This document shows positions 1 to 64,000 of a stretch of 64,000 bases of DNA, piece by piece (position 1 is the first letter of the stretch; each line of letters opens with the position of its first letter). The stretch comes from Lachnospiraceae bacterium. Lineage in GTDB: Bacteria > Bacillota > Clostridia > Lachnospirales > Lachnospiraceae. The notes beneath the pieces are model-generated. The model had not been told where the DNA came from and ran no database searches. It saw only the letters and a list, made by a program, of their open reading frames with translations. The position numbers and the translations under genes were made by a program. The DNA lies in NCBI GenBank assembly GCA_017521605.1, contig JAFXCD010000045.1:186001-250000 (forward strand), read 5' to 3'.

Positions 1-1
1 G

Positions 2-1282
2 CGTCTTTGGCCCTTGTCCAATGACATACGTTCCAAGCAGTTTATAAAGATCTTTAAGCAGGAGGATGGAACCTATGAGTCCATGGTACAGCGTGTGTAC
101 CGTCAAATCAAGGAGGTAGACCGAGAGGCTACAGTGACCATAGCTACTTCCAAGACTCAGGTTTCCGCCATTCATAACCAGTTAGGGGATCATGTGGGTG
201 TGTCAGTAGAACCTTGTCGTAGAGATACTTTCCCTGCCATAGCATTAGCAACTGCTTATCTGGTAGATGTGATGCAGGTGGATCCGGAGGAATCAGTGGT
301 GGTATGTCCTGTAGATCCTTATGTTGAGAAGGATTATTTTCAGGCTTTGAAGGGACTAAGCGATCAGGCAGATAAGGGGGAGGCTAACCTGGTGCTTATG
401 GGTATTGAGCCTACTTATCCCAGCGAGAAGTATGGATATATTATTCCTGAAAGTGACGAAGCAACCTCTTATGTAAAGACCTTTAAGGAGAAGCCTACCG
501 CTGAAGTGGCAGAAGAATATATCAAGCAGGGTGCTTTGTGGAATGGTGGTGTCTTTGCCTATAAATTGAAATATGTTTTGGAAAAGGCTCATGAGTTAAT
601 TGATTTTACGGATTATGAGGACTTGTATGAGAAATATGAGACTTTGACTAAGATTTCCTTTGACTACGCTGTGGTTGAGAAGGAGGATAAAATCCAGGTG
701 ATGCGATTCGCAGGCCAGTGGAAGGACCTTGGTACCTGGAATACTCTAACGGAAGCTATGGAGGAAAATGTGGTTGGTAAGGGGATCCTGAATGAAAAAT
801 GCAGTGGTGTACATATCATCAATGAGATGGATGTGCCGGTGCTTGCCATGGGACTTACAGATGTGATTATTTCAGCCAGTCCTGAAGGAATCCTGGTGTC
901 AGATAAGGAACAAAGCTCTTATATTAAGCCTTATGTGGATGGTATAGAACAACAGATTATGTTTGCCGAGAAGTCCTGGGGAAGTTACCGTGTCATGGAT
1001 GTGGAAGCAGAAAGTATGACTGTCAAGGTCACTCTGAATCCCGGACACAGTATGAATTATCACAGTCATAAATATCGCGATGAAGTTTGGGTAGTGATAG
1101 CAGGAACGGGCAAAACTATCATAGATGGTATGGTGCAGCATGTAAGTGCAGGAGATGTGTTAACTATGAGTGCCGGCTGTAGACATACCATACAGGCGGA
1201 AACAGAGCTGAAACTCATAGAAGTGCAGCTGGGTAAGGAGATTTCTGCTCAGGATAAGCAGAAGTTTGAATTAGAGTATTGA
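2..1282 (+). CDS. manC: Mannose-1-phosphate guanylyltransferase with C-terminal type II phosphomannose isomerase cupin (5' partial)
   Basis: Makes GDP-mannose from mannose-1-phosphate and GTP; the C-terminal cupin is the type II phosphomannose isomerase module. The frame is open from base 2 and begins with RLWPLS, the end of the nucleotidyltransferase signature GGxGxRLWPLS, so the real start lies before the window and the TTG at 14 is not a start. Further support is KYGYIIP near nt 427, FKEKP near 481 and WNGGVF near 540. The cupin is recognisable by NYHSHKYRDEVWVVI near nt 1055. manA follows 68 bp downstream, and gmd and fcl at 18390-20402 use the GDP-mannose for GDP-fucose. Codon use is less AT-rich than in the glycosyltransferase cassette that follows. 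Confidence 0.93.
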   Translation, partial: RLWPLSNDIRSKQFIKIFKQEDGTYESMVQRVYRQIKEVDREATVTIATSKTQVSAIHNQLGDHVGVSVEPCRRDTFPAIALATAYLVDVMQVDPEESVVVCPVDPYVEKDYFQALKGLSDQADKGEANLVLMGIEPTYPSEKYGYIIPESDEATSYVKTFKEKPTAEVAEEYIKQGALWNGGVFAYKLKYVLEKAHELIDFTDYEDLYEKYETLTKISFDYAVVEKEDKIQVMRFAGQWKDLGTWNTLTEAMEENVVGKGILNEKCSGVHIINEMDVPVLAMGLTDVIISASPEGILVSDKEQSSYIKPYVDGIEQQIMFAEKSWGSYRVMDVEAESMTVKVTLNPGHSMNYHSHKYRDEVWVVIAGTGKTIIDGMVQHVSAGDVLTMSAGCRHTIQAETELKLIEVQLGKEISAQDKQKFELEY

Positions 1283-1350
1283 TTCGGGGCTAAGTAAACG
1301 GCTTAGTAGCCGGATAACGGAAGTTCTGAAAGAATTGGCAGGAGACGTGA

Positions 1351-2331
1351 ATGGACAACAAGCCGTTTTTATTGCAGCCGGTCGGCAAGGATTACTTGTG
1401 GGGAGGTCGCAGACTGAATGATGAGTTTGAAAAGAATATTGACATGTCCCCCTTGGCGGAGACTTGGGAGTGCAGCACTCATCCGGATGGACTTTCCATT
1501 GTAGCCAGTGGCGAATATGCAGGGCGTGATTTGGCAAGTGTTTTGCAGGAACATCCTGAGTATCTGGGTACGCATCCGGAAACAAAGGGCGAGTTACCGA
1601 TATTAATTAAGTTTATCGATGCCAATCAGGACTTGTCCGTACAGGTTCATCCCACGGATGAATATGCCCGTAATAACGAGAATGGGGCATGGGGCAAGAC
1701 GGAAATGTGGTATGTGCTGGACGCAGCCAATGAGGCTAAGCTTATTTATGGTCTAAAGCATGATATGGAGCCTGTGCAGCTTAAAAGAGCATTGGAGTCA
1801 GGGATTGTTGAGAAATATTTGCAGAAGGTGCCTATTTGTAAGGATGATGTATTTTTTGTCCCGGCAGGAACCATACACGCTATCGGTGCAGGAGCTTTAG
1901 TAGCCGAAATCCAACAAAGCAGCAATCTGACCTATCGTTTGTATGATTATGAACGTGTGGACAAGCAGGGAAATAAACGAAAGCTTCATGTAGACAAGGC
2001 ATTGGAGGCTGCGGATTTACATGCTTCATGTACTCCCAGACAGCCCATGCGTGTGCTGAAATACCGCCCAGGTGTAGCTTCTGAGCTTTTATGCCGTTGT
2101 AAGTATTTTGAAGTATATCGTATGCTGGTAAATACGGAACGTCGCCAGCAAGTGTATTTCAGAGCGGATGAGCTTAGTTTTAGAGTTCTTTTATGCATAA
2201 ACGGCTGCGGCACCATGGAATTTGCCGGCGAAAGCTTGCATTTTTACAAAGGGGATTGTATCTTCGTACCTGCGGATTCGGTGGAGATTCGGATCCATGG
2301 ACAGGTACAGTTTTTGGATGTGAGAGGGTAG
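1351..2331 (+). CDS. manA: Mannose-6-phosphate isomerase, class I
   Basis: Interconverts fructose-6-phosphate and mannose-6-phosphate, feeding ManC. The type I PMI zinc-site motifs are visible: QVHPTDEY near residue 97, GKTEMWYVLD near 111, and PAGTIHAIGAG near 171. The length of 326 aa fits the short Firmicutes ManA. A GGAG-type Shine-Dalgarno sits about 8 nt before the ATG. It lies just downstream of manC and is probably cotranscribed. Its stop is followed almost at once by a degenerate araC fragment, so manA is the last gene before the AT-rich cassette. Confidence 0.93.
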   Translation: MDNKPFLLQPVGKDYLWGGRRLNDEFEKNIDMSPLAETWECSTHPDGLSIVASGEYAGRDLASVLQEHPEYLGTHPETKGELPILIKFIDANQDLSVQVHPTDEYARNNENGAWGKTEMWYVLDAANEAKLIYGLKHDMEPVQLKRALESGIVEKYLQKVPICKDDVFFVPAGTIHAIGAGALVAEIQQSSNLTYRLYDYERVDKQGNKRKLHVDKALEAADLHASCTPRQPMRVLKYRPGVASELLCRCKYFEVYRMLVNTERRQQVYFRADELSFRVLLCINGCGTMEFAGESLHFYKGDCIFVPADSVEIRIHGQVQFLDVRG

Positions 2332-2340
2332 GATTCATAT

Positions 2341-2410
2341 AATGTAATTTTGGCGATAAAGTGAATATCAATGTATTCTTTTGAATCCTGTAGGTTACTA
2401 TTGCCTGTAG
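2341..2410 (-). pseudogene. Degenerate fragment of an AraC-family regulator gene
   Basis: On the minus strand this stretch reads about 24 codons including NLQDSKEYIDIHF, matching NLQDLKEYLDIHF in the intact AraC regulator at 17277-18140. At DNA level it aligns without gaps to 17531-17600: 49 of 54 bases match over 2357-2410 and 59 of 70 over the whole stretch. It is not a gene: the frame is stopped upstream and runs into the manA end downstream. Both copies point the same way, so they form an imperfect direct repeat around the polysaccharide cassette. Confidence 0.8.
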
Positions 2411-2484
2411 CCTTTGCCTATCGGTATCAAATGAGGTATAGTAATTTATTATGGATTATTATGAGAAATCGGGAGATTGGATAT

Positions 2485-3681
2485 ATGAAAGTATTGGTAA
2501 TTCATAATTTTCATAGAAAAGGATCGGCAAGCGGAGATGATCAGGTTTATAAAAATGAAACAGCATTGTTAGAAGATAATGGAGTAGATGTTATAAAATA
2601 TACTGTTATTAATGATAGCTTTGATAATTCAAACGTATTTGAAAAGGTGGCTGCAACATTTGGTATGTTATGGTCATTTAAACATTATTATTCTGTAAAA
2701 AAAGTGATTAAAAGAGAACATCCGGATATTGTACATATTCATACATTTTTTCCGTTGTTATCGCCTTCAATTCTTTATGCAGGAAAACGCGCGGGATGTA
2801 AAGTAATTGCAACTTTACACGATACTAGATTTATATGTCCTTGTGCAACATCTTTACGGGAAAGAACGCTTTGTAATGAATGTGGTGATGGTAAATATTT
2901 TAGAATGTTTAAGTATAAATGTTTTAAAGGATCTAGATTCCAGAGTCTTATTGTTGCATTTATATTTAAATATCATCGTATAAGAAAAACATTTTATAGA
3001 CAAATAGATAAATATATTTGCCTAAATGATAATCAGATAAAGCTATTACGTGACATAGGATTTGATGAAAATAAAATAGTAAAAAAATATAATTTTGTTA
3101 AGGATTCAGTTGAAATACTTGAAGAAAAGCAAGTTGAATTACCAAAACTGCCCGAAAGATATGTTGTATATTTCGGAAGATTAGGGGAAGAAAAGGGTAT
3201 ACATGTGCTGATGAGTGCCTGGGAAGATTTGGATGATATACCAATTGTTGTAATGGGGGCGGGACCTTTGGAGGAAGAGTTTAATGCGTGGGCGCAGGAT
3301 AAGAAACAAGTGATTTGTTTGGGACATACAGAGCATTCTAAGTGTATGAAGATTGTTACTAATTCTGAATTTGTTTTTTTTCCGTCTGTATGCTATGAAG
3401 GATGCTCTATGGTTGTAATAGAGGCTGAAAGTCTAAGTAAACCAATAGTAGCAACAGATTTAGGTTTTGCATCAGAAGCAATAATTGATGATTATAATGG
3501 AGTAAAGGTCAAGCTTAATGATGTGGAAGGATTTAAAAATGCAGTTAGAATGCTGTGGTCGGATACTAGTAAATGCAGGCAAATGGGCAAAAATGCAAGA
3601 ATGGATTATGAAAATAAGTATACGTTGGAAAGAAATTTCAAACAGTTAGAAGCGATATACAATAATAAAATAGAACTGTGA
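2485..3681 (+). CDS. GT4-family glycosyltransferase
   Basis: A retaining GT-B glycosyltransferase of family GT4, expected to add a sugar to the lipid-linked repeat unit on the cytoplasmic face. The N-terminal domain begins MKVLVIHNF and contains DIVHIHTFFPLLSPS; the C-terminal half has YFGRLGEEKG and the E-x7-E motif EGCSMVVIE near residues 304-312. I chose the ATG at 2485, preceded by GGGAG, because an earlier ATG at 2371 would translate the araC remnant as a 38-residue leader. A CxxC-type cluster (residues about 118-135: CPC, CNEC) is typical of a GT4 subgroup. It is the first gene of the AT-rich cassette; donor and acceptor sugars cannot be read from sequence. Confidence 0.85.
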   Translation: MKVLVIHNFHRKGSASGDDQVYKNETALLEDNGVDVIKYTVINDSFDNSNVFEKVAATFGMLWSFKHYYSVKKVIKREHPDIVHIHTFFPLLSPSILYAGKRAGCKVIATLHDTRFICPCATSLRERTLCNECGDGKYFRMFKYKCFKGSRFQSLIVAFIFKYHRIRKTFYRQIDKYICLNDNQIKLLRDIGFDENKIVKKYNFVKDSVEILEEKQVELPKLPERYVVYFGRLGEEKGIHVLMSAWEDLDDIPIVVMGAGPLEEEFNAWAQDKKQVICLGHTEHSKCMKIVTNSEFVFFPSVCYEGCSMVVIEAESLSKPIVATDLGFASEAIIDDYNGVKVKLNDVEGFKNAVRMLWSDTSKCRQMGKNARMDYENKYTLERNFKQLEAIYNNKIEL

Positions 3682-3690
3682 GGATAATTT

Positions 3691-5385
3691 ATGAATCAAT
3701 ATAGAAGTAAAAGGAATATAACATTGATATTGGATATGATAGGCATTTCTTTATCATTTATAATTGCCTTAAGTATTCGTTTTACTTTATTGACCAAAAC
3801 TATAGGATTAGACTTAATTGTTTCAACATATGTTAGTTTTTTTGCATATGCGTTACTCATATATGTTTTTATTTTCTTGTTTAAGGATAATCCCCGATTG
3901 GAACGTATGTCTTATAGGGAAATTATCTTTAAGACAGTTGAACAGCAGTTTTTGTTTGTTATTACATATATAGTATTTTTCTTTGTTTTTCATAAGGCTG
4001 ATGTGATTTCACGTTTAGTTATTGGTATATTCTTTATTTGCAATGTTCTTTTGTGCAGTATTGGCCGTATTCTATATCACAATTTTTGTGTTTACAAAAG
4101 CAACAAAGAACGAGAAAAAAGAGCGAATGACGAAAATGTTAAGATTAATAGGCAGGAATTTGAAGGAATTGGACGTAATTCCATTCAGCATGTGTATATA
4201 ATCGGAAGTAAGTCAATCGGCATGTATGGTGGATATGAATCATTTGTAATGAATCTTTTGGCTGAACATAATGATGTAAAAGAGATTAAGTATCATGTGG
4301 CTTGTAAGGCTAATGGTAATGGATATATGAACCTTAGTAAGCTACCGGGGTCATTACGAATCAATGATAGTGAATTTTCGTATTGTGGTGCGCATTGTTT
4401 TATGATAAGTGTCCCGGACAGGCTTGGTTCTATGCAAGCGATTTATTATGATTTGGAAGCTTTAAAATGGTCTTGTGAACATATAGAAAGAAACCATATC
4501 AGAATGCCCATTGTGTATATTTTGGCATCTCGTATCGGTCCTTTTGAGAAGAAGTATGTTGAAAGAATCCACGATGCTGGAGGTATGGTTTTACAGAATC
4601 CGGACGGACGTGAGAATCTGAGACGTAAGTGGTCCTGGATGATACGTAATTATTGGAAATTCTCTGAGCGTTTATCTGTAAAATATGCAGACTTGGTTAT
4701 CTGCGATAGCAAAAATATTGAAGCATACATAAAGGATGAATATGCGTCTTATAAGCCTAAAACAAGTTTTATCGCATATGGTTCTCATATTACGAAAACA
4801 GAATCCGATGATACCGAAATCAAATATCAGAGCTGGTTGGAAGATCACGGTCTAGAGGATGGAGAGTTTTATATTAGTGTGGGGCGATTTGTTCCGGAAA
4901 ATAATTTTGACATTATGATTCGTGAGTTTATGATGAGTCATACTCAAAAGGATTTTGCGATTATTACTACTGAGAATAGTAAGTATGCTGCTCAACTCCA
5001 ACAGAAGCTACAATATAAGCAGGATAGTAGGATTAAGTTCGTAGGTGCTGTATATGATACAGAGCTGATTGCTAAGATCAGAAATAGTGCTTATGGTTAT
5101 TTTCATGGACATGAGGTTGGTGGTACTAACCCCTCTTTGCTGGAAGCCTTAGGAAGTACCAAATTGAACCTGTTATATGATGTTTGCTATAACAGGGAGG
5201 TGGCAGAAGATGCCGCACTTTATTGGACAAAGGATGAAGGCAATCTGGCAAGCTTGATTGACAAGGCGGACAAGTTGGATGAGGCTGAATTAGAAGGATA
5301 TGAAAAGAAGGCTAAAAGTAGGATAACAGCAGAATACTCATGGAAAATGATTGCTGATAAGTACTTGGATATATTCTTGATGTAG
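3691..5385 (+). CDS. Chimeric membrane-anchored DUF1972/GT4 glycosyltransferase
   Basis: The N-terminus has about four hydrophobic helices (roughly residues 8-28, 45-65, 85-105, 108-128) resembling the membrane part of polyprenyl-phosphate sugar-phosphotransferases. The catalytic domain of those priming enzymes is absent. From about residue 165 the protein is a DUF1972-type rhamnosyltransferase-like GT4: MYGGYESFV near 177, NPDGRENLRRKW near 302, and an E-containing GTNPSLLEALG near 476. The 3' half is less AT-rich than the 5' half, which fits a fusion. It lies 9 bp after the preceding GT4 gene. A rhamnosyl or other deoxyhexosyl transferase is likely, but the substrate is not determinable here. 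Confidence 0.78.
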   Translation: MNQYRSKRNITLILDMIGISLSFIIALSIRFTLLTKTIGLDLIVSTYVSFFAYALLIYVFIFLFKDNPRLERMSYREIIFKTVEQQFLFVITYIVFFFVFHKADVISRLVIGIFFICNVLLCSIGRILYHNFCVYKSNKEREKRANDENVKINRQEFEGIGRNSIQHVYIIGSKSIGMYGGYESFVMNLLAEHNDVKEIKYHVACKANGNGYMNLSKLPGSLRINDSEFSYCGAHCFMISVPDRLGSMQAIYYDLEALKWSCEHIERNHIRMPIVYILASRIGPFEKKYVERIHDAGGMVLQNPDGRENLRRKWSWMIRNYWKFSERLSVKYADLVICDSKNIEAYIKDEYASYKPKTSFIAYGSHITKTESDDTEIKYQSWLEDHGLEDGEFYISVGRFVPENNFDIMIREFMMSHTQKDFAIITTENSKYAAQLQQKLQYKQDSRIKFVGAVYDTELIAKIRNSAYGYFHGHEVGGTNPSLLEALGSTKLNLLYDVCYNREVAEDAALYWTKDEGNLASLIDKADKLDEAELEGYEKKAKSRITAEYSWKMIADKYLDIFLM

Positions 5386-5437
5386 TGAACGAATGTAGGT
5401 GAATATATTTGACTTCAAGCGTGATGGAGTGAAATGA

Positions 5438-6379
5438 ATGAATAATGTTGAGATATCAATTATCATACCTGTATATAATGTAAAGATGTATTTAGAGCGT
5501 TGTTTGGATTCCATTATTGGTCAATGTAAGGATAAATGTGTGGAGATTATTCTAATTGATGATGGTTCAAATGATGGTAGTGAAACATTATGTGATTTGT
5601 ATCTTAAGAACTATTCAGAAGTTATTAAGGTTATACATAAAGTAAATGGTGGTCTTTCATCAGCCCGTAATGCCGGTTTAGACATTGCAGATGGCAGATA
5701 TGTTTGTTTTTTGGACTCAGATGATATGATTGCAGATGGGTTTATCGATGATATGCTTAGCTTTATAGAGAAGGAACCGGATTTTATACACTTTTCATTT
5801 TGTTTTGAAAACAATGGCAATTACAAGCTGAAAGGAAACAAGGAAGTATTAGAGGTAAATAAGGATAAGTTTTTAGATGATTTGTTGAAAATTGAATTTG
5901 AGTGCCAGATTTGTATAGGGTGCTATAGAAAGATGCTCTTTGATGAGATTCGCTTTCCTAAAGGACGAAATTACGAGGATATGGCTACGTTATATAAGCT
6001 TGTATTAAAGTCTGCTAATATTTATTATGTAAACTATTCATACTATATATATAATATATCCAATACCAACTCTATCACTAAAATTACATCATTAAAAAAT
6101 ATGAATGATATGTATCTTTCAGTGAATGAAATGTGTGATGGTATTAAGTGTTATTATGAACACAAGAATATTGATTTGACATATCTGGAGTACTTTAAGA
6201 GAAATGAGTATATATATATTTATATAAAATTACTAAAGGTTGAGAATGCAAGTAGATTAAAGAAAGAGATTTAAGAGTATCTATTAAAAAATCGAAATTA
6301 TAATTTGATTAAATTCCGTTATTACAATTTAAAAAAATTAATCTTTTTTTATGTGATGTCAATGTTGAGATTGATATAG
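5438..6379 (+). pseudogene. GT2 glycosyltransferase interrupted by an in-frame TAA
   Basis: A GT-A fold family 2 glycosyltransferase: ISIIIPVYNV at the start, DDGSNDGS near residue 41, a GGLSSARN motif, and the metal-binding DSDD near residue 93. The first 278 codons end in TAA at 6272-6274. The same frame then stays open for 34 codons, rich in Lys, Tyr and Leu, to a TAG at 6377-6379 that overlaps the Shine-Dalgarno of the next gene. With the stop read through, the protein would be 313 aa, usual for this family; without it a 114-bp gap is unexplained. The catalytic domain is complete in the truncated form (5438-6274), so partial function remains possible. Confidence 0.7.
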
Positions 6380-6388
6380 GAGGCTAAT

Positions 6389-7693
6389 ATGATAAATATT
6401 GATGTGCTCATTATATATGAGCATGTATCTAGAGAATTGGAGAGTGCAGTTTTATTAAAAAAGGAACTTGAAAAGCGTGGATTAAGAACTAGAATTGCCC
6501 AATATGGGTGGTCCGAACCTGCTGCTAGGTTTTTATATAATCCTAAAATAATTATCGCACCGTGGTGTTATGATGATATAGATTATGAATTTTTTCGTGA
6601 GTTTGTAGGTGGATATGATGGCGGTAGGTTTAAATTGATTAACATCCATTGCGAACAAATTGGTAATTCAGAGGATAGTGGCTTTATGTTACCAAGTGGT
6701 AAAGCGAAAGAAGTATACCATTTTGTTTGGGGGGAGTATTTTAAAGAAAAACTTCTAGGATGTGGTACAGATATTAATAAAATTTTTATAACAGGAAATA
6801 TTAGGCTTGATTTTTTTAGGGATACATATAAGAAAATATCGGTAGATAAAAAAAATTTGATTGAAAAGTACAATTTAGATAATTGTAAAAAGTGGATATT
6901 AATTATTGGAAGCTTTTCAGGTGATGTGTTACAGGGAAAAGATATCTCTCAATTGCAAGAGAGGGGCATTAATAATATAGATACTTGGAAAAAGATAATG
7001 CTTGATTCATATTATAATATATTAAACTGGATGGAATATATCTGTAATAAAGAAGTTGTATCAAATGATTATGAAATTATATATAGACCACATCCGAGCG
7101 AATGTATTACCGATAATTTAAGGGAAATTGAAAAAAAATTTAGTAATTTTCATATTATTGGAGACTATGCTATACGTGACTGGATGATAAATGTAGATAA
7201 ATTATATGCATGGAATAGCACTTCGGCTGTCGAAGCTATTTATTCAGACAAACCTATAATTTTCTTGCGTCCAATTGAAATTCCTGAGAATTTTAGAAGT
7301 CCATTACTAGAAAAAGTTGTTAAAATTACTAATCCAAAACAGTTTTATGAATCTATTTTTAATGAGGATGATAAAGATGATAATTTCAATAAAGAATTTA
7401 AAGAAGATGTAAATTTCTATTATCATAAAGACGAAACTACTTCTGTATATAAAATGGTTAAATTAATTGTTGAAATATATAATAAAGATGAAAATTATGT
7501 ATATGGAAAGATTTCAATGACAAAAAGAATTTTTCTATTCATAAAATACATTATAAAATGTATTTTAAAAAAAGTTGGTTTGCTAAGGTTTTTTCCGAAT
7601 GTTAAGCGTGTTGCAGATGATGTTATTGGGAGAAAAGAATTAAGAGAATTAATAACAAGAATTAATAGTATTGGTGATGTAAATGAACGTTAA
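6389..7693 (+). CDS. BFO_1060-type surface carbohydrate glycosyltransferase
   Basis: Resembles the surface carbohydrate biosynthesis family named after BFO_1060, a GT-B-like family related to capsule and CDP-glycerol transferases. Visible motifs are WGEYFKEKL and an ITGNxRLDF element in the N-terminal half, YRPHPSE near residue 235, and NSTSAVEA near 276 followed by PIIFLRP. HP and Ser/Thr-Ser motifs also occur in several bacterial sialyltransferase families. As a CMP-nonulosonate is made by neighbouring genes, this is my best candidate for its transferase (inference). An AGGAGGC Shine-Dalgarno precedes the ATG. The last 11 bp overlap the flippase gene. Very AT-rich, suggesting transfer. Confidence 0.7.
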   Translation: MINIDVLIIYEHVSRELESAVLLKKELEKRGLRTRIAQYGWSEPAARFLYNPKIIIAPWCYDDIDYEFFREFVGGYDGGRFKLINIHCEQIGNSEDSGFMLPSGKAKEVYHFVWGEYFKEKLLGCGTDINKIFITGNIRLDFFRDTYKKISVDKKNLIEKYNLDNCKKWILIIGSFSGDVLQGKDISQLQERGINNIDTWKKIMLDSYYNILNWMEYICNKEVVSNDYEIIYRPHPSECITDNLREIEKKFSNFHIIGDYAIRDWMINVDKLYAWNSTSAVEAIYSDKPIIFLRPIEIPENFRSPLLEKVVKITNPKQFYESIFNEDDKDDNFNKEFKEDVNFYYHKDETTSVYKMVKLIVEIYNKDENYVYGKISMTKRIFLFIKYIIKCILKKVGLLRFFPNVKRVADDVIGRKELRELITRINSIGDVNER

Positions 7694-9113
7694 ACATTTT
7701 TTTCAAAATATGATGAAATATTGCATTCCATCGGTTGTGACAGCAATATTAAGTATAGCTGTAATTCCGATTGTATCCAGAGTTTTTCCTACGGATGATT
7801 ATGGAAAGATTAATATGTTCTATACGGTTGGGAATATGGCTTTATATATAGTTATGATGGGATTAGATAGTGCATACATACGTTTTTATTTTGAAGAGTT
7901 TAAAGGTATTAATAGGAAAGATATATTCTCCTTAACATTTTGGTTAAGCTCGGTATTTATTTGTATTACAACTATATTCATATTTATATTCATAAAGGAT
8001 ATAGTTACTATTTATCTTTTTGGTGAAGTAAAAGGTTACTTGTTGTTATTATTGGCTATATATATTTTTTCGTTAATGTTGTTTAGGATGTTGAGTATTG
8101 AAACCCGTATGGAGGAAAAATGCCTACTCTATAATATACAACAGATAGTATTAATTATCATTAATCGAGTTTCATATGTATTAGCAGTGTTTGTTACAAC
8201 TAATTATCAATTTGCAATTATTATTATTACAGTTAGTACCTTGATGTTTGCAGTTATCTTTTTATTTAAACAGAAAAAAATACAGGAATTAAGAATTCCC
8301 AATGTTTCTCGAGAGGCATTGAAGGGTATATTGGCATTTTCCATTCCTTTGATGCCTACGACTGTAATGATATGGCTAAATAATTCGGCAGCAAAAATGG
8401 TTCTTTCAGGATATGGTGATTTTTGTAGTCTGGGAATTGTATCTATGGCAACGGGATTAGCAAATGTGTTTTCCCTGATTCCATCAGCATTTTGTGTGTA
8501 TTGGTCACCATTTATGTATAAGAATTATAAGGATGAGCAAGCGTTCATCAAAAAAGTGCATAATTATATTATGTTAATAAGTATATTAATGGTTTTGGGT
8601 TTCTATAGTTTACAAGATGTTTTATATTTGATAATAGGAAGTGAATATAAAGCTTCACAATCATATTTCATGTTGATAATGTTATCAGCAATTCAATCAT
8701 TAATAAGTGAAACTACCAGCTATGGTATTATTTTGGAAAAGAAAACTAAAGTAAATTTATATATTTCCATAATAGCGTTATTGATTAATGTATTGACTGG
8801 TTATTTACTTTATCCAATAATGAAATCTTTTGGAGTTGTCTTAGGTATTTCGTTATCAGCTTTGTTTCAATTAGTTATTAAGACAATTATAGGACAAAAG
8901 TATTATGTAAGTATAGTAAGTAAATGGCAGACAATATTGGGATACATATTGATAATTATTATAATCACAAGTAACGTGTGGTTTTATGATGAATTTATTG
9001 TAAGAATTATTTTATCTATTACAATATTATGTATTACATTGGTTTTATATAAGAATGATGTAGTAGTTATATTTAAGAAACTAAGTACAATCAAATATAA
9101 AAATAAAGGATAA
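7683..9113 (+). CDS. wzx: Wzx-type oligosaccharide flippase
   Basis: A polytopic protein of 476 aa with about 12-14 hydrophobic segments in the pattern of the polysaccharide transporter branch of the MOP superfamily. It is expected to flip the undecaprenyl-diphosphate-linked repeat unit across the membrane. The N-terminal PSVVTAILSIAVIPIVSRVFPTDDYG is a recognisable family start (amphipathic helix, then FPTDDYGKIN). The ATG lies inside the end of the upstream glycosyltransferase (11-bp overlap), which implies translational coupling. No Wzy polymerase is recognisable beside it. Confidence 0.85.
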   Translation: MNVKHFFQNMMKYCIPSVVTAILSIAVIPIVSRVFPTDDYGKINMFYTVGNMALYIVMMGLDSAYIRFYFEEFKGINRKDIFSLTFWLSSVFICITTIFIFIFIKDIVTIYLFGEVKGYLLLLLAIYIFSLMLFRMLSIETRMEEKCLLYNIQQIVLIIINRVSYVLAVFVTTNYQFAIIIITVSTLMFAVIFLFKQKKIQELRIPNVSREALKGILAFSIPLMPTTVMIWLNNSAAKMVLSGYGDFCSLGIVSMATGLANVFSLIPSAFCVYWSPFMYKNYKDEQAFIKKVHNYIMLISILMVLGFYSLQDVLYLIIGSEYKASQSYFMLIMLSAIQSLISETTSYGIILEKKTKVNLYISIIALLINVLTGYLLYPIMKSFGVVLGISLSALFQLVIKTIIGQKYYVSIVSKWQTILGYILIIIIITSNVWFYDEFIVRIILSITILCITLVLYKNDVVVIFKKLSTIKYKNKG

Positions 9114-9119
9114 TAAAAA

Positions 9120-10328
9120 GTGTTTGAATTAAATGAATTTATAAATAAGTATGTGACTAAAAGAAACATAAGCCTGTTTAATAAAGATATTGAAGAAAAT
9201 CAGGAGCAATTAGTAAAAAAGATAGCGAATAAAAGCGTTTTGGTTATTGGAGGTGCAGGAAGTATTGGATCTTCTTTTATACGAGCAATATTACCGTTTT
9301 TTCCCTCTTCATTAGTAATAGTTGATACAAATGAAAACGCTTTAGCTGAACTAACACGTGATTTGCGCTCAACAAAAGGGATGTTTGTACCTAAGGACTA
9401 TATTACATATCCCATGGATTTTGCATCATCAGTATTTGAAAAGATGTTCAGAAAACGCGGAGGTTTTGATATTGTTGCTAATTTTTCTGCTCATAAGCAC
9501 GTAAGATCAGAAAAAGATATTTATTCCATAGAAGCACTTTTGAAAAACAATGTATTACATGCTAAGAAGTTGTTAGATTTATTGGCAGAGTTTCCGCCGG
9601 AAGAGTACTTTTGTGTTTCTACAGATAAAGCAGCAAATCCTGTAAATATTATGGGAGCAAGCAAAAGAATAATGGAAGATGTTATTTTTTCCTATTCTGA
9701 TAAATTTCCGGTTAAGACAGCAAGATTTGCAAATGTAGCGTTTTCAAATGGTTCATTACCACAAGGTTTTTTAGACCGACTAAGAAAGCTACAGCCTTTA
9801 TCAGCTCCATCTGATGTCAGACGATATTTTGTATCACCGGATGAATCCGGACAGATATGTATGATGGCTTGTATGCTTGGAAAGAATAGAGAGATTTTCT
9901 TTCCGAAATTAAAAGAAGAACAAATGATTACTTTTGATAAAATTGCCACAGCACTATTGAAAGAACATGGTTTTAATGTTTTAGAATGTAATTCGGATAC
10001 GGAAGCAATAGATAAAGCTGAAGAGTTAAAGATGGGAAGTAAAAACTATCCGGTTCATTATTCTGCTTCGAATACATCAGGAGAGAAAGCCTATGAAGAA
10101 TTTTTCACAGATACAGAATTTACAGACATGAAAAGGTATAAGGCACTTGGGGTTATTGTGGGAAAAAATATACCCCAAAAATCAGGAATAGAAACTCTAT
10201 TTGAAAAATTAGCAATAGTCTTTAACAAAGAAGAAACAAGTAAAGAAGAAGTGGTTGAAATAATTAAAGAGTATTTGCCAAATTTTGAACATATCGAGAA
10301 AGGTAAGTCATTAGATAACAAAATGTAA
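9120..10328 (+). CDS. legB: Nucleotide-sugar 4,6-dehydratase of the legionaminic acid pathway
   Basis: An extended short-chain dehydrogenase of the polysaccharide biosynthesis (FlaA1/CapD) type. The Rossmann motif GGAGSIGSS is near residue 43, STDKA near 167, and the catalytic region is MGASK near 178, with Met in place of the usual Tyr as in this inverting/retaining dehydratase group. In Campylobacter the homologue acts on GDP-GlcNAc as the first committed step to legionaminic acid. The 402-aa length with a long C-terminal extension fits LegB better than the shorter PseB. It starts with GTG, 6 bp after wzx, and is followed by the LegC aminotransferase. Confidence 0.82.
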   Translation: MFELNEFINKYVTKRNISLFNKDIEENQEQLVKKIANKSVLVIGGAGSIGSSFIRAILPFFPSSLVIVDTNENALAELTRDLRSTKGMFVPKDYITYPMDFASSVFEKMFRKRGGFDIVANFSAHKHVRSEKDIYSIEALLKNNVLHAKKLLDLLAEFPPEEYFCVSTDKAANPVNIMGASKRIMEDVIFSYSDKFPVKTARFANVAFSNGSLPQGFLDRLRKLQPLSAPSDVRRYFVSPDESGQICMMACMLGKNREIFFPKLKEEQMITFDKIATALLKEHGFNVLECNSDTEAIDKAEELKMGSKNYPVHYSASNTSGEKAYEEFFTDTEFTDMKRYKALGVIVGKNIPQKSGIETLFEKLAIVFNKEETSKEEVVEIIKEYLPNFEHIEKGKSLDNKM

Positions 10329-10346
10329 TGTTTTGGAGGATGTTTT

Positions 10347-11525
10347 ATGGGTAAATATATACCATTATCCGTACCTAATTTTGAAGGTAATGAAAGAAAG
10401 TATGTGAATGAAGCGGTAGAACAGGGATGGGTATCTACTGGTGGCGCATTTATATCAAAAATGGAAGAACAACTTGCTGAATTTATTAAGGTGGATAATG
10501 TTGCGGCATGTCAGAGCGGAACGGCAGCTATTCATTTAGCTTTGGTAGATACCGGAGTAATGCCTGGTGATGTTGTGTTAGTTCCAACATTAACCTTTAT
10601 TGCAGCTGTAAATCCGGTAAAATATCAGTATGCAACACCTATATTTATTGATTGTGATGATAGTTTATGCTTGGATCCAAAGAAATTGCAATCATTTTGT
10701 GAAGAAGAATGTAAATTTGTAAATGGAGTTTTAAAATATAAAAGTAAGATAGTTAAAGCTATTATAGTTGTTCACGTATTTGGTAATTTTTCTGACATGG
10801 AAGCAATTATGAATATTGCGGAAAAATATAATCTAAAGGTAATAGAAGATGCTACAGAAGCATTAGGAACTTATTATACAGATGGAAAATATGCCGGAAG
10901 GTATGCGGGAACAATTGGTGACTATGGTGCATTTAGTTTTAACGGCAATAAGATTATCACAACTGGTGGAGGTGGAGCGATAACTGCTAAGAATAGTAAA
11001 ACAGTCGATCATCTTCGATATCTTTCGACTCAAGCTAAAGACGATGCTCATTATTACATACATCATGAAATTGGGTATAATTACCGTATGACAAATCTAC
11101 AAGCAGCACTTGGGGTTGCTCAAATGGAGGAATTAGAAGAGTTTATTAGAAGGAAACAAAGGAATTATGAAAGATATGCTGAATTGTTAGCTGACTTTGA
11201 TTTTGTGAAATTGTTACCTTTCAGACAAGGGACATGTAGTAATAAGTGGTTTTATTCACTTGAAATTGACAGAAATAGAATTAAAACAAATATGAGAGAG
11301 ATTATATCGGTTCTTGAAAGTAAAGGTATTCAATCGAGACCTATTTGGGGGTTGATAAATGAACAAAAACCATATATTAATGAATTAACATATAAACTCG
11401 AAAAAGCACCATATTATGCAGAAAGGATTCTTAATATTCCTTCATCAACTCAAATAACTAATGATGAAATAATATATGTCGTTGATACATTGAAGGAGAT
11501 ATTAACAGGATGTGCAAATGAATGA
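10347..11525 (+). CDS. legC: PLP-dependent sugar aminotransferase (DegT/DnrJ/EryC1/StrS family)
   Basis: Expected to aminate the 4-keto sugar made by LegB, giving the 4-amino-4,6-dideoxy intermediate. Family marks are the start YIPLSVPNFEGNERKYVNEA, the active region DATEALGTYY near residue 171, and FSFNGNKIITTGGGGAI with the PLP-binding Lys near 201. The order legB-legC-ptmE-legH-legI-legG-legF supports the assignment over other sugar aminotransferases. A GGAGG Shine-Dalgarno lies upstream. Its last codons overlap the start of the next gene. Confidence 0.85.
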   Translation: MGKYIPLSVPNFEGNERKYVNEAVEQGWVSTGGAFISKMEEQLAEFIKVDNVAACQSGTAAIHLALVDTGVMPGDVVLVPTLTFIAAVNPVKYQYATPIFIDCDDSLCLDPKKLQSFCEEECKFVNGVLKYKSKIVKAIIVVHVFGNFSDMEAIMNIAEKYNLKVIEDATEALGTYYTDGKYAGRYAGTIGDYGAFSFNGNKIITTGGGGAITAKNSKTVDHLRYLSTQAKDDAHYYIHHEIGYNYRMTNLQAALGVAQMEELEEFIRRKQRNYERYAELLADFDFVKLLPFRQGTCSNKWFYSLEIDRNRIKTNMREIISVLESKGIQSRPIWGLINEQKPYINELTYKLEKAPYYAERILNIPSSTQITNDEIIYVVDTLKEILTGCANE

Positions 11526-12594
11526 GGATATAAAGAAATATCTTAGCCTTAACAATATATCTATAGTTGAAGCTATGCAAAAAATTGATGCTAATTCTAG
11601 GGGGATTTTGTATATCACAGACGAAAAAGAGTGCTTAATAGGTTCGTTATCTGATGGAGATATAAGAAGGTGGATTATTAAAACCGGAAATTTATCAGGA
11701 AACGTTTATGAGGCAATGAATACAAATGTAATATCTGTACTATATGATTCTAATTTTGAATACAAAAAATATATGGAAGAAAAGGGTGTTACTTCATTAC
11801 CTATTGTTGACTATGATAATAAGATTAAAGATATATTTTTTCGAGATAAATTAGTTGAATTAACAAAAAACAATGAATCATTAAAAGAGATACCTGTAAT
11901 TGTGATGGCAGGCGGTAAAGGGACACGTTTGTATCCCTTTACTAAGATATTGCCAAAACCGTTAATACCAATTGGTGATATTCCGATTTTAGAAAGAATA
12001 TTTAATAGATTTTGTTATTTTGGAACAAACACATTTTATCTTATTGTTAATTATAAGAAAGATATGATACGTTCTTACTTTAATGATTTAAATCCAGAGT
12101 ATTCTATTAAGTATATTGAAGAAGAGAAGGCCTTAGGGACAGCAGGTGGTCTTAGGCTTATTGATGATGATTTAGAAGGACCTGTTATTATAACTAATTG
12201 TGATATTCTTATTGAAGCTGATTATGGGAAAATCATAGATTATCATAGAGAATCCCATAATGATTTGACTATTGTTTCCTCTTTGAAAAATGTGACAATT
12301 CCATATGGTGTGCTAAAATCTGAAGAACATGGTCGAGTGGTTTCATTAGAAGAAAAACCTACATTATCCTATTTTATCAATACAGGAATGTATGTTATTA
12401 ATGCTGAGCATTTAAAGAAGATACCAAATGATACCGTTTATCATATGACTAATTTAGTTAATGAGCTTATGAAAGAAAGGCTACGTGTTGGGATGTATCC
12501 AATAAGTGAGAACTCTTATTTGGACATGGGACAGTTAGAAGAGATGAAAAGAATGGAAGAGCAGCTTAATGTGAGTTCTAATATGAGGAATTAG
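11518..12594 (+). CDS. ptmE: CBS-domain nucleotidyltransferase (PtmE-like glucosamine-1-phosphate guanylyltransferase)
   Basis: Two CBS motifs occupy about residues 1-118, followed by a sugar-nucleotidyltransferase domain with VMAGGKGTRLYPF near residue 128 and LPKPLIPIGD. This two-part architecture is that of Campylobacter PtmE, which makes the GDP-activated glucosamine that feeds LegB. The CBS pair could bind a nucleotide and tune activity (inference). I prefer the ATG at 11518, seven bases after AGGA, over a GTG six bases earlier; either overlaps the legC end. The pathway helpers PtmA, PtmF and PgmL are not seen here. Confidence 0.82.
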   Translation: MNEDIKKYLSLNNISIVEAMQKIDANSRGILYITDEKECLIGSLSDGDIRRWIIKTGNLSGNVYEAMNTNVISVLYDSNFEYKKYMEEKGVTSLPIVDYDNKIKDIFFRDKLVELTKNNESLKEIPVIVMAGGKGTRLYPFTKILPKPLIPIGDIPILERIFNRFCYFGTNTFYLIVNYKKDMIRSYFNDLNPEYSIKYIEEEKALGTAGGLRLIDDDLEGPVIITNCDILIEADYGKIIDYHRESHNDLTIVSSLKNVTIPYGVLKSEEHGRVVSLEEKPTLSYFINTGMYVINAEHLKKIPNDTVYHMTNLVNELMKERLRVGMYPISENSYLDMGQLEEMKRMEEQLNVSSNMRN

Positions 12595-12596
12595 CA

Positions 12597-13226
12597 ATGA
12601 AGGAAATTGTAATTGTTGGAAATGGTGGTTTCGCAAAAGAAGTTAAATGGCTGATTGACAGAATAAATAAGACGAAAAACACATGGGAATTCAAGGGATA
12701 TATTGATGTTGATGTTAAAGATTCTGATGTGATTGGAAATGATGATTTTTTGTTAGGGTATAAGGCTGAACTAGCTGTTGTAGTAGCTATAGGTTCCTCG
12801 AAAATAAGAGAAAAACTTGTTGAAAAGTATAAAGTTAATAAATATATATATTATCCTAATTTAATCGATCCTAGTGTAATTATGTCAGATAAGATAGTTA
12901 TGGGTCAGGGTAATATTATATGTGCGGGGGCTATATGTACTGTGAATATTAGTATTGGAAATTTTAATATAATCAATCTGGATTGTACCATTGGTCATGA
13001 TACAATTATAAAAGATTATTTGACGATTAATCCAAGTGTTAATATTTCTGGTGGATGCATTATAGATAATGCAGTAAACTTAGGTACTGGAGTTCAGGTG
13101 ATACAAGGGATAAAAATAGGTGAAAGAACCACAGTTGGAGCTGGAGCGGCTGTAATTAGTAATTTGCCGTCTATGTGTTTGGCGGTTGGTGTACCGGCTA
13201 AGATAAAAAAATGGTATGAAGAGTAA
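12597..13226 (+). CDS. legH: NeuD/LegH-type sugar O/N-acyltransferase
   Basis: A 209-aa protein with an N-terminal nucleotide-sugar-binding region (VGNGGFAKEVKWLI) and a C-terminal left-handed beta-helix of hexapeptide repeats, roughly residues 95-200, ending in GVPAKI. This is the PglD/NeuD family. In the legionaminic pathway the homologue LegH acetylates the 4-amino group before LegG acts; a NeuD-like O-acetylation of the finished sugar is the alternative. It starts 2 bp after the ptmE stop, and its stop lies inside the start region of legI. Confidence 0.8.
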   Translation: MKEIVIVGNGGFAKEVKWLIDRINKTKNTWEFKGYIDVDVKDSDVIGNDDFLLGYKAELAVVVAIGSSKIREKLVEKYKVNKYIYYPNLIDPSVIMSDKIVMGQGNIICAGAICTVNISIGNFNIINLDCTIGHDTIIKDYLTINPSVNISGGCIIDNAVNLGTGVQVIQGIKIGERTTVGAGAAVISNLPSMCLAVGVPAKIKKWYEE

Positions 13227-13242
13227 CAAGGGTGAGTTGATT

Positions 13243-14244
13243 ATGGATAATAATAGAACTTTAATTATAGCTGAAGCAGGTGTAAATCATAATGGAAGTT
13301 TGGAGTTGGCAAAAAAAATGGCTTATATTGCAAAAGAATGCGGCGCAGATATTGTAAAATTTCAGACTGCCAAATTGGATTCTCTTGTTTCAAAACACGC
13401 TAAAATGGCTGAGTATCAAAAAGAAAATATTGGGAATGAAATGTCTCAAAAAGATATGTTAAGTAGATTGTTGCTTACATATGAAGAGTTTATAGAATTA
13501 GAAAATTATTGTAAAAGTATAGGAATTAATTTTTTATCAACTCCTTTTGATGTTGATAGTATTTATTTTTTGAAAGATTTACAAAAATTATGGAAGATTC
13601 CTTCAGGTGAGATTACTAATTATCCGTATTTATTAGAGATTGCTAAGACAGGATATCCAGTTATTATATCTACAGGAATGAGTGAAATGAAAGAGATTCA
13701 TGAAGCTATTAAGGTTTTGAGAAGTGAAGGAACTACAGATATTACAATATTACATTGTACAACAGAGTATCCAACTCCATTATCAGAAGTTAATTTAAAT
13801 GTAATGGATACTTTGAAGAATGAATTTGGATATAAAATAGGATATTCTGATCACACAAATGGTATTGAGATTTCTCTAGCAGCTGTAGCAATGGGAGCTT
13901 CTGTTATAGAAAAACATTTTACGCTCAATAAAAATATGGAAGGTCCTGATCATAAAGCCTCTCTAGAACCAAATGAATTGAAGCTATTGATTGATGGAAT
14001 TCGCAAAATTGAATTGGCTAAAGGCTCTAAAGAAAAAAAACCAACTGAATCCGAATTAAAGAATCGTGCTGTAGCAAGGAAAAGCATTGTTGCATCAATG
14101 AATATAAAATGTGGTGAAGTTTTTACTGTGAACAACATAACAACAAAACGACCAGGAAATGGAATATCACCCATGATGTGGAATGATATACTTGGTTTAA
14201 AAGCAAAACGTGATTTTGAAGAGGACGAGTTAATAGAATTATGA
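13243..14244 (+). CDS. legI: N,N'-diacetyllegionaminate synthase (NeuB family)
   Basis: Condenses the 6-deoxy-diamino-mannose intermediate with phosphoenolpyruvate to form the nine-carbon acid. The NeuB signature IIAEAGVNHNG opens the protein. KFQTAK, FLSTPFD, KIPSGEITNYP and GYSDHTNG follow, then a C-terminal SAF/antifreeze-like domain (about residues 275-333: ARKSIVA, ISPMMW). I chose the ATG at 13243, preceded by AAGGGTGAG, over the ATG at 13216, which lies in the legH end and adds nine unconserved residues. The 333-aa length is usual for the family. NeuB itself would be called by similarity, but the LegB and LegC neighbours favour legionaminate. Confidence 0.88.
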   Translation: MDNNRTLIIAEAGVNHNGSLELAKKMAYIAKECGADIVKFQTAKLDSLVSKHAKMAEYQKENIGNEMSQKDMLSRLLLTYEEFIELENYCKSIGINFLSTPFDVDSIYFLKDLQKLWKIPSGEITNYPYLLEIAKTGYPVIISTGMSEMKEIHEAIKVLRSEGTTDITILHCTTEYPTPLSEVNLNVMDTLKNEFGYKIGYSDHTNGIEISLAAVAMGASVIEKHFTLNKNMEGPDHKASLEPNELKLLIDGIRKIELAKGSKEKKPTESELKNRAVARKSIVASMNIKCGEVFTVNNITTKRPGNGISPMMWNDILGLKAKRDFEEDELIEL

Positions 14245-15401
14245 TAAAAATTGCTGTGATTACATCAACAAGAGCTGATTTTGGATTATTAATGCCTGTT
14301 ATAAAAGCACTTAGATTTTATGAAAATCATAAAGTCGTTGTTGAATTAGTGGTGACAGGAACACATCTTAGTAATGCACATGGTAATACAATCAAAGAGA
14401 TTGAAATGATGGACATAAGAATTGACCAAAAAGTAGAAGTCTCTGTAAAATCCAATAATGCAATAGATATTTCAATGAATCAAGCTGAAATATTGGTCAA
14501 GTTTACCGAGCTTTTTCTACAACAAAAATACAATGCTATTATTTTATTAGGAGATAGATACGAGCTTCTTTCTATAGCTATTGCTGCAGGAAATACCCAA
14601 ACTCCAATATTTCATTTGTGCGGTGGTGATACTACAGAAGGTGCAGTTGATGAATGGATTCGACATTCTATTAGTAAAATGAGTTATTTACATTTTGTTA
14701 CGAATGAAGAGAGTTATAGAAGGGTTTTACAGCTTGGAGAAGACAAAGATAGAGTATTTAATTATGGTTCTACAAGTATTGATAATATTTTAAGTATCTC
14801 ACCAATAAAGAAAGTTGAAGCACTAAAAGAGCTTGGCTTAAATGATTGTAAATATGCAATATGTACTTTTCATCCTACAACTTTAGATAATTATGATGTT
14901 TCAGTACAGATGAATAATTTATTCAAAGCAATTAAAAGCTTTCCACAAATAGAATTTATATTTACAAAATCAAACGCCGATCAAGGTGGAAATATTATAA
15001 ATAATATGCTAGATGTAGCAAATTTGAAAATTGATAATCTTCATGTATATAGTTCATTAGGAGTGGTAAGATATTTGTCTTTAATGCGATATGCTGAATT
15101 TGTTATTGGAAATTCTTCTAGTGGCATAGTTGAAACACCTGCATTTTCTATTCCTACAATTAATATTGGTGATAGACAAAAGGGACGTTTACAGTCGGAG
15201 AGTATTATTAATTGTAATTATGAAATACAAAGTATTGTTACGGCTATTAATAGAGCGTTAAGTAGTAAATTTAAAGAAATTTGCAAAACAGTAAAAAGTC
15301 CATACGGAGATGGTCATGCAGCTGAAAGAATTGCTGATAAAATAATGGATGTTGTTAATAGGGGAGATATAAATTTAAAAAAGAGATTTTGTGATTTATA
15401 A
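14241..15401 (+). CDS. legG: Hydrolysing UDP-GlcNAc-type 2-epimerase (LegG/NeuC family)
   Basis: Removes the nucleotide and inverts C2 to give the 2,4-diacetamido-2,4,6-trideoxymannose used by LegI. Features are the start ITSTRADFGLLMPV, LGDRYELLS near residue 101, HLCGGDTTEGAVDEWIRHSISKM near 122, and GNSSSGIVETPAF near 286. It overlaps legI by 4 bp (ATGA), indicating translational coupling. NeuC for sialic acid is the close alternative; the presence of LegB and LegC argues against that. Confidence 0.87.
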   Translation: MIKIAVITSTRADFGLLMPVIKALRFYENHKVVVELVVTGTHLSNAHGNTIKEIEMMDIRIDQKVEVSVKSNNAIDISMNQAEILVKFTELFLQQKYNAIILLGDRYELLSIAIAAGNTQTPIFHLCGGDTTEGAVDEWIRHSISKMSYLHFVTNEESYRRVLQLGEDKDRVFNYGSTSIDNILSISPIKKVEALKELGLNDCKYAICTFHPTTLDNYDVSVQMNNLFKAIKSFPQIEFIFTKSNADQGGNIINNMLDVANLKIDNLHVYSSLGVVRYLSLMRYAEFVIGNSSSGIVETPAFSIPTINIGDRQKGRLQSESIINCNYEIQSIVTAINRALSSKFKEICKTVKSPYGDGHAAERIADKIMDVVNRGDINLKKRFCDL

Positions 15402-15416
15402 AGGAAAAGACTGTAT

Positions 15417-16121
15417 ATGAAAAATATTGCTATAATACCTGCAAGAAGTGGTTCAAAAGGATTAAAAGATAAGAATATTAAAGAACTTAACGGAAAACCT
15501 CTAATTTGGTATTCTATTCAAGCTGCTCTTGAATCAGAATGTTTTGATGAAGTAATGGTCTCAACTGATAGCAAAAAATATGCTGAAATAGCTTTACAAT
15601 GTGGAGCTTCCGTTCCTTTTTTAAGAAGCGATGAAATGTCCGCTGATAATGCTGGAACATGGGAAGCTATTAGAGAAGTATTGTTAATGTATAGCGAGAT
15701 GGGTCGCGAATTTGATAACGTTATGTTACTACAACCAACATCACCATTGAGAGTTAAAGAAGATATAAAAAATGCATTTGAACTTTTTATTGATAAGAAA
15801 GCAAACAGTATAGTTGGTGTTTGTGAAGTAGAACATTCTCCATTATGGTGCAATATACTTCCTGATGATAAGTGTTTAAGTAATTTTATTACAGATGAAG
15901 TTAAAAAATATAAAGGAAGACAAGAGATATCTCAATATTATAGAGTTAATGGAGCAATTTATTTGACAAAGATTTCGTATAAAGATATGAAGTTTGATTT
16001 ATATGATGATAAATCATATGCATATTGTATGCCACAGACTAGGTCTGTTGATATAGATACCGAATTAGATTTTATTTTAGCAAGTAGTATTATGGATTAT
16101 TATAACATTAAAAGAGTATAG
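15417..16121 (+). CDS. legF: CMP-legionaminate cytidylyltransferase (NeuA/LegF family)
   Basis: Activates the nonulosonic acid as its CMP sugar. Family motifs are IIPARSGSKGLKDKNI at the start, LLQPTSPLR near residue 104, and YRVNGAIY and the metal-binding DIDTELD near the C-terminus. The length of 234 aa is usual. It follows legG by 15 bp and precedes the amidotransferase, so it completes the path from a GDP-sugar to a CMP-nonulosonate. The enzyme family does not by itself distinguish legionaminate from sialate. Confidence 0.87.
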   Translation: MKNIAIIPARSGSKGLKDKNIKELNGKPLIWYSIQAALESECFDEVMVSTDSKKYAEIALQCGASVPFLRSDEMSADNAGTWEAIREVLLMYSEMGREFDNVMLLQPTSPLRVKEDIKNAFELFIDKKANSIVGVCEVEHSPLWCNILPDDKCLSNFITDEVKKYKGRQEISQYYRVNGAIYLTKISYKDMKFDLYDDKSYAYCMPQTRSVDIDTELDFILASSIMDYYNIKRV

Positions 16122-16142
16122 TTTTTTTAAGGAGAGCATTAT

Positions 16143-17255
16143 ATGAAATATTGTACCAAATGTACCATGCCGGATACTCGTCCTGGAATTACTTTTGATG
16201 AAAATGGAGTATGCTGTGCATGTAACCATTATGAAAGTCGAAAGAATATTAATTGGGAAGAACGCTGGAAAGAATTTGAAGTGTTATGTGATAAATATAG
16301 AGGATGTAACGGACCGGGGAATTACGATTGTGCTATAGCAGTTTCGGGTGGTAAGGATAGTCACTACCAAGTTTATATAATGAAAGAAGTAATGAAAATG
16401 AATCCAATACTTTTTTCGGTAGAAGATAATTTTCCAATGACAGAAGCCGGTAAATGGAATATTAAAAATATTAGTGAAGAATTCGGTTGTCCTATAATTA
16501 GTTATAAACCGAACATAAAAGCACAGAAGATTGCAATGCGTGCAATGTTTGAAAAATATGGTAAGCCTACGTGGTATTTAGATAGATATATTTATACATA
16601 TCCATTGCATATGGCATTAAAATTTAATACCATGTTGCTTGTTTATGGTGAGAATGTAGCCTTTGAATATGGTGGAACAAATGATGAAGAAACATATTCG
16701 GCACGTATTCAAATTGAGAATGGTGTTGCTTCTGGGTTGAGTAAGGAAGAATTAATAAGTTTTGGTTTATCTGAAAATGATTTAATTATGCTTGACGCAC
16801 CAAAAGAAGAAGATTTACAAAGATTAGATCCAATGTATTTAAGTTATTTTTTACCATGGAATAGTGTGAAGAACTATGAATTTGCAAAATCAAGAGGATT
16901 TAGGGACTTAACACATGAATGGGATAGAACACACCATGCTGAGAATTATGATCAAGTGGATTCGAGAGCATATTTAGTACATCCTTGGCTTAAGTACCCT
17001 AAATTCGGACATGCAAGTGCAACTGATTATACGGCTAGGTTTATTCGTTATGGTCTAATGACACGTGAAGAAGCAATTAAAATTGTAAAAGAAAGAGACC
17101 ATCGACTGGATCCAAAATGCATAGAGGATTTTTGCGAATTTTGCGGATATACCCAAAAAGAATTCTATTCAATAGTTGATAAATTATATAATACTGAATT
17201 GTTTGTAAAGGATGATTTGGGTAGATGGAGATTAAAAGAAGCAATTTATGACTAA
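16143..17255 (+). CDS. N-acetyl sugar amidotransferase (PseA/PtmG/WbpG family)
   Basis: Likely converts an acetamido group of the nonulosonate to an acetamidino group, as PseA and related proteins do. A zinc-ribbon-like CxxC pair is at residues 4-7 and 24-27, and the PP-loop ATPase motif SGGKDS is near residue 67. The C-terminus carries a further CIEDFCEFC motif. An AAGGAG Shine-Dalgarno precedes the ATG. In some species the family works with HisH- and HisF-like partners that supply ammonia, but none is present here. It is the last gene of the cassette and converges on the araC gene with only 21 bp between the stops. Confidence 0.83.
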   Translation: MKYCTKCTMPDTRPGITFDENGVCCACNHYESRKNINWEERWKEFEVLCDKYRGCNGPGNYDCAIAVSGGKDSHYQVYIMKEVMKMNPILFSVEDNFPMTEAGKWNIKNISEEFGCPIISYKPNIKAQKIAMRAMFEKYGKPTWYLDRYIYTYPLHMALKFNTMLLVYGENVAFEYGGTNDEETYSARIQIENGVASGLSKEELISFGLSENDLIMLDAPKEEDLQRLDPMYLSYFLPWNSVKNYEFAKSRGFRDLTHEWDRTHHAENYDQVDSRAYLVHPWLKYPKFGHASATDYTARFIRYGLMTREEAIKIVKERDHRLDPKCIEDFCEFCGYTQKEFYSIVDKLYNTELFVKDDLGRWRLKEAIYD

Positions 17256-17276
17256 TTGACTTATAAATATAAAAAA

Positions 17277-18140
17277 CTACCACCTCCTCCTATACTCCCC
17301 CGGAGCCAGTCCTTCCACCTTCTTAAAAGCCCGTGCGAAGTAATTGGCATCCGGAATACCGCACTCTATCGCAATTTCTTCTATAGCCTTGTCAGTGAAA
17401 CGTAAAAGCTGCTTTGCAAGAGTAATGCGTTGTTGCATAATATATTGATTTACGGACATGCCGAATTGTTCTTTGAAGATTCTGGTTAAGTAGTATTTAT
17501 CGATATAGAAGAGGGCGGATAAATTATCAAGTGTTATTTTTTCAGTAAAGTGAATATCAAGGTATTCTTTTAAATCCTGCAGGTTTCTTTTGCCTGTAGG
17601 ATTTATTTGTGTTTGTATGGCAGGCGCCCAGCTTTCTTCCATCAATAATGTCAGGATAGCAGTGATTAGTTGGAAGATCTTCATGTCTTTTATATAATCT
17701 GATGAAGCGGCAATTGAGTACAATTGACTAAGTAAGTCATTATATTCAGTAAGATGTTTTGTGTGAAATGCAGCAGAACCACCTCGTTCTACATATTTTT
17801 GATAAATAGCAGACATATTAGGACCATAGAAATGTGCCCATTTTAAGGTCCAAAGTTGATCCTCGGTATGATGCGAATAATTTTTATGACAATCAATAAA
17901 GACACAGTCGCCTTTATGTAATTCATAAGTATTTCCGTCATAATTCAAGATACCGGAGCCGTCCAAAACAATAAAGAGGAGATAAGAAGACAAACCATTT
18001 CTCGAGCTTGTATGTGGGTTTTGTGCTACCAACTCACCGATTTCCTGTAAATGTATTAAATTAGCCTTTGCAAACTCTGAAGGAGTATAAAGAATTCGAT
18101 TGTTATTTGTTAAGCTATCATGAAATAATGATTTGTTCAT
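17277..18140 (-). CDS. AraC-family transcriptional regulator with cupin sensor domain
   Basis: An N-terminal cupin-like arm (about residues 20-150: GLSSYLLFIVLDGSG, HKGDCVFID) is followed by a double helix-turn-helix (about 185-287: LSALFYIDKYYLTRIFKEQFG, then IAIECGIPDANYFARAFKK). The domain order and 287-aa length are those of carbohydrate-responsive AraC activators. It is divergent from gmd, whose promoter has a good extended -10 but a poor -35, as expected for an activated promoter. A short degenerate copy of the middle of this gene lies at 2341-2410, on the other edge of the cassette. A GGAG Shine-Dalgarno precedes the start. Confidence 0.88.
   Translation of the reverse strand: MNKSLFHDSLTNNNRILYTPSEFAKANLIHLQEIGELVAQNPHTSSRNGLSSYLLFIVLDGSGILNYDGNTYELHKGDCVFIDCHKNYSHHTEDQLWTLKWAHFYGPNMSAIYQKYVERGGSAAFHTKHLTEYNDLLSQLYSIAASSDYIKDMKIFQLITAILTLLMEESWAPAIQTQINPTGKRNLQDLKEYLDIHFTEKITLDNLSALFYIDKYYLTRIFKEQFGMSVNQYIMQQRITLAKQLLRFTDKAIEEIAIECGIPDANYFARAFKKVEGLAPGEYRRRW
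17531..17600. repeat. Right copy of imperfect direct repeat flanking the polysaccharide cassette
   Basis: This stretch inside the araC gene matches 2341-2410 at 59 of 70 positions without gaps, offset exactly 15190 bp. Its best part, 17547-17600, matches at 49 of 54. Both copies have the same orientation. The repeat encloses the glycosyltransferase, flippase and legionaminic acid genes. Confidence 0.75.
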
Positions 18141-18389
18141 ATTATCTTTGTCTCCATAAAACTGAACTCAATACGTCAAAGCAGGTAAAACAAAATCAGT
18201 TTAGAAATATACTAAATATAACTAAAACCTAATACATTACTCACTATATCACAAAAGACAATATAATGCTAGTATATAACGAAATTATCTCTTTAATTAG
18301 CAGATATCTTATATTAAAATGTGCTAGAATGGAAATAAGAACTTAAAACAATAAATTATTAAAGCATATTTTAGAAAAGGAGATTGGAA
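18141..18389. promoter_or_regulatory. Divergent araC/gmd intergenic region with extended -10 promoter for gmd
   Basis: A 249-bp AT-rich region between divergent araC and gmd. Upstream of gmd, TAGAAT at 18325-18330 is preceded by TGC, forming an extended -10. The position 17 bp upstream has no recognisable -35 (AGATAT), which suggests an activator such as the AraC protein. I could not pick out a clear repeated AraC site by eye. Confidence 0.45.
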
Positions 18390-19442
18390 ATGAAAAAAGC
18401 ATTAATTACCGGTATTACCGGCCAGGATGGTTCCTATTTGGCAGAATTTTTGTTGGAAAAAGGATATGAGGTACATGGTATTGTAAGACGTTCTTCCTTG
18501 TCAAATACAGCCAAAATCGATCATTTGATTGAAAAGAAGGCAATTACTTTACATGAAGGCGATTTGACAGATTCATCATCTTTAATACGTATTATAAATA
18601 TTGTTCAGCCGGACGAAATTTACAATCTGGCAGCCCAGTCCCATGTACAGGTATCCTTTGATGTGCCTGAATATTCCGGTGATGTAGATGCTTTAGGTGT
18701 TCTTAGAGTATTGGAAGCGGTACGTATTCTGGGATTAGAAAAGAAAACACGTATATATCAGGCCTCCACTTCAGAATTGTATGGTAAGGTGGAAGAGGTT
18801 CCGCAGAGAGAAACCACTCCGTTCCATCCCTACAGTCCGTATGCAGTGGCAAAGCAGTACGGTTTCTGGATAACCAAGGAATATCGTGAAGCTTATGGAA
18901 TGTTTGCAGTTAATGGTATTTTGTTCAACCATGAGTCTGAGAGACGTGGTGAAAATTTTGTAACCCGTAAGATTACTTTGGCTGCCGGACGTATTGCAGA
19001 AGGCTTACAGGACCATTTGGAACTTGGAAATATGGATTCCTTACGTGACTGGGGTTATGCCAAGGATTATGTAGAGTGTATGTGGATGATCCTACAGCAT
19101 GATACACCGGAGGATTTTGTAATCGCTACCGGTGAGCAGCATACGGTTCGTGATTTTACGGAAAGAGCCTTTAAGGCCAATGGTATTACTTTACGTTGGG
19201 AAGGCACCGGTATTGATGAAAAGGGTTATGATATAGAGACCGGTAAGATGCTTGTTTGTGTGAATCCTGCATGGTTCAGACCTACAGATGTAGATAATCT
19301 TTGGGGGGATCCTACGAAAGCAAAAACAGTGCTTGGCTGGAATCCGCAGAAGACCAGTTATGAAGAGTTGGTTAATATTATGGCTACTCACGACCGTGCT
19401 CTTGCAAAGCGTGAAAAGACTTTGAAGGAAGCTAATGCTTAA
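18390..19442 (+). CDS. gmd: GDP-mannose 4,6-dehydratase
   Basis: Converts GDP-mannose to GDP-4-keto-6-deoxymannose, first step to GDP-fucose. It has [19 protein letters not shown] at the start, the substrate-contact LYGKVEE, and the catalytic YAVAK near residue 153 with STSELYG upstream. [15 protein letters not shown] is a GMD-specific block. The ATG at 18390 lies seven bases after AAGGAG; a TTG two codons earlier is less likely. The length is 350 aa. It is followed 15 bp later by fcl, and uses the product of manC/manA on the other side of the cassette. Confidence 0.95.
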
Positions 19443-19457
19443 AAGGAGACGAAAATT

Positions 19458-20402
19458 ATGATGGAAAAAGAAGCAAAAATATATGTTGCAGGACATCGTG
19501 GGATGGTTGGCTCTGCAATTGTAAGAGAACTTAAGAGACAGGGATATACAAATATTATTACCCGTACTCATGCAGAATTGGATTTATGCCGTCAGGAAGC
19601 AGTTGAAGAGTTTTTCGAGAAAGAAAAACCGGAATATGTTTTCTTGGCAGCTGCAAAGGTGGGAGGTATCGTAGCGAATTCTGAAGCATTGGCTGATTTT
19701 ATGTATGAGAATATGATTCTTGAGATGAACGTGATTCATTCGGCTTGGAAAAATGGTTGTAAAAAGCTTGAGTTTTTAGGGTCATCTTGTATCTATCCCC
19801 GTATGGCTCCTCAGCCCATGAAGGAGGATTGCCTTCTGACTTCTGAGTTGGAAAAGACGAACGAAGCATATGCATTGGCAAAGATTTCCGGCTTGAAATA
19901 TTGTGAGTTTTTGAATCGTCAGTATGGTACAGATTTTATTTCGGTAATGCCCACTAATCTGTACGGGCCTAACGATAATTATCATCCTACACATAGTCAT
20001 GTACTTCCTGCATTGATTCGTCGCTTCCATGAAGCTAAGGAACAGGGATTACCCACAGTAACCTGTTGGGGCGACGGTAGTCCGTTAAGAGAATTTTTGT
20101 ATGTAGATGATTTGGCCAATCTTTGTGTGTTCTTAATGAACAATTACAGCGGTGACGAAACTGTAAATGCAGGAACCGGCAAAGAACTTACCATAAAAGA
20201 GCTGACCGAATTGGTGGCAAAGGTAGTAGGGTATGAAGGTGAAATTCTTTGGGATACCTCCAAGCCTAACGGAACTCCCCGAAAGCTGTTGGATGTTTCC
20301 AAGAGTGCAGCACTTGGCTGGACCTATAAAACAGAGCTGGAAGAGGGTATTCGTTTATCCTACGAGGACTTTTTAAATAACCCTATGAGAGCTGAACGAT
20401 AG
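19458..20402 (+). CDS. fcl: GDP-L-fucose synthase
   Basis: Epimerises and reduces the Gmd product to GDP-L-fucose. The Rossmann motif [10 protein letters not shown] is near residue 11, followed by [26 protein letters not shown], and the catalytic Tyr-Lys pair in YALAKISGL near residue 137. The length of 314 aa is usual. The Shine-Dalgarno AAAGGAG lies before a double ATG. With gmd it forms a two-gene unit, probably under the promoter in the araC-gmd gap. Confidence 0.95.
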
Positions 20403-20461
20403 TGTTCGACAAAAAGTGTCATATTACCAAAATATACAACAAAAATAGAGAAAAGTTTTTA

Positions 20462-20490
20462 TTGATATTGAGACTCCTTTGTGATAAAAT
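20462..20490 (+). promoter_or_regulatory. Sigma-A-type promoter of nagB
   Basis: TTGATA at 20462-20467 and TAAAAT at 20485-20490 are separated by 17 bp, with an additional TGA directly before the -10 (extended -10). It sits 42 bp before the nagB start. Confidence 0.7.
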
Positions 20491-20532
20491 TTCAAACGTA
20501 AAATCAATCCGATTTGAAAGGAAGGGTAAAAG

Positions 20533-21270
20533 ATGAAATTTATACTGACAAAGGATTATGATGACATGAGTAGAAAGGCAGCCAATGTGATTGGTGCGCA
20601 GATGATTCTTAAGAACAATTCCGTACTTGGTCTGGCTACCGGCTCTACCCCTATCGGTACCTACAAATGTCTGGCAGAACGCAACGCAGCCGGAGATTTG
20701 GATTTCTCACAGATTACCAGTGTGAATCTGGACGAATACAGAGGATTACCTCATGAAAACGACCAGAGCTATTATTATTTCATGCATGATAATTTGTTCA
20801 GTAAGGTAAATATTGATTGCAACAATACTTATGTACCCGATGGTACAATTGCAGATGCCGAGGAAGCTTGTAGTAAATACGAAGAAATCATTGCAGCTAC
20901 AGGCGGTGTTGACTTGCAGCTTTTAGGCTTAGGGCACAACGGACATATTGGTTTCAATGAGCCTGCAGATGTATTTCCTAAGCTCACCCATTGTGTTGAT
21001 TTGACAGAGTCAACCATTCAGGCAAATGCAAGATTCTTTGCTTCTAAAGAAGAAGTGCCTACACAGGCTTATACCATGGGTATCCAGACTATTATGAATG
21101 CAAAGAAGATTCTGGTAGTGGTAAGTGGTTCTGATAAAGCAGCTATTGTGAAGAAGGCATTTTTTGGTGACATTACCCCTCAGGTACCTGCATCTATTTT
21201 ACAATTACATCCTGATGTAACCATTGTAGGTGATGCAGAAGCTTTTGCAGAAATTAAAGATATGATTTAA
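20533..21270 (+). CDS. nagB: Glucosamine-6-phosphate deaminase
   Basis: Deaminates and isomerises glucosamine-6-phosphate to fructose-6-phosphate plus ammonia. It shows GLATGSTPIG near residue 34, the catalytic Asp in NLDEYRG near 66, and GLGHNGHIGFNEPAD near 134. At 245 aa it matches the short Gram-positive form, lacking the allosteric tail of E. coli NagB. It has its own promoter and a downstream terminator, so it is monocistronic. Fructose-6-phosphate could feed manA (inference). Confidence 0.95.
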   Translation: MKFILTKDYDDMSRKAANVIGAQMILKNNSVLGLATGSTPIGTYKCLAERNAAGDLDFSQITSVNLDEYRGLPHENDQSYYYFMHDNLFSKVNIDCNNTYVPDGTIADAEEACSKYEEIIAATGGVDLQLLGLGHNGHIGFNEPADVFPKLTHCVDLTESTIQANARFFASKEEVPTQAYTMGIQTIMNAKKILVVVSGSDKAAIVKKAFFGDITPQVPASILQLHPDVTIVGDAEAFAEIKDMI

Positions 21271-21280
21271 ACAATTTAGG

Positions 21281-21317
21281 AAAGTCCTGCCGGATATGTT
21301 TCGGTGGGACTTTTTTT
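21281..21317 (+). terminator. Rho-independent terminator after nagB
   Basis: AAAGTCC at 21281 pairs with GGACTTT ending near 21313, with inner CCG/CGG pairing, followed by a T run. It lies 10 bp after the nagB stop. Confidence 0.85.
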
Positions 21318-21385
21318 GCATATATTAGATTATTCATATAATTAAATTCCCTATATTAATACATAACAAAAAATGGGGTATTTCT

Positions 21386-22285
21386 ATGGATAGAGTAAGG
21401 AAACGCATACAATTAGACGTATTGAAAGCACAACAATGGCAAAAATACGGAGTTACTGTTGCAATATTAGATACAGGTATTGCTTCTCATCCTGATTTGT
21501 TGGGAAAATGCCTTATATTTAAAGATTTTGTAAATCATAAAGAAAAACCGTATGATGATAATGGTCATGGTACCCATGTTTGTGGTATACTATGTGGAAG
21601 TGGGGAAGCTTCGTGTGGTAAATATAGAGGAATAGCACCATCCTGTCGTCTGGTAGTTTGTAAGGTTTTGGATAAAAATGGAGAAGGTGCTGCGGATACG
21701 ATGCTGGAAGCCCTTGAATGGATATGGAAGCAACATAAAAAGTATGATATTCGTATTATCAATATTTCAGTAGGAATCGGTAAAATGCATGATAAACGTA
21801 AATATAACAATATGGCAGAGTATTTGGAGAAACTTTGGAATGCAGGTGTGGTGATTATTTGTGCTGCCGGAAATAAAGGACCACGACCGGGTTCCATATC
21901 CAATATTGGAGGTATGAATAAAGTAATAACGATAGGGTGTTATGATGATTTAGAGACTGTGTATAGTGGAGAAAATTGTAGCATATATTCAGGGAGGGGC
22001 AGTAAAGCTTCTGGATATAGAAAACCTGATTTGGTTGCACCCGGTACAGGTATTGTCTCCTGTAATAATCTATATTCAAAAGAGCTTTATATAGCCAAAA
22101 ATGGTACTTCTATGGCAACACCTATAGTAAGTGGTTGTGCAGCGCTATTGTTACAAAAAGAACCATATTTAAATAATGATAAGGTAAAAGAAAGATTACA
22201 ATTTTCTGCACAGGATTTGGGAAAACCATGGAACTGGCAGGGGTGGGGAATGGTAAATGTAAAAAATCTCTTGGAAATCCACTAA
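21386..22285 (+). CDS. Subtilisin-family (S8) serine protease without signal peptide or prodomain
   Basis: The full catalytic triad is visible: Asp in VAILDTGIASHPDL near residue 30, His in DDNGHGTHVCGI near 64, and Ser in NGTSMATPIVSG near 242, with the oxyanion Asn in CAAGNKGP near 162. The protein begins MDRVRKRIQLDVLKAQQW with no hydrophobic signal and only about 20 residues before the fold, so it resembles intracellular AprX-type subtilases. It may act on intracellular proteins or be exported by another route. No obvious partner or inhibitor is adjacent, and the Shine-Dalgarno GGGGT is modest. Confidence 0.88.
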   Translation: MDRVRKRIQLDVLKAQQWQKYGVTVAILDTGIASHPDLLGKCLIFKDFVNHKEKPYDDNGHGTHVCGILCGSGEASCGKYRGIAPSCRLVVCKVLDKNGEGAADTMLEALEWIWKQHKKYDIRIINISVGIGKMHDKRKYNNMAEYLEKLWNAGVVIICAAGNKGPRPGSISNIGGMNKVITIGCYDDLETVYSGENCSIYSGRGSKASGYRKPDLVAPGTGIVSCNNLYSKELYIAKNGTSMATPIVSGCAALLLQKEPYLNNDKVKERLQFSAQDLGKPWNWQGWGMVNVKNLLEIH

Positions 22286-22290
22286 AACTA

Positions 22291-22319
22291 TTGACATAAA
22301 TGGTATAATTGTATACAAT
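22291..22319 (+). promoter_or_regulatory. Strong sigma-A-type promoter of the Re-citrate synthase operon
   Basis: TTGACA at 22291-22296 and TACAAT at 22314-22319 with a 17-bp spacer. The -10 is embedded in an 18-bp perfect palindrome (22305-22322). Confidence 0.75.
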
Positions 22320-22322
22320 TAT
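22305..22322. promoter_or_regulatory. Perfect 18-bp palindrome, putative GntR/FCD operator
   Basis: ATAATTGTATACAATTAT reads identically on both strands and covers the -10 box. Its core TTGTATACAA resembles sites reported for FCD-type GntR regulators, and a GntR/FCD gene is the second gene of the operon (23809-24498). Repression by blocking RNA polymerase and autoregulation are the inference. Confidence 0.65.
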
Positions 22323-22353
22323 GCGAAAGTGATTGAAAGGAATGGTGTTTTAC

Positions 22354-23763
22354 ATGAGAGAGGATACATTTTTAAGGCGTCCGGTGACCATGAATGAAAG
22401 GAATAACTTATTACAGATAGAGGAGCATATGTATGTATTGGATGATGTGGAAAAGCCCAATGTTTTCCGTAATATGTTTCCATATTCGGAGGTGCCGAAG
22501 ATTCCTTTTAACGATCGTATAGTACCTCATAATATGCCAAAGGATATCTGGATTACAGATACCACCTTCCGTGATGGCCAACAGTCCAGAGCACCATATT
22601 CTACTGAACAAATTGTAACAATTTTTGATTATTTACATCGTTTGGGTGGTCCCAATGGTATGGTTCGTGCCAGTGAGTTCTTTTTGTATAGTAAGAAAGA
22701 TCGTGATGCAGTGTATAAATGTATGGAACGTGGTTATGCGTTCCCTGAAATTACAAGCTGGATTCGTGCAAGCAAAGAAGATTTCAAACTGGTAAAGGAA
22801 ATTGGTATGAAGGAAACCGGTATTTTGGTAAGCTGTTCAGATTATCATATTTTCCTAAAACTGAAAATGACCAGAAAACAGGCGCTCGAACACTATATTA
22901 GTGTAATTAAAGAATGTTTGGATGAGGGAATCAGCCCCAGATGTCATCTTGAGGATATTACTAGAGCAGATATTTATGGATTTGTTGTACCTTTCTGTCA
23001 TGAGCTTATGGATTTGATGGAAGAGTATAAGATTCCTATTAAAATACGAGCATGTGATACCATGGGATATGGTGTTAACTTCCCCGGTGCAGTTATACCA
23101 AGAAGTGTACAGGGAATAATTTATGCCCTTAATGTACATGCCGGTGTGCCCAGCGAATTAATTGAGTGGCATGGTCACAATGATTTTTATAAGGCAGTTG
23201 CAAACTCTACCACTGCATGGTTATATGGTTGTAGCGGTATCAACACCTCACTTTTTGGCATTGGAGAAAGAACCGGTAATACACCTCTGGAAGCTATGGT
23301 ATTTGAGTATGCTCAGTTGCGTGGTCATCTGAATGGGATGGATACTACAGTGATAACTGAATTGGCAGAATATTATGAGAAGGAAATCGGATATCACATT
23401 CCCAGCCGTACTCCTTTTGTAGGTAAGAATTTCAACGTGACCCGTGCAGGTATTCATGCAGATGGATTACTTAAAAATGAAGAAATATATAATATTTTTG
23501 ATACAGAAAAATTCTTGAACAGACCCGTGCTTTGTGCAGTTTCCAATACTTCCGGACTGGCCGGTATCGCACATTGGATTAATACCTATTATAAGCTAAA
23601 AGGTGATATGCAGGTAGATAAGGGAAGTGAATTGGTACGTGGTGTCAAGGAATGGGTTGATGAAGAATATGCCAGTGGGCGTGTGACGGTACTTACTGAT
23701 GAAGAAATCATTGCATGTATTAATAGAGTATGTTTGGAAAAGGACTTAACAATTGGCGAATAA
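22354..23763 (+). CDS. Probable Re-citrate synthase (isopropylmalate/homocitrate synthase family)
   Basis: A DRE-TIM metallolyase: ITDTTFRDGQQSRAPYS near residue 69, HLEDITRAD, and the metal-binding EWHGHNDF near 272. The family condenses acetyl-CoA with a 2-oxoacid. Without leu genes around it, and with NADP-isocitrate dehydrogenase two genes downstream, the best reading is Re-citrate synthase, which makes citrate in anaerobes lacking the common Si enzyme. 2-Isopropylmalate or homocitrate synthase is the alternative. The C-terminal leucine-regulatory domain of LeuA is absent. I chose the ATG at 22354; an ATG at 22342 directly abuts the AAAGGA Shine-Dalgarno. No aconitase gene is nearby. Confidence 0.72.
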   Translation: MREDTFLRRPVTMNERNNLLQIEEHMYVLDDVEKPNVFRNMFPYSEVPKIPFNDRIVPHNMPKDIWITDTTFRDGQQSRAPYSTEQIVTIFDYLHRLGGPNGMVRASEFFLYSKKDRDAVYKCMERGYAFPEITSWIRASKEDFKLVKEIGMKETGILVSCSDYHIFLKLKMTRKQALEHYISVIKECLDEGISPRCHLEDITRADIYGFVVPFCHELMDLMEEYKIPIKIRACDTMGYGVNFPGAVIPRSVQGIIYALNVHAGVPSELIEWHGHNDFYKAVANSTTAWLYGCSGINTSLFGIGERTGNTPLEAMVFEYAQLRGHLNGMDTTVITELAEYYEKEIGYHIPSRTPFVGKNFNVTRAGIHADGLLKNEEIYNIFDTEKFLNRPVLCAVSNTSGLAGIAHWINTYYKLKGDMQVDKGSELVRGVKEWVDEEYASGRVTVLTDEEIIACINRVCLEKDLTIGE

Positions 23764-23808
23764 TACATAGTTGTGTCTGCTTTAGAAAGGTAACAGGAGA
23801 GTAATAAA

Positions 23809-24498
23809 GTGGGAAATTATGATGTGAAGCATGAGGTGACAGATAAGTTTTCTTTAAGAGGAAGAGTGTTTCACCATTTGCGGGAAGATATTTTAAGTGG
23901 AAAGTATAAAGAAGGGGATGAATTGAAGGAGGTTGCCATTGGTGAAGAGCTTGGGGTCAGTCGTACCCCGGTTCGTGAGGCTTTTAGGCAGCTTGAGTTG
24001 GAAGGTTTAATTCAGATAATTCCTAATAAAGGTGCTTATGTAACGGGTATTACGGAGAAAGATGTTAAGGATATCTATATGATTCGCTCCTTATTGGAAG
24101 GCTTGTGTGCCAGATGGGCTTGTGAACATATAACAGATGCGCAAATGGAAGAAATGGAAGAAAACATATATCTGTCAAAATTCCATGCTCAAAAGGGGCA
24201 TTTAGAGCAATTAGCAGAGCTTGATAATCGTTTTCACGAAATCCTATATGAAGCATGCAACTCAAAGATGTTGGAACATCAACTCAGGGATTTTCATGAA
24301 TATGTACTTCGTGTTCGTAAGAAAACTTTGGCTAATGTCAATCGAGGACCCAAATCAAACGAAGAGCATGAACTTCTTATGGAAGCGATTAAGGCTAAGG
24401 ACGCTGATAAAGCAGAAAAATTAGCAAATATGCATATGATAAATGCATATGAAAATATGGTAAAAAATGGCTTACATGAAGCCTATCAGGATAACTAA
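23809..24498 (+). CDS. GntR-family regulator, FCD (FadR) subfamily
   Basis: An N-terminal winged helix (about residues 10-80: [41 protein letters not shown]) is followed by an all-helical FCD ligand-binding domain (ending [10 protein letters not shown]). The domain's metal-ligand residues appear as D/H in [10 protein letters not shown] and [10 protein letters not shown]. It starts with GTG after AGGAG. Placed between the citrate synthase and isocitrate dehydrogenase genes, it probably senses a carboxylic acid of this branch and binds the palindrome at 22305-22322 (inference). Confidence 0.85.
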
Positions 24499-24514
24499 GA
24501 AAAGGAGAAATACA

Positions 24515-25723
24515 ATGGAAAAGATTAAAATGACTACCCCATTAGTAGAAATGGACGGAGATGAAATGACCAGAATTCTCTGGCAGATGATAAAGGATGA
24601 ATTGCTATTACCTTATATTGATTTAAAGACAGAATATTATGATCTGGGATTAGAATACAGAAATGAGACGAATGACCAGGTGACTGTAGATTCAGCAAAT
24701 GCTACTCTAAAGTATGGTGTGGCTGTAAAGTGTGCTACTATTACACCAAATGCAGCACGTATGACTGAGTACAACCTGAAGGAAATGTGGAAGAGTCCTA
24801 ATGGTACCATCCGTGCCATTTTAGACGGTACAGTATTTCGTGCTCCTATTCTGGTAAATGGTATTGTTCCCTATGTTAAAAATTGGGTTAAACCTATTAC
24901 GATTGCAAGACACGCATATGGTGATGTATATAAGAATACCGAAATAAAAGTACCTGGTGCAGGTAGAGCAGAGTTGGTTTATACAACCGAAGACGGTACA
25001 GAGGTAAGAGAATTAATACATAATTTCAAGGGTGCCGGTATTTTACAGGGTATCCATAATACAGAAGAATCTATCAGTAGCTTTGCAAGAGCATGTTTTG
25101 CTTATGCGGTAGATATTAAGCAGGATTTATGGTTCTCTACCAAGGATACTATTTCTAAGAAGTATGACCATACCTTCAAGGATATATTCCAGGAAATTTA
25201 TGATAATGAATATAAGGCAAAATTTGATGAGCTTGGCATTGAATATTTCTATACTTTGATTGATGATGCAGTAGCACGAGTAATCCGTTCTGAGGGTGGA
25301 TTTATCTGGGCTTGTAAGAATTATGATGGTGATGTAATGTCTGATATGGTAGCAACCGCATATGGTGACTTGTCCATGATGACCTCCGTATTGGTTTCTC
25401 CCAATGGGGTTTATGAGTATGAAGCGGCTCACGGAACCGTACAGCGTCACTATTATAAGCACTTAAAGGGCGAAGAAACCTCTACTAATTCAATTGCAAC
25501 TATTTTTGCATGGACAGGTGCACTTCGCAAGCGTGGTGAATTGGATGGTATCTCTGAGCTTTGTGTTTTTGCTGATAAGCTGGAAAAGGCTTGTATTAAG
25601 ACCATTGAAGATGGTAAGATGACTAAGAGCTTATCCATGATTTCTACTTGTGAAAATCCTGTGATTTTAAATAGTTTAGAATTCATTAAAGCAATTAAGG
25701 ATACCTTGGATACATTGTTATAA
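24515..25723 (+). CDS. icd: NADP-dependent isocitrate dehydrogenase
   Basis: Oxidatively decarboxylates isocitrate to 2-oxoglutarate. The protein is of the eukaryote-like homodimeric type: [20 protein letters not shown] at the start, [20 protein letters not shown], and the C-terminal substrate/cofactor block [20 protein letters not shown] chose the ATG at 24515 after AAAGGAG; an upstream ATG at 24467 lies inside the gntR end. The length is 402 aa. With the upstream synthase it forms the oxidative 2-oxoglutarate (glutamate) branch. Confidence 0.93.
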
Positions 25724-25752
25724 ATAAGCACTAAAGATAAGGATGATAAAGA

Positions 25753-26253
25753 ATGGCAAAAGAATTGGTATGGAATATTATAGTTGATGATATGCCTTAT
25801 GTCATAAAACTGGTTGGTAATAAAGTGATTGTAAACAATAGCGAACCCATAAAATACACTAAACTGAAAAAAGCAGTAGGAGAAGGTAAAGGTGCTAATT
25901 ATGAATTGCCTGTTGGTTACAAAACAGCAATTTTACGAATCAGTAGTTATGCTGCACCGGTATTAACTCTTGATGGAAGGGATTGCAGTACCGGTGAGTT
26001 CTATGAAGCACCGAAAATGCCATGGTGGGTATGGATTCATGTGGTGATTCATGCCTTAGGATTTGTATTTCTTATTGGAGGTGCAATAGGAGGCGCTATA
26101 CAAGGTGGTGTAATAATGATTATGATGAGTGTTTCAGCTCAAAAACAAAAAAGTACCATTTACAGAGTTGCTGTTTGTACAGGGATATTGTTTGTTTCAT
26201 TGATTGCGCAATTTTTACTTGCCTATTTCATATTAACAACCTTTGGAATATAG
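25753..26253 (+). CDS. Small membrane protein with N-terminal beta-rich domain, function unknown
   Basis: I do not recognise a characterised family. Residues 1-85 look like a compact beta domain (VWNIIVDDMPYVIKLVGNKV, VLTLDGRDCSTGEFY), with a faint resemblance to the repeated beta domain of FAIM-type proteins. Two hydrophobic helices follow at about 92-125 and 138-162, separated by a small basic loop (QKQKS), so the beta domain is probably cytoplasmic. It lies 29 bp after icd and 17 bp before a DUF1189-type gene. Confidence 0.6.
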   Translation: MAKELVWNIIVDDMPYVIKLVGNKVIVNNSEPIKYTKLKKAVGEGKGANYELPVGYKTAILRISSYAAPVLTLDGRDCSTGEFYEAPKMPWWVWIHVVIHALGFVFLIGGAIGGAIQGGVIMIMMSVSAQKQKSTIYRVAVCTGILFVSLIAQFLLAYFILTTFGI

Positions 26254-26270
26254 GTTATACGGAGAATTAA

Positions 26271-27074
26271 ATGAATATATTTAGTGAATTTTTTTATGCT
26301 ATAATTGGAGTTAAAAAATATCCCCGATTCCTTCAAAATAAGGGAGGCAAAGTATTTTTTTATATAATGTTTGCTGTGCTGGTGTATACTGCACTTGCCA
26401 ATGCAAAAGTTATTCCTGAAACGAAAATGTTTGTTGAAGAATTGAAAGGGTTTATAGAAGATAAATTGCCGTATTTTGAACTGAAAAACGGTGAGTTATA
26501 TATTGAAGAAGGCATTTATTTAGATGATAATGAGTTTTTATTATCTGTAGACAGTGAATATGGTTCATATATTAATCAATATAATAAATCCGAGTGGATG
26601 CAGATGTTAGCAGAGTATGATAATGTAATAATGATGGATGCTTCTACAATTCTTATAAAAGATGATGGACAGATTGAAATTGGTGATCACATAGAGTTTC
26701 TGAGTATTACCAATGATATACTATATGAAATGGCAGACTATGCATATTGGATTATAGCAATCTATTTGATTCTTGCATATATATGTAACATCTTTTTGTT
26801 CCTGTTTGGAGTCCTTATTATAGCATTAATTGGTATGATAATTGATTCCTTTATCGGATGCGGATTAACCTTTGGTCAATTATTTAAGCTTTCTGTTTAT
26901 TCAAAAACCTGCATGTTATTGGTTAAAGCATTGATAAAGCTTTTTAGTGTTCGTTTCTCCGGGCTATTTGTTATTGTAATTACTGTTTCCGGTCTGTATC
27001 TTGGTTGTGCTTTAAGCTATATGAAGAATAAAAAAGAACAAGATAAGCGATATAATGAACCTGTAGTTTTCTAG
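26271..27074 (+). CDS. DUF1189-type membrane protein
   Basis: A 267-aa protein with one N-terminal transmembrane helix (about 28-48), an extracytoplasmic domain of about 110 residues (LPYFELKNGELYIEEGIYL is typical of the family), and about four C-terminal helices from residue 155 on. The family occurs widely in Firmicutes and its role is not established; association with envelope processes is sometimes suggested. It is tightly linked to the preceding small membrane protein and closed by a terminator. Confidence 0.72.
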   Translation: MNIFSEFFYAIIGVKKYPRFLQNKGGKVFFYIMFAVLVYTALANAKVIPETKMFVEELKGFIEDKLPYFELKNGELYIEEGIYLDDNEFLLSVDSEYGSYINQYNKSEWMQMLAEYDNVIMMDASTILIKDDGQIEIGDHIEFLSITNDILYEMADYAYWIIAIYLILAYICNIFLFLFGVLIIALIGMIIDSFIGCGLTFGQLFKLSVYSKTCMLLVKALIKLFSVRFSGLFVIVITVSGLYLGCALSYMKNKKEQDKRYNEPVVF

Positions 27075-27105
27075 ACATAAAAATTTTATAAAATAGAAAT
27101 GATTG

Positions 27106-27145
27106 AAACAGACACGAATATTATAAATAGTGTCTGTTTTAAAAT
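27106..27145 (+). terminator. Rho-independent terminator after the DUF1189 gene
   Basis: AAACAGACAC (27106-27115) and GTGTCTGTTT (27130-27139) form a perfect 10-bp stem, followed by TAAAATTT. The uridine run is weak, and the reverse orientation is also possible. Confidence 0.7.
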
Positions 27146-27163
27146 TTGTTACTTTTTTAACAT
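27146..27163. promoter_or_regulatory. Putative Rex operator 1
   Basis: TTGTTACTTTTTTAACAT matches the Gram-positive Rex consensus TTGTTAAnnnnTTAACAA at 12 of 14 defined positions. It lies just upstream of the rex -35 box. Confidence 0.6.
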
Positions 27164-27169
27164 TATACA

Positions 27170-27187
27170 TTGACATGTTTTTAACAA
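27170..27187. promoter_or_regulatory. Putative Rex operator 2, overlapping the -35 box
   Basis: TTGACATGTTTTTAACAA matches the same consensus at 11 of 14 positions, with a perfect right half TTAACAA. It starts 24 bp after site 1 and includes the -35 hexamer. Confidence 0.5.
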
Positions 27188-27198
27188 CTTATTATAAT
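27170..27198 (+). promoter_or_regulatory. Consensus sigma-A promoter of rex
   Basis: TTGACA at 27170-27175 and TATAAT at 27193-27198 are separated by 17 bp. The rex start codon is 29 bp downstream. Confidence 0.85.
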
Positions 27199-27226
27199 TA
27201 AATTATGAGGGACATGGAGGTGTAAC

Positions 27227-27874
27227 ATGGATCAAAAGGATATTTCACAAGCAGTCATCGGGCGTTTGCCCCGATATTTCCGTTATTTAGGAGAACTGAA
27301 GGATACCGGTATTGAGAGGATTTCTTCACAGGAACTAAGTGAGCGGATGAAGGTGACAGCATCCCAGATACGACAGGATTTTAACAATTTTGGAGGTTTC
27401 GGCCAACAGGGATATGGATATAATGTCGAATATTTATACAATGAAATAGGCAAAATACTGGGTTTGGATAAAACTCATAGATTTGTGATAATTGGAGCAG
27501 GTAATCTGGGACAAGCATTAGGCGGATATATTAATTTCGAAAGAAGAGGATTTATATTCAGTGGTATTTTTGATGTTAATAAAGATATAATTGGCAAGGA
27601 TGTTCGAGGTATAAAGGTACGTTCGATGGATGAACTTGATGAGTTTATAAAAGCCAATGATATTGATATTGCTGTTTTGACTCTTCCTAAAACAGGTGCA
27701 GTGGAAGTGGCTGAGAGGCTTGCAAGCGATGGAATTAAGGCAATTTGGAATTTTGCTCATGTTGATTTACATCTTACAAATGATATACAGGTAGAAAATG
27801 TACATCTTTCTGACAGTTTGATGAAACTGTCCTACAATTTAAATCGTAATACATCTGAAAATGATGTTTTTTAG
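27227..27874 (+). CDS. rex: Redox-sensing transcriptional repressor Rex
   Basis: Senses the NADH/NAD+ ratio and represses fermentative genes. The N-terminal winged helix (about 1-80) carries ISQAVIGRLPRYFRYL and the family block QIRQDFNNFGGFGQQGYGY. The Rossmann domain starts at VIIGAGNLGQALG near residue 89. The C-terminal domain-swapped helix is NDIQVENVHLSDSLMKLS. At 215 aa it is full length. Two Rex-like operators at its own promoter suggest autoregulation. Confidence 0.95.
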   Translation: MDQKDISQAVIGRLPRYFRYLGELKDTGIERISSQELSERMKVTASQIRQDFNNFGGFGQQGYGYNVEYLYNEIGKILGLDKTHRFVIIGAGNLGQALGGYINFERRGFIFSGIFDVNKDIIGKDVRGIKVRSMDELDEFIKANDIDIAVLTLPKTGAVEVAERLASDGIKAIWNFAHVDLHLTNDIQVENVHLSDSLMKLSYNLNRNTSENDVF

Positions 27875-27884
27875 GAGTGAGTTA

Positions 27885-28523
27885 ATGTCTGGAAAAGATG
27901 AATTATATGAAAAGGCGTTACAAGGAAAAAAAATACCCATTTTGACCCTTGATAATAAATGGTATAAGTTATTTCCCAACCTGAACGATTACCCCAAAAT
28001 ACTGAAGCTTGCCCGAAATTTAAATGATTTATTAAAACGACAGGGTAAACTCAATACAGAGACAAAGGATATTAAGAATATTAAAATGCATTTAATGCAG
28101 GAAATTGTTCCAATGGTCAATGAATTGGAACAGAATTCAGACAAAGCTCTTGAGAAGAAGATAGAAGATCATAAGCGACTTATTGAAGAAAGTAACGAAC
28201 GTTTGGAAGCTTATCAGGATGAACTTATAGAACTTCCCGGTATGATTGAAAAAGCGAATCACGAGTTAATGCTGGCTACAATGGAGTTTTGTTATGAAAA
28301 TATGTCTGAGAATACGGATGAGATTTTAAGGATTGCTGAATGGGTTGCCAATATACGTGAAGAGCTTAAAAATAATCTGGTAATAAAACAGGAAAAAGAG
28401 ATTTATAATCGACAGATGTATTCATATATGCATGATATTTTTGGTGCTGATGTGATTGAAATGTTTGATATGAAATACAATCCTTTGGAACAAGCACCCA
28501 GGAAGACGGATGAAAATATGTGA
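27885..28523 (+). CDS. Coiled-coil protein of unknown function
   Basis: I do not recognise a characterised domain. The 212-aa protein is hydrophilic and mostly helical, with a long charged coiled coil at about residues 75-135 (EQNSDKALEKKIEDHKRLIE). There is no signal peptide or membrane segment. The ATG at 27885 follows AGGAG by seven bases; an ATG at 27861 lies inside the rex end and is less likely. Its start is 10 bp after rex, so it is in the rex transcript, and a terminator follows. Confidence 0.7.
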   Translation: MSGKDELYEKALQGKKIPILTLDNKWYKLFPNLNDYPKILKLARNLNDLLKRQGKLNTETKDIKNIKMHLMQEIVPMVNELEQNSDKALEKKIEDHKRLIEESNERLEAYQDELIELPGMIEKANHELMLATMEFCYENMSENTDEILRIAEWVANIREELKNNLVIKQEKEIYNRQMYSYMHDIFGADVIEMFDMKYNPLEQAPRKTDENM

Positions 28524-28529
28524 AATAAC

Positions 28530-28555
28530 AAAGGACTGTGAAAACGGTCCTTTTT
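28530..28555 (+). terminator. Rho-independent terminator after the coiled-coil gene
   Basis: AAAGGAC (28530-28536) pairs with GTCCTTT (28547-28553), followed by further T residues. It lies between this gene and nnr. Confidence 0.8.
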
Positions 28556-28572
28556 CTTGATTTGGAGGTTCT

Positions 28573-30060
28573 ATGGAATATATAGTCACCGGTGACGAGA
28601 TGAAGGAATATGATAATAATACCACAATGCATCATGGTAAGACAGCTCTTGAACTTATGGAAAATGCAGCTAATGCATTAGTGGCTCAGATAATGCAGCG
28701 GTGTCCGGTAAATAGGGTATTGATTGTATGTGGAATAGGTAATAATGGTGGAGATGGTTTGGCTCTTGCCAGATTACTTCATGATGAAAATATTATTGTT
28801 GATATTTGTATTACCGGGGACATTTCTAAAAGCACAGAAAGTTTTAAAGTACAATTATCACGTATGGAAGGTTTGCAGGTGAGATTTATCACAAAAGAAG
28901 AACTTCTGGATAGTAGTTTAGATACCTATAGTGTTATAGTTGATGCAATATTTGGTGTTGGTTTATCAAGAGAAATTAACGGAGAGTACATTCATATTAT
29001 CGAAAAATGTAATTCATTTCAGGGTTATAAGCTTTCTGTTGATATTCCAAGTGGAATTTGTGCAAATACCGGTAAAGTAATGGGGTGTGCATTTCGTGCT
29101 GATTGTACGATTACCTTTGCATTTGGTAAGTTGGGATTATACCTTTTCCCCGGGGCCGCTTATGCTGGTGAGATTATAGTAACCGATATAGGTATTACAG
29201 AACAGGCATTTGAAGGCAATCCCCCCCATATATTTAGTTATAGCAATAATCCCATAGAATATTTACCAATACGAATACCAGACGGAAATAAGGGAAGCTT
29301 TGGAAAGGTGCTTGTGATTGCAGGATTCGAAACTATGGCAGGAGCGGCTATCCTTTGTAGCAGGTCTGTTTTACAGATGGGTGCAGGTATGGTGAAGGTT
29401 ATTTGTGCTCCTGAGAACAGAGGAATTTTACAGTCAGCTGTACCGGAAGTATTATATGGGGAGATAAGTGGATTAAAGGAAAGTGTTGAATGGGCTGATG
29501 TGGTTATAATTGGTCCCGGTCTTGGTAAAAGTGAAGAGGTTCATATTATTTTGGGTACTGTATTAAAAGAATGTGAATTACCTATGGTTATAGATGCAGA
29601 TGCATTGAATATGATTAGTGATAACAAACCCCTTCAGGAATTGTTGAGAACTTATGGAGGAAGCAAGGTTTTAACACCCCATATAGGTGAATTGTCTCGC
29701 ATGGCTCAAAAATCAATAAAAGATGTGAAAGAAAATCTGTTTAACGTTGCAAAGAATATTGCAAAGGAGTATCATTGTATTGTAGTAGGCAAAGATGCCA
29801 GAACCTTTGTTACGGAAGGTGACTCGCTGTCATATTTGAATATTACAGGTAATAATGGTATGGCTACTGCAGGTTCAGGTGATGTTTTGGCAGGTATGAT
29901 AGGTGCATTAGTGGGGCAGGGGGTAAATGCTTTTAAAGCTGCATGCACCGGTGTATATTTACATGGTCTTGCAGGTGATTATGCACGTGATATATATACG
30001 GAGTATGGTGTTACGGCGTCCCGACTGATTGAAAATATTAGATTGTTTGATAGGATTTAG
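28573..30060 (+). CDS. nnr: Bifunctional NAD(P)H-hydrate epimerase / ADP-dependent dehydratase
   Basis: Repairs hydrated NADH and NADPH. The N-terminal NnrE (YjeF-N) domain has VCGIGNNGGDGLALARLL near residue 52 and VDAIFGVGLSREI. The C-terminal ribokinase-like NnrD domain starts around residue 225 and has VIDADALNMI, LTPHIGELSRM and GNNGMATAGSGDVLAGMIGAL. The length of 495 aa fits the fused enzyme. A GGAGG Shine-Dalgarno precedes the start. The neighbourhood with alr and mazF is common in Firmicutes. Confidence 0.94.
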   Translation: MEYIVTGDEMKEYDNNTTMHHGKTALELMENAANALVAQIMQRCPVNRVLIVCGIGNNGGDGLALARLLHDENIIVDICITGDISKSTESFKVQLSRMEGLQVRFITKEELLDSSLDTYSVIVDAIFGVGLSREINGEYIHIIEKCNSFQGYKLSVDIPSGICANTGKVMGCAFRADCTITFAFGKLGLYLFPGAAYAGEIIVTDIGITEQAFEGNPPHIFSYSNNPIEYLPIRIPDGNKGSFGKVLVIAGFETMAGAAILCSRSVLQMGAGMVKVICAPENRGILQSAVPEVLYGEISGLKESVEWADVVIIGPGLGKSEEVHIILGTVLKECELPMVIDADALNMISDNKPLQELLRTYGGSKVLTPHIGELSRMAQKSIKDVKENLFNVAKNIAKEYHCIVVGKDARTFVTEGDSLSYLNITGNNGMATAGSGDVLAGMIGALVGQGVNAFKAACTGVYLHGLAGDYARDIYTEYGVTASRLIENIRLFDRI

Positions 30061-30083
30061 GAAGATAGGAAGGAGATATTACC

Positions 30084-31253
30084 ATGGATGTTCGTGAATG
30101 GGAATATCAAAGAGGATATGTTGAAGTAAATCTGGATAATATTGTTGAAAATTTGCAAAATATGAAGCAAAATATAGCTTTCGATACGCAAATTATTGCA
30201 GTAATAAAAACGGATGGCTATGGTCATGGAGGAATCCCTATAGCACGCCATATTGAAAATCTGGATTTCCTTTTTGGTTTTGCTGTAGCTACTGCTGAAG
30301 AAGCTTTTGAGCTTCGGGAGGCAGGTATAACAAAACCAATTTTGGTGTTGAGCTATACCTTTCCTTATGCATATGACAGGCTGATTAAGGATAATATACG
30401 AATTACAGTATTTCGTAATGATACGTTACGGGAACTGAATATTGCTTCAGAAAGAGTAGGCAAACCGGCAATGGTACATATTAAGGTTGATACTGGTATG
30501 GGACGTATCGGTATCCAACCGGATGAACAGGGAGAAGCTTTTGTAAAGAATGCATTAGATACAAAGGGTATAAAGATAGAGGGCATTTATACCCATTTTG
30601 CATGTGCTGACGAAAAAGACTTAACTTCTGCCAAAGAACAAATTCGTAAGTTTTGCAATTTTACAAAAAGAGTGGAAGAAAAACTAAAATATAAAATACC
30701 TATTCATCATAGTTCTAATAGTGCCGGTATACTGTCATTACCTGAAGCGAATATGAACATGGTCAGAGCAGGCATTACAATGTATGGTTTGTTACCTTCT
30801 CAAGAAATGGCTGAAACAAAGGTCAGATTAATGCCGGCTTTATCACTACACAGTCATATTGTATATGTAAAAGAGTTGCAAAAAGGTCAGACGGTTAGTT
30901 ACGGAAGTAAATTCGTGGCAAAAAAAATCACTAAAGTTGCAACTGTTCCGTTAGGATACGGAGATGGTTATCCAAGGAGCCTATCATCCAGAGGGTATGT
31001 CTTAATAAGAGGGCAAAAAGCTTCTATATTAGGCAGAATCTGCATGGACCAGTTTATGGTGGATGTAACTGAAATAAATGATGTAAAAGAGGGCGATTTG
31101 GTTACCTTAATAGGTGAAAATGGCAAGGAAACTATTACTGCTAATGAATTGGGAGAATTATCCGGCAGATTTAATTATGAATTAGTATGTGATTTGAATC
31201 AGCGTTTACCAAGAGTTTATATAAAAGATAATAAAGTTCTTTGTGAAAAATAA
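30084..31253 (+). CDS. alr: Alanine racemase
   Basis: Interconverts L- and D-alanine for peptidoglycan. The PLP-binding Lys is in AVIKTDGYGHGG near residue 39. The C-terminal domain carries the catalytic Tyr region SYGSKFVA near 272 and GRICMDQFMVDVT, with GYGDGYPR between. At 389 aa it is full length. It follows nnr by 23 bp with an AAGGAG Shine-Dalgarno, and mazF follows 80 bp later. Confidence 0.95.
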   Translation: MDVREWEYQRGYVEVNLDNIVENLQNMKQNIAFDTQIIAVIKTDGYGHGGIPIARHIENLDFLFGFAVATAEEAFELREAGITKPILVLSYTFPYAYDRLIKDNIRITVFRNDTLRELNIASERVGKPAMVHIKVDTGMGRIGIQPDEQGEAFVKNALDTKGIKIEGIYTHFACADEKDLTSAKEQIRKFCNFTKRVEEKLKYKIPIHHSSNSAGILSLPEANMNMVRAGITMYGLLPSQEMAETKVRLMPALSLHSHIVYVKELQKGQTVSYGSKFVAKKITKVATVPLGYGDGYPRSLSSRGYVLIRGQKASILGRICMDQFMVDVTEINDVKEGDLVTLIGENGKETITANELGELSGRFNYELVCDLNQRLPRVYIKDNKVLCEK

Positions 31254-31276
31254 AATCTTTTGTATTTTAAAGTATA

Positions 31277-31326
31277 CCTTCTGAAAAAGTGGAAATAATA
31301 CCCATAAAAGATTGATTTTCAGAAGG
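31277..31326. promoter_or_regulatory. Inverted repeat covering the mazF Shine-Dalgarno
   Basis: CCTTCTGAAAA (31277-31287) and TTTTCAGAAGG (31316-31326) are perfectly complementary over 11 bp with a 28-nt loop. The right arm contains most of AGAAGGAG, the Shine-Dalgarno of mazF (ATG 31334). In RNA the hairpin would occlude the ribosome site; as DNA it could be an operator. No T run follows, so it is not a terminator. Confidence 0.6.
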
Positions 31327-31333
31327 AGTTATT

Positions 31334-31675
31334 ATGAAACGTGGAGATGTGTTTTATGCCGATTTAAGACCGGTTATCGGATCGGAACAAGGTGGGATTC
31401 GACCGGTTTTGATAATACAGAATGATATAGGAAACAAACATAGTCCTACTGTCATCTGTGCAGCCATTACCTCTAAGATGAATAAAGCGAAGCTACCTAC
31501 ACATATTGAACTGAGTTGCAGAGATTATGATATGGATAAGGATTCCGTAATTTTGCTGGAGCAATTAAGAACGATTGATAAGAAACGTTTAAAAGATAAG
31601 ATTTGCCATTTAGATGGGGAAATTATGAAAAAAGTCAATAAAGCGTTATTAATTAGCCTGGAACTGAATACATAG
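31334..31675 (+). CDS. ndoA: MazF/EndoA-type endoribonuclease toxin, no antitoxin gene visible
   Basis: A sequence-specific mRNA interferase. Close to Bacillus EndoA along its length: [20 protein letters not shown] at the start, [27 protein letters not shown] and [17 protein letters not shown]. In B. subtilis the antitoxin EndoAI is encoded between alr and the toxin; here only 80 bp separate alr and this gene, with no open frame for an antitoxin. An antitoxin could be encoded elsewhere, or control may be through the hairpin over the Shine-Dalgarno. Confidence 0.93.
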
Positions 31676-31686
31676 TTTTTGGTTTC

Positions 31687-31715
31687 TTGACTAATTTCAC
31701 GAAAAATGCTATTAT
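31687..31715 (+). promoter_or_regulatory. Sigma-A-type promoter of the CBS membrane protein gene
   Basis: TTGACT at 31687-31692 and TATTAT at 31710-31715 are separated by 17 bp. The start codon is 37 bp downstream. Confidence 0.6.
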
Positions 31716-31752
31716 TTTTCGGATAGAAATCTTTTTATAAAGGAGTGATAGA

Positions 31753-33105
31753 ATGGACGATGGTCCTACTGCCAGTATTATTTTAGTTATAATGGTGCTG
31801 ATTAATATGATTTATAATGGTTTCAGCGCTGCAATGAGTCAGTTGAATATTAAAGAAATTGAAGAAAAAGCATTGAAAAAAAAGGATAGAAAATCCGCCA
31901 GATTGCTAAAACTGATTCATACGCCACAGAATTTTATAGACAGTATACAACTGGTTATAACATTGTTGAATATGCTTATTGGTTGGATTTATATGGAACA
32001 TTTTGTGAATTTAACCAAGCGTTTATTACAATTTCTGTTAGAGAAGACATTACAGTTTCAGATGGGAGTTGAAATATTAGCATTCATAGCAACATTTCTG
32101 ACACTGGTAATTGTTCTTTACATATTTTTATTGGTTGGCGTGTCGTTGCCTAAGAAAATAGCTTTGGGAAAACCTAAGGGATGGTCATATTTTTTTGTAG
32201 ATGTCATTTATGTATGTAATCAATTATTACTTCCCTTTACTTCCCTGATTTCTTTAACAACCCATGGTATTGTTAAAGTGTTGGGACTTAATCCGAATAA
32301 TGATGAAGGCGATGTGACTGAAGAAGAAATCATTCATATGGTAAATGAAGGTCACGAACAGGGGCTTATCGAAGCCGGTGAGGCTGAAATGATATCGAAT
32401 ATATTTGAATATCACGATAAGGAAGCACAGGATATTATGACTCATCGAAATCATATTATTGCTTTAGAAAGTACCATGCCATTTTCAGAAGCAGTAGATT
32501 TTGTGTTGGATGGTAAACATAGCAGATATTTGGTTTTTGAAGAGAATATTGATCATATTTTAGGTGTATTACATTTGAAAGATGTACTTCGCTATCAAAG
32601 AGATAAAAAAGTTAAAGATATTCCTGTTGGAAATATTAAAGAGCTGTTAAGAGAGCCGGAATTCATACCTCTCACCAAAAATGTTCATGATTTATTTCAG
32701 GAAATGCAGTCTAGAAAACTACAAATGGTCATTGTCATAGATGAATACGGACAGACAGCAGGTCTGGTTGCCATGGAAGATATATTGGAAGAAATTGTTG
32801 GAAACATCATGGATGAGTACGATGTAGAAGAAGAATACATTGAAGAGAAGGGTGAGGATGAGTATATCATTGAAGGAAAGACACCTCTTGAGGAATTAGA
32901 AGATAAATTCAATATCTCCTTTAATGAAGAGGAATTTGAAACCTTGAATGGTCTGCTAATATCAAAGATGGACAAAATTCCCGATGAAGATGAACAGTTT
33001 GAAGTTATGATTGACGGATACTTATTCAAAATTTTATCCGTTCATAATAATATGATACAAAGTGTATTGGTTACTAAAAAAAGAATTGAAAATGAAGGAG
33101 TTTAA
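31753..33105 (+). CDS. DUF21/CBS/CorC-type membrane protein (UPF0053, CNNM-like)
   Basis: The N-terminal DUF21 domain (about residues 1-185) has three to four transmembrane helices. A CBS pair follows (about 205-330: [38 protein letters not shown]). The C-terminal transporter-associated CorC_HlyC domain is at about 350-440 ([15 protein letters not shown]). The architecture is that of CNNM/CorC-like proteins linked to Mg2+ or other cation transport or resistance; the exact substrate is unknown. The AAAGGAG Shine-Dalgarno is good. yebC starts 2 bp after its stop. Confidence 0.88.
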
Positions 33106-33107
33106 TT

Positions 33108-33836
33108 ATGTCAGGACATTCAAAATTTGCGAATATTAAGCATAAGAAGGAGAAAAATGATGCAGCAAAGGGTAAGATATTTACCATTATTGGCCGTGAG
33201 ATTGCTGTGGCTGTAAAAGAAGGTGGTCCCGATCCGTCCAATAACTTTAAGTTAGCCGCAGTTATTGCTAAAGCTAAATCTAATAACATGCCTAATGATA
33301 CTATTGAAAGAGGTATTAAGAAGGCTGCCGGTGATGTTGGTAATGTTAATTATGAATATGTAACCTATGAAGGTTATGGCCCTAATGGTATTGCAATTAT
33401 TGTAGATGCATTAACTGATAACAAGAATCGGACAGCCTCTAATGTTCGCAGTGCTTTTACAAAGGGTAATGGTAGTATTGGTACTATGGGCTGCGTATCT
33501 TTTATGTTTGATAAAAAGGGGCAGATTATCATTGATAAAGAAGAATGTGACATGGATGCTGATGAGTTAATGATGATTGCTCTGGATGCAGGTGCTGATG
33601 ATTTTGCAGAAGAAGAGGATAGTTTTGAAGTTTTAACCGATCCTGATGCTTTTGATGAAGTTCGCAAAACATTGGAGGATAAGGGGATTCCTATGATGAG
33701 TGCTGAGGTTACTATGATTCCTCAGAATTATGTTGAATTAACAGATGAAACTGCCATAAAAAATCTTCAGAAAACCTTAGATTTATTGGAAGATGATGAC
33801 GATGTGCAGGCAGTTTATCATAACTGGGATGAGTAA
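33108..33836 (+). CDS. yebC: YebC/PmpR-family protein (translation or transcription regulator)
   Basis: The start [21 protein letters not shown] is diagnostic for this family. [29 protein letters not shown] and [28 protein letters not shown] complete the first domains. The length of 242 aa is usual. Members have been described as DNA-binding regulators and, more recently, as factors relieving ribosome stalling. It is translationally close to the upstream CBS gene. Confidence 0.93.
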
Positions 33837-33886
33837 TTGCTTTTGATATAAGGGATTATTGTCTTTTGTAGAAAGGGAAATAAAAC

Positions 33887-34831
33887 ATGGACAAGTTGGC
33901 GATTGTGGTACCCTGCTATAATGAAGAAGAAGTGTTGGAAACTGCTTCTGAAGCTTTGCGTGGAGTTCTGGATGATTTGATACGCAAGGAAAAGATTGCT
34001 GAAGACAGTTTTATTCTTTTTGTCAATGATGGAAGTAAAGATAAAACATGGGAGTTGATTGAAAAAGAACACGCCACATTTCCTACTAAGGTTTGCGGAG
34101 TTAAGCTGGCAGGTAATGTGGGACATCAATCAGCTTTGACGGCAGGACTTCTTACAGCCATGGAAATGAGTGATGTAACTGTTTCCATCGATGCAGACTT
34201 ACAGGATGATATATTGGTTATCGAAGAGATGATTGATAAATTTCATGCAGGAAACGATATTATATATGGTGTACGTAAGGAACGTAAAACAGATACTTTC
34301 TTTAAACGTGTAACAGCTCAAGGGTTCTATAAGCTAATGGCAGTTATGGGTGTAAAGACTGTATATAATCATGCGGATTTTCGATTAATGTCTAAAAGAG
34401 CTATAGAGCATTTTTCTCAATTTAAAGAGACAAATATGTACCTTCGAGGAATGATGCCATTAATCGGATATAATACAGACAGTGTGTATTATGATCGTAA
34501 GGAGCGAGTTGCTGGTGAAAGTAAATATCCTTTAAAGAAAATGCTGGCGTTGGCATTTAATGGTATTTCAAGCTTTAGTATTAAACCAATCAGCATGATT
34601 ATGGGACTGGGCATGATTATTATATTATGTTCTATTTTAGCAGCCATATATGCATTGGTATCGTATTTTACAGGAAATGTAGAGCCAGGCTGGACTTCAT
34701 TAATTTTATCTATATGGTTCCTGGGTGGCTTGCAATTAATGGCAATTGGTATGGTTGGTTTATATATTGGAAAAATTTACATGGAAGTGAAACACAGACC
34801 GAGATATAATATTGAAAAAGTACTAAAGTAA
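33887..34831 (+). CDS. GtrB/DPM1-like GT2 glycosyltransferase with two C-terminal TM helices
   Basis: A GT-A domain with VVPCYNEEEVLETASEAL, VNDGSKDKTWELI, and DADLQDD near residue 105, followed by KRVTAQGFYKLM and two hydrophobic helices at about 230-255 and 270-295. This is the layout of enzymes that load glucose or another sugar on polyprenyl phosphate (GtrB, ArnC, DPM1). The next gene encodes a GT-C-like membrane protein that could use that lipid-linked donor outside the membrane, giving a two-gene glycosylation module (inference). Confidence 0.87.
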   Translation: MDKLAIVVPCYNEEEVLETASEALRGVLDDLIRKEKIAEDSFILFVNDGSKDKTWELIEKEHATFPTKVCGVKLAGNVGHQSALTAGLLTAMEMSDVTVSIDADLQDDILVIEEMIDKFHAGNDIIYGVRKERKTDTFFKRVTAQGFYKLMAVMGVKTVYNHADFRLMSKRAIEHFSQFKETNMYLRGMMPLIGYNTDSVYYDRKERVAGESKYPLKKMLALAFNGISSFSIKPISMIMGLGMIIILCSILAAIYALVSYFTGNVEPGWTSLILSIWFLGGLQLMAIGMVGLYIGKIYMEVKHRPRYNIEKVLK

Positions 34832-34850
34832 TATAGAGGATAGAAAATAT

Positions 34851-36290
34851 ATGAACCTAAAAAAGAATAAGGTTAGTTATTTTGCATGGTTGATATTAAT
34901 ATTTTTTACCGGAGCTACCTGTGCATTTCTTGGCTTGATATTAGCACAAAGCTGTAATATAAACAGCATATTGGTGGCAGGTGGAATTGTAACAATGTTC
35001 TTTGTGGTTGTTTTTGGATTATATTTATTAATTGGTTATTTTTTAGAACATCATGAAGATAAAATTGATTTTCTGCAGGTATTGGAACTTTCGGGGAAGC
35101 TGGAATGGATATTTATAATATCAACTCTGGCACTTGGTATATTGGTAAGAATGCTTATGTTAGAGCATGCCGGTGAAGAAGCAGCGTATTTTGAAGTATG
35201 TAAGATAACGGAAGCTGGCGGAATAGCAATTAAACCTGTGCAGGGTAGTGTGTATATATATTGTTTATTATTACATGCTCTGTTTTATATTATCGGCAAT
35301 AATTGGATAGTAGGGATTTGGTTACAGATTTTTTTGCAAATTATCGGAGCATTTGTGATTTGTCAAGGACTTAAAAAGCTTCTTGATAAAATACCTTCAT
35401 ATTTAGTATTTTGTATTATTTTATTTTCACCCGGAAGTATTAAAAGTGGTATTACTTATAGTCCTCAAATGTTATATTTTTGTGTATTTTCGATTGTTTT
35501 TTATTTTGTGGCAGACTATATAAAAAGGAGTTTGTGTACAGAAGAAAATAAGAAAATCATGTGGGGTTATACAGTTTTAAATGGTGTACTAATTGGCTTG
35601 TGTGTTTATATGGATATATCAGGAGTGTTGTTTTTGTTTCTGTGGGGAATCGTACCCATGATAAAAAGAACGGAATATACAACTATATGGATTAAGCGTA
35701 TGTTAGTAGGAATAGTAGTAACAATATTGTTTCTTGCGCTTATTCTTGGTGTAGATGCACTATTAAGTAATAGCTCTATAGCAAATATACTGGGAGCCTG
35801 GTCCATTTTATATGGTGCTATAGGTTTTGGATTTGATTTATTAGTGAATAGATTAAGCGCAGATTTTATTGTTGTAATAATACTTGCCTGTATAGGATGT
35901 TTTAGCTTTTGGCGCAGGGTGAATACGGAGCGTTTTACCCCTTTTATTTTTATGACTATGGGAATGTGTGTCTTTGTATTTTGCGGAATTACTACTGAAA
36001 ATATGAGTGGAACCTATTTGCTATATATATTATTTACAATACTTGCTGCAGTCAGTGTGACAGAATTATTCTGCATGGATGACAAGATAAAAGTACGTGT
36101 TGAAAAGAGTGAGGAGAAGGAAGAAGTGGAATTTGATGAGATTAAGCAAATAGAATTTATTGAAAATCCATTACCGGTTCCCAAAAAGCATGTACGCAAA
36201 ACAATGGATTATGCTTTTGTACCGGATGAATCACAAATGAAGTATGATATATATGTTTCTGATAATGATGATTATGACTTGAAGGTATGA
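34851..36290 (+). CDS. GT-C-like polytopic membrane glycosyltransferase (GT39-like)
   Basis: A 479-aa membrane protein with about eleven hydrophobic segments and a hydrophilic, acidic C-terminal tail of about 75 residues (from 400). The stretch after the third helix contains GEEAAYFEV near residue 105; an acidic pair in the first large outer loop is a hallmark of GT-C transferases of the PMT/ArnT type. It is placed 19 bp after a GtrB-like gene. The acceptor (wall polymer or protein) is unknown. A terminator follows. Confidence 0.65.
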   Translation: MNLKKNKVSYFAWLILIFFTGATCAFLGLILAQSCNINSILVAGGIVTMFFVVVFGLYLLIGYFLEHHEDKIDFLQVLELSGKLEWIFIISTLALGILVRMLMLEHAGEEAAYFEVCKITEAGGIAIKPVQGSVYIYCLLLHALFYIIGNNWIVGIWLQIFLQIIGAFVICQGLKKLLDKIPSYLVFCIILFSPGSIKSGITYSPQMLYFCVFSIVFYFVADYIKRSLCTEENKKIMWGYTVLNGVLIGLCVYMDISGVLFLFLWGIVPMIKRTEYTTIWIKRMLVGIVVTILFLALILGVDALLSNSSIANILGAWSILYGAIGFGFDLLVNRLSADFIVVIILACIGCFSFWRRVNTERFTPFIFMTMGMCVFVFCGITTENMSGTYLLYILFTILAAVSVTELFCMDDKIKVRVEKSEEKEEVEFDEIKQIEFIENPLPVPKKHVRKTMDYAFVPDESQMKYDIYVSDNDDYDLKV

Positions 36291-36326
36291 TGATTTTTGA
36301 ATAAATTTTTATATTTTGCAAAAGCT

Positions 36327-36357
36327 AAAAGAGAACCTGTAAGGGTTCTCTTTTATT
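36327..36357 (+). terminator. Rho-independent terminator
   Basis: AAAAGAGAACC (36327-36337) and GGTTCTCTTTT (36344-36354) form an 11-bp stem with a short loop. It separates the GT-C-like gene from tepA. Confidence 0.88.
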
Positions 36358-36384
36358 ATATCAAAAAATGAAAGGAATTTGTTT

Positions 36385-37071
36385 ATGAGTAAAGATAATC
36401 ACGAAAATAAAATAGAGTTGGAAAAGCATCAGGATGAAAGAGTAGAGAAATCAGGACAATTAACTTTAAATAATAAAAAATCAGATAAAAGTATCCATCT
36501 ATTATCCATAATAGGTGAAATAGAAGGACATGAAAATTTATCAGGTAATTCTAAAACTACAAAATATGAACATATATTACCGACTTTGGCAGCTATTGAA
36601 GATAGTGATGATATTGGAGGAGTATTGGTGATTTTGAATACAATGGGCGGTGATGTTGAAGCCGGACTTGCTATTGCTGAAATGCTTACATCCTTAAGCA
36701 AACCTACTGTTTCACTGGTATTGGGAGGGAGTCATTCTATAGGAGTACCAATAGCAGTCAGTACAGATTATTCATTTATAGTTCCTACAGGAACCATGGT
36801 GATTCATCCGGTACGTATGAATGGTATGGTAATCGGAGTGCAACAGACATTTGACTATTTTAAGCAGATTCAAAATCGTATTACCGGTTTTGTGTGTTCA
36901 CATTGTAATATAGATATGGATGAATTGGAAGAGTTAATGATGGAAACGGGTATTCTGACCAAGGATGTTGGAACCATTTTAGTAGGAAGGGAAGCAGTTG
37001 ACAGAGGAATAATTAATGAAGTAGGTGGGATTGATATGGCCATTAAAAAGCTTCGAAAATTGATGAAATAA
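36385..37071 (+). CDS. tepA: ClpP-like serine peptidase TepA (SDH_sah family)
   Basis: A ClpP-fold protein with VILNTMGGDVEAGLAIAEML near residue 82, the likely nucleophile in VLGGSHSIGVPIA near 118, and a His in MVIHPVRMNG near 140. In B. subtilis tepA (ymfB) lies just before spoIIIE, the same order as here. Its role there was proposed in translocation of secreted proteins and in spore-protein handling. The ATG at 36385 follows AAAGGA by eight bases; a TTG two codons upstream is less likely. The N-terminal 50 residues are hydrophilic and variable. Confidence 0.88.
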   Translation: MSKDNHENKIELEKHQDERVEKSGQLTLNNKKSDKSIHLLSIIGEIEGHENLSGNSKTTKYEHILPTLAAIEDSDDIGGVLVILNTMGGDVEAGLAIAEMLTSLSKPTVSLVLGGSHSIGVPIAVSTDYSFIVPTGTMVIHPVRMNGMVIGVQQTFDYFKQIQNRITGFVCSHCNIDMDELEELMMETGILTKDVGTILVGREAVDRGIINEVGGIDMAIKKLRKLMK

Positions 37072-37111
37072 TGGATTTCCAAAAATAAAAGAAAGAAAAA
37101 CAGGTTTAATG

Positions 37112-37140
37112 GTGACATTTTACAAAATAAATGCTATACT
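37112..37140 (+). promoter_or_regulatory. Possible promoter of ftsK/spoIIIE
   Basis: GTGACA at 37112-37117 and TATACT at 37135-37140 with a 17-bp spacer, 41 bp before the start codon. Confidence 0.5.
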
Positions 37141-37180
37141 ATTTTGGGTATTATTGTTTTGAGAAAGGGAGTATGATGAA

Positions 37181-39883
37181 ATGGCAAATTCATCAGGCAA
37201 AAAAAAGTCGTCTAACACACAAAGAAACAAAAAGACGACAAACTCTAAAAATACAACACATAGAAAGCAGACTGCCATAGATTACAGAAAAGAAAGTGAA
37301 ATGTTCCATGAGATAGGTCTGATTATTTTCTTTATCGCAATGGTAATTCTGTTTTTATGTAATTTTGGATTGATAGGACAAGTGGGGAATGCCATTCGTG
37401 ATATTATGTTTGGTATTTTTGGATTAATAGCATATATTGTTCCTATATTTTTGTTTTTGGGTGTTAGCTTTTGGTATGCTAATTCAGGTAATCCACATGC
37501 GATCAGAAAACTTATTTCAGCTGTTTTTTTAATGTTAATGCTTGGAGTTCTTTGTGATATTTTTGCGAAGAATACTTCTAATCTTTCAGAATATCAGATA
37601 AAAGTATTATATGATTATTGCAAAACAAATCGTAATGGCGGCGGTGTTATAGCAGGTAGTATTCATTATGGTTTGAATAAATATCTGGGTTTTGTTGGAA
37701 CTATTCTGATTGTAGCACTTTGTGCGGCTGTCAGCTTTATATTGATGACTGAAAAATCATTGATTAGTGGTGTAAAAAGCGGAAGTTCCCGCATGTTGGA
37801 AAAAGGACGTGAAGATTCACAGCGTCGTAGGGAATATGCACAGGAACGTCGTGCACACCAGGAAGAATTACGTATACAGCGTGAAGAAGAACGAGCAAAA
37901 CGTGATGATGAACGACGTATTCGCATGGAGGAGAAAGAAAAACAGCGAAGGTTACAAGAAGAAGCCAAGGAAAATGAGAAGATTTTACGTATGGATAAAA
38001 AAGTATCCGGCGTCATAATGGATACAACCTTACCCAAAAAGGAAGATATGAATCTGAGGCGGGATGATATACATGAAATTATGTATAATGAGCCAAAGAT
38101 GGAAGGCTTTGATTTTGATAAGATTAAGGTTCGTTCTGCACATCAGGTAACATTACAGGAAGCTGAACCGGAAGTACAATTTGAAGCTGTTGATATAGCA
38201 ACAGACGCTACAGATGAGAATCCGAAACATTCAGAAATGAATGAAATTCGGATACATAATGAGCATACTGCAACAAAACCTGTTCAGGAACGCGTCAAAC
38301 CGGTTGCAAAGCCTGCACCGACACCTGCTCCGGGAATGAATGCAAATGATTTGAAGATAGTAAAGGACATAGAAGCCGGAGAGAAAAAAATACCCAAAAA
38401 GTATATGTTTCCACCTTTGTCCAGATTGCAAAAGGGTAGCAGTTCATCAAGTGATAATACCAGAGAACTTAAAGAAACTGCTATGCGTTTACAGCAAACC
38501 CTAAACACATTTGGTGTGAAAGTAACTGTTACAGATATTAGTCAGGGTCCCAGTGTTACACGATATGAATTACAACCTGAACAGGGGGTTAAGGTTAGTA
38601 AGATTGTATCTTTGACGGATGACATTAAATTAAATCTGGCTGCAACTGATATTCGTATTGAAGCCCCCATTCCGGGCAAGGCAGCTATTGGTATTGAGGT
38701 ACCTAATAAAGAAACTATGGGAGTAGCTTTACGTGACTTGCTGGAATCAAAGGAGTTTAGAGAGTTTCCTTCAAACATTGCCTTTGCAGTAGGTAAGGAT
38801 ATAGCAGGACAAATCATTGTTACAGATATTGCAAAAATGCCCCATATGTTAATTGCGGGTGCAACAGGATCGGGTAAATCCGTGTGTATTAATACATTAA
38901 TTATGAGTATTCTTTACAAAGCTCATCCGGATGATGTAAAACTGATTATGGTTGACCCTAAAGTAGTTGAACTTAGTGTTTATAATGGTATTCCACATCT
39001 GTTGATTCCAGTTGTTACAGATCCTAAGAAAGCTTCTGCAGCACTACATTGGGCTGTAAACGAAATGAATGAACGTTATCGATTGTTTGCAGATTTAAAT
39101 GTACGCGATATTAAGGGATATAATAAGATAGTGGAAAGTCAACGGGAAAGCGGTGATGAATCGGCTCCAGCCAAGTTACCACAGATAGTAATTATTGTAG
39201 ATGAGTTGGCAGATTTAATGATGGTTGCTCCGGGAGAAGTGGAAGAATCTATTTGTCGTCTGGCACAGTTGGCAAGAGCATGCGGGATTCATTTGATTAT
39301 TGCAACCCAGCGTCCCAGTGTGGATGTTATTACAGGATTGATTAAGGCAAATATGCCAAGCCGTATTGCATTCTCCGTATCCAGTGGTGTTGATTCACGT
39401 ACCATTCTGGATATGAATGGTGCAGAAAAGCTTTTAGGTAAAGGTGATATGCTGTTTTATCCACAGGGATATTCAAAGCCTGCACGTGTGCAGGGGGCCT
39501 TTGTTTCAGATAAAGAAGTGTCTGAGGTGGTTGATTTCTTGAAGAATCAGGCTATAGGTAATACATATGCTGAGGATATTGAAGAAAAATTAAAGAGTAT
39601 TTCTTCCGGAAGCGGTTCTGCCGGTGGTAGTATGGACGGTAGTAATGGTAGTGGAAACGGCTTGGATGAGTATTTCGTTGAAGCTGGTAAATTTATTATT
39701 GAAAAAGACAAAGCCTCCATTGGTATGCTACAGAGAATGTTCCGAATCGGTTTTAACAGGGCTGCACGCATTATGGATCAACTTTGTGAATACGGCGTGG
39801 TAGGTGAGGAAGAAGGGACAAAGCCAAGAAAAGTATTGATGAGCATGGAACAATTTGAACAATTAGTAGAAGAAGTAATTTAA
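37181..39883 (+). CDS. spoIIIE: DNA translocase FtsK/SpoIIIE
   Basis: Pumps chromosomal DNA across the division or sporulation septum. About four N-terminal membrane helices (residues 45-190) are followed by a highly charged Arg/Glu-rich linker (about 205-275), the beta and alpha motor domains with Walker A GATGSGKS near 562 and Walker [13 protein letters not shown] near 665, and a C-terminal winged-helix gamma domain (ending [12 protein letters not shown]) that reads orienting sequences. A Ser/Gly-rich stretch near 808-825 links motor and gamma. At 900 aa it is somewhat longer than B. subtilis SpoIIIE. Confidence 0.94.
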
Positions 39884-39903
39884 ATTTCGAAAGGAAATAT
39901 TAC

Positions 39904-41574
39904 ATGAAAACAGATATTCAGATTGCACAGGAAGCAGTAATGGAGCCCATTGTTAATGTGGCAAAGACCTTGGGTATTACAGAGGATGAACTTGAATTAT
40001 ATGGTAAATATAAAGCAAAAATATCTAATGAATATTTGCAGAAAATTAAGTCTAATCCTGACGGAAAATTAATATTGGTAACGGCCATTAACCCTACTCC
40101 TGCCGGAGAAGGTAAAACTACAACCAGCGTAGGTTTAGGTCAGGCATTTGGTAAATTGGGTAAAAAGGCCATAATTGCGTTAAGAGAACCTTCATTAGGA
40201 CCGTGTTTTGGTGTGAAGGGAGGAGCTGCAGGTGGTGGTTATGCTCAGGTAGTTCCTATGGAAGAGTTAAACCTTCATTTTACAGGGGATTTTCATGCCA
40301 TTACCAGCGCAAATAATCTGCTGGCTGCTTTGTTGGATAATCACATCCAGCAGGGTAATGAATTAAATATTGATACCAGAAATGTGGTGTGGAAACGCTG
40401 TTTAGATATGAATGACAGAGTCTTACGTAATGTTGTAGTAGGTCTTGGAGCTAAAATGGATGGTGTTGTACGTGAAGACCATTTTGTAATAACGGTAGCT
40501 TCTGAAATTATGGCGATTCTTTGCCTTTCTTCTGATATGAAGGATTTGAAGGAAAGATTATCACGTATTGTTGTGGCTTATGATTATGCTGGTACACCGG
40601 TAACAGCAGGTCAGTTAAATGCTGTTGGTGCAATGGCTGCATTATTGAAGGATGCACTAAAGCCAAATCTGATTCAGACCCTTGAACATACACCGGCTTT
40701 GATACATGGTGGACCCTTTGCAAATATTGCACATGGATGCAACTCTGTCATTGCCACAAAAGCAGGACTTAAAATGGCTGATTATTGTATTACAGAAGCT
40801 GGATTCGGTGCAGATTTGGGTGCTGAGAAGTTCTTCGATATTAAGTGTCGTATGGCAGGTTTGAAACCGGATGCAGTTGTTTTGGTTGCAACCATCAGAG
40901 CATTGAAGTATAATGGCGGTGTTGTAAAGGCAGATTTGAATCAGGAGAATCTGGCTGCTTTAGAAAAGGGTATTGTAAATCTCGAGAAACATATTGAAAA
41001 TTTACAAAAATATGATGTACCGATTGTTGTTACTTTAAATTCATTTGTAACAGATACATATAAAGAGATTGCATTAGTTAAGAGTTTCTGCGAAGATAGA
41101 AATTGTGAATTTGCACTTTCTGAAGTATGGGAAAAGGGTGGCGAAGGTGGTATAGCTTTAGCAGAAAAAGTGATTGAAACTTTAGAAAACAAGGAAAGTA
41201 AATTTAAACCAATTTATCAGGATGAGATAACTTTAAAAGAAAAGATAGAAGTGGTATCCAAAGAAATATACGGAGCAGATGGTGTTGTATTTGCTCCTGC
41301 TGCCGCAAAACAATTGGCCAGACTGGAAGAGTTGGGATATGGTAATCTGCCCGTATGTATGGCAAAGAATCAATACTCATTATCTGATGATCCTACCAGA
41401 TTAGGAAGACCGGAAGGATTTGAAATGAATATACGTGAAGTGTATGTTTCAGCAGGTGCAGGTTTTGTAGTGGCATTGACAGGAGCAGTCACTACCATGC
41501 CGGGACTTTCAAAAACTCCTGCTGCATATGGTATAGATGTGAATGATGATGGTATGATTACCGGATTATTTTAA
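39904..41574 (+). CDS. fhs: Formate-tetrahydrofolate ligase
   Basis: ATP-dependent formation of 10-formyl-THF from formate. The P-loop-like [20 protein letters not shown] is near residue 65, with [23 protein letters not shown] and [19 protein letters not shown] following, both specific to the family. At 556 aa it is full length. It lies 20 bp after spoIIIE and 17 bp before folD, with which it forms a one-carbon pair. Confidence 0.96.
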
Positions 41575-41591
41575 GAAAAGAGGTTAAAACA

Positions 41592-42440
41592 ATGTATCAG
41601 CTTATTGATGGTAAGAAAATTAGTGCGGAAATTAAAGAAGAGGTTAAAGCAAAGGTTGCTGAATATAAGAAACAGGGTGTAGAGATTACTCTTGCTGTTA
41701 TTCAGGTTGGTAACGACCCGGCTTCAAGTGTTTATGTAGGAAATAAGAAGAAGGCTTGTGAATTTGTAGGAATTCGTTCTCTTTCTTATGAACTTCCCGA
41801 GGAAACAACACAGGAAGAATTGTTGGATTTAGTAAAAGAATTGAATGAACGTGCGGATGTGAATGGTATTTTGGTACAATTACCTTTACCTAAACAAATT
41901 GATGAAGAAACCGTTTTGAATACCATTTCACCTTTAAAGGATGTGGATGGTTTTCACCCTATGAATGTGGGTGCACTATGTATTGGTAAAGCAGGCTTTG
42001 TTTCATGTACACCTGCCGGTATTATTGAACTTTTAAAACGTTCCGATGTTGATATCGCAGGTAAAGAATGTGTTGTTATAGGAAGAAGCAATATTGTTGG
42101 CAAACCTATGGCATTATTGTTATTAAGAGAAAACGGAACAGTTACCGTTACACATAGCAGAACGATTGATTTAAAAGAAGTAACATCCCGTGCAGATATT
42201 TTAGTAGTTGCAATTGGTAAACCTAAGATGATTACAGCAGAGTATGTAAAAAAAGGTGCGGTAGTTATTGATGTAGGTATACATCGCGATGCTAATAATA
42301 AGCTTTGTGGTGATGTGGATTTTGATAATGTGGCTGAAAAGTGTAACGCAATAACACCTGTACCAGGTGGTGTTGGACCTATGACAATTGCTATGTTAAT
42401 GAAGAATTGTGTGGAAAGTGTTGCATTACAGAATATATGA
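41592..42440 (+). CDS. folD: Methylenetetrahydrofolate dehydrogenase / methenyl-THF cyclohydrolase
   Basis: Interconverts methylene-, methenyl- and formyl-THF. It shows [14 protein letters not shown] with the catalytic Lys near residue 54, [13 protein letters not shown] near 93, [12 protein letters not shown] near 116 and the NADP-binding [18 protein letters not shown] near 158. The length of 282 aa is usual. It follows fhs and is probably cotranscribed. Confidence 0.96.
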
Positions 42441-42456
42441 TTAAGGAGAATCACCC

Positions 42457-43326
42457 ATGAAATGTAAAAAATGTGGTGCTGAAATCCCTGACGGAAATTT
42501 GTATTGCGAGAAATGTGGAGAAGAGATTACAATTGTTCCATTATTTGAACCGGAATTAGAAACACAGATTGTAGAAAGTCTACATAGAATTAGCGATGAA
42601 GTATCGGAACAAACTGCTAGTCTCCAATATGAAAACAGAAGAAAAAAATATCATTATCTAAGATTAGTTATTTTGATGGTACTAATAAGTTTAATTATCG
42701 GAGTTTTAGCACTGATTTATTTAATTAATTCATCTTTATATCAGTTGAACCGAGCAAACAGCTATATTATAGAAGGTGATTATGAAGAGGCAATAAATCA
42801 TTTTGAACAGGCTTTGGCTAAAGAACCTGATAACTATATTGATATTTATATGTATATGATTGATTGCTATGAAAAGCTTGGATATGATGGTCAGTATGAG
42901 GAGTATCTCTTACGTGTTATATCAAGCCCTGATAAAACAGAAACCCAAGAATTTATAGCATATTCGAAATTGATTCAATTATATAGAGAAGGGAATAGCT
43001 TTCAAACAATAAATATCTTGTTAAAGAACTGTAATAGTGATAAGATAAAAGAGCAGTTTAAAAACTATTTGGTTACTGTACCTGTATTTCATTATGAAGA
43101 AGGTGTATATAATGAAATAATACCATTGAAAATTACATCAACGGAAGGGTATTCAATATATTACACATTAGATGGAAGCGAACCTACCAAAGAAAGTTTA
43201 AAATATACAGAACCTATATTTTTAGATAATGGTTTTTATGAATTTCGTGCCGTATGCATGAATGATTATGGTGTATATAGTGATATAATTACAAAAAAAT
43301 ACGAGATAATTTTTGCAGACAAGTAA
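42457..43326 (+). CDS. Zinc-ribbon / TM / TPR protein with chitobiase-like C-terminal domain
   Basis: Four modules are visible. A zinc ribbon (residues 1-25: CKKCGAEIP, CEKCGEE) is followed by one transmembrane helix (about 68-92), TPR-like helices (about 95-195: GDYEEAINHFEQALAKEPDN), and a C-terminal beta domain (about 205-285: YYTLDGSEPT, YEFRAVCMNDYG) of the chitobiase/beta-hexosaminidase C-terminal type found in clostridial surface proteins. The zinc ribbon would be cytoplasmic and the rest outside. Function unknown; envelope sensing or assembly is a guess. It lies 16 bp after folD. Confidence 0.72.
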   Translation: MKCKKCGAEIPDGNLYCEKCGEEITIVPLFEPELETQIVESLHRISDEVSEQTASLQYENRRKKYHYLRLVILMVLISLIIGVLALIYLINSSLYQLNRANSYIIEGDYEEAINHFEQALAKEPDNYIDIYMYMIDCYEKLGYDGQYEEYLLRVISSPDKTETQEFIAYSKLIQLYREGNSFQTINILLKNCNSDKIKEQFKNYLVTVPVFHYEEGVYNEIIPLKITSTEGYSIYYTLDGSEPTKESLKYTEPIFLDNGFYEFRAVCMNDYGVYSDIITKKYEIIFADK

Positions 43327-43379
43327 CTTTTATTTATTGTTTGCGCTAATATAAACTACAACGAAAGGTGTATGTAAAG

Positions 43380-44258
43380 ATGTATAAGATTGTAAAAGCA
43401 AAAGAACTTACCACCAACATTTATTTAATGGAAGTGGAAGCAAAAAGAGTTGCACATGCTTGCGAACCCGGACAATTTGTCATTGTCAGAATGGATGAGG
43501 ATGGAGAAAGAATTCCTTTGACTATTTGTGATTATGACCGCGAAAAGGGAACTGTAACTATCGTTTTCCAGGCAATTGGTGCAGGTACTTTAAAGATGAC
43601 AAAATTGCAGGAGGGGGATGCTTTCCATGATTTTGTGGGACCTTTAGGTTGTCCTTCTGAATTTGTGCATGAAGATTTGGAGGAATTAAAGAAGAAAAAT
43701 ATTCTCTTTGTTGCGGGTGGTGTAGGTACCGCTCCTGTATATCCACAGGTTAAATGGCTTCATGAGCATGGTATTGCAGCAGACGTTATTGTTGGTAGCA
43801 AGACCAAGGATCTTTTAATTCTTGAAGAAGAAATGAAGGCAGTTGCAGGTAATCTTTATGTAACTACTGATGATGGTTCCTATGGTAGAAGCGGTATGGT
43901 TACCCAGACTATCAAGGACTTGGTTGCTGAAGGCAAGAAGTATGATGTTTGTGTAGCAATCGGACCTATGATTATGATGAAGTTTGTATGCTTGCTTACC
44001 AAGGAGTTGGAGATTCCTACAATCGTAAGCTTGAACCCTATTATGGTTGACGGTACCGGTATGTGCGGTGCTTGTCGTGTTACTGTAGGCGGACAGGTGA
44101 AGTTTGCTTGTGTAGATGGTCCTGAATTTGACGGACATTTGGTAGATTTCAATGAAGCAATGACTCGTCAGCAGATTTATAAGACAGCTGAAGGCAGAGC
44201 ATTTTTAAAAGAGCAAGAAGGCGATACACATCATGGCGGATGTGGAAATTGCAACTAA
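43380..44258 (+). CDS. nfnA: NADH-dependent ferredoxin:NADP+ oxidoreductase, small subunit
   Basis: The FNR-like subunit of the electron-bifurcating transhydrogenase NfnAB. The FAD-binding RIPLTICD, NAD-binding VAGGVGTAPVYPQVKW near residue 113 and a [2Fe-2S] cysteine set in GTGMCGACRVTVGGQVKFAC near 223 are visible. The C-terminus ends in a His-Gly-Cys rich HHGGCGNCN. I chose the ATG at 43380, 11 bases after GAAAGG; a GTG at 43368 sits on the Shine-Dalgarno. The subunit resembles the electron-transfer subunit of dihydroorotate dehydrogenase, but the NfnB neighbour settles it. Confidence 0.9.
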   Translation: MYKIVKAKELTTNIYLMEVEAKRVAHACEPGQFVIVRMDEDGERIPLTICDYDREKGTVTIVFQAIGAGTLKMTKLQEGDAFHDFVGPLGCPSEFVHEDLEELKKKNILFVAGGVGTAPVYPQVKWLHEHGIAADVIVGSKTKDLLILEEEMKAVAGNLYVTTDDGSYGRSGMVTQTIKDLVAEGKKYDVCVAIGPMIMMKFVCLLTKELEIPTIVSLNPIMVDGTGMCGACRVTVGGQVKFACVDGPEFDGHLVDFNEAMTRQQIYKTAEGRAFLKEQEGDTHHGGCGNCN

Positions 44259-44274
44259 TAGGGAGGAAATTAAA

Positions 44275-45660
44275 ATGGACGTATTAAAGAAAGTACCCGT
44301 TAGAGAGCAGGATCCACAGATTCGTGCTACTAACTTTGAAGAAGTTTGTTTGGGATATAACAAAGAAGAGGCTATGTCTGAAGCTAACAGATGTATCGGC
44401 TGCAAGAATGCACAGTGTGTAAAGGGTTGTCCTGTAGCTATTGATATTCCCGGCTTTATTGCTAAGGTAAAGGAAGGTAATATTGAGGATGCATATCAGA
44501 TTATCAGCGAATCCAGTGCACTTCCTGCAGTTTGTGGACGTGTTTGTCCTCAGGAAAGCCAGTGTGAAGGCAAGTGTATCCGTGGTATTAAGGGTGAGCC
44601 TGTTTCTATCGGTAAGTTAGAGAGATTTGTAGCTGATTATGCTCGTGAAAATGGCATTAAGCCAGAAGGCGCTAAAGAAAAGAAGGGCAAAAGCATCGCA
44701 GTTATCGGTTCCGGTCCTGCAGGTTTAACCTGTGCAGGTGATTTGGCAAAGATGGGTTATGATGTAACCATTTTTGAAGCATTACATGAGCCCGGTGGAG
44801 TTTTGGTTTACGGTATTCCCGAGTTCCGTCTTCCCAAGAAGGCGGTAGTAGCTAAGGAAATTGAAAACGTAAAATCACTTGGTGTAAAGATTGAGACTAA
44901 TGTAGTAGTTGGTAAGTCTGTAAAGATTGATGAATTAATTGAAGATGAAGGGTTTGATGCTGTATTTATCGGTTCCGGTGCAGGTCTTCCTAAGTTTATG
45001 GGTATCCCCGGTGAAAATGCTAATGGTGTATTCTCGGCAAATGAGTACTTAACCAGAAGCAACCTGATGAAAGCATTTGATGAAAATTCAACCACACCTA
45101 TTATGCATGGTAAAAAAGTAGCTGTAGTTGGTGGTGGTAATGTGGCTATGGATGCTGCGAGAACTGCTTTAAGACTCGGTGCAGAGGTACATATTGTATA
45201 CCGCCGTAGTGAAGAAGAGCTTCCTGCCCGTGTAGAAGAAGTGCATCATGCAAAAGAAGAAGGCATTATCTTTGATTTGTTAACCAACCCGATCGAAATC
45301 CTTAAGGATGATAAGGGCTGGGTAACCGGTATGAAGTGTGTGAAGATGGAACTTGGTGAGCCCGATGAGTCTGGCAGAAGAAGACCGGTTGTAAAGGCTG
45401 ATTCTGAGTTTGTTATGGAGTTAGATACTGTAATTATGTCACTTGGTACGTCTCCCAATCCTTTGATTTCTTCTACTACAGAAGGTCTTGAAGTTAATAA
45501 GTGGAAATGTATCGTAGCAGATGATGAAAACGGCAGTACTTCTAAACAAGGAGTATATGCAGGTGGAGATGCTGTTACCGGTGCTGCAACCGTTATTTTA
45601 GCTATGGGTGCAGGTAAAGCGGCAGCAAAAGGTATTGATGAGTATTTAAGCAATAAATAA
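44275..45660 (+). CDS. nfnB: NADH-dependent ferredoxin:NADP+ oxidoreductase, large subunit (GltD-like)
   Basis: Carries the bifurcating FAD and two [4Fe-4S] clusters. The N-terminal cluster ligands are in CIGCKNAQCVKGCP near residue 37 and CGRVCPQESQCEGKC near 89. FAD/NADPH-binding motifs follow: VIGSGPAGLTCAGDLAK near 144 and VVGGGNVAMDAARTALRLGA near 283. I chose the ATG at 44275 after GGGAGG; an upstream ATG at 44233 overlaps nfnA. By sequence alone it could be called glutamate synthase small chain, but pairing with NfnA favours NfnB. It supplies NADPH from NADH and reduced ferredoxin. Confidence 0.9.
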   Translation: MDVLKKVPVREQDPQIRATNFEEVCLGYNKEEAMSEANRCIGCKNAQCVKGCPVAIDIPGFIAKVKEGNIEDAYQIISESSALPAVCGRVCPQESQCEGKCIRGIKGEPVSIGKLERFVADYARENGIKPEGAKEKKGKSIAVIGSGPAGLTCAGDLAKMGYDVTIFEALHEPGGVLVYGIPEFRLPKKAVVAKEIENVKSLGVKIETNVVVGKSVKIDELIEDEGFDAVFIGSGAGLPKFMGIPGENANGVFSANEYLTRSNLMKAFDENSTTPIMHGKKVAVVGGGNVAMDAARTALRLGAEVHIVYRRSEEELPARVEEVHHAKEEGIIFDLLTNPIEILKDDKGWVTGMKCVKMELGEPDESGRRRPVVKADSEFVMELDTVIMSLGTSPNPLISSTTEGLEVNKWKCIVADDENGSTSKQGVYAGGDAVTGAATVILAMGAGKAAAKGIDEYLSNK

Positions 45661-45666
45661 ATGAAG

Positions 45667-45705
45667 AGTCCTCCCCTGAAACAATCAGGGAAGGACTTAT
45701 TATAA
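45667..45705 (+). terminator. Possible terminator after nfnB
   Basis: A 13-bp stem with one mismatch (45667-45679 with 45685-45697) and a 5-nt loop. The following TATTATAAT is not a clean T run. Confidence 0.6.
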
Positions 45706-45724
45706 TTATTTGGGAGGTATTATT

Positions 45725-46201
45725 TTGGCTAATTATATGGATAGCGCAGAAAGAGCGGAAGAGAATCGTTCTTCAGCATGGGTATTATTATTGGTTGGAG
45801 GTATTGGTTTAATAATTATTATTCTTAATCTGTGTAATGTTATACAGTTACCCATTTATGGCTTTACCAAATATATGTTCAGCGGATTAATGGGTGCTTT
45901 ATGTATTATATTTCTAATAGCAGGTTTTGTTTCTATTAAGAAATCTAAAACATATACTAATGCAGCGACTGTTGAAAAAGATAATAAAAGTAAAATTATA
46001 GAATGGTGTAAGGATAATGAAGTGGCTGCTAAAATCAATATGGCTATTGAAAATGAATTCCCCAATTTACCTGAAGAAGAGATATATTTTAAACGTTATG
46101 AAGGCCTTAAATTTTTTGTTTTTAAGAATTTTGACAGTATGAGTGTACCTTTTCTGGAGCATGTGATTGATGAAATTTATGATTCATTGTTTGAGGACTA
46201 A
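45725..46201 (+). CDS. Small two-helix membrane protein, function unknown
   Basis: About 158 aa: two hydrophobic helices (roughly residues 18-38 and 46-68), then a hydrophilic, acidic C-terminal domain of about 85 residues. I chose the TTG at 45725, seven bases after GGGAGG; the first ATG (45737) is 19 bases from it and an earlier TTG overlaps it. No characterised family is recognised. It ends 2 bp before rlmH and is probably cotranscribed with it. Confidence 0.7.
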   Translation: MANYMDSAERAEENRSSAWVLLLVGGIGLIIIILNLCNVIQLPIYGFTKYMFSGLMGALCIIFLIAGFVSIKKSKTYTNAATVEKDNKSKIIEWCKDNEVAAKINMAIENEFPNLPEEEIYFKRYEGLKFFVFKNFDSMSVPFLEHVIDEIYDSLFED

Positions 46202-46203
46202 TT

Positions 46204-46683
46204 GTGAAGATAACCATTTTATGTGTTGGTAAAATTAAAGAGTCTTTTTATCGTCAGGCTATAGATGAATATGCAAAAAGACTTAGTAAATATTGTAAAC
46301 TTGAGATAATTGAAGTTGCAGATGAAAAGACACCCGATAAAGCTTCAGAAGCATTAGCAAATCAGATTAAAGAAAAAGAAGCAGAACGTATAATGGAGAA
46401 GTTAAAAGATGATTCATATGTGTTTACATTAGAAATCCTTGGTAAGCGCTTTACTTCCGAAAGCTTTGCAGAAAAAATTGAAAAGCTTGGAATTCAGGGG
46501 ACAAGCCATTTGACCTTTATTATCGGAGGTTCCCTAGGGATCCATGAAAAGGTGTTAAAGTGTTCTGATCAATCCATTAGCTTTTCAGATATGACTTTTC
46601 CTCATCAGTTAATGCGAGTGATTTTAACAGAACAAGTATATAGAGCATTTCGAATTATCAATAAAGAGCCTTATCATAAATAA
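46204..46683 (+). CDS. rlmH: 23S rRNA (pseudouridine1915-N3)-methyltransferase RlmH
   Basis: A small SPOUT methyltransferase of 159 aa. It starts with MKITILCVGKIKESFY (GTG start), has the SAM-binding FIIGGSLG near residue 104, and ends in the diagnostic SFSDMTFPHQLMRVILTEQVYRAFRI and YHK. The stop codon is inside the terminator hairpin, so the last codons also form the stem. Confidence 0.96.
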   Translation: MKITILCVGKIKESFYRQAIDEYAKRLSKYCKLEIIEVADEKTPDKASEALANQIKEKEAERIMEKLKDDSYVFTLEILGKRFTSESFAEKIEKLGIQGTSHLTFIIGGSLGIHEKVLKCSDQSISFSDMTFPHQLMRVILTEQVYRAFRIINKEPYHK

Positions 46684-46696
46684 GGTTCTTTTTTTG
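46663..46696 (+). terminator. Rho-independent terminator overlapping the rlmH stop codon
   Basis: AAAGAGCCTTAT (46663-46674) pairs with ATAAGGTTCTTT (46680-46691), with one G-U pair, followed by a T run. The left arm is coding sequence and the TAA at 46681-46683 lies in the right arm. Confidence 0.85.
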
Positions 46697-46756
46697 TTGA
46701 ATTTTGAAAAAATTTTAATTTTTTTGAAAATTTATCTGTAATTTTGATTTTATATG

Positions 46757-46765
46757 TGTTATAAT
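46757..46765 (+). promoter_or_regulatory. Extended -10 element upstream of the chemoreceptor-like gene
   Basis: TGT directly followed by TATAAT (46760-46765), with no good -35 at 17 bp. It lies 50 bp before the start codon. I see no clear motility-type (sigma-28) promoter. Confidence 0.45.
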
Positions 46766-46814
46766 TCTTATAACATAAAAGAAATACATCAATCATATAT
46801 TAGGAGGATTTTCT

Positions 46815-48860
46815 ATGAAAATATTTCTATTAATACTGGTGATTATTGAACTACTTGCCATTGCATATTTGATTTTTAAGCTAATTAAAAATGACCGTGC
46901 TTATTCTGAAATTTTGAAAAAGAGTAGTCAGATTGTACATGGTAAATTAAATGTTGACGATATTAAAACGAGTGAAGCCAAAAGCACCTCTAATGTAATT
47001 GCAAATTCAGTCAATTCCATTAAAAGTAATTTGATGACTTTTGTAGAAGCTACCAAAGGTAATGTTATCGTATTGTCAGATGCCATTGAAGTACTTTCAA
47101 AGAGTGCTGATGCTAACCAGATTGGAAATGAACAAATTGCAGAAGGTGTTACAATTGTAGCAGGTAAGACATCTGAACAGTTTGAATTGGTTAAAGATAA
47201 TTTGGAATTAATCGAAAACAATAGTGTACAGATGATAAACGTAGAAAACTCGATGGAGTCTATACGAACACTTTTGGATACCACAGTAACTAATTGTCAA
47301 GAAGGTATTGCACAGTTAGAAGGGTACGAAAAAGACATGAATGCCATGTCTAAGGAACTGAATAGTATTGATCAGATTCTGACAAGATTTAATGCTGATA
47401 TAAAGAAGATTGAAGAAGTTGGTGACTTTATTATCAATATTTCAGACCAGTTGAAGCTGTTGGCATTTAATGCTTCTATAGAAGCTGCACGAGCCGGTCA
47501 ATCCGGTAGAGGTTTTGCAGTAGTTGCTGATGAAATGAACGATATGTCTACCAAGACAAAAGATGGTATGGATACCATTAATAAAATAGTTCATGAAATT
47601 ATTATCAGTAGTGAGCAGGTTAATGAAAGTATTCGTGCATGTGAAGAAACCTATAGTAAGAGCATTGATACTTTTGAGCAGGTAAACAGCTCCTTCCGTT
47701 CGATTAATAAACAATCAAATGATATTCATAATATGATGGCAGATGTTTCAGAGAAGTTTGTAGTTATGGCAAATAACACTGAAGAAACCAAAAACAAAGC
47801 AACCATGCTGTTCGATACTTCACAGGCTATTAGTGAGAATACTTTAGAAATTGCTGCAGTTTCTGAAGAAGTTGCAGCAGAATCAAATGAAATTGCAGCA
47901 CATACCGAAAAGCTTGGCAATATGTTAAAGGGTATTCAGGGATTGTTAAATCAATATAATACTGCGATTGTTCCATCTAAATCCAAGAAGAGCAGACAGG
48001 TTAAGATTATGCTTTTAAGTATGTATGATAACGAATTCTGGTATGGTGTTGGTCGTGGTGCAAACTATGCTGCAAAGGAATTGTCTGCTGTAGGTGGCTT
48101 GGCTGAATTTATACCGATTATGCCAACAGAAGAGTATGGATTGGAAGATCAAGTGGCAGATGCTATTAAGAGTGCTATGAGCCGCAACTTTGATGGTTTG
48201 ATTTTTCCCGGTTGGATGAATACGCAGGATTATGCAATTCAAGCAATTGAAAAGGGTATGAAGGTTATGGCATTTAACTGTGATTGTAGTGAAGAAATTG
48301 CACGTGTTGCATGCTTACGTCCTGATCCTGCTGAACCCGGATTTATTTCAGCACAGACTATGGCTAAAGATTTGAATAAGACAGGTAATATTGCCATTCT
48401 TTATGGTAACCTGCATGTTGGTTCCAATGCAGAACGTTATGATAGCTTTAAGAAAGAAATTAAGAACTATAAAGACATTAAAATAGTAGATGAAGTGAAT
48501 ATTCAGGATAGCGACGAAGATGTTTACGGTCTTACTATGGAATGTTTACGTAATAATAAGGACTTGCAGGCAATGTTTATTACAAATGGTTTCCCTTGCT
48601 CTGCTGCAAGAGCTATTGAAGATAGCGGAAGAGCAGGAAAAGTACAATTGTATGTATTTGATACTGACCAGGAAATTGTTGCATATATCAAAAAAGGTAT
48701 TATTGGTTGTGCTGTTGGGCAGGATGCATTTGGTCAGGGTCACGACCCGATTATTTGGTTATACAACCACATTGCAGCGGATGAACCATTCCCTGGCGAA
48801 TTTATTAACTGTCGTGTATCAGTAGTGAGTAAGGCAAATGTAGATAGTCTGATTTTATAG
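46815..48860 (+). CDS. Methyl-accepting chemotaxis-type protein fused to a C-terminal sugar-binding-protein domain
   Basis: One N-terminal transmembrane helix (about residues 2-24) with no periplasmic domain, then a long coiled-coil MCP signalling region with the hairpin tip at about 210-250 ([25 protein letters not shown]). From about residue 395 there is a type I periplasmic-binding-protein fold ([63 protein letters not shown]) like ribose/galactose-binding proteins. With a single helix, the binding domain should be on the same, cytoplasmic, side as the signalling tip. That suggests sensing of an internal ligand. The Shine-Dalgarno AGGAGG is strong, and its own terminator makes it monocistronic. 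Confidence 0.87.
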
Positions 48861-48870
48861 TTAATATAAT

Positions 48871-48912
48871 AGAAAGGCTGAAAGTTCGTCATGAGCTTTC
48901 AGTCTTTCTTTT
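48871..48912 (+). terminator. Rho-independent terminator after the MCP-like gene
   Basis: A 14-bp stem (48871-48884 with 48896-48909, one G-U) and an 11-nt loop, followed by TTT. Confidence 0.87.
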
Positions 48913-48940
48913 AAGCCCGGATTTCAGGAGGAGAAAATCA

Positions 48941-50053
48941 ATGACCTATATGAATAAGCTATTTCGATATAAATCCCCCTATGCACTGGAAGAAACAAAT
49001 GAATTGTTTTTAAAATCCATGCAGGAAAACTGTAAATTTCAATACGAAAATTGTGAAGATTATAAGAGAATTTTAGATAGTAAAGGTTTTCGTCCTGAGG
49101 ATTTAAAAGAATATGATGATTTAGCAAAGATTCCATTTATTCCAACGCTTTATTTTAAACAGCACACTATGTTTTCCATGCCACCACGGAAGTTACTTGT
49201 TAAGGCCACTTCCAGCGGTACCAGTGGCCGGAAATCACAGATGGGTTTTAATTTCGGAAGCTTATATAGAGCCTTGCGTATGGCGCTTACTGTTGGTAAG
49301 TATCATCAATTACTGTCATGGAAACCGTCACATTATTTAATATTTGGATATGAGCCTAACAAAAACAATAAAATCGTATTTTCCAAGACAGCTTATGCTT
49401 TTACTTATATGGCACCGGCTTTAAGCAGGTCCTATGCTCTGCGATATACTAAGGATGGATATAAGCTGGATTTAGACCATTTAAAAGAAAAGTTTGTACA
49501 ATATAGTAAGTCAAAAGCACCTGTGAGAACCATCGGTTTTCCGGCATATACTTATTTTTTGTTGAAGCAAATGAAGGAAGAGGGAATCAAGATACAATTA
49601 CCGAAAGGTTCTGTGATGACAATTGGTGGAGGTTGGAAGCAATTCTATGCAGAACAAATATCAAAAGAGGATTTTTATGCTCTTGTGGAGGAAGTGCTTG
49701 GAATCGATGACAAGCATATAGTTGAATTCTTTGGGGCAGTTGAACACATGGTTTTGTATACGGATTGTAGGAATCATCATTTTCACGTGCCCATATATGG
49801 AAGAGTAATAATTCGAGATGTGGATACCTTGGAACCTGTGGAAAATGGTCAGATAGGATTGGTAAATTTATTAACGCCCATTGTGGACAGTGTACCGTTA
49901 TTAAGTGTTATGACAGATGACTTAGGTATACTACATAATGAAAAATGCCCCTGTGGTGTAGAGAGTCCCTGGCTGGAGATACTGGGAAGAGTAGGAATTA
50001 AGGATATTGTAACCTGCGCAGCCGGCGCAAGTGAACTACTTAAAGAGGATTAG
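48941..50053 (+). CDS. luxE: LuxE-type acyl-protein synthetase
   Basis: Belongs to the LuxE acyl-protein synthetase family of adenylating enzymes: ATSSGTSGRKSQMGF near residue 88 (the ATP-binding Ser/Thr/Gly loop), VMTIGGGWKQFY near 226, EFFGAVEHM near 263, and VESPWLEILGRVG near the end. In luminous bacteria LuxE activates a fatty acid and passes it to LuxC. The AGGAGGAG Shine-Dalgarno is strong. The LuxC homologue follows 14 bp later. No luciferase (luxAB) is present, so the pair makes an aldehyde or activated acyl group for some other purpose. Confidence 0.85.
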   Translation: MTYMNKLFRYKSPYALEETNELFLKSMQENCKFQYENCEDYKRILDSKGFRPEDLKEYDDLAKIPFIPTLYFKQHTMFSMPPRKLLVKATSSGTSGRKSQMGFNFGSLYRALRMALTVGKYHQLLSWKPSHYLIFGYEPNKNNKIVFSKTAYAFTYMAPALSRSYALRYTKDGYKLDLDHLKEKFVQYSKSKAPVRTIGFPAYTYFLLKQMKEEGIKIQLPKGSVMTIGGGWKQFYAEQISKEDFYALVEEVLGIDDKHIVEFFGAVEHMVLYTDCRNHHFHVPIYGRVIIRDVDTLEPVENGQIGLVNLLTPIVDSVPLLSVMTDDLGILHNEKCPCGVESPWLEILGRVGIKDIVTCAAGASELLKED

Positions 50054-50067
50054 TCGGAGGAAGAATT

Positions 50068-51327
50068 ATGCTTCTTATTCATGGTGAAATCATTGAAACA
50101 AATTTTGAAAAAAAATATTTAAAATCTTTATATCAGGATTGTTTACATACCTTAAATCAGAACAATTCTCTTACAACTGAAAAAGTAATTAATGCCTGCG
50201 ACGCCCTATATAAAAAGGTAATAAAGGGTGATTTTAATGATATTATAGAACCCTTATTAAAAATGTCTGATATCTCTAAGGAACATTTTGAGAATATGGC
50301 AAGGTTATTTACAAGAGAAGAATTGGAATATAAATGTCAAATAGAGCTTGGGATAAAATATCCTACTAAAAAATCATTAAAGGATGGGACCAGGAGAGAG
50401 TTATATCCTTTGGGTATTTTGTTTCACATTGCTGCCGGAAATGTGGATGGCTTACCTGCTTATAGTGTTATTGAGGGCTTGCTTACAGGGAATATCAATA
50501 TTTTAAAATTACCTGCCGGGGATAACGGTCTTTCCATTAAGCTACTCTGGGAGCTGATTCAGTTGGAACCTGCATTAAAAAATTATATTTATGTGTTTGA
50601 TGTACCATCTACGGACCTGGATACCTTAAAAGTATTTGCTGAAATAGCAGATGGCATAATAGTCTGGGGTGGTGATGAAGCAGTAAAAGCTGCTCGTAAT
50701 ATGGCAGATGTAACAACCAAAATTATTTCCTGGGGCCATAAGCTATCCTTTGCCTACGTGACGCCTGATGTTAAGGATGAGGATTTATATGAACTAGCTT
50801 TACATGTATGTGAAACCAATCAGGTATTTTGTTCCTCCTGCCAGGGTATTTTTGTAGATACGGAAGAGGAAGATATATTAGCATCCATAGGCGCACGTTT
50901 TTTTGAACAATTAAAGAAAGCCAATACATTTAAGGGAAAAACCGATATGGGAATGCGTGGACGAAATACCATACGTTTGTATAAGGATATGTTGGAGAAG
51001 GATAATCAGAATCAGATATTAAGCGGTGAGGGAGTCAGTGTAATTGTGAAATCTGACCGGGAATTGGAATTGTCTTATCTGTTCCGTAATGTGTGGGTAA
51101 AGGCTTTACCTAGAGCAGAGATTATTCAGAAGCTTAAGAAACATAAAAATCATCTGCAAACCTGTGGTCTATTTTGTAAGGAAAAGGATAGAGAGGAATT
51201 AGTTATGATTTTGGCAAAGGCTGGTGTTGTTAGAATAACCGGTGCCAATATGTCCAGAACCATTCCCGGAGAAGCACATGATGGCACTTATCCGTTGCAG
51301 GAGTATACCAGAATAGTAGAATATTAG
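50068..51327 (+). CDS. luxC: LuxC-type acyl-CoA reductase
   Basis: An aldehyde-dehydrogenase-fold long-chain acyl reductase: YPLGILFHIAAGNVDGLPAYS near residue 110, GNINILKLPAGD, IVWGGDEAVK near 197, and the catalytic Cys in NQVFCSSCQGIFVD near 254. At 419 aa it is shorter than luminous LuxC (about 480 aa). It is paired with luxE, so together they should reduce an acyl group to an aldehyde with NADPH. The physiological product is unknown. Confidence 0.85.
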   Translation: MLLIHGEIIETNFEKKYLKSLYQDCLHTLNQNNSLTTEKVINACDALYKKVIKGDFNDIIEPLLKMSDISKEHFENMARLFTREELEYKCQIELGIKYPTKKSLKDGTRRELYPLGILFHIAAGNVDGLPAYSVIEGLLTGNINILKLPAGDNGLSIKLLWELIQLEPALKNYIYVFDVPSTDLDTLKVFAEIADGIIVWGGDEAVKAARNMADVTTKIISWGHKLSFAYVTPDVKDEDLYELALHVCETNQVFCSSCQGIFVDTEEEDILASIGARFFEQLKKANTFKGKTDMGMRGRNTIRLYKDMLEKDNQNQILSGEGVSVIVKSDRELELSYLFRNVWVKALPRAEIIQKLKKHKNHLQTCGLFCKEKDREELVMILAKAGVVRITGANMSRTIPGEAHDGTYPLQEYTRIVEY

Positions 51328-51403
51328 CAAGAATTCAAGAATAATAAAACAACAATAAGGAATCACTGCATAACATAGTATAAATAGATTCACGGGGTTT
51401 AAT

Positions 51404-52549
51404 ATGCCGGAAGGTTTTGAAATATATGTAGTGAAACCGGGTGATACCGTAGACAGCATCGCAGAACGCTTTGGTGTAAATGTAAAAATAATCATCGAAG
51501 ATAATCAAATCATTTTTCCTTACGCGCTTGCCATTGGGCAGGCGCTTTTTATTGATCTGGGGACAAGGTCCCCGTTCAGAAGCTTAAGAGTGTCAGGATA
51601 TGCCTATCCTTTTATCAGTGAGTGGGTTTTAGAGCAGACTTTACCTTATTTATCAGAACTTCCTGTTTTTTCGTATGGATTTACGTCTATGGGTGAATTG
51701 GTTCCCCCTAAACTTCCGGATGATTGGATGATAAATATGGCAAAGGAATACGGTACCTTACCCATACTGACATTGACACCTTTTGATGAGAATGGTAACT
51801 TCAGTAATTTTCTTATAAGTCAGGTTGTAAATAATCAACAGTCTATCGATAACCTGATTAATAATTTGCTTACTACTATGTATCAAAAGGGTTATGAAGG
51901 AATTGATATTGATTTTGAGTATATTCTGGCAGAGGACCGAGATGTTTTTACGGAGTTTGTTAATCAAACTGCTAAAGTTATGCAGCAAAATGGTTTTCAT
52001 ACCTCTATTGCACTGGCTCCGAAAACCAGTTCTGACCAACGAGGATTATTATACGAAGGTAAGGATTATAGATCCTTAGGTGAAATTGTTGACCATGCTT
52101 TAATTATGACCTATGAATGGGGTTACACCTATGGTCCACCCATGGCTGTATCACCGATTAATCAGGTTAGACGTGTGATTGAATATGCCGTAACTGAAAT
52201 CGAACCTGCAAAAATTGATTTAGGAATACCGAATTATGGATATGACTGGCCATTACCGTATGAACGGGGAGTCACAGCTGCCACAACCATAGGGAATGTT
52301 CAAGCGGTGCAGATAGCAATAGCACAAGGGGTGCCCATACAATTTGACGAAGTTGCTCAGAGTCCGTTTTTTGTTTATGAAGCAGATGGTGTAAATCATG
52401 AAGTCTGGTTTGAAGATGTAAGAAGTATTCAAAGGAAATTAGAGCTTATAAAAGAGTATGCACTTGGCGGTTGCGGATATTGGCAAATTATGAGATGGTG
52501 GAGAGCTAATTGGAAGCTGCTGGAAAAGATTTTTTATATTAAGAAATAA
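51404..52549 (+). CDS. LysM-GH18 glycoside hydrolase (SleL/YaaH-like)
   Basis: A single N-terminal LysM (about residues 5-50: YVVKPGDTVDSIAERFGV) is followed by a GH18 domain with the catalytic GYEGIDIDFEY near residue 163 (acid Glu present), MTYEWG near 234 and WQIMRWWRANW at the end. It has no signal peptide, as for B. subtilis YaaH and SleL, spore-coat or cortex-lytic N-acetylglucosaminidases. A role in spore germination is the inference. The Shine-Dalgarno GGGG is modest. The 76 bp upstream show no clear promoter. Confidence 0.88.
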   Translation: MPEGFEIYVVKPGDTVDSIAERFGVNVKIIIEDNQIIFPYALAIGQALFIDLGTRSPFRSLRVSGYAYPFISEWVLEQTLPYLSELPVFSYGFTSMGELVPPKLPDDWMINMAKEYGTLPILTLTPFDENGNFSNFLISQVVNNQQSIDNLINNLLTTMYQKGYEGIDIDFEYILAEDRDVFTEFVNQTAKVMQQNGFHTSIALAPKTSSDQRGLLYEGKDYRSLGEIVDHALIMTYEWGYTYGPPMAVSPINQVRRVIEYAVTEIEPAKIDLGIPNYGYDWPLPYERGVTAATTIGNVQAVQIAIAQGVPIQFDEVAQSPFFVYEADGVNHEVWFEDVRSIQRKLELIKEYALGGCGYWQIMRWWRANWKLLEKIFYIKK

Positions 52550-52847
52550 GGATAGATAGTTTTCTTTTAATTTATAGAATATGACGCTTATCGCAAAAAT
52601 ATGACCTTTTATCGCATGAATATAGGTTTTAGTTTTTGTTGTGTTATAATTGTACATACCAGAATGTGTTATGGAACTTGGACCTGGAAATCTTGTTTCA
52701 ATGTCAAATTTACTTATTTAAGGGAAGGCTGGCAGTTGTGCGGAGACATATTTTAATGAAGAAGGTGCACCACAGTATGGACATACTTTTGAAGCAGTAG
52801 AATAATGGGCTGTACACTTTGTGCTGTTCGGGAAGGAGATACTAAAA
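52550..52847 (+). promoter_or_regulatory. Regulatory region: direct repeat, extended -10, and degraded coding-like stretch
   Basis: AATATGAC followed by ATCGCA occurs twice (52578-52595 and 52598-52616; period about 20 bp, two helical turns). TGT-TATAAT (52642-52650) is an extended -10 with no -35, placed so that the repeat ends next to the -35 position, as expected for an activator. From 52651 to 52820 there is no gene I can support. One frame ends EEGAPQYGHTFEAVE before a stop at about 52803 and may be the tail of a decayed gene. Confidence 0.5.
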
Positions 52848-54464
52848 ATGAAAAGAAAACTGATAATGGCCATTATTATAATGGGAATATTATCATTAAG
52901 TTCTTGTGGAAAGCAGGAAACAAATAATGATAGCTCAGTATCTACAATAAGTCAGACAAGTCAAAATAATGAGACAGAAGACACTAAGGAAGAAAGTGAA
53001 AAAAAAGATAATATCAATGAAGAAAATAAGCAATCGGAGTATGCATACGATTTTGCCACAGATAGTAAAAACAAAAAAATTGCTGATATACGAAATATTG
53101 CAGGTACAGATATGTATGAAGTTAATTATAACATGAAGAAAGCATGCCATTATATCATGGATTCCAACGGAAATACAGTATTGTGTCCGGATGATGAGGT
53201 TGAAGATTCACTATATGTGCTTTCAAATGATAGAAGATACATATACGATCCGGGATTAAATATAGCGGTATGTGATGCAATTACACATCAAAATGTTACA
53301 CCGGATGGTGTGGCTGATGGTGCATCAGGTAAATTACTATTTATCAAAAATGATATTCTTGTTACCCAAAAAGGTGCTTACGATTTAAAAACAGGAAAAC
53401 CATTGTGGAAAGATAAAGAAATAGGCATAGAGCTTCAAACTTATAGAAACGATTCAATGTGTAAAGGTTATGAAACAACTAATAATGTTTGCCTATATAA
53501 TTATTTGACCGGTGAAAATCTACTTGAAATAGTTAAGAAAGATTTGCCTGAATCAAATATTCGTGATGTTCAAATAAATGACTCAGATTATTTCTGTATT
53601 GAAATAGATGGAACTATAAAAGTATATGATAATACCGGTAAAGCAATAAGTGAATTTCCACTTACGGAAAATTATCAGTTATTTAATGAATCTTTTCCAG
53701 GTGCACATTTTGTGTTTAAGTCAAAAGAGAGTGGTTCTTCCGGTGAAAAATTATTGATCACTGACATTTATGGAAATGTAGTCAGAGATGATGTGTGGCT
53801 AAATAGAACCAGTGGTATTGACATGAATTTTTTGGATATTGGTGATGTTTTCATAGTAAATGGTCATACACAAAAACAAAATACAAGTTATGGTGGCGTA
53901 CTTGATGAAAATATGGAATGGGTAATATCGCAAAGTGACATGCAGTATACTAGTGTAGAAAGATATTATGATGATATTTATCGGTTAACCACAAAAGATA
54001 ATAAAAAGTGTATTTATAATGCAAAAACAGATGCAATGATGCAAGTGGATGAAAAAGCTTATATTAGAATACGTTATTCAAACGACAATAACCAATTGTT
54101 TTCAATCGGAAATGAAATGTATAATATAAACAACTTAGAAAAGATTTCTATTGACTATAAAGAGGGTTGTACCTATGAACAAATATCAGTATCATCATTT
54201 GCTGAATATTATAAGAATGAAGCAAAACCCGTAACTGTATATGATGCTTCCGGAAATATGTTAAAAGTAATCGAGCTAAAGGAAGGATATAAATATGTCT
54301 CAGGTTCAGGTAATTCAGTTGTTATCTATAGTAAAGAGAACGGCTTTGAACTATTCATAGAAAGAAAGCAGCTTACTATAAAGATTTATCCAATACATAT
54401 AAACAACAATTTGACGATGAATATACATACTTCAAAAAATACAAAGACAATAATAAGAGCATGA
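52848..54464 (+). CDS. Lipoprotein with beta-propeller-like repeats; 3' end disturbed
   Basis: A lipoprotein signal (KRKLIMAIIIMGILSLSSC, lipobox LSSC, Cys near residue 20) is followed by a Ser/Glu/Asn-rich linker and a repetitive beta-rich domain of about 430 residues with Trp/Gly/Asp spacing like a PQQ- or WD-type propeller (YDLKTGKPLW, NYLTGENLLEI). I chose the ATG at 52848 after AAGGAG; an earlier in-frame start (52821) precedes that site. From about residue 500 the frame runs over sequence that, in another frame, encodes a histidine kinase, so the last 38 residues are probably not native. Confidence 0.75.
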   Translation: MKRKLIMAIIIMGILSLSSCGKQETNNDSSVSTISQTSQNNETEDTKEESEKKDNINEENKQSEYAYDFATDSKNKKIADIRNIAGTDMYEVNYNMKKACHYIMDSNGNTVLCPDDEVEDSLYVLSNDRRYIYDPGLNIAVCDAITHQNVTPDGVADGASGKLLFIKNDILVTQKGAYDLKTGKPLWKDKEIGIELQTYRNDSMCKGYETTNNVCLYNYLTGENLLEIVKKDLPESNIRDVQINDSDYFCIEIDGTIKVYDNTGKAISEFPLTENYQLFNESFPGAHFVFKSKESGSSGEKLLITDIYGNVVRDDVWLNRTSGIDMNFLDIGDVFIVNGHTQKQNTSYGGVLDENMEWVISQSDMQYTSVERYYDDIYRLTTKDNKKCIYNAKTDAMMQVDEKAYIRIRYSNDNNQLFSIGNEMYNINNLEKISIDYKEGCTYEQISVSSFAEYYKNEAKPVTVYDASGNMLKVIELKEGYKYVSGSGNSVVIYSKENGFELFIERKQLTIKIYPIHINNNLTMNIHTSKNTKTIIRA

Positions 54465-55020
54465 TAAACTTTCGTCATGATTGGAATAATCATATGATTG
54501 TTATGCAGGAATTGTTCGAACAAGGCAAATACGAAGAGGCTAAGAAATATTTTGAATCATTTCCTGTTGCAAAAAAAGCAAGAACAAAAAGCTTCTTACC
54601 GGGAATGAGACTGTAGATACTATTTTAGCTGCAAAAGCGGATAAGTTTGAGGAATATATGATAGATCTGAAGTTTGATGGAAGTTTGGCGCGTATCGCCC
54701 CTATGGAGCCTGTTGATATTTGTATATTATTTTCAAACTTGATTGATAATGCTATGGAAGAACTGGCAAAAATACAAGGAAATAGATATTTTTATGTTTC
54801 TGTAACAGAAAGTCCTAATATGACCATGATTATCTTAAAAAATAATATGTCAGGAGAACTTGTTTTGGAGGGTAATTCAATCAAAACCAGCAAAGAAGAT
54901 GCACTTAATCATGGAATTGGTTTGCAAAATGTGAAAGAAATTGTGAGTAAATATAATGGTGAATATACTATTGAAACAAAGAACAGAGAATTTGTTATTA
55001 AAGTAATTTTACCAATGTAA
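54350..55020 (+). pseudogene. Broken GHKL sensor histidine kinase (N-terminal deletion and 1-nt frameshift)
   Basis: From 54350 one frame encodes the DHp region of an Agr/LytS-like kinase (YYKDLSNTYKQQF, phospho-acceptor FRHDWNNHM) to a TAG at 54614-54616. The next frame continues GNETVDTILAAKADKF with the ATPase domain (N box LFSNLIDNAMEEL, G box HGIGLQNVKEIVSKYNGE) to 55020. One missing base joins them; the likely site is the A7 run at 54571-54577 or A5 at 54586-54590. The membrane sensor part normally expected before the DHp is missing and replaced by the lipoprotein frame. The ATPase half from 54658 has an ATG but no Shine-Dalgarno. Confidence 0.78.
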
Positions 55021-55072
55021 GAAATATAACTACCAAACAAAATATAATATGATTTAGTAGGAGTACGAATAT

Positions 55073-55801
55073 ATGCTGGTCTATATATGTGAAGATAGCA
55101 AAGAACACGCAGATGATTTATATCAACTTCTTGATTTAACAGCAAAAGAATCAAAATTATCGTTAACTCTTGAATGTTATAATAATGCAGAAGAAGTTTT
55201 AAATGCTATCATTGCAAGTAAGTCTGTTAGAAAACGTTTACCGGATATAATTTTCTTGGATATTAAGCTGCCCGGAATGAATGGTATTGAATTGGGCAAA
55301 AAACTTGTTGAAATAGCATCAAGCATCAAAATTGTTTTTTTAACTACTTATGAGGAATATGCTATACAAGGATATGAAACAAGAGCTTATCGATATTTAT
55401 TAAAACCTGTGAATAGAGAAGATATTGCTTTAATAATTAGAGATGTGTACCAAATGAATGAGAGAGAACAATTCGTTCTAATACATGATAATGAAGAAGA
55501 GCTGATATTACCTACAAGCGAGATTCGGTATATATCTGCAGAAGATAAATATAGTGTGTTGCATGCCAAGGATGGTAATTTTTTAGATAGACGAAGTCTG
55601 AATTACTTGGAAGAGCATTTAGAAAACATGACATTTTTCAGAATACATAGAAAGTATTTAGTAAATATGCGATATCATAAGGGTATCATGAATGGAAAGG
55701 TAATATTAGATAATAATGAGTTTCTGCCTATTAGTAGAAGAAAAGAACCTTCTTATCGTGCTCATTTATTTGAACTTTTAGAAAGTGATTTGTTCAGATG
55801 A
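55073..55801 (+). CDS. LytTR-family response regulator
   Basis: A receiver domain (residues 1-120: VYICEDSKEHADDL, phospho-acceptor Asp in IIFLDIKLPGMNGIE near 63, conserved LTTYEEYAIQGYETRAYRYLLKP) is followed by a LytTR DNA-binding domain (about 140-238: ILPTSEIRYISAEDKYSVLHA, FFRIHRKYLVNM). The layout is that of AgrA, VirR and LytR. It has a good AGGAG Shine-Dalgarno. The cognate kinase gene directly upstream is broken. LytTR proteins usually bind direct repeats spaced two helical turns apart; such a repeat lies at 52578-52616. Confidence 0.9.
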   Translation: MLVYICEDSKEHADDLYQLLDLTAKESKLSLTLECYNNAEEVLNAIIASKSVRKRLPDIIFLDIKLPGMNGIELGKKLVEIASSIKIVFLTTYEEYAIQGYETRAYRYLLKPVNREDIALIIRDVYQMNEREQFVLIHDNEEELILPTSEIRYISAEDKYSVLHAKDGNFLDRRSLNYLEEHLENMTFFRIHRKYLVNMRYHKGIMNGKVILDNNEFLPISRRKEPSYRAHLFELLESDLFR

Positions 55802-55822
55802 ATTATACAATCATATTTTAAT

Positions 55823-55851
55823 TTGCTTTTCCACACCAAAACTGATATGAT
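55823..55851 (+). promoter_or_regulatory. Promoter of the pyrimidine-nucleoside phosphorylase gene
   Basis: TTGCTT at 55823-55828 and TATGAT at 55846-55851 with a 17-bp spacer, 33 bp before the start. Confidence 0.55.
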
Positions 55852-55883
55852 AATATCATCAGAATTGTTGGAGGTATAACAAC

Positions 55884-57185
55884 ATGCGCATGTACGATAT
55901 CATTATGAAAAAACGTAATGGCGAAGCTTTAAGCAAGCCTGAAATCGACTTCTTTATCGATGGCTATACCAAGGGAGAAATCCCGGATTATCAGGTTTCT
56001 GCCCTTATGATGGCTATTTATTTTCAAGGTATGAATGAGGAAGAAACCCTGGCACTGACCTTGGCTATGGCAAACAGTGGTGATATGCTGAATTTATCAG
56101 CTTTAGAAGGTATCAAAGTAGATAAACATAGTACAGGTGGTGTTGGTGATAAGACTACGCTGGCTTTAACTCCTATGGTAGCTGCATGTGGTATTCCTAT
56201 TGCAAAAATGAGTGGTAGAGGGCTTGGACACACAGGAGGAACCATTGATAAGTTGGAGAGTTTTCCCGGATTTAGTACAGGCATTTCAACACAAACCTTC
56301 ATTGATAATGTAAATCGTATCGGTATTGCAGTAATGGGACAAACGGCAGATTTGGCGCCTGCAGATAAGAAACTGTATGCCTTACGTGATGTAACAGCAA
56401 CGGTCGATAATATGTCTCTGATTGCCAGTTCCATTATGAGCAAAAAGCTGGCCGCTGGTGCAGATGCCATTGTTCTTGATGTAAAGACCGGTAGCGGGGC
56501 ATTTATGAAAACTGAGGCAGATTCTGTGGCACTGGCTAAAGAAATGACTAAAATCGGTCGTAACGCAGGCAGAAACACTATAGCTGTGGTTTCCGACATG
56601 GACCAGCCTCTTGGTTTTGCGGTGGGTAATGCTTTGGAAGTAGAAGAAGCGATTGCTACATTAAAGGGACAGGGACCGGAGGATTTTGTTGAGCTCTGTT
56701 TAACCCTGGGAAGTCAAATGCTAATTGCAGGTGGTAAGGCAAAGAATGCAGAGGAGGCCCGAGAAATGCTGATGAAGGTTTTAGCTACAGGAGAAGCATT
56801 GGATAAGCTTGCTGAGTTTGTAGAAGCACAAGGTGGTAAGAAGGAAGCGGTATATGATACGGATTTATTACCAAAGGCTTCCATTGTAGAGCCTGTTTAT
56901 AGTCCTGTTAATGGTTATATAGAACATATTGAATGTGATGAAGTAGGTATTTGTTCCCTCATCTTAGGTGGTGGCAGAGAAACCAAGGAAAGTAACATTG
57001 ACTTATCTGTTGGTATTGTTCTCACCAAAAAAGTGGGGGATAAGGTAGAAAAAGGAGATGTTATAGCATATATTCATGCTAATGATGATATTAAGCTTGT
57101 TAATGCGAAAGAACGTTTCTTAAAAGCATATACCTTTAGTGAGAAACAACCTAAAAAATCAAAAATTATTAAGCATATCTTATAA
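55884..57185 (+). CDS. pdp: Pyrimidine-nucleoside phosphorylase
   Basis: Phosphorolysis of uridine, deoxyuridine and thymidine. It starts [21 protein letters not shown] and has [20 protein letters not shown] near residue 78, the family signature [17 protein letters not shown] near 110 and [23 protein letters not shown] near 188. The C-terminal PYNP domain is present (433 aa total). The GGAGG Shine-Dalgarno is strong. Thymidine phosphorylase (deoA) is the close alternative; Firmicutes homologues are usually the broader Pdp. Confidence 0.93.
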
Positions 57186-57206
57186 AGATTTCTCATATTT
57201 TATAGT

Positions 57207-57488
57207 ATGAGAGAAAAGAAGATTGTTAAAACTAAAACTGAAAGATTAATGGAGACCCTACAGCTTCCACATGATATCCTTTATGGTGAGATTCGTATAA
57301 CCATTACCGGCAATCGAGAGATATGGATTGAGAATTATAAAGGATTACTTGAATGTAATAATAATACTATTTTATTGCAAGCTAAAAATCATAAATTATT
57401 GTTAGAAGGAAAAGCCTTAAATATTGATTATTATACCAATGAAGATATGAAGATTTCAGGTAGAATTCTGAGTGTTAAATATCTTTAG
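57207..57488 (+). CDS. yqfC: Sporulation protein YqfC (YabP family)
   Basis: A 93-aa YabP/YqfC-family protein (ITITGNREIWIENYKGLLE, LKISGRILSVKYL-type end). It is upstream of yqfD, as in B. subtilis, where both belong to the mother-cell sporulation programme. There is no convincing Shine-Dalgarno before the ATG at 57207. Its stop overlaps the Shine-Dalgarno of yqfD. Confidence 0.87.
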   Translation: MREKKIVKTKTERLMETLQLPHDILYGEIRITITGNREIWIENYKGLLECNNNTILLQAKNHKLLLEGKALNIDYYTNEDMKISGRILSVKYL

Positions 57489-57502
57489 TGGAGGTTATAA
57501 AT

Positions 57503-58726
57503 ATGGTTAATATGATAAATTGGCTTAAGGGTTATGTGCGTATCCGTGTATCAGGAACTTCCGTAGAACGCTTCATTAATTTATGTGGATACAGAAATAT
57601 ATTATTATGGGATTTATGTCGAAAAGAAGAATACTATGAAATGTTTATAAGTCTTTCTGCATTTCGACAGTTACGCCCCATAGCAAAAAAAACACGAATT
57701 AAGGTAGCCATTCTCCAAAGAGTAGGACTACCTTTTTTAATGTCAGATTTGAATAAACGCAAAATATTCCTGTTTTGTAGTTTGCTTGCTGTTTTTTTTT
57801 GGTTTATTAGTGGCTATTTTATTTGGAATATCCAAATAAATGGTAATTATCTAATAACCACAGAACAAATACAGGATTTTCTAAAGGAACAGGAGATATC
57901 TATAGGAAAACAAAAAAAGTATATAGATATTGAAAAAATGGAAAAAGATATGCGCATAAGCTTTCCGAAAATCACATGGGTCTCAGGAAAGATACAGGGA
58001 ACCACACTGCTCCTGGATATTAAAGAATCGGAAAATACAATAGAAAAAGAAAGAATAGAAGAAGGAGTACAATATGATTTGATAGCTCATGAGGATGGTG
58101 TAATAGACTCTATTATTGTTAGAAAAGGGCAACCAAAGGTAAAACCTGAGGACATTGTTACCAAGGGTATGGTACTTGTAGAAGGTCTGCTTCCTGTCAT
58201 GAATGATGATGGTACCTTAAAAGAAGAGTTGTATGTAAGTTCTGATGCGGATGTTTATATACGTTATGATTATCTTTATGAAGACAGTCTCGAGGAGGGA
58301 TATGTCAAGAAAATCTATACGGGACGAAGTACGACTATACCATATATAAGATTTGGTGAAAAGGAACTGGTTATACATCATGAACCGGACTATCTCTATT
58401 CAGATGTGCTGATACAGGAAAGTACCTCAAATTTACTAAACGAGTTACATATTCCATTACATTGGGGAAAATTTCAACATCGTGAATACCTAAATATGGA
58501 AACTATTTATACGAAAAAGGAAGCTACTGACCTTTTAGAGGAAAATTTCATGAAATTTCTTACTACTTTAAGCGAAAAAGGGGTACAAATTATAGAAAAA
58601 GATGTTACAATAAATAAGAGTGATAACAAGTGGATTATGGAAGGAAAGCTGACTATTTCAGAACCGGTTACCACATTGAAAAAAGTTGAAAACAAAAAGC
58701 CGGAAGATATAATGGAGAATAATTAA
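57503..58726 (+). CDS. yqfD: Sporulation protein YqfD
   Basis: A 407-aa protein with one transmembrane helix (about residues 85-108: FLFCSLLAVFFWFISGYFIW) after a cytoplasmic part beginning INWLKGYVRIRVSG, and a long extracytoplasmic domain with INGNYLITTEQIQDFL and a KEG-type IAHEDGVIDSI repeat. The ATG at 57503 follows GTGGAGG by about seven bases. Homologues are needed for engulfment-stage sporulation. The next gene, phoH, starts 1 bp after its stop. Confidence 0.9.
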   Translation: MVNMINWLKGYVRIRVSGTSVERFINLCGYRNILLWDLCRKEEYYEMFISLSAFRQLRPIAKKTRIKVAILQRVGLPFLMSDLNKRKIFLFCSLLAVFFWFISGYFIWNIQINGNYLITTEQIQDFLKEQEISIGKQKKYIDIEKMEKDMRISFPKITWVSGKIQGTTLLLDIKESENTIEKERIEEGVQYDLIAHEDGVIDSIIVRKGQPKVKPEDIVTKGMVLVEGLLPVMNDDGTLKEELYVSSDADVYIRYDYLYEDSLEEGYVKKIYTGRSTTIPYIRFGEKELVIHHEPDYLYSDVLIQESTSNLLNELHIPLHWGKFQHREYLNMETIYTKKEATDLLEENFMKFLTTLSEKGVQIIEKDVTINKSDNKWIMEGKLTISEPVTTLKKVENKKPEDIMENN

Positions 58727-58727
58727 T

Positions 58728-59714
58728 ATGAGTGTGGTTTCATTACAAATGGAAATGTCTGTAGAACACATGCAAAAGATTTTTGGTGCAGGTGATTCTT
58801 ACGTGAAGAAGATTGAGCAGGATTTAAATGTGACAGTTGTTGACCGTAACGGCAAAATTGTAATTAGCGGCGAAGAACATAATGCCAATAAAGCATGTCG
58901 TATTTTAAGCCAGTTAACGGAAATCTCCCGTAGGGGTAACGAAATTGAGGAGCAAAGCGTAAATTACGCGATTTACTTGGGCATGGAGAATAAGGAAGAA
59001 ATTTTAACGGAAATAGATGGTGATATTATATGTCATACAGTGAATGGCAAGCCAATTAAACCTAAAACATTAGGGCAGAAGAAGTACGTGGATGCCATTC
59101 GTGAGAAAATGATTACTTTTGGTCTTGGACCTGCCGGTACGGGTAAAACCTATTTAGCAATGGCAATGGCCATTACTGCTTTTAAAAATGATGAAGTAGG
59201 ACGTATTATTTTAACCAGACCTGCTATAGAGGCCGGTGAGAAGCTGGGATTTTTACCTGGTGATTTACAAAGTAAGGTAGATCCATATTTAAGACCTTTA
59301 TATGATGCTTTATATCAGATTATGGGAGCGGAAAGCTTTGCTAAAAATATGGAAAAAGGCTTGATAGAGGTTGCTCCCTTAGCCTATATGCGCGGTAGAA
59401 CCCTGGATAATGCTTATATAATACTGGATGAAGCACAGAATACCACACCTGCACAGATGAAAATGTTTCTCACCCGTATTGGATTTGGCTCCAAAGTAGT
59501 TGTTACCGGTGATGCTTCTCAGAAGGATTTACCGTCAGGAACAAAATCCGGTTTAGATGTAGCCACAAAAGTACTGGGTAAAATCGACGATATCGGCTTC
59601 TGTACATTGACGAGCAAGGATGTGGTAAGACACCCTCTGGTACAGAAGATTGTAAAAGCTTACGATGACTTCGAGGCAAAAGAAAAAGCAAGAAGTACCA
59701 GGACAAGACATTAA
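58728..59714 (+). CDS. phoH: PhoH-family ATPase
   Basis: Walker A in GPAGTGKTYLAMAMA near residue 134, RPAIEAGEKLGFLPGDLQSKVDPY near 163, and Walker B YIILDEAQNTT near 229. An N-terminal KH-like RNA-binding stretch precedes the ATPase. Proposed RNA helicase/nuclease-associated role; the link to ybeY (rRNA processing) is widely conserved. Confidence 0.94.
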   Translation: MSVVSLQMEMSVEHMQKIFGAGDSYVKKIEQDLNVTVVDRNGKIVISGEEHNANKACRILSQLTEISRRGNEIEEQSVNYAIYLGMENKEEILTEIDGDIICHTVNGKPIKPKTLGQKKYVDAIREKMITFGLGPAGTGKTYLAMAMAITAFKNDEVGRIILTRPAIEAGEKLGFLPGDLQSKVDPYLRPLYDALYQIMGAESFAKNMEKGLIEVAPLAYMRGRTLDNAYIILDEAQNTTPAQMKMFLTRIGFGSKVVVTGDASQKDLPSGTKSGLDVATKVLGKIDDIGFCTLTSKDVVRHPLVQKIVKAYDDFEAKEKARSTRTRH

Positions 59715-59728
59715 ATGGAGATGATAAA

Positions 59729-60229
59729 ATGCATTTTTTTATTGAAAATGAAACAGAAATCACTTTTGATTTTGATATAGAAAAGATTGTAGAATCAGTT
59801 GTGCTGGAAGTATTGGATAGTGAAGGGTGTCCCTATGAATCGCAAGTAAACGTCCTGCTAACCGACAATGAAGGTATCCGTATGTTTAACAAAGAGTATC
59901 GCAATATGGATAAAGAAACAGATGTATTATCTTTCCCTAATTTGGATTTTGATGAGCCGGGGTTTTATGAAGTGGACGAAGAAGCGGAAGCAGATTATTT
60001 TGATCCTGAAAGCGGAGAATTGATATTAGGGGACATTATTATTTCGGTTGATAAAGTTAAAGAACAGTCTGAAAGCTATGGGCATTCTACAAAAAGGGAA
60101 TTTGCTTTCTTGGTAGCTCATAGTATGTTACACTTGGCAGGATATGATCATATGGAGCCGGATGAAGCGAAAGTTATGGAGTCGAAACAGGAAGCGGTTT
60201 TACAGAAGCTGAACATTACCAGAGATTAA
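59729..60229 (+). CDS. ybeY: Endoribonuclease YbeY
   Basis: A 166-aa metal-dependent rRNA maturation endonuclease. The zinc site HSMLHLAGYDH is near residue 131, and NKEYRNMDKETDVLSFP near 51 is the other family block. An acidic loop (VDEEAEADYFDPESGE) lies between. It is placed 14 bp after phoH. Confidence 0.95.
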   Translation: MHFFIENETEITFDFDIEKIVESVVLEVLDSEGCPYESQVNVLLTDNEGIRMFNKEYRNMDKETDVLSFPNLDFDEPGFYEVDEEAEADYFDPESGELILGDIIISVDKVKEQSESYGHSTKREFAFLVAHSMLHLAGYDHMEPDEAKVMESKQEAVLQKLNITRD

Positions 60230-60244
60230 CGAGTGGAGATTACT

Positions 60245-61819
60245 ATGGGTAAAGGTGAGGTACTTAAGAAACAAATTCAATATTATGTATATTGTATTGG
60301 ATCCTTATTTTTTCTGAAATTTGGAAAAATGATTGGAAACAATGGCATTGTCTATTTAGCTATTGGCATAGAAACAATGGCATTACTTATGGTGTTTATA
60401 GGCGATGGTATAAGTGATGTTTATTCGAAAATGCTACGTAGTCGCAGAAAACGTGGTTTATATCACGATGCCATAGTTGTTAAGAGCCGTCTGAAAACGT
60501 TACAGATAGTTTTGAGTATTTTTTTTATAGTTTTAACTCTAATTTTTGCAGATACTATAGGGATTAAGTTATTTCATGTAGAGAAGTCAGCTTTAATCAT
60601 TCGGCTAATAGCTCCTGTACTATTAATACGTGCTATAAATAACCTTTTGGGTGGTTATCTACAGAGTTTGGGGAAATTTTTATCACTATCAGTTATAAAT
60701 GTATTACGAGTTATACTATTTGGTATTTTGGGTTCTGCTTTAGTTAATAATCGTATGGCATATGGTGAAAAAGTTGCAGCCTTGTTAAAAAATGACGATT
60801 ACATAGGTCTATATGGTGCAATGGGACTGGCAATCACAATTTTGATTACGGAAATTGTGATATTAACAGTAATGTGTGTTTTATATTTTTTAAATGACTA
60901 TGGATACGATAAAAAGAAGCAGGATAGGAATTTGCATAAGACAGAAGGGTTTAAAGAGACAATTTCAAATTATGTATATTTGAACAATAAACAGTTTTTG
61001 TTTGGTTTCTTTAAGAGATTATTTATTTTAGTACCTTTAATTATCATACTTAATGATATAAATAATGCCGGTGTATTATATGGTAAATTTCTTCCATTAT
61101 GCGGTATACCTGTGTTTTTAGTATGTGCTCGTTATTATCTTTTGTATTCGCGTTTAGTAAGCATTATAAGGAATAAAGATGGAAGAATGGTGAGAGAACA
61201 TATTCAAACAGGTATTCAATATACATGGACCATCAGTTTGTTATTTTCAGTATTATTAGCAGTTCTTGCCCCTCAGATAACAGAAGCTTTTTTTACTAAG
61301 GATATAATTATGAAAGAATTGCTTCAGTATGGCTCAGTTTTGATTCTTATTATAACCATGTTGGCATATTTATTTTTAGTTAATATGGCTCATAACCGAA
61401 AGCTGGAATGTTACATTACTATGTTGATTACTGCAATAATAAATTGTGTTTTAAGTAATACCTTATATGATAAATTACAGAAACCAAATGCGATACTTTA
61501 TGCTGCCTGCATTAGTCTTACAATTGGTATTTTGATGTTGGGAACCGTCACTATATTTTTATATGGTTTACGTTTAGAATATATTTATGTTTTTATGCTA
61601 CCATTAATATGTATAGGAGTTTCAGGTGTAGTTGTGTTACTGGTAGGTAAATATATGACACCTCATATAGGTAATACTATCGCTTGTATAATCGGTACTA
61701 TTTTGGGAATAGTATTATATCTGGCTGGATTAAGCTTGTGCAGAGTGTTTAGTGAACAGGAAGTCGAGCGACTTTATGGTCCTTTAGGAAGAAAAATATT
61801 TTCTTTTATATTTAAGTGA
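60245..61819 (+). CDS. MOP-superfamily polytopic membrane protein (SpoVB/polysaccharide-flippase-like)
   Basis: A 524-aa protein with about 13-14 hydrophobic helices. The layout and the C-terminal end (CRVFSEQEVERLYGPLGRKI) resemble SpoVB/MurJ-like flippases, although the N-terminal start differs from typical SpoVB. Lipid-linked precursor export during spore cortex synthesis is plausible from the neighbouring sporulation genes (inference). The ATG at 60245 follows GTGGAG; a GTG at 60233 overlaps it. Confidence 0.7.
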   Translation: MGKGEVLKKQIQYYVYCIGSLFFLKFGKMIGNNGIVYLAIGIETMALLMVFIGDGISDVYSKMLRSRRKRGLYHDAIVVKSRLKTLQIVLSIFFIVLTLIFADTIGIKLFHVEKSALIIRLIAPVLLIRAINNLLGGYLQSLGKFLSLSVINVLRVILFGILGSALVNNRMAYGEKVAALLKNDDYIGLYGAMGLAITILITEIVILTVMCVLYFLNDYGYDKKKQDRNLHKTEGFKETISNYVYLNNKQFLFGFFKRLFILVPLIIILNDINNAGVLYGKFLPLCGIPVFLVCARYYLLYSRLVSIIRNKDGRMVREHIQTGIQYTWTISLLFSVLLAVLAPQITEAFFTKDIIMKELLQYGSVLILIITMLAYLFLVNMAHNRKLECYITMLITAIINCVLSNTLYDKLQKPNAILYAACISLTIGILMLGTVTIFLYGLRLEYIYVFMLPLICIGVSGVVVLLVGKYMTPHIGNTIACIIGTILGIVLYLAGLSLCRVFSEQEVERLYGPLGRKIFSFIFK

Positions 61820-61883
61820 ATAAGATAATAAAAACGGCTGATACTGATTAGTAACACATTGCTTTTGTTTTGGAGGGATTGAT

Positions 61884-62525
61884 GTGAAAGGTAAAAAAAG
61901 TATCAGTTTGTTTTTTGCAAGTATGGTAGCAAGCTTATGTATTGGTATTGTTATAGGTTTAAATTTTGTGAAAGTATTAAATTCGGATAATTCAATGATA
62001 TTATCCCACAATCAACCGATAGCCACAAAAGAACAAGTTGTTATTCATGATGACATAAGTATACCTGTAACAGCCGGTGAGGATGTCATAACGGCTGATA
62101 CAGACTACTTAATTCTTGAAAAAAATATGAACACAGGAGAAATTCGGACTAAACATGAACCTGTTCCGGAAAAATATATTGGCTTAAACAGGGAGCAGGT
62201 TATAGAGCATTTAAATGATTATCAGTTAAACCCACCGCTTTCTGAACTGGAAGCCGGATTTGTAAGTCTGGATTTAGTTAGCTTTTCTCCGATACAGTTG
62301 GAAGTTCAGAAGAATTATAGTTATATTGAACCTACAGGTATTTTTTATATTATGTCTTACAATCATAAAGTATTCGTAATGTTGGAAGATAAGAAAACTG
62401 TTTATTTAAGCACTGAAATCAGCATGGATGAACTTCCTTCTGAGGTTCAGCAGGATATAATGAGAGGGTTATTTATACCAAATGAAGAATGTCTTTATGA
62501 TTTTTTGGAGACATATACAAGTTAA
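61884..62525 (+). CDS. BofC-like C-terminal-domain protein
   Basis: 213 aa with one N-terminal transmembrane helix (about residues 8-30) and an extracytoplasmic domain. The part from about residue 75 (LILEKNMNTGEI, GLNREQVIEHL) to the end (MSYNHKVFVML, MDELPSEVQQDIMRGLFI) resembles the BofC C-terminal domain, where B. subtilis BofC inhibits SpoIVB signalling in sporulation. Similarity is judged by eye. It starts with GTG after GGAGGG. Confidence 0.6.
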   Translation: MKGKKSISLFFASMVASLCIGIVIGLNFVKVLNSDNSMILSHNQPIATKEQVVIHDDISIPVTAGEDVITADTDYLILEKNMNTGEIRTKHEPVPEKYIGLNREQVIEHLNDYQLNPPLSELEAGFVSLDLVSFSPIQLEVQKNYSYIEPTGIFYIMSYNHKVFVMLEDKKTVYLSTEISMDELPSEVQQDIMRGLFIPNEECLYDFLETYTS

Positions 62526-62537
62526 ATGGAGGATAGT

Positions 62538-63776
62538 ATGCAAAAGAAAATAGCAATTATTGGTTGTGGTGCTTCCGGCATGATGGCTGCCATTACTGCA
62601 TCAAGGCATGGTGCCGAAGTTACAATATATGAACACTCCAAGCCGGGTAAGAAAATACTTTCTACCGGTAATGGTAAGTGCAATTTAACAAATGAAGATA
62701 TGAAGGTAGAATACTTCTCTACACATGCAACGGGACGATTACGTAGCTGCCTTACAAGGTTTGGAAAAGAAGAAACAAAAGAATTTTTCAAAGATTTAGG
62801 ACTAATTCTTAAAGAAAAAAATGGATATTATTATCCGTTGTCTGAGCAGGCTTCTATGGTACAACAAATACTTGTTAACGAATTAGGTGTACAAAATGTA
62901 ACTATCATTTGTGATGTGATTATTAAGGAGATTTCTCCATGCAAGAAACAATGTGCCGGAAAACGTTGGAAAGTTATAACAGATAAAGAACATAACTTTT
63001 ATGATGCAGTAATTTTAGCATGTGGCAGTAAAGCAGCACCTAAAACTGGTTCTGATGGTTCAGGTTATGAATTTGCAAAGAAATTTGGGCATAAGTTAGT
63101 TCCCGTATTACCAGCATTGGTGCAATTACGTTGTAAGGATACATTTTGTAAAGAATTGTCAGGTATACGAACGGAAGCTACTATACATATTGTGTGTGAT
63201 AACAAGGAATTATGCTGTGAACGTGGTGAATTACAACTTACGGATTATGGAATTTCCGGAATACCTGTTTTTCAATTGAGTGGTAAAGTCAATAGGTATC
63301 TCTTTGAAAACAAAAAAGCCGAATTAATTGCTCATATTGATTTTTTGCCATGTTTTAATGGTGAAGAATGGGATGTGTTTATAAAAGAACGCTTAACAGC
63401 TTTTCAGAATTTTACCATAGAACGATTTTTCTGTGGTATTTTAAATCAAAAAATAATGAACTTATTGATAAAATCTGCACAGCTGAATCCCAGGGATTTA
63501 GTAAAAGCTTCAAATAAAAATAAATTATTGCAGGTTTTTCAAATGTGTCGTAGTTTTACATTTCATATTGAAGGTTCTAATGGATTTGATCAAGCTCAAG
63601 TCTGCACGGGGGGTGTGGATTTGAATGAAGTTACAGATGATTTGGAATCAATATATGCCCCACAAATCTATTTTGCAGGAGAAATACTGGATGTAGACGG
63701 CCGATGTGGAGGATATAATCTGCAATGGGCCTGGACCAGTGGATTTATAGCAGGGGAAGCTGCTGCGCAAAGATAA
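62538..63776 (+). CDS. HI0933/YhiN-family flavoprotein
   Basis: An FAD-dependent oxidoreductase family: IAIIGCGASGMMAAITASRHGAEVTI at the start, GKKILSTGNGKCNLTNE near residue 38, an inserted domain in the middle, and QVCTGGVDLNEV and GGYNLQWAWTSGFIAGEAAA at the end. The length is 412 aa. Its substrate is not known for most members. The ATG at 62538 lies six bases after GGAGG; an ATG at 62526 overlaps that site. It is followed by another flavoprotein gene. Confidence 0.9.
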   Translation: MQKKIAIIGCGASGMMAAITASRHGAEVTIYEHSKPGKKILSTGNGKCNLTNEDMKVEYFSTHATGRLRSCLTRFGKEETKEFFKDLGLILKEKNGYYYPLSEQASMVQQILVNELGVQNVTIICDVIIKEISPCKKQCAGKRWKVITDKEHNFYDAVILACGSKAAPKTGSDGSGYEFAKKFGHKLVPVLPALVQLRCKDTFCKELSGIRTEATIHIVCDNKELCCERGELQLTDYGISGIPVFQLSGKVNRYLFENKKAELIAHIDFLPCFNGEEWDVFIKERLTAFQNFTIERFFCGILNQKIMNLLIKSAQLNPRDLVKASNKNKLLQVFQMCRSFTFHIEGSNGFDQAQVCTGGVDLNEVTDDLESIYAPQIYFAGEILDVDGRCGGYNLQWAWTSGFIAGEAAAQR

Positions 63777-63794
63777 CGAAATGGAGATTTATTA

Positions 63795-64000
63795 ATGTTA
63801 CGTATAAATCAAATTAAAGTTTATCCCAATGCAACTAAAGAGGATATTCAAAAGAAAACCGCATCTGTTTTAAGAATTAAACCAAATGCCATTAAAAGTC
63901 TTAATATTGTTAAGCAATCCATAGATGCGCGAAAAAAGCCGGATATCTATTATAGTTATACAGTTGATATAGAATTGATTAAGGAACTTCAAGGACGTGA
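63795..64000 (+). CDS. FAD-dependent oxidoreductase, COG2509-type (3' partial)
   Basis: The ATG at 63795, eight bases after GGAG, opens 68 codons that run off the window. The N-terminus (LRINQIKVYPNATKED, then SLNIVKQSIDARKKPDIYYSYTVDIE) matches the pre-FAD domain typical of the uncharacterised COG2509 FAD-dependent dehydrogenases, which often follow HI0933-type genes in clostridia. The FAD-binding motif would lie just beyond the window. Confidence 0.7.
   Translation, partial: MLRINQIKVYPNATKEDIQKKTASVLRIKPNAIKSLNIVKQSIDARKKPDIYYSYTVDIELIKELQGR

Follow-up and report, generated by a model that had tools for sequence, protein, structure and literature searches.

The window analysed here, a stretch of 64,000 nucleotides from a Lachnospiraceae bacterium, carries its GDP-fucose genes in a permuted order: manC-manA, a short scrap of araC, 14.8 kb of glycan genes, and then araC on the minus strand, divergent from gmd-fcl. 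The scrap is homologous to the intact araC of the same window, it is the decayed member of the pair, and the gene order in which it sits is a minority order in the genus. With moderate confidence, we propose that the scrap is the remnant of an extra copy of the lineage's own araC, and that the permuted order arose through duplication of the GDP-fucose operon followed by uneven loss. The features concerned, in window coordinates, are as follows.

1-1282, plus strand: manC, which starts upstream of the window directly behind ugd (TIGR01479, 167.6 bits against a cut-off of 373).
1351-2331, plus strand: manA, mannose-6-phosphate isomerase, a complete open reading frame (TIGR00218, above cut-off).
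2341-2410, minus strand: left copy of the repeat, a dead internal araC scrap beginning 9 bp after the manA stop and covering approximately codons 181-204, where the helix-turn-helix domain begins.
2485-17255, plus strand: 13 AT-rich glycan genes, including glycosyltransferases, a flippase, LegC/NeuB/NeuC/NeuA-type nonulosonate genes and a WbuX-type amidotransferase.
17277-18140, minus strand: araC, an intact open reading frame for an AraC-family regulator of 287 amino acids, divergent from gmd (Pfam HTH_18, 1.3e-21; AraC_binding).
17530-17599, minus strand: right copy of the repeat, inside the intact araC, aligned with the left copy without gaps.
18390-19442, plus strand: gmd, GDP-mannose 4,6-dehydratase (TIGR01472, 525 bits, above cut-off).
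19458-20402, plus strand: fcl, GDP-L-fucose synthase (NF047922, 479 bits, just below the cut-off of 500).

The name manC is presumptive, being taken from a partial TIGR01479 match below the cut-off and from the general character of the family. The initial annotation had located manC-manA, the AT-rich genes and gmd-fcl correctly, but its layout has to be amended in that manC starts outside the window and the glycan genes continue upstream. The 20 kb upstream of the window consist mostly of glycan-type genes, so the glycan region does not start at manA. Upstream of manC lie a heptose epimerase, a PEP mutase, a phosphonopyruvate decarboxylase, an epimerase-like gene and ugd. On the same contig (locus L155, 13004-17285), a phosphonate branch is found inside the glycan region; it comprises a PEP mutase preceded by nucleotidyltransferase-like domains, an Fe-alcohol-dehydrogenase-like gene and the phosphonopyruvate decarboxylase. 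These genes suggest a phosphonate-decorated surface glycan. Between the two araC copies, a LegC-type aminotransferase, NeuB, NeuC, the WbuX amidotransferase and a PseF-like cytidylyltransferase (below cut-off) suggest that a nonulosonate sugar may be made, presumably of the legionaminate type. Within this legionaminate-like set (9120-17255), the 4,6-dehydratase at 9120 scores far below the FnlA and PseB cut-offs, and the cytidylyltransferase at 15417 falls under the PseF cut-off.

The two copies have the same orientation and are offset by 15,189 bp, with 59 of 70 positions identical in the ungapped alignment and 49 of 54 in the best part (2357-2410). The earlier description of the repeat was accurate in these respects; its coordinates for the right copy (17531-17600) are one base off. 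The 55-mer at 2356-2410, compared with both strands of the window, matches the right copy at 49 of 55 positions and any other place at 32 or fewer, which puts the repeat far beyond chance. When the left stretch was searched against its own 3.8-Mb genome, it matched only itself and the right site (E 8e-16, 85% over 68 bp). The longest exact runs shared by the copies are 15, 10, 10 and 7 bp. The source assembly consists of 125 contigs, with 92.9% completeness and 6.0% contamination, and the contig carrying the locus is 337 kb long. Because the repeat has so little exact identity, a misassembly caused by it is unlikely.

Read on the minus strand, the left copy is a degraded version of approximately codons 181-204 in the araC frame, at the start of the DNA-binding domain, and a tblastn search with AraC against the stretch behind manA returned 71% identity over 24 amino acids (E 1.2e-6). 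That the right copy lies inside an intact AraC regulator and the left is a dead araC fragment, as the initial annotation had stated, is borne out by these results and by the closeness of the fragment to its own araC. Missing from the scrap are the final 253 bp of araC towards manA and, at its opposite end, the first 180 codons. The 10 differences within 2345-2410 fall on codon positions 1, 2 and 3 in the numbers 1, 3 and 6, which are too few to date the copy. Three further similarities near the scrap were rejected. A possible second remnant at 2442-2484, before the first glycan gene, resembles the stretch before gmd with a score of 19, a value reached by 8 of 2,000 shuffles; it is not counted, because the 53 other leaders in the window include one with a score of 21 and two with 18, and because the start codons are not aligned. 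The 10-base match of 2408-2417 with 18062-18071 is at chance level (1,505 of 2,928 random window pieces score as high). Similarity extending into the end of manA was discounted, since the C-terminus of the window's ManA is similar to those of relatives.

To place the copies relative to each other, the same 75-nt segment was compared in 54 distinct sequences from relatives, a set that may include paralogues. Every one of them resembles the right copy more closely than the left. The copies differ at 14 sites; there, the base most frequent in the relatives equals that of the right copy at 8, that of the left copy at 1 and neither at 5. The left copy's base is absent from all relatives at two sites, and at two positions changed in the scrap the right copy's base is kept in 53 of 53 and 53 of 54 relatives. 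In a comparison over 66 nt, the left copy has 80% identity with the right one, and the best relative reaches 70%. Most simply, then, the left copy would be the derived one, a decayed duplicate of the lineage's own araC whose separation from the right copy postdates the divergence of this lineage from all sampled relatives. The scrap thus combines similarity to an intact gene of its own genome (E 8e-16) with derived changes in the remnant, as a decayed duplicate should.

No comparable scrap was found in the 137 other genomes of the genus, with scoring limited to six candidates per genome; three short matches were returned, with E values from 5e-5 to 4e-3, covering 30, 40 and 19 bases. A search of 99 genomes, the window's own included, gave only two matches outside that genome's copies, of 26 and 30 bases. 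In the relatives' DNA, where some loci represent the same contig twice, the left stretch has one 26-base match at E < 0.1 and the right stretch thirteen.

Gene order was tabulated from all rows of the search results (128 gmd, 115 manC, 49 araC and 44 manA, within the E-value limits set for each search), with neighbouring matches at most 16 kb apart taken as one cluster. In the genus and in named contigs beyond it, the usual order, whole or partial, is araC on the minus strand, divergent from gmd-fcl-manC-manA. The genes gmd and manC share a cluster on 76 genus contigs; gmd comes first on 67 and manC on 9, the window among the latter. Where araC and gmd occur together (39 contigs), araC is upstream and divergent on 27, the window included, upstream on the same strand on 10 and downstream on 2. 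Matches to both manA and araC are present on 14 genus contigs, and only in the window is manA upstream of araC. Among 15 named loci, 10 have the minus-strand araC beside gmd, for example in Lachnoclostridium, Hungatella and Desulfosporosinus. Other arrangements exist. G118 (C21, 45792-51173; locus L119) has a different permutation, manC-araC(-)-gmd-fcl-manA, in which 22 bp separate the manC match from the araC match; five genomes have manC-manA-gmd with no araC match on that contig; and G153 and G004 have manC before gmd. In G002 (C20, 47285-51654; L153), gmd-fcl-manC is followed by a same-strand araC at the usual place of manA. The complete usual module, with an AraC that is 61% identical, also occurs in Desulfosporosinus acididurans (L103, 10001-15483, turned orientation), and its presence in a different Bacillota family hints that the module may have been transferred as a whole.

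Phylogenies of the module genes were compared. The window's manC groups with G037, G139, G013, G002, SUG1317 and UBA1759 (98/96), its manA with G037, G139, G122, G043, G013 and SUG1317 (99/92), and its gmd with G118, G002, UBA1759 and SUG1317 (93/91, below the starred level). The gmd of G037 is of a different type, 72% identical. The fcl tree places the window with G054 (98/95), not with the kin of manC or gmd, and the araC tree gives no resolved sister. The overlap among the manC, manA and gmd kin suggests that both halves of the window's operon plausibly come from one operon lineage, whereas the fcl and araC trees and the gmd type of G037 speak against it. In G002, UBA1759 and SUG1317, which are near kin by both manC and gmd, gmd-fcl-manC is contiguous.

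These observations suggest a route from the usual order to that of the window. An ancestral module araC(-)-gmd-fcl-manC-manA would have been duplicated so that a copy of araC came to lie behind manA, and uneven loss of the spare copies would have left manC-manA on one side, araC(-) and gmd-fcl on the other, and one 70-bp scrap behind manA, with the glycan genes ending up between the two module halves. A single simple tandem duplication would not give a scrap with an intact araC to its right, so an extra step would be needed, involving either a third copy or a circular intermediate, or else a small duplication that took place separately. Three elements of this route are inferred: the origin of the order by duplication, the unity of duplication and permutation, and the way in which the glycan genes came to separate the halves. 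How new gene orders can arise through segmental duplication with asymmetric loss, the SNAP model of Brandis and Hughes (2020), is described in PMC8046335. Of the signs that such a process would leave, a gene order changed relative to relatives is present (gmd first on 67 of 76 contigs, manC first on 9), and traces of more than one lost copy are not, the araC scrap being the only one. The other spare copies have perhaps decayed, and the locus is therefore best described as working like SNAP and not as a proved case.

Remnants of gmd, fcl, manC and manA were sought in the 20 kb upstream and the first 44 kb of the window, and none was found. The same scan was extended to relatives, where 71 of 76 loci qualified by carrying two or more of the five genes (fewer than 71 genomes, since some contigs, such as L107 and L115, were fetched twice) and each gene was sought only in loci holding its intact copy. 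G118 and G153, the manC-first contigs with araC, contain no self-remnant, and no AraC trace was detected in the five manC-manA-gmd genomes, where the search covered 400 bp behind manA. Neither the scan of 71 loci nor the order table showed two modules side by side; the sampling is one genome per species, and 66 of the 138 genus genomes reach a completeness of 90% or more and a contamination of 5% or less. As neither module-gene remnants nor traces in the testable manC-first contigs were detected, the sequence of events is reconstructed, and some probability must be left to an insertion of filler DNA.

Such an insertion, in which approximately 70 bp of araC would have been copied as filler during repair of a break behind manA or during insertion of the glycan genes, we regard as unlikely. 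The absence of both araC ends from the scrap is explained equally well by a short templated insertion, and counts against duplication; moreover, the 2411-2441 stretch following the scrap matches nothing in the rest of araC above chance, and the scrap lies at the joint of the GC-richer manA and the AT-rich glycan genes. However, an insertion alone would leave the permuted operon unexplained, and no other filler at the joint can be assigned to a source. The position at the AT-rich border, together with genes similar to some of the window's glycan genes near GDP-fucose genes in several relatives, is also what a scar of cassette replacement would show, the glycan genes having entered by homologous recombination in araC at a locus reused for exchange. 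The initial annotation had raised this and a general locus for swapping surface glycans, expecting related genomes to hold different gene sets between manA and araC, with the fragment kept. Such genomes were not found in the genus survey, the nearest ManA found being 71% identical: the window alone of the 14 contigs with manA and araC has manA upstream, no comparable scrap was found in the 137 other genomes, and the left copy goes back to the araC of its own lineage and not to that of any sampled relative. Nor is the suggestion of continued recombination between the copies supported: the longest exact run is 15 bp, and by what is generally known of minimal homology, recombination between them should be inefficient. 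Replacement is thus quite improbable, and repeats bordering glycan regions should not automatically be read as exchange sites.

The same orientation of the copies at both AT-rich borders would also fit the terminal direct repeat of a mobile element or a recombinase site, but the right copy is mid-gene coding sequence, no recombinase or transposase was matched among all 13 intervening genes in Pfam or NCBIfam scans, and no further copy exists in the genome; we give this reading hardly any credence. A functional scrap, for example a regulatory RNA or an AraC-linked control element, has its survival and nothing else in its favour, whereas it is changed at the two positions that relatives keep almost invariably and was not found in relatives. 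We saw no function for it, and one is very improbable. Duplication with uneven loss consequently remains our preferred reading. A broader extension, that the GDP-fucose operon of this group is repeatedly amplified and unevenly collapsed, driving the mixing of glycan genes around it, with the window as one event that left a fossil and G118, G153, G004 and the five manC-manA-gmd genomes as others without a known trace, is doubtful.

No account of this locus turned up in the open-access papers searched. Ordinary as the event is in kind, the scrap neatly preserves a reordering of genes in fossil form. It offers small but physical evidence linking an altered operon order with a duplication within one and the same lineage, a link that comparisons of gene order can mostly just infer. 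Here, as in SNAP as described in PMC8046335, a conserved operon has changed its order and part of a spare gene copy survives. The present locus differs in that the operon is a small one for a sugar precursor, that only a single one of the lost copies can still be traced, and that the survey turned up no duplicated intermediate. In Salmonella O-antigen clusters, remnants of wzy lie between wbaV and wbaU, according to PMC3715488, and there too a dead gene piece in a glycan locus records an earlier arrangement. The Salmonella remnant is that of a polymerase whose role was taken over elsewhere, whereas the piece described here is that of a regulator with its intact copy 15 kb away.
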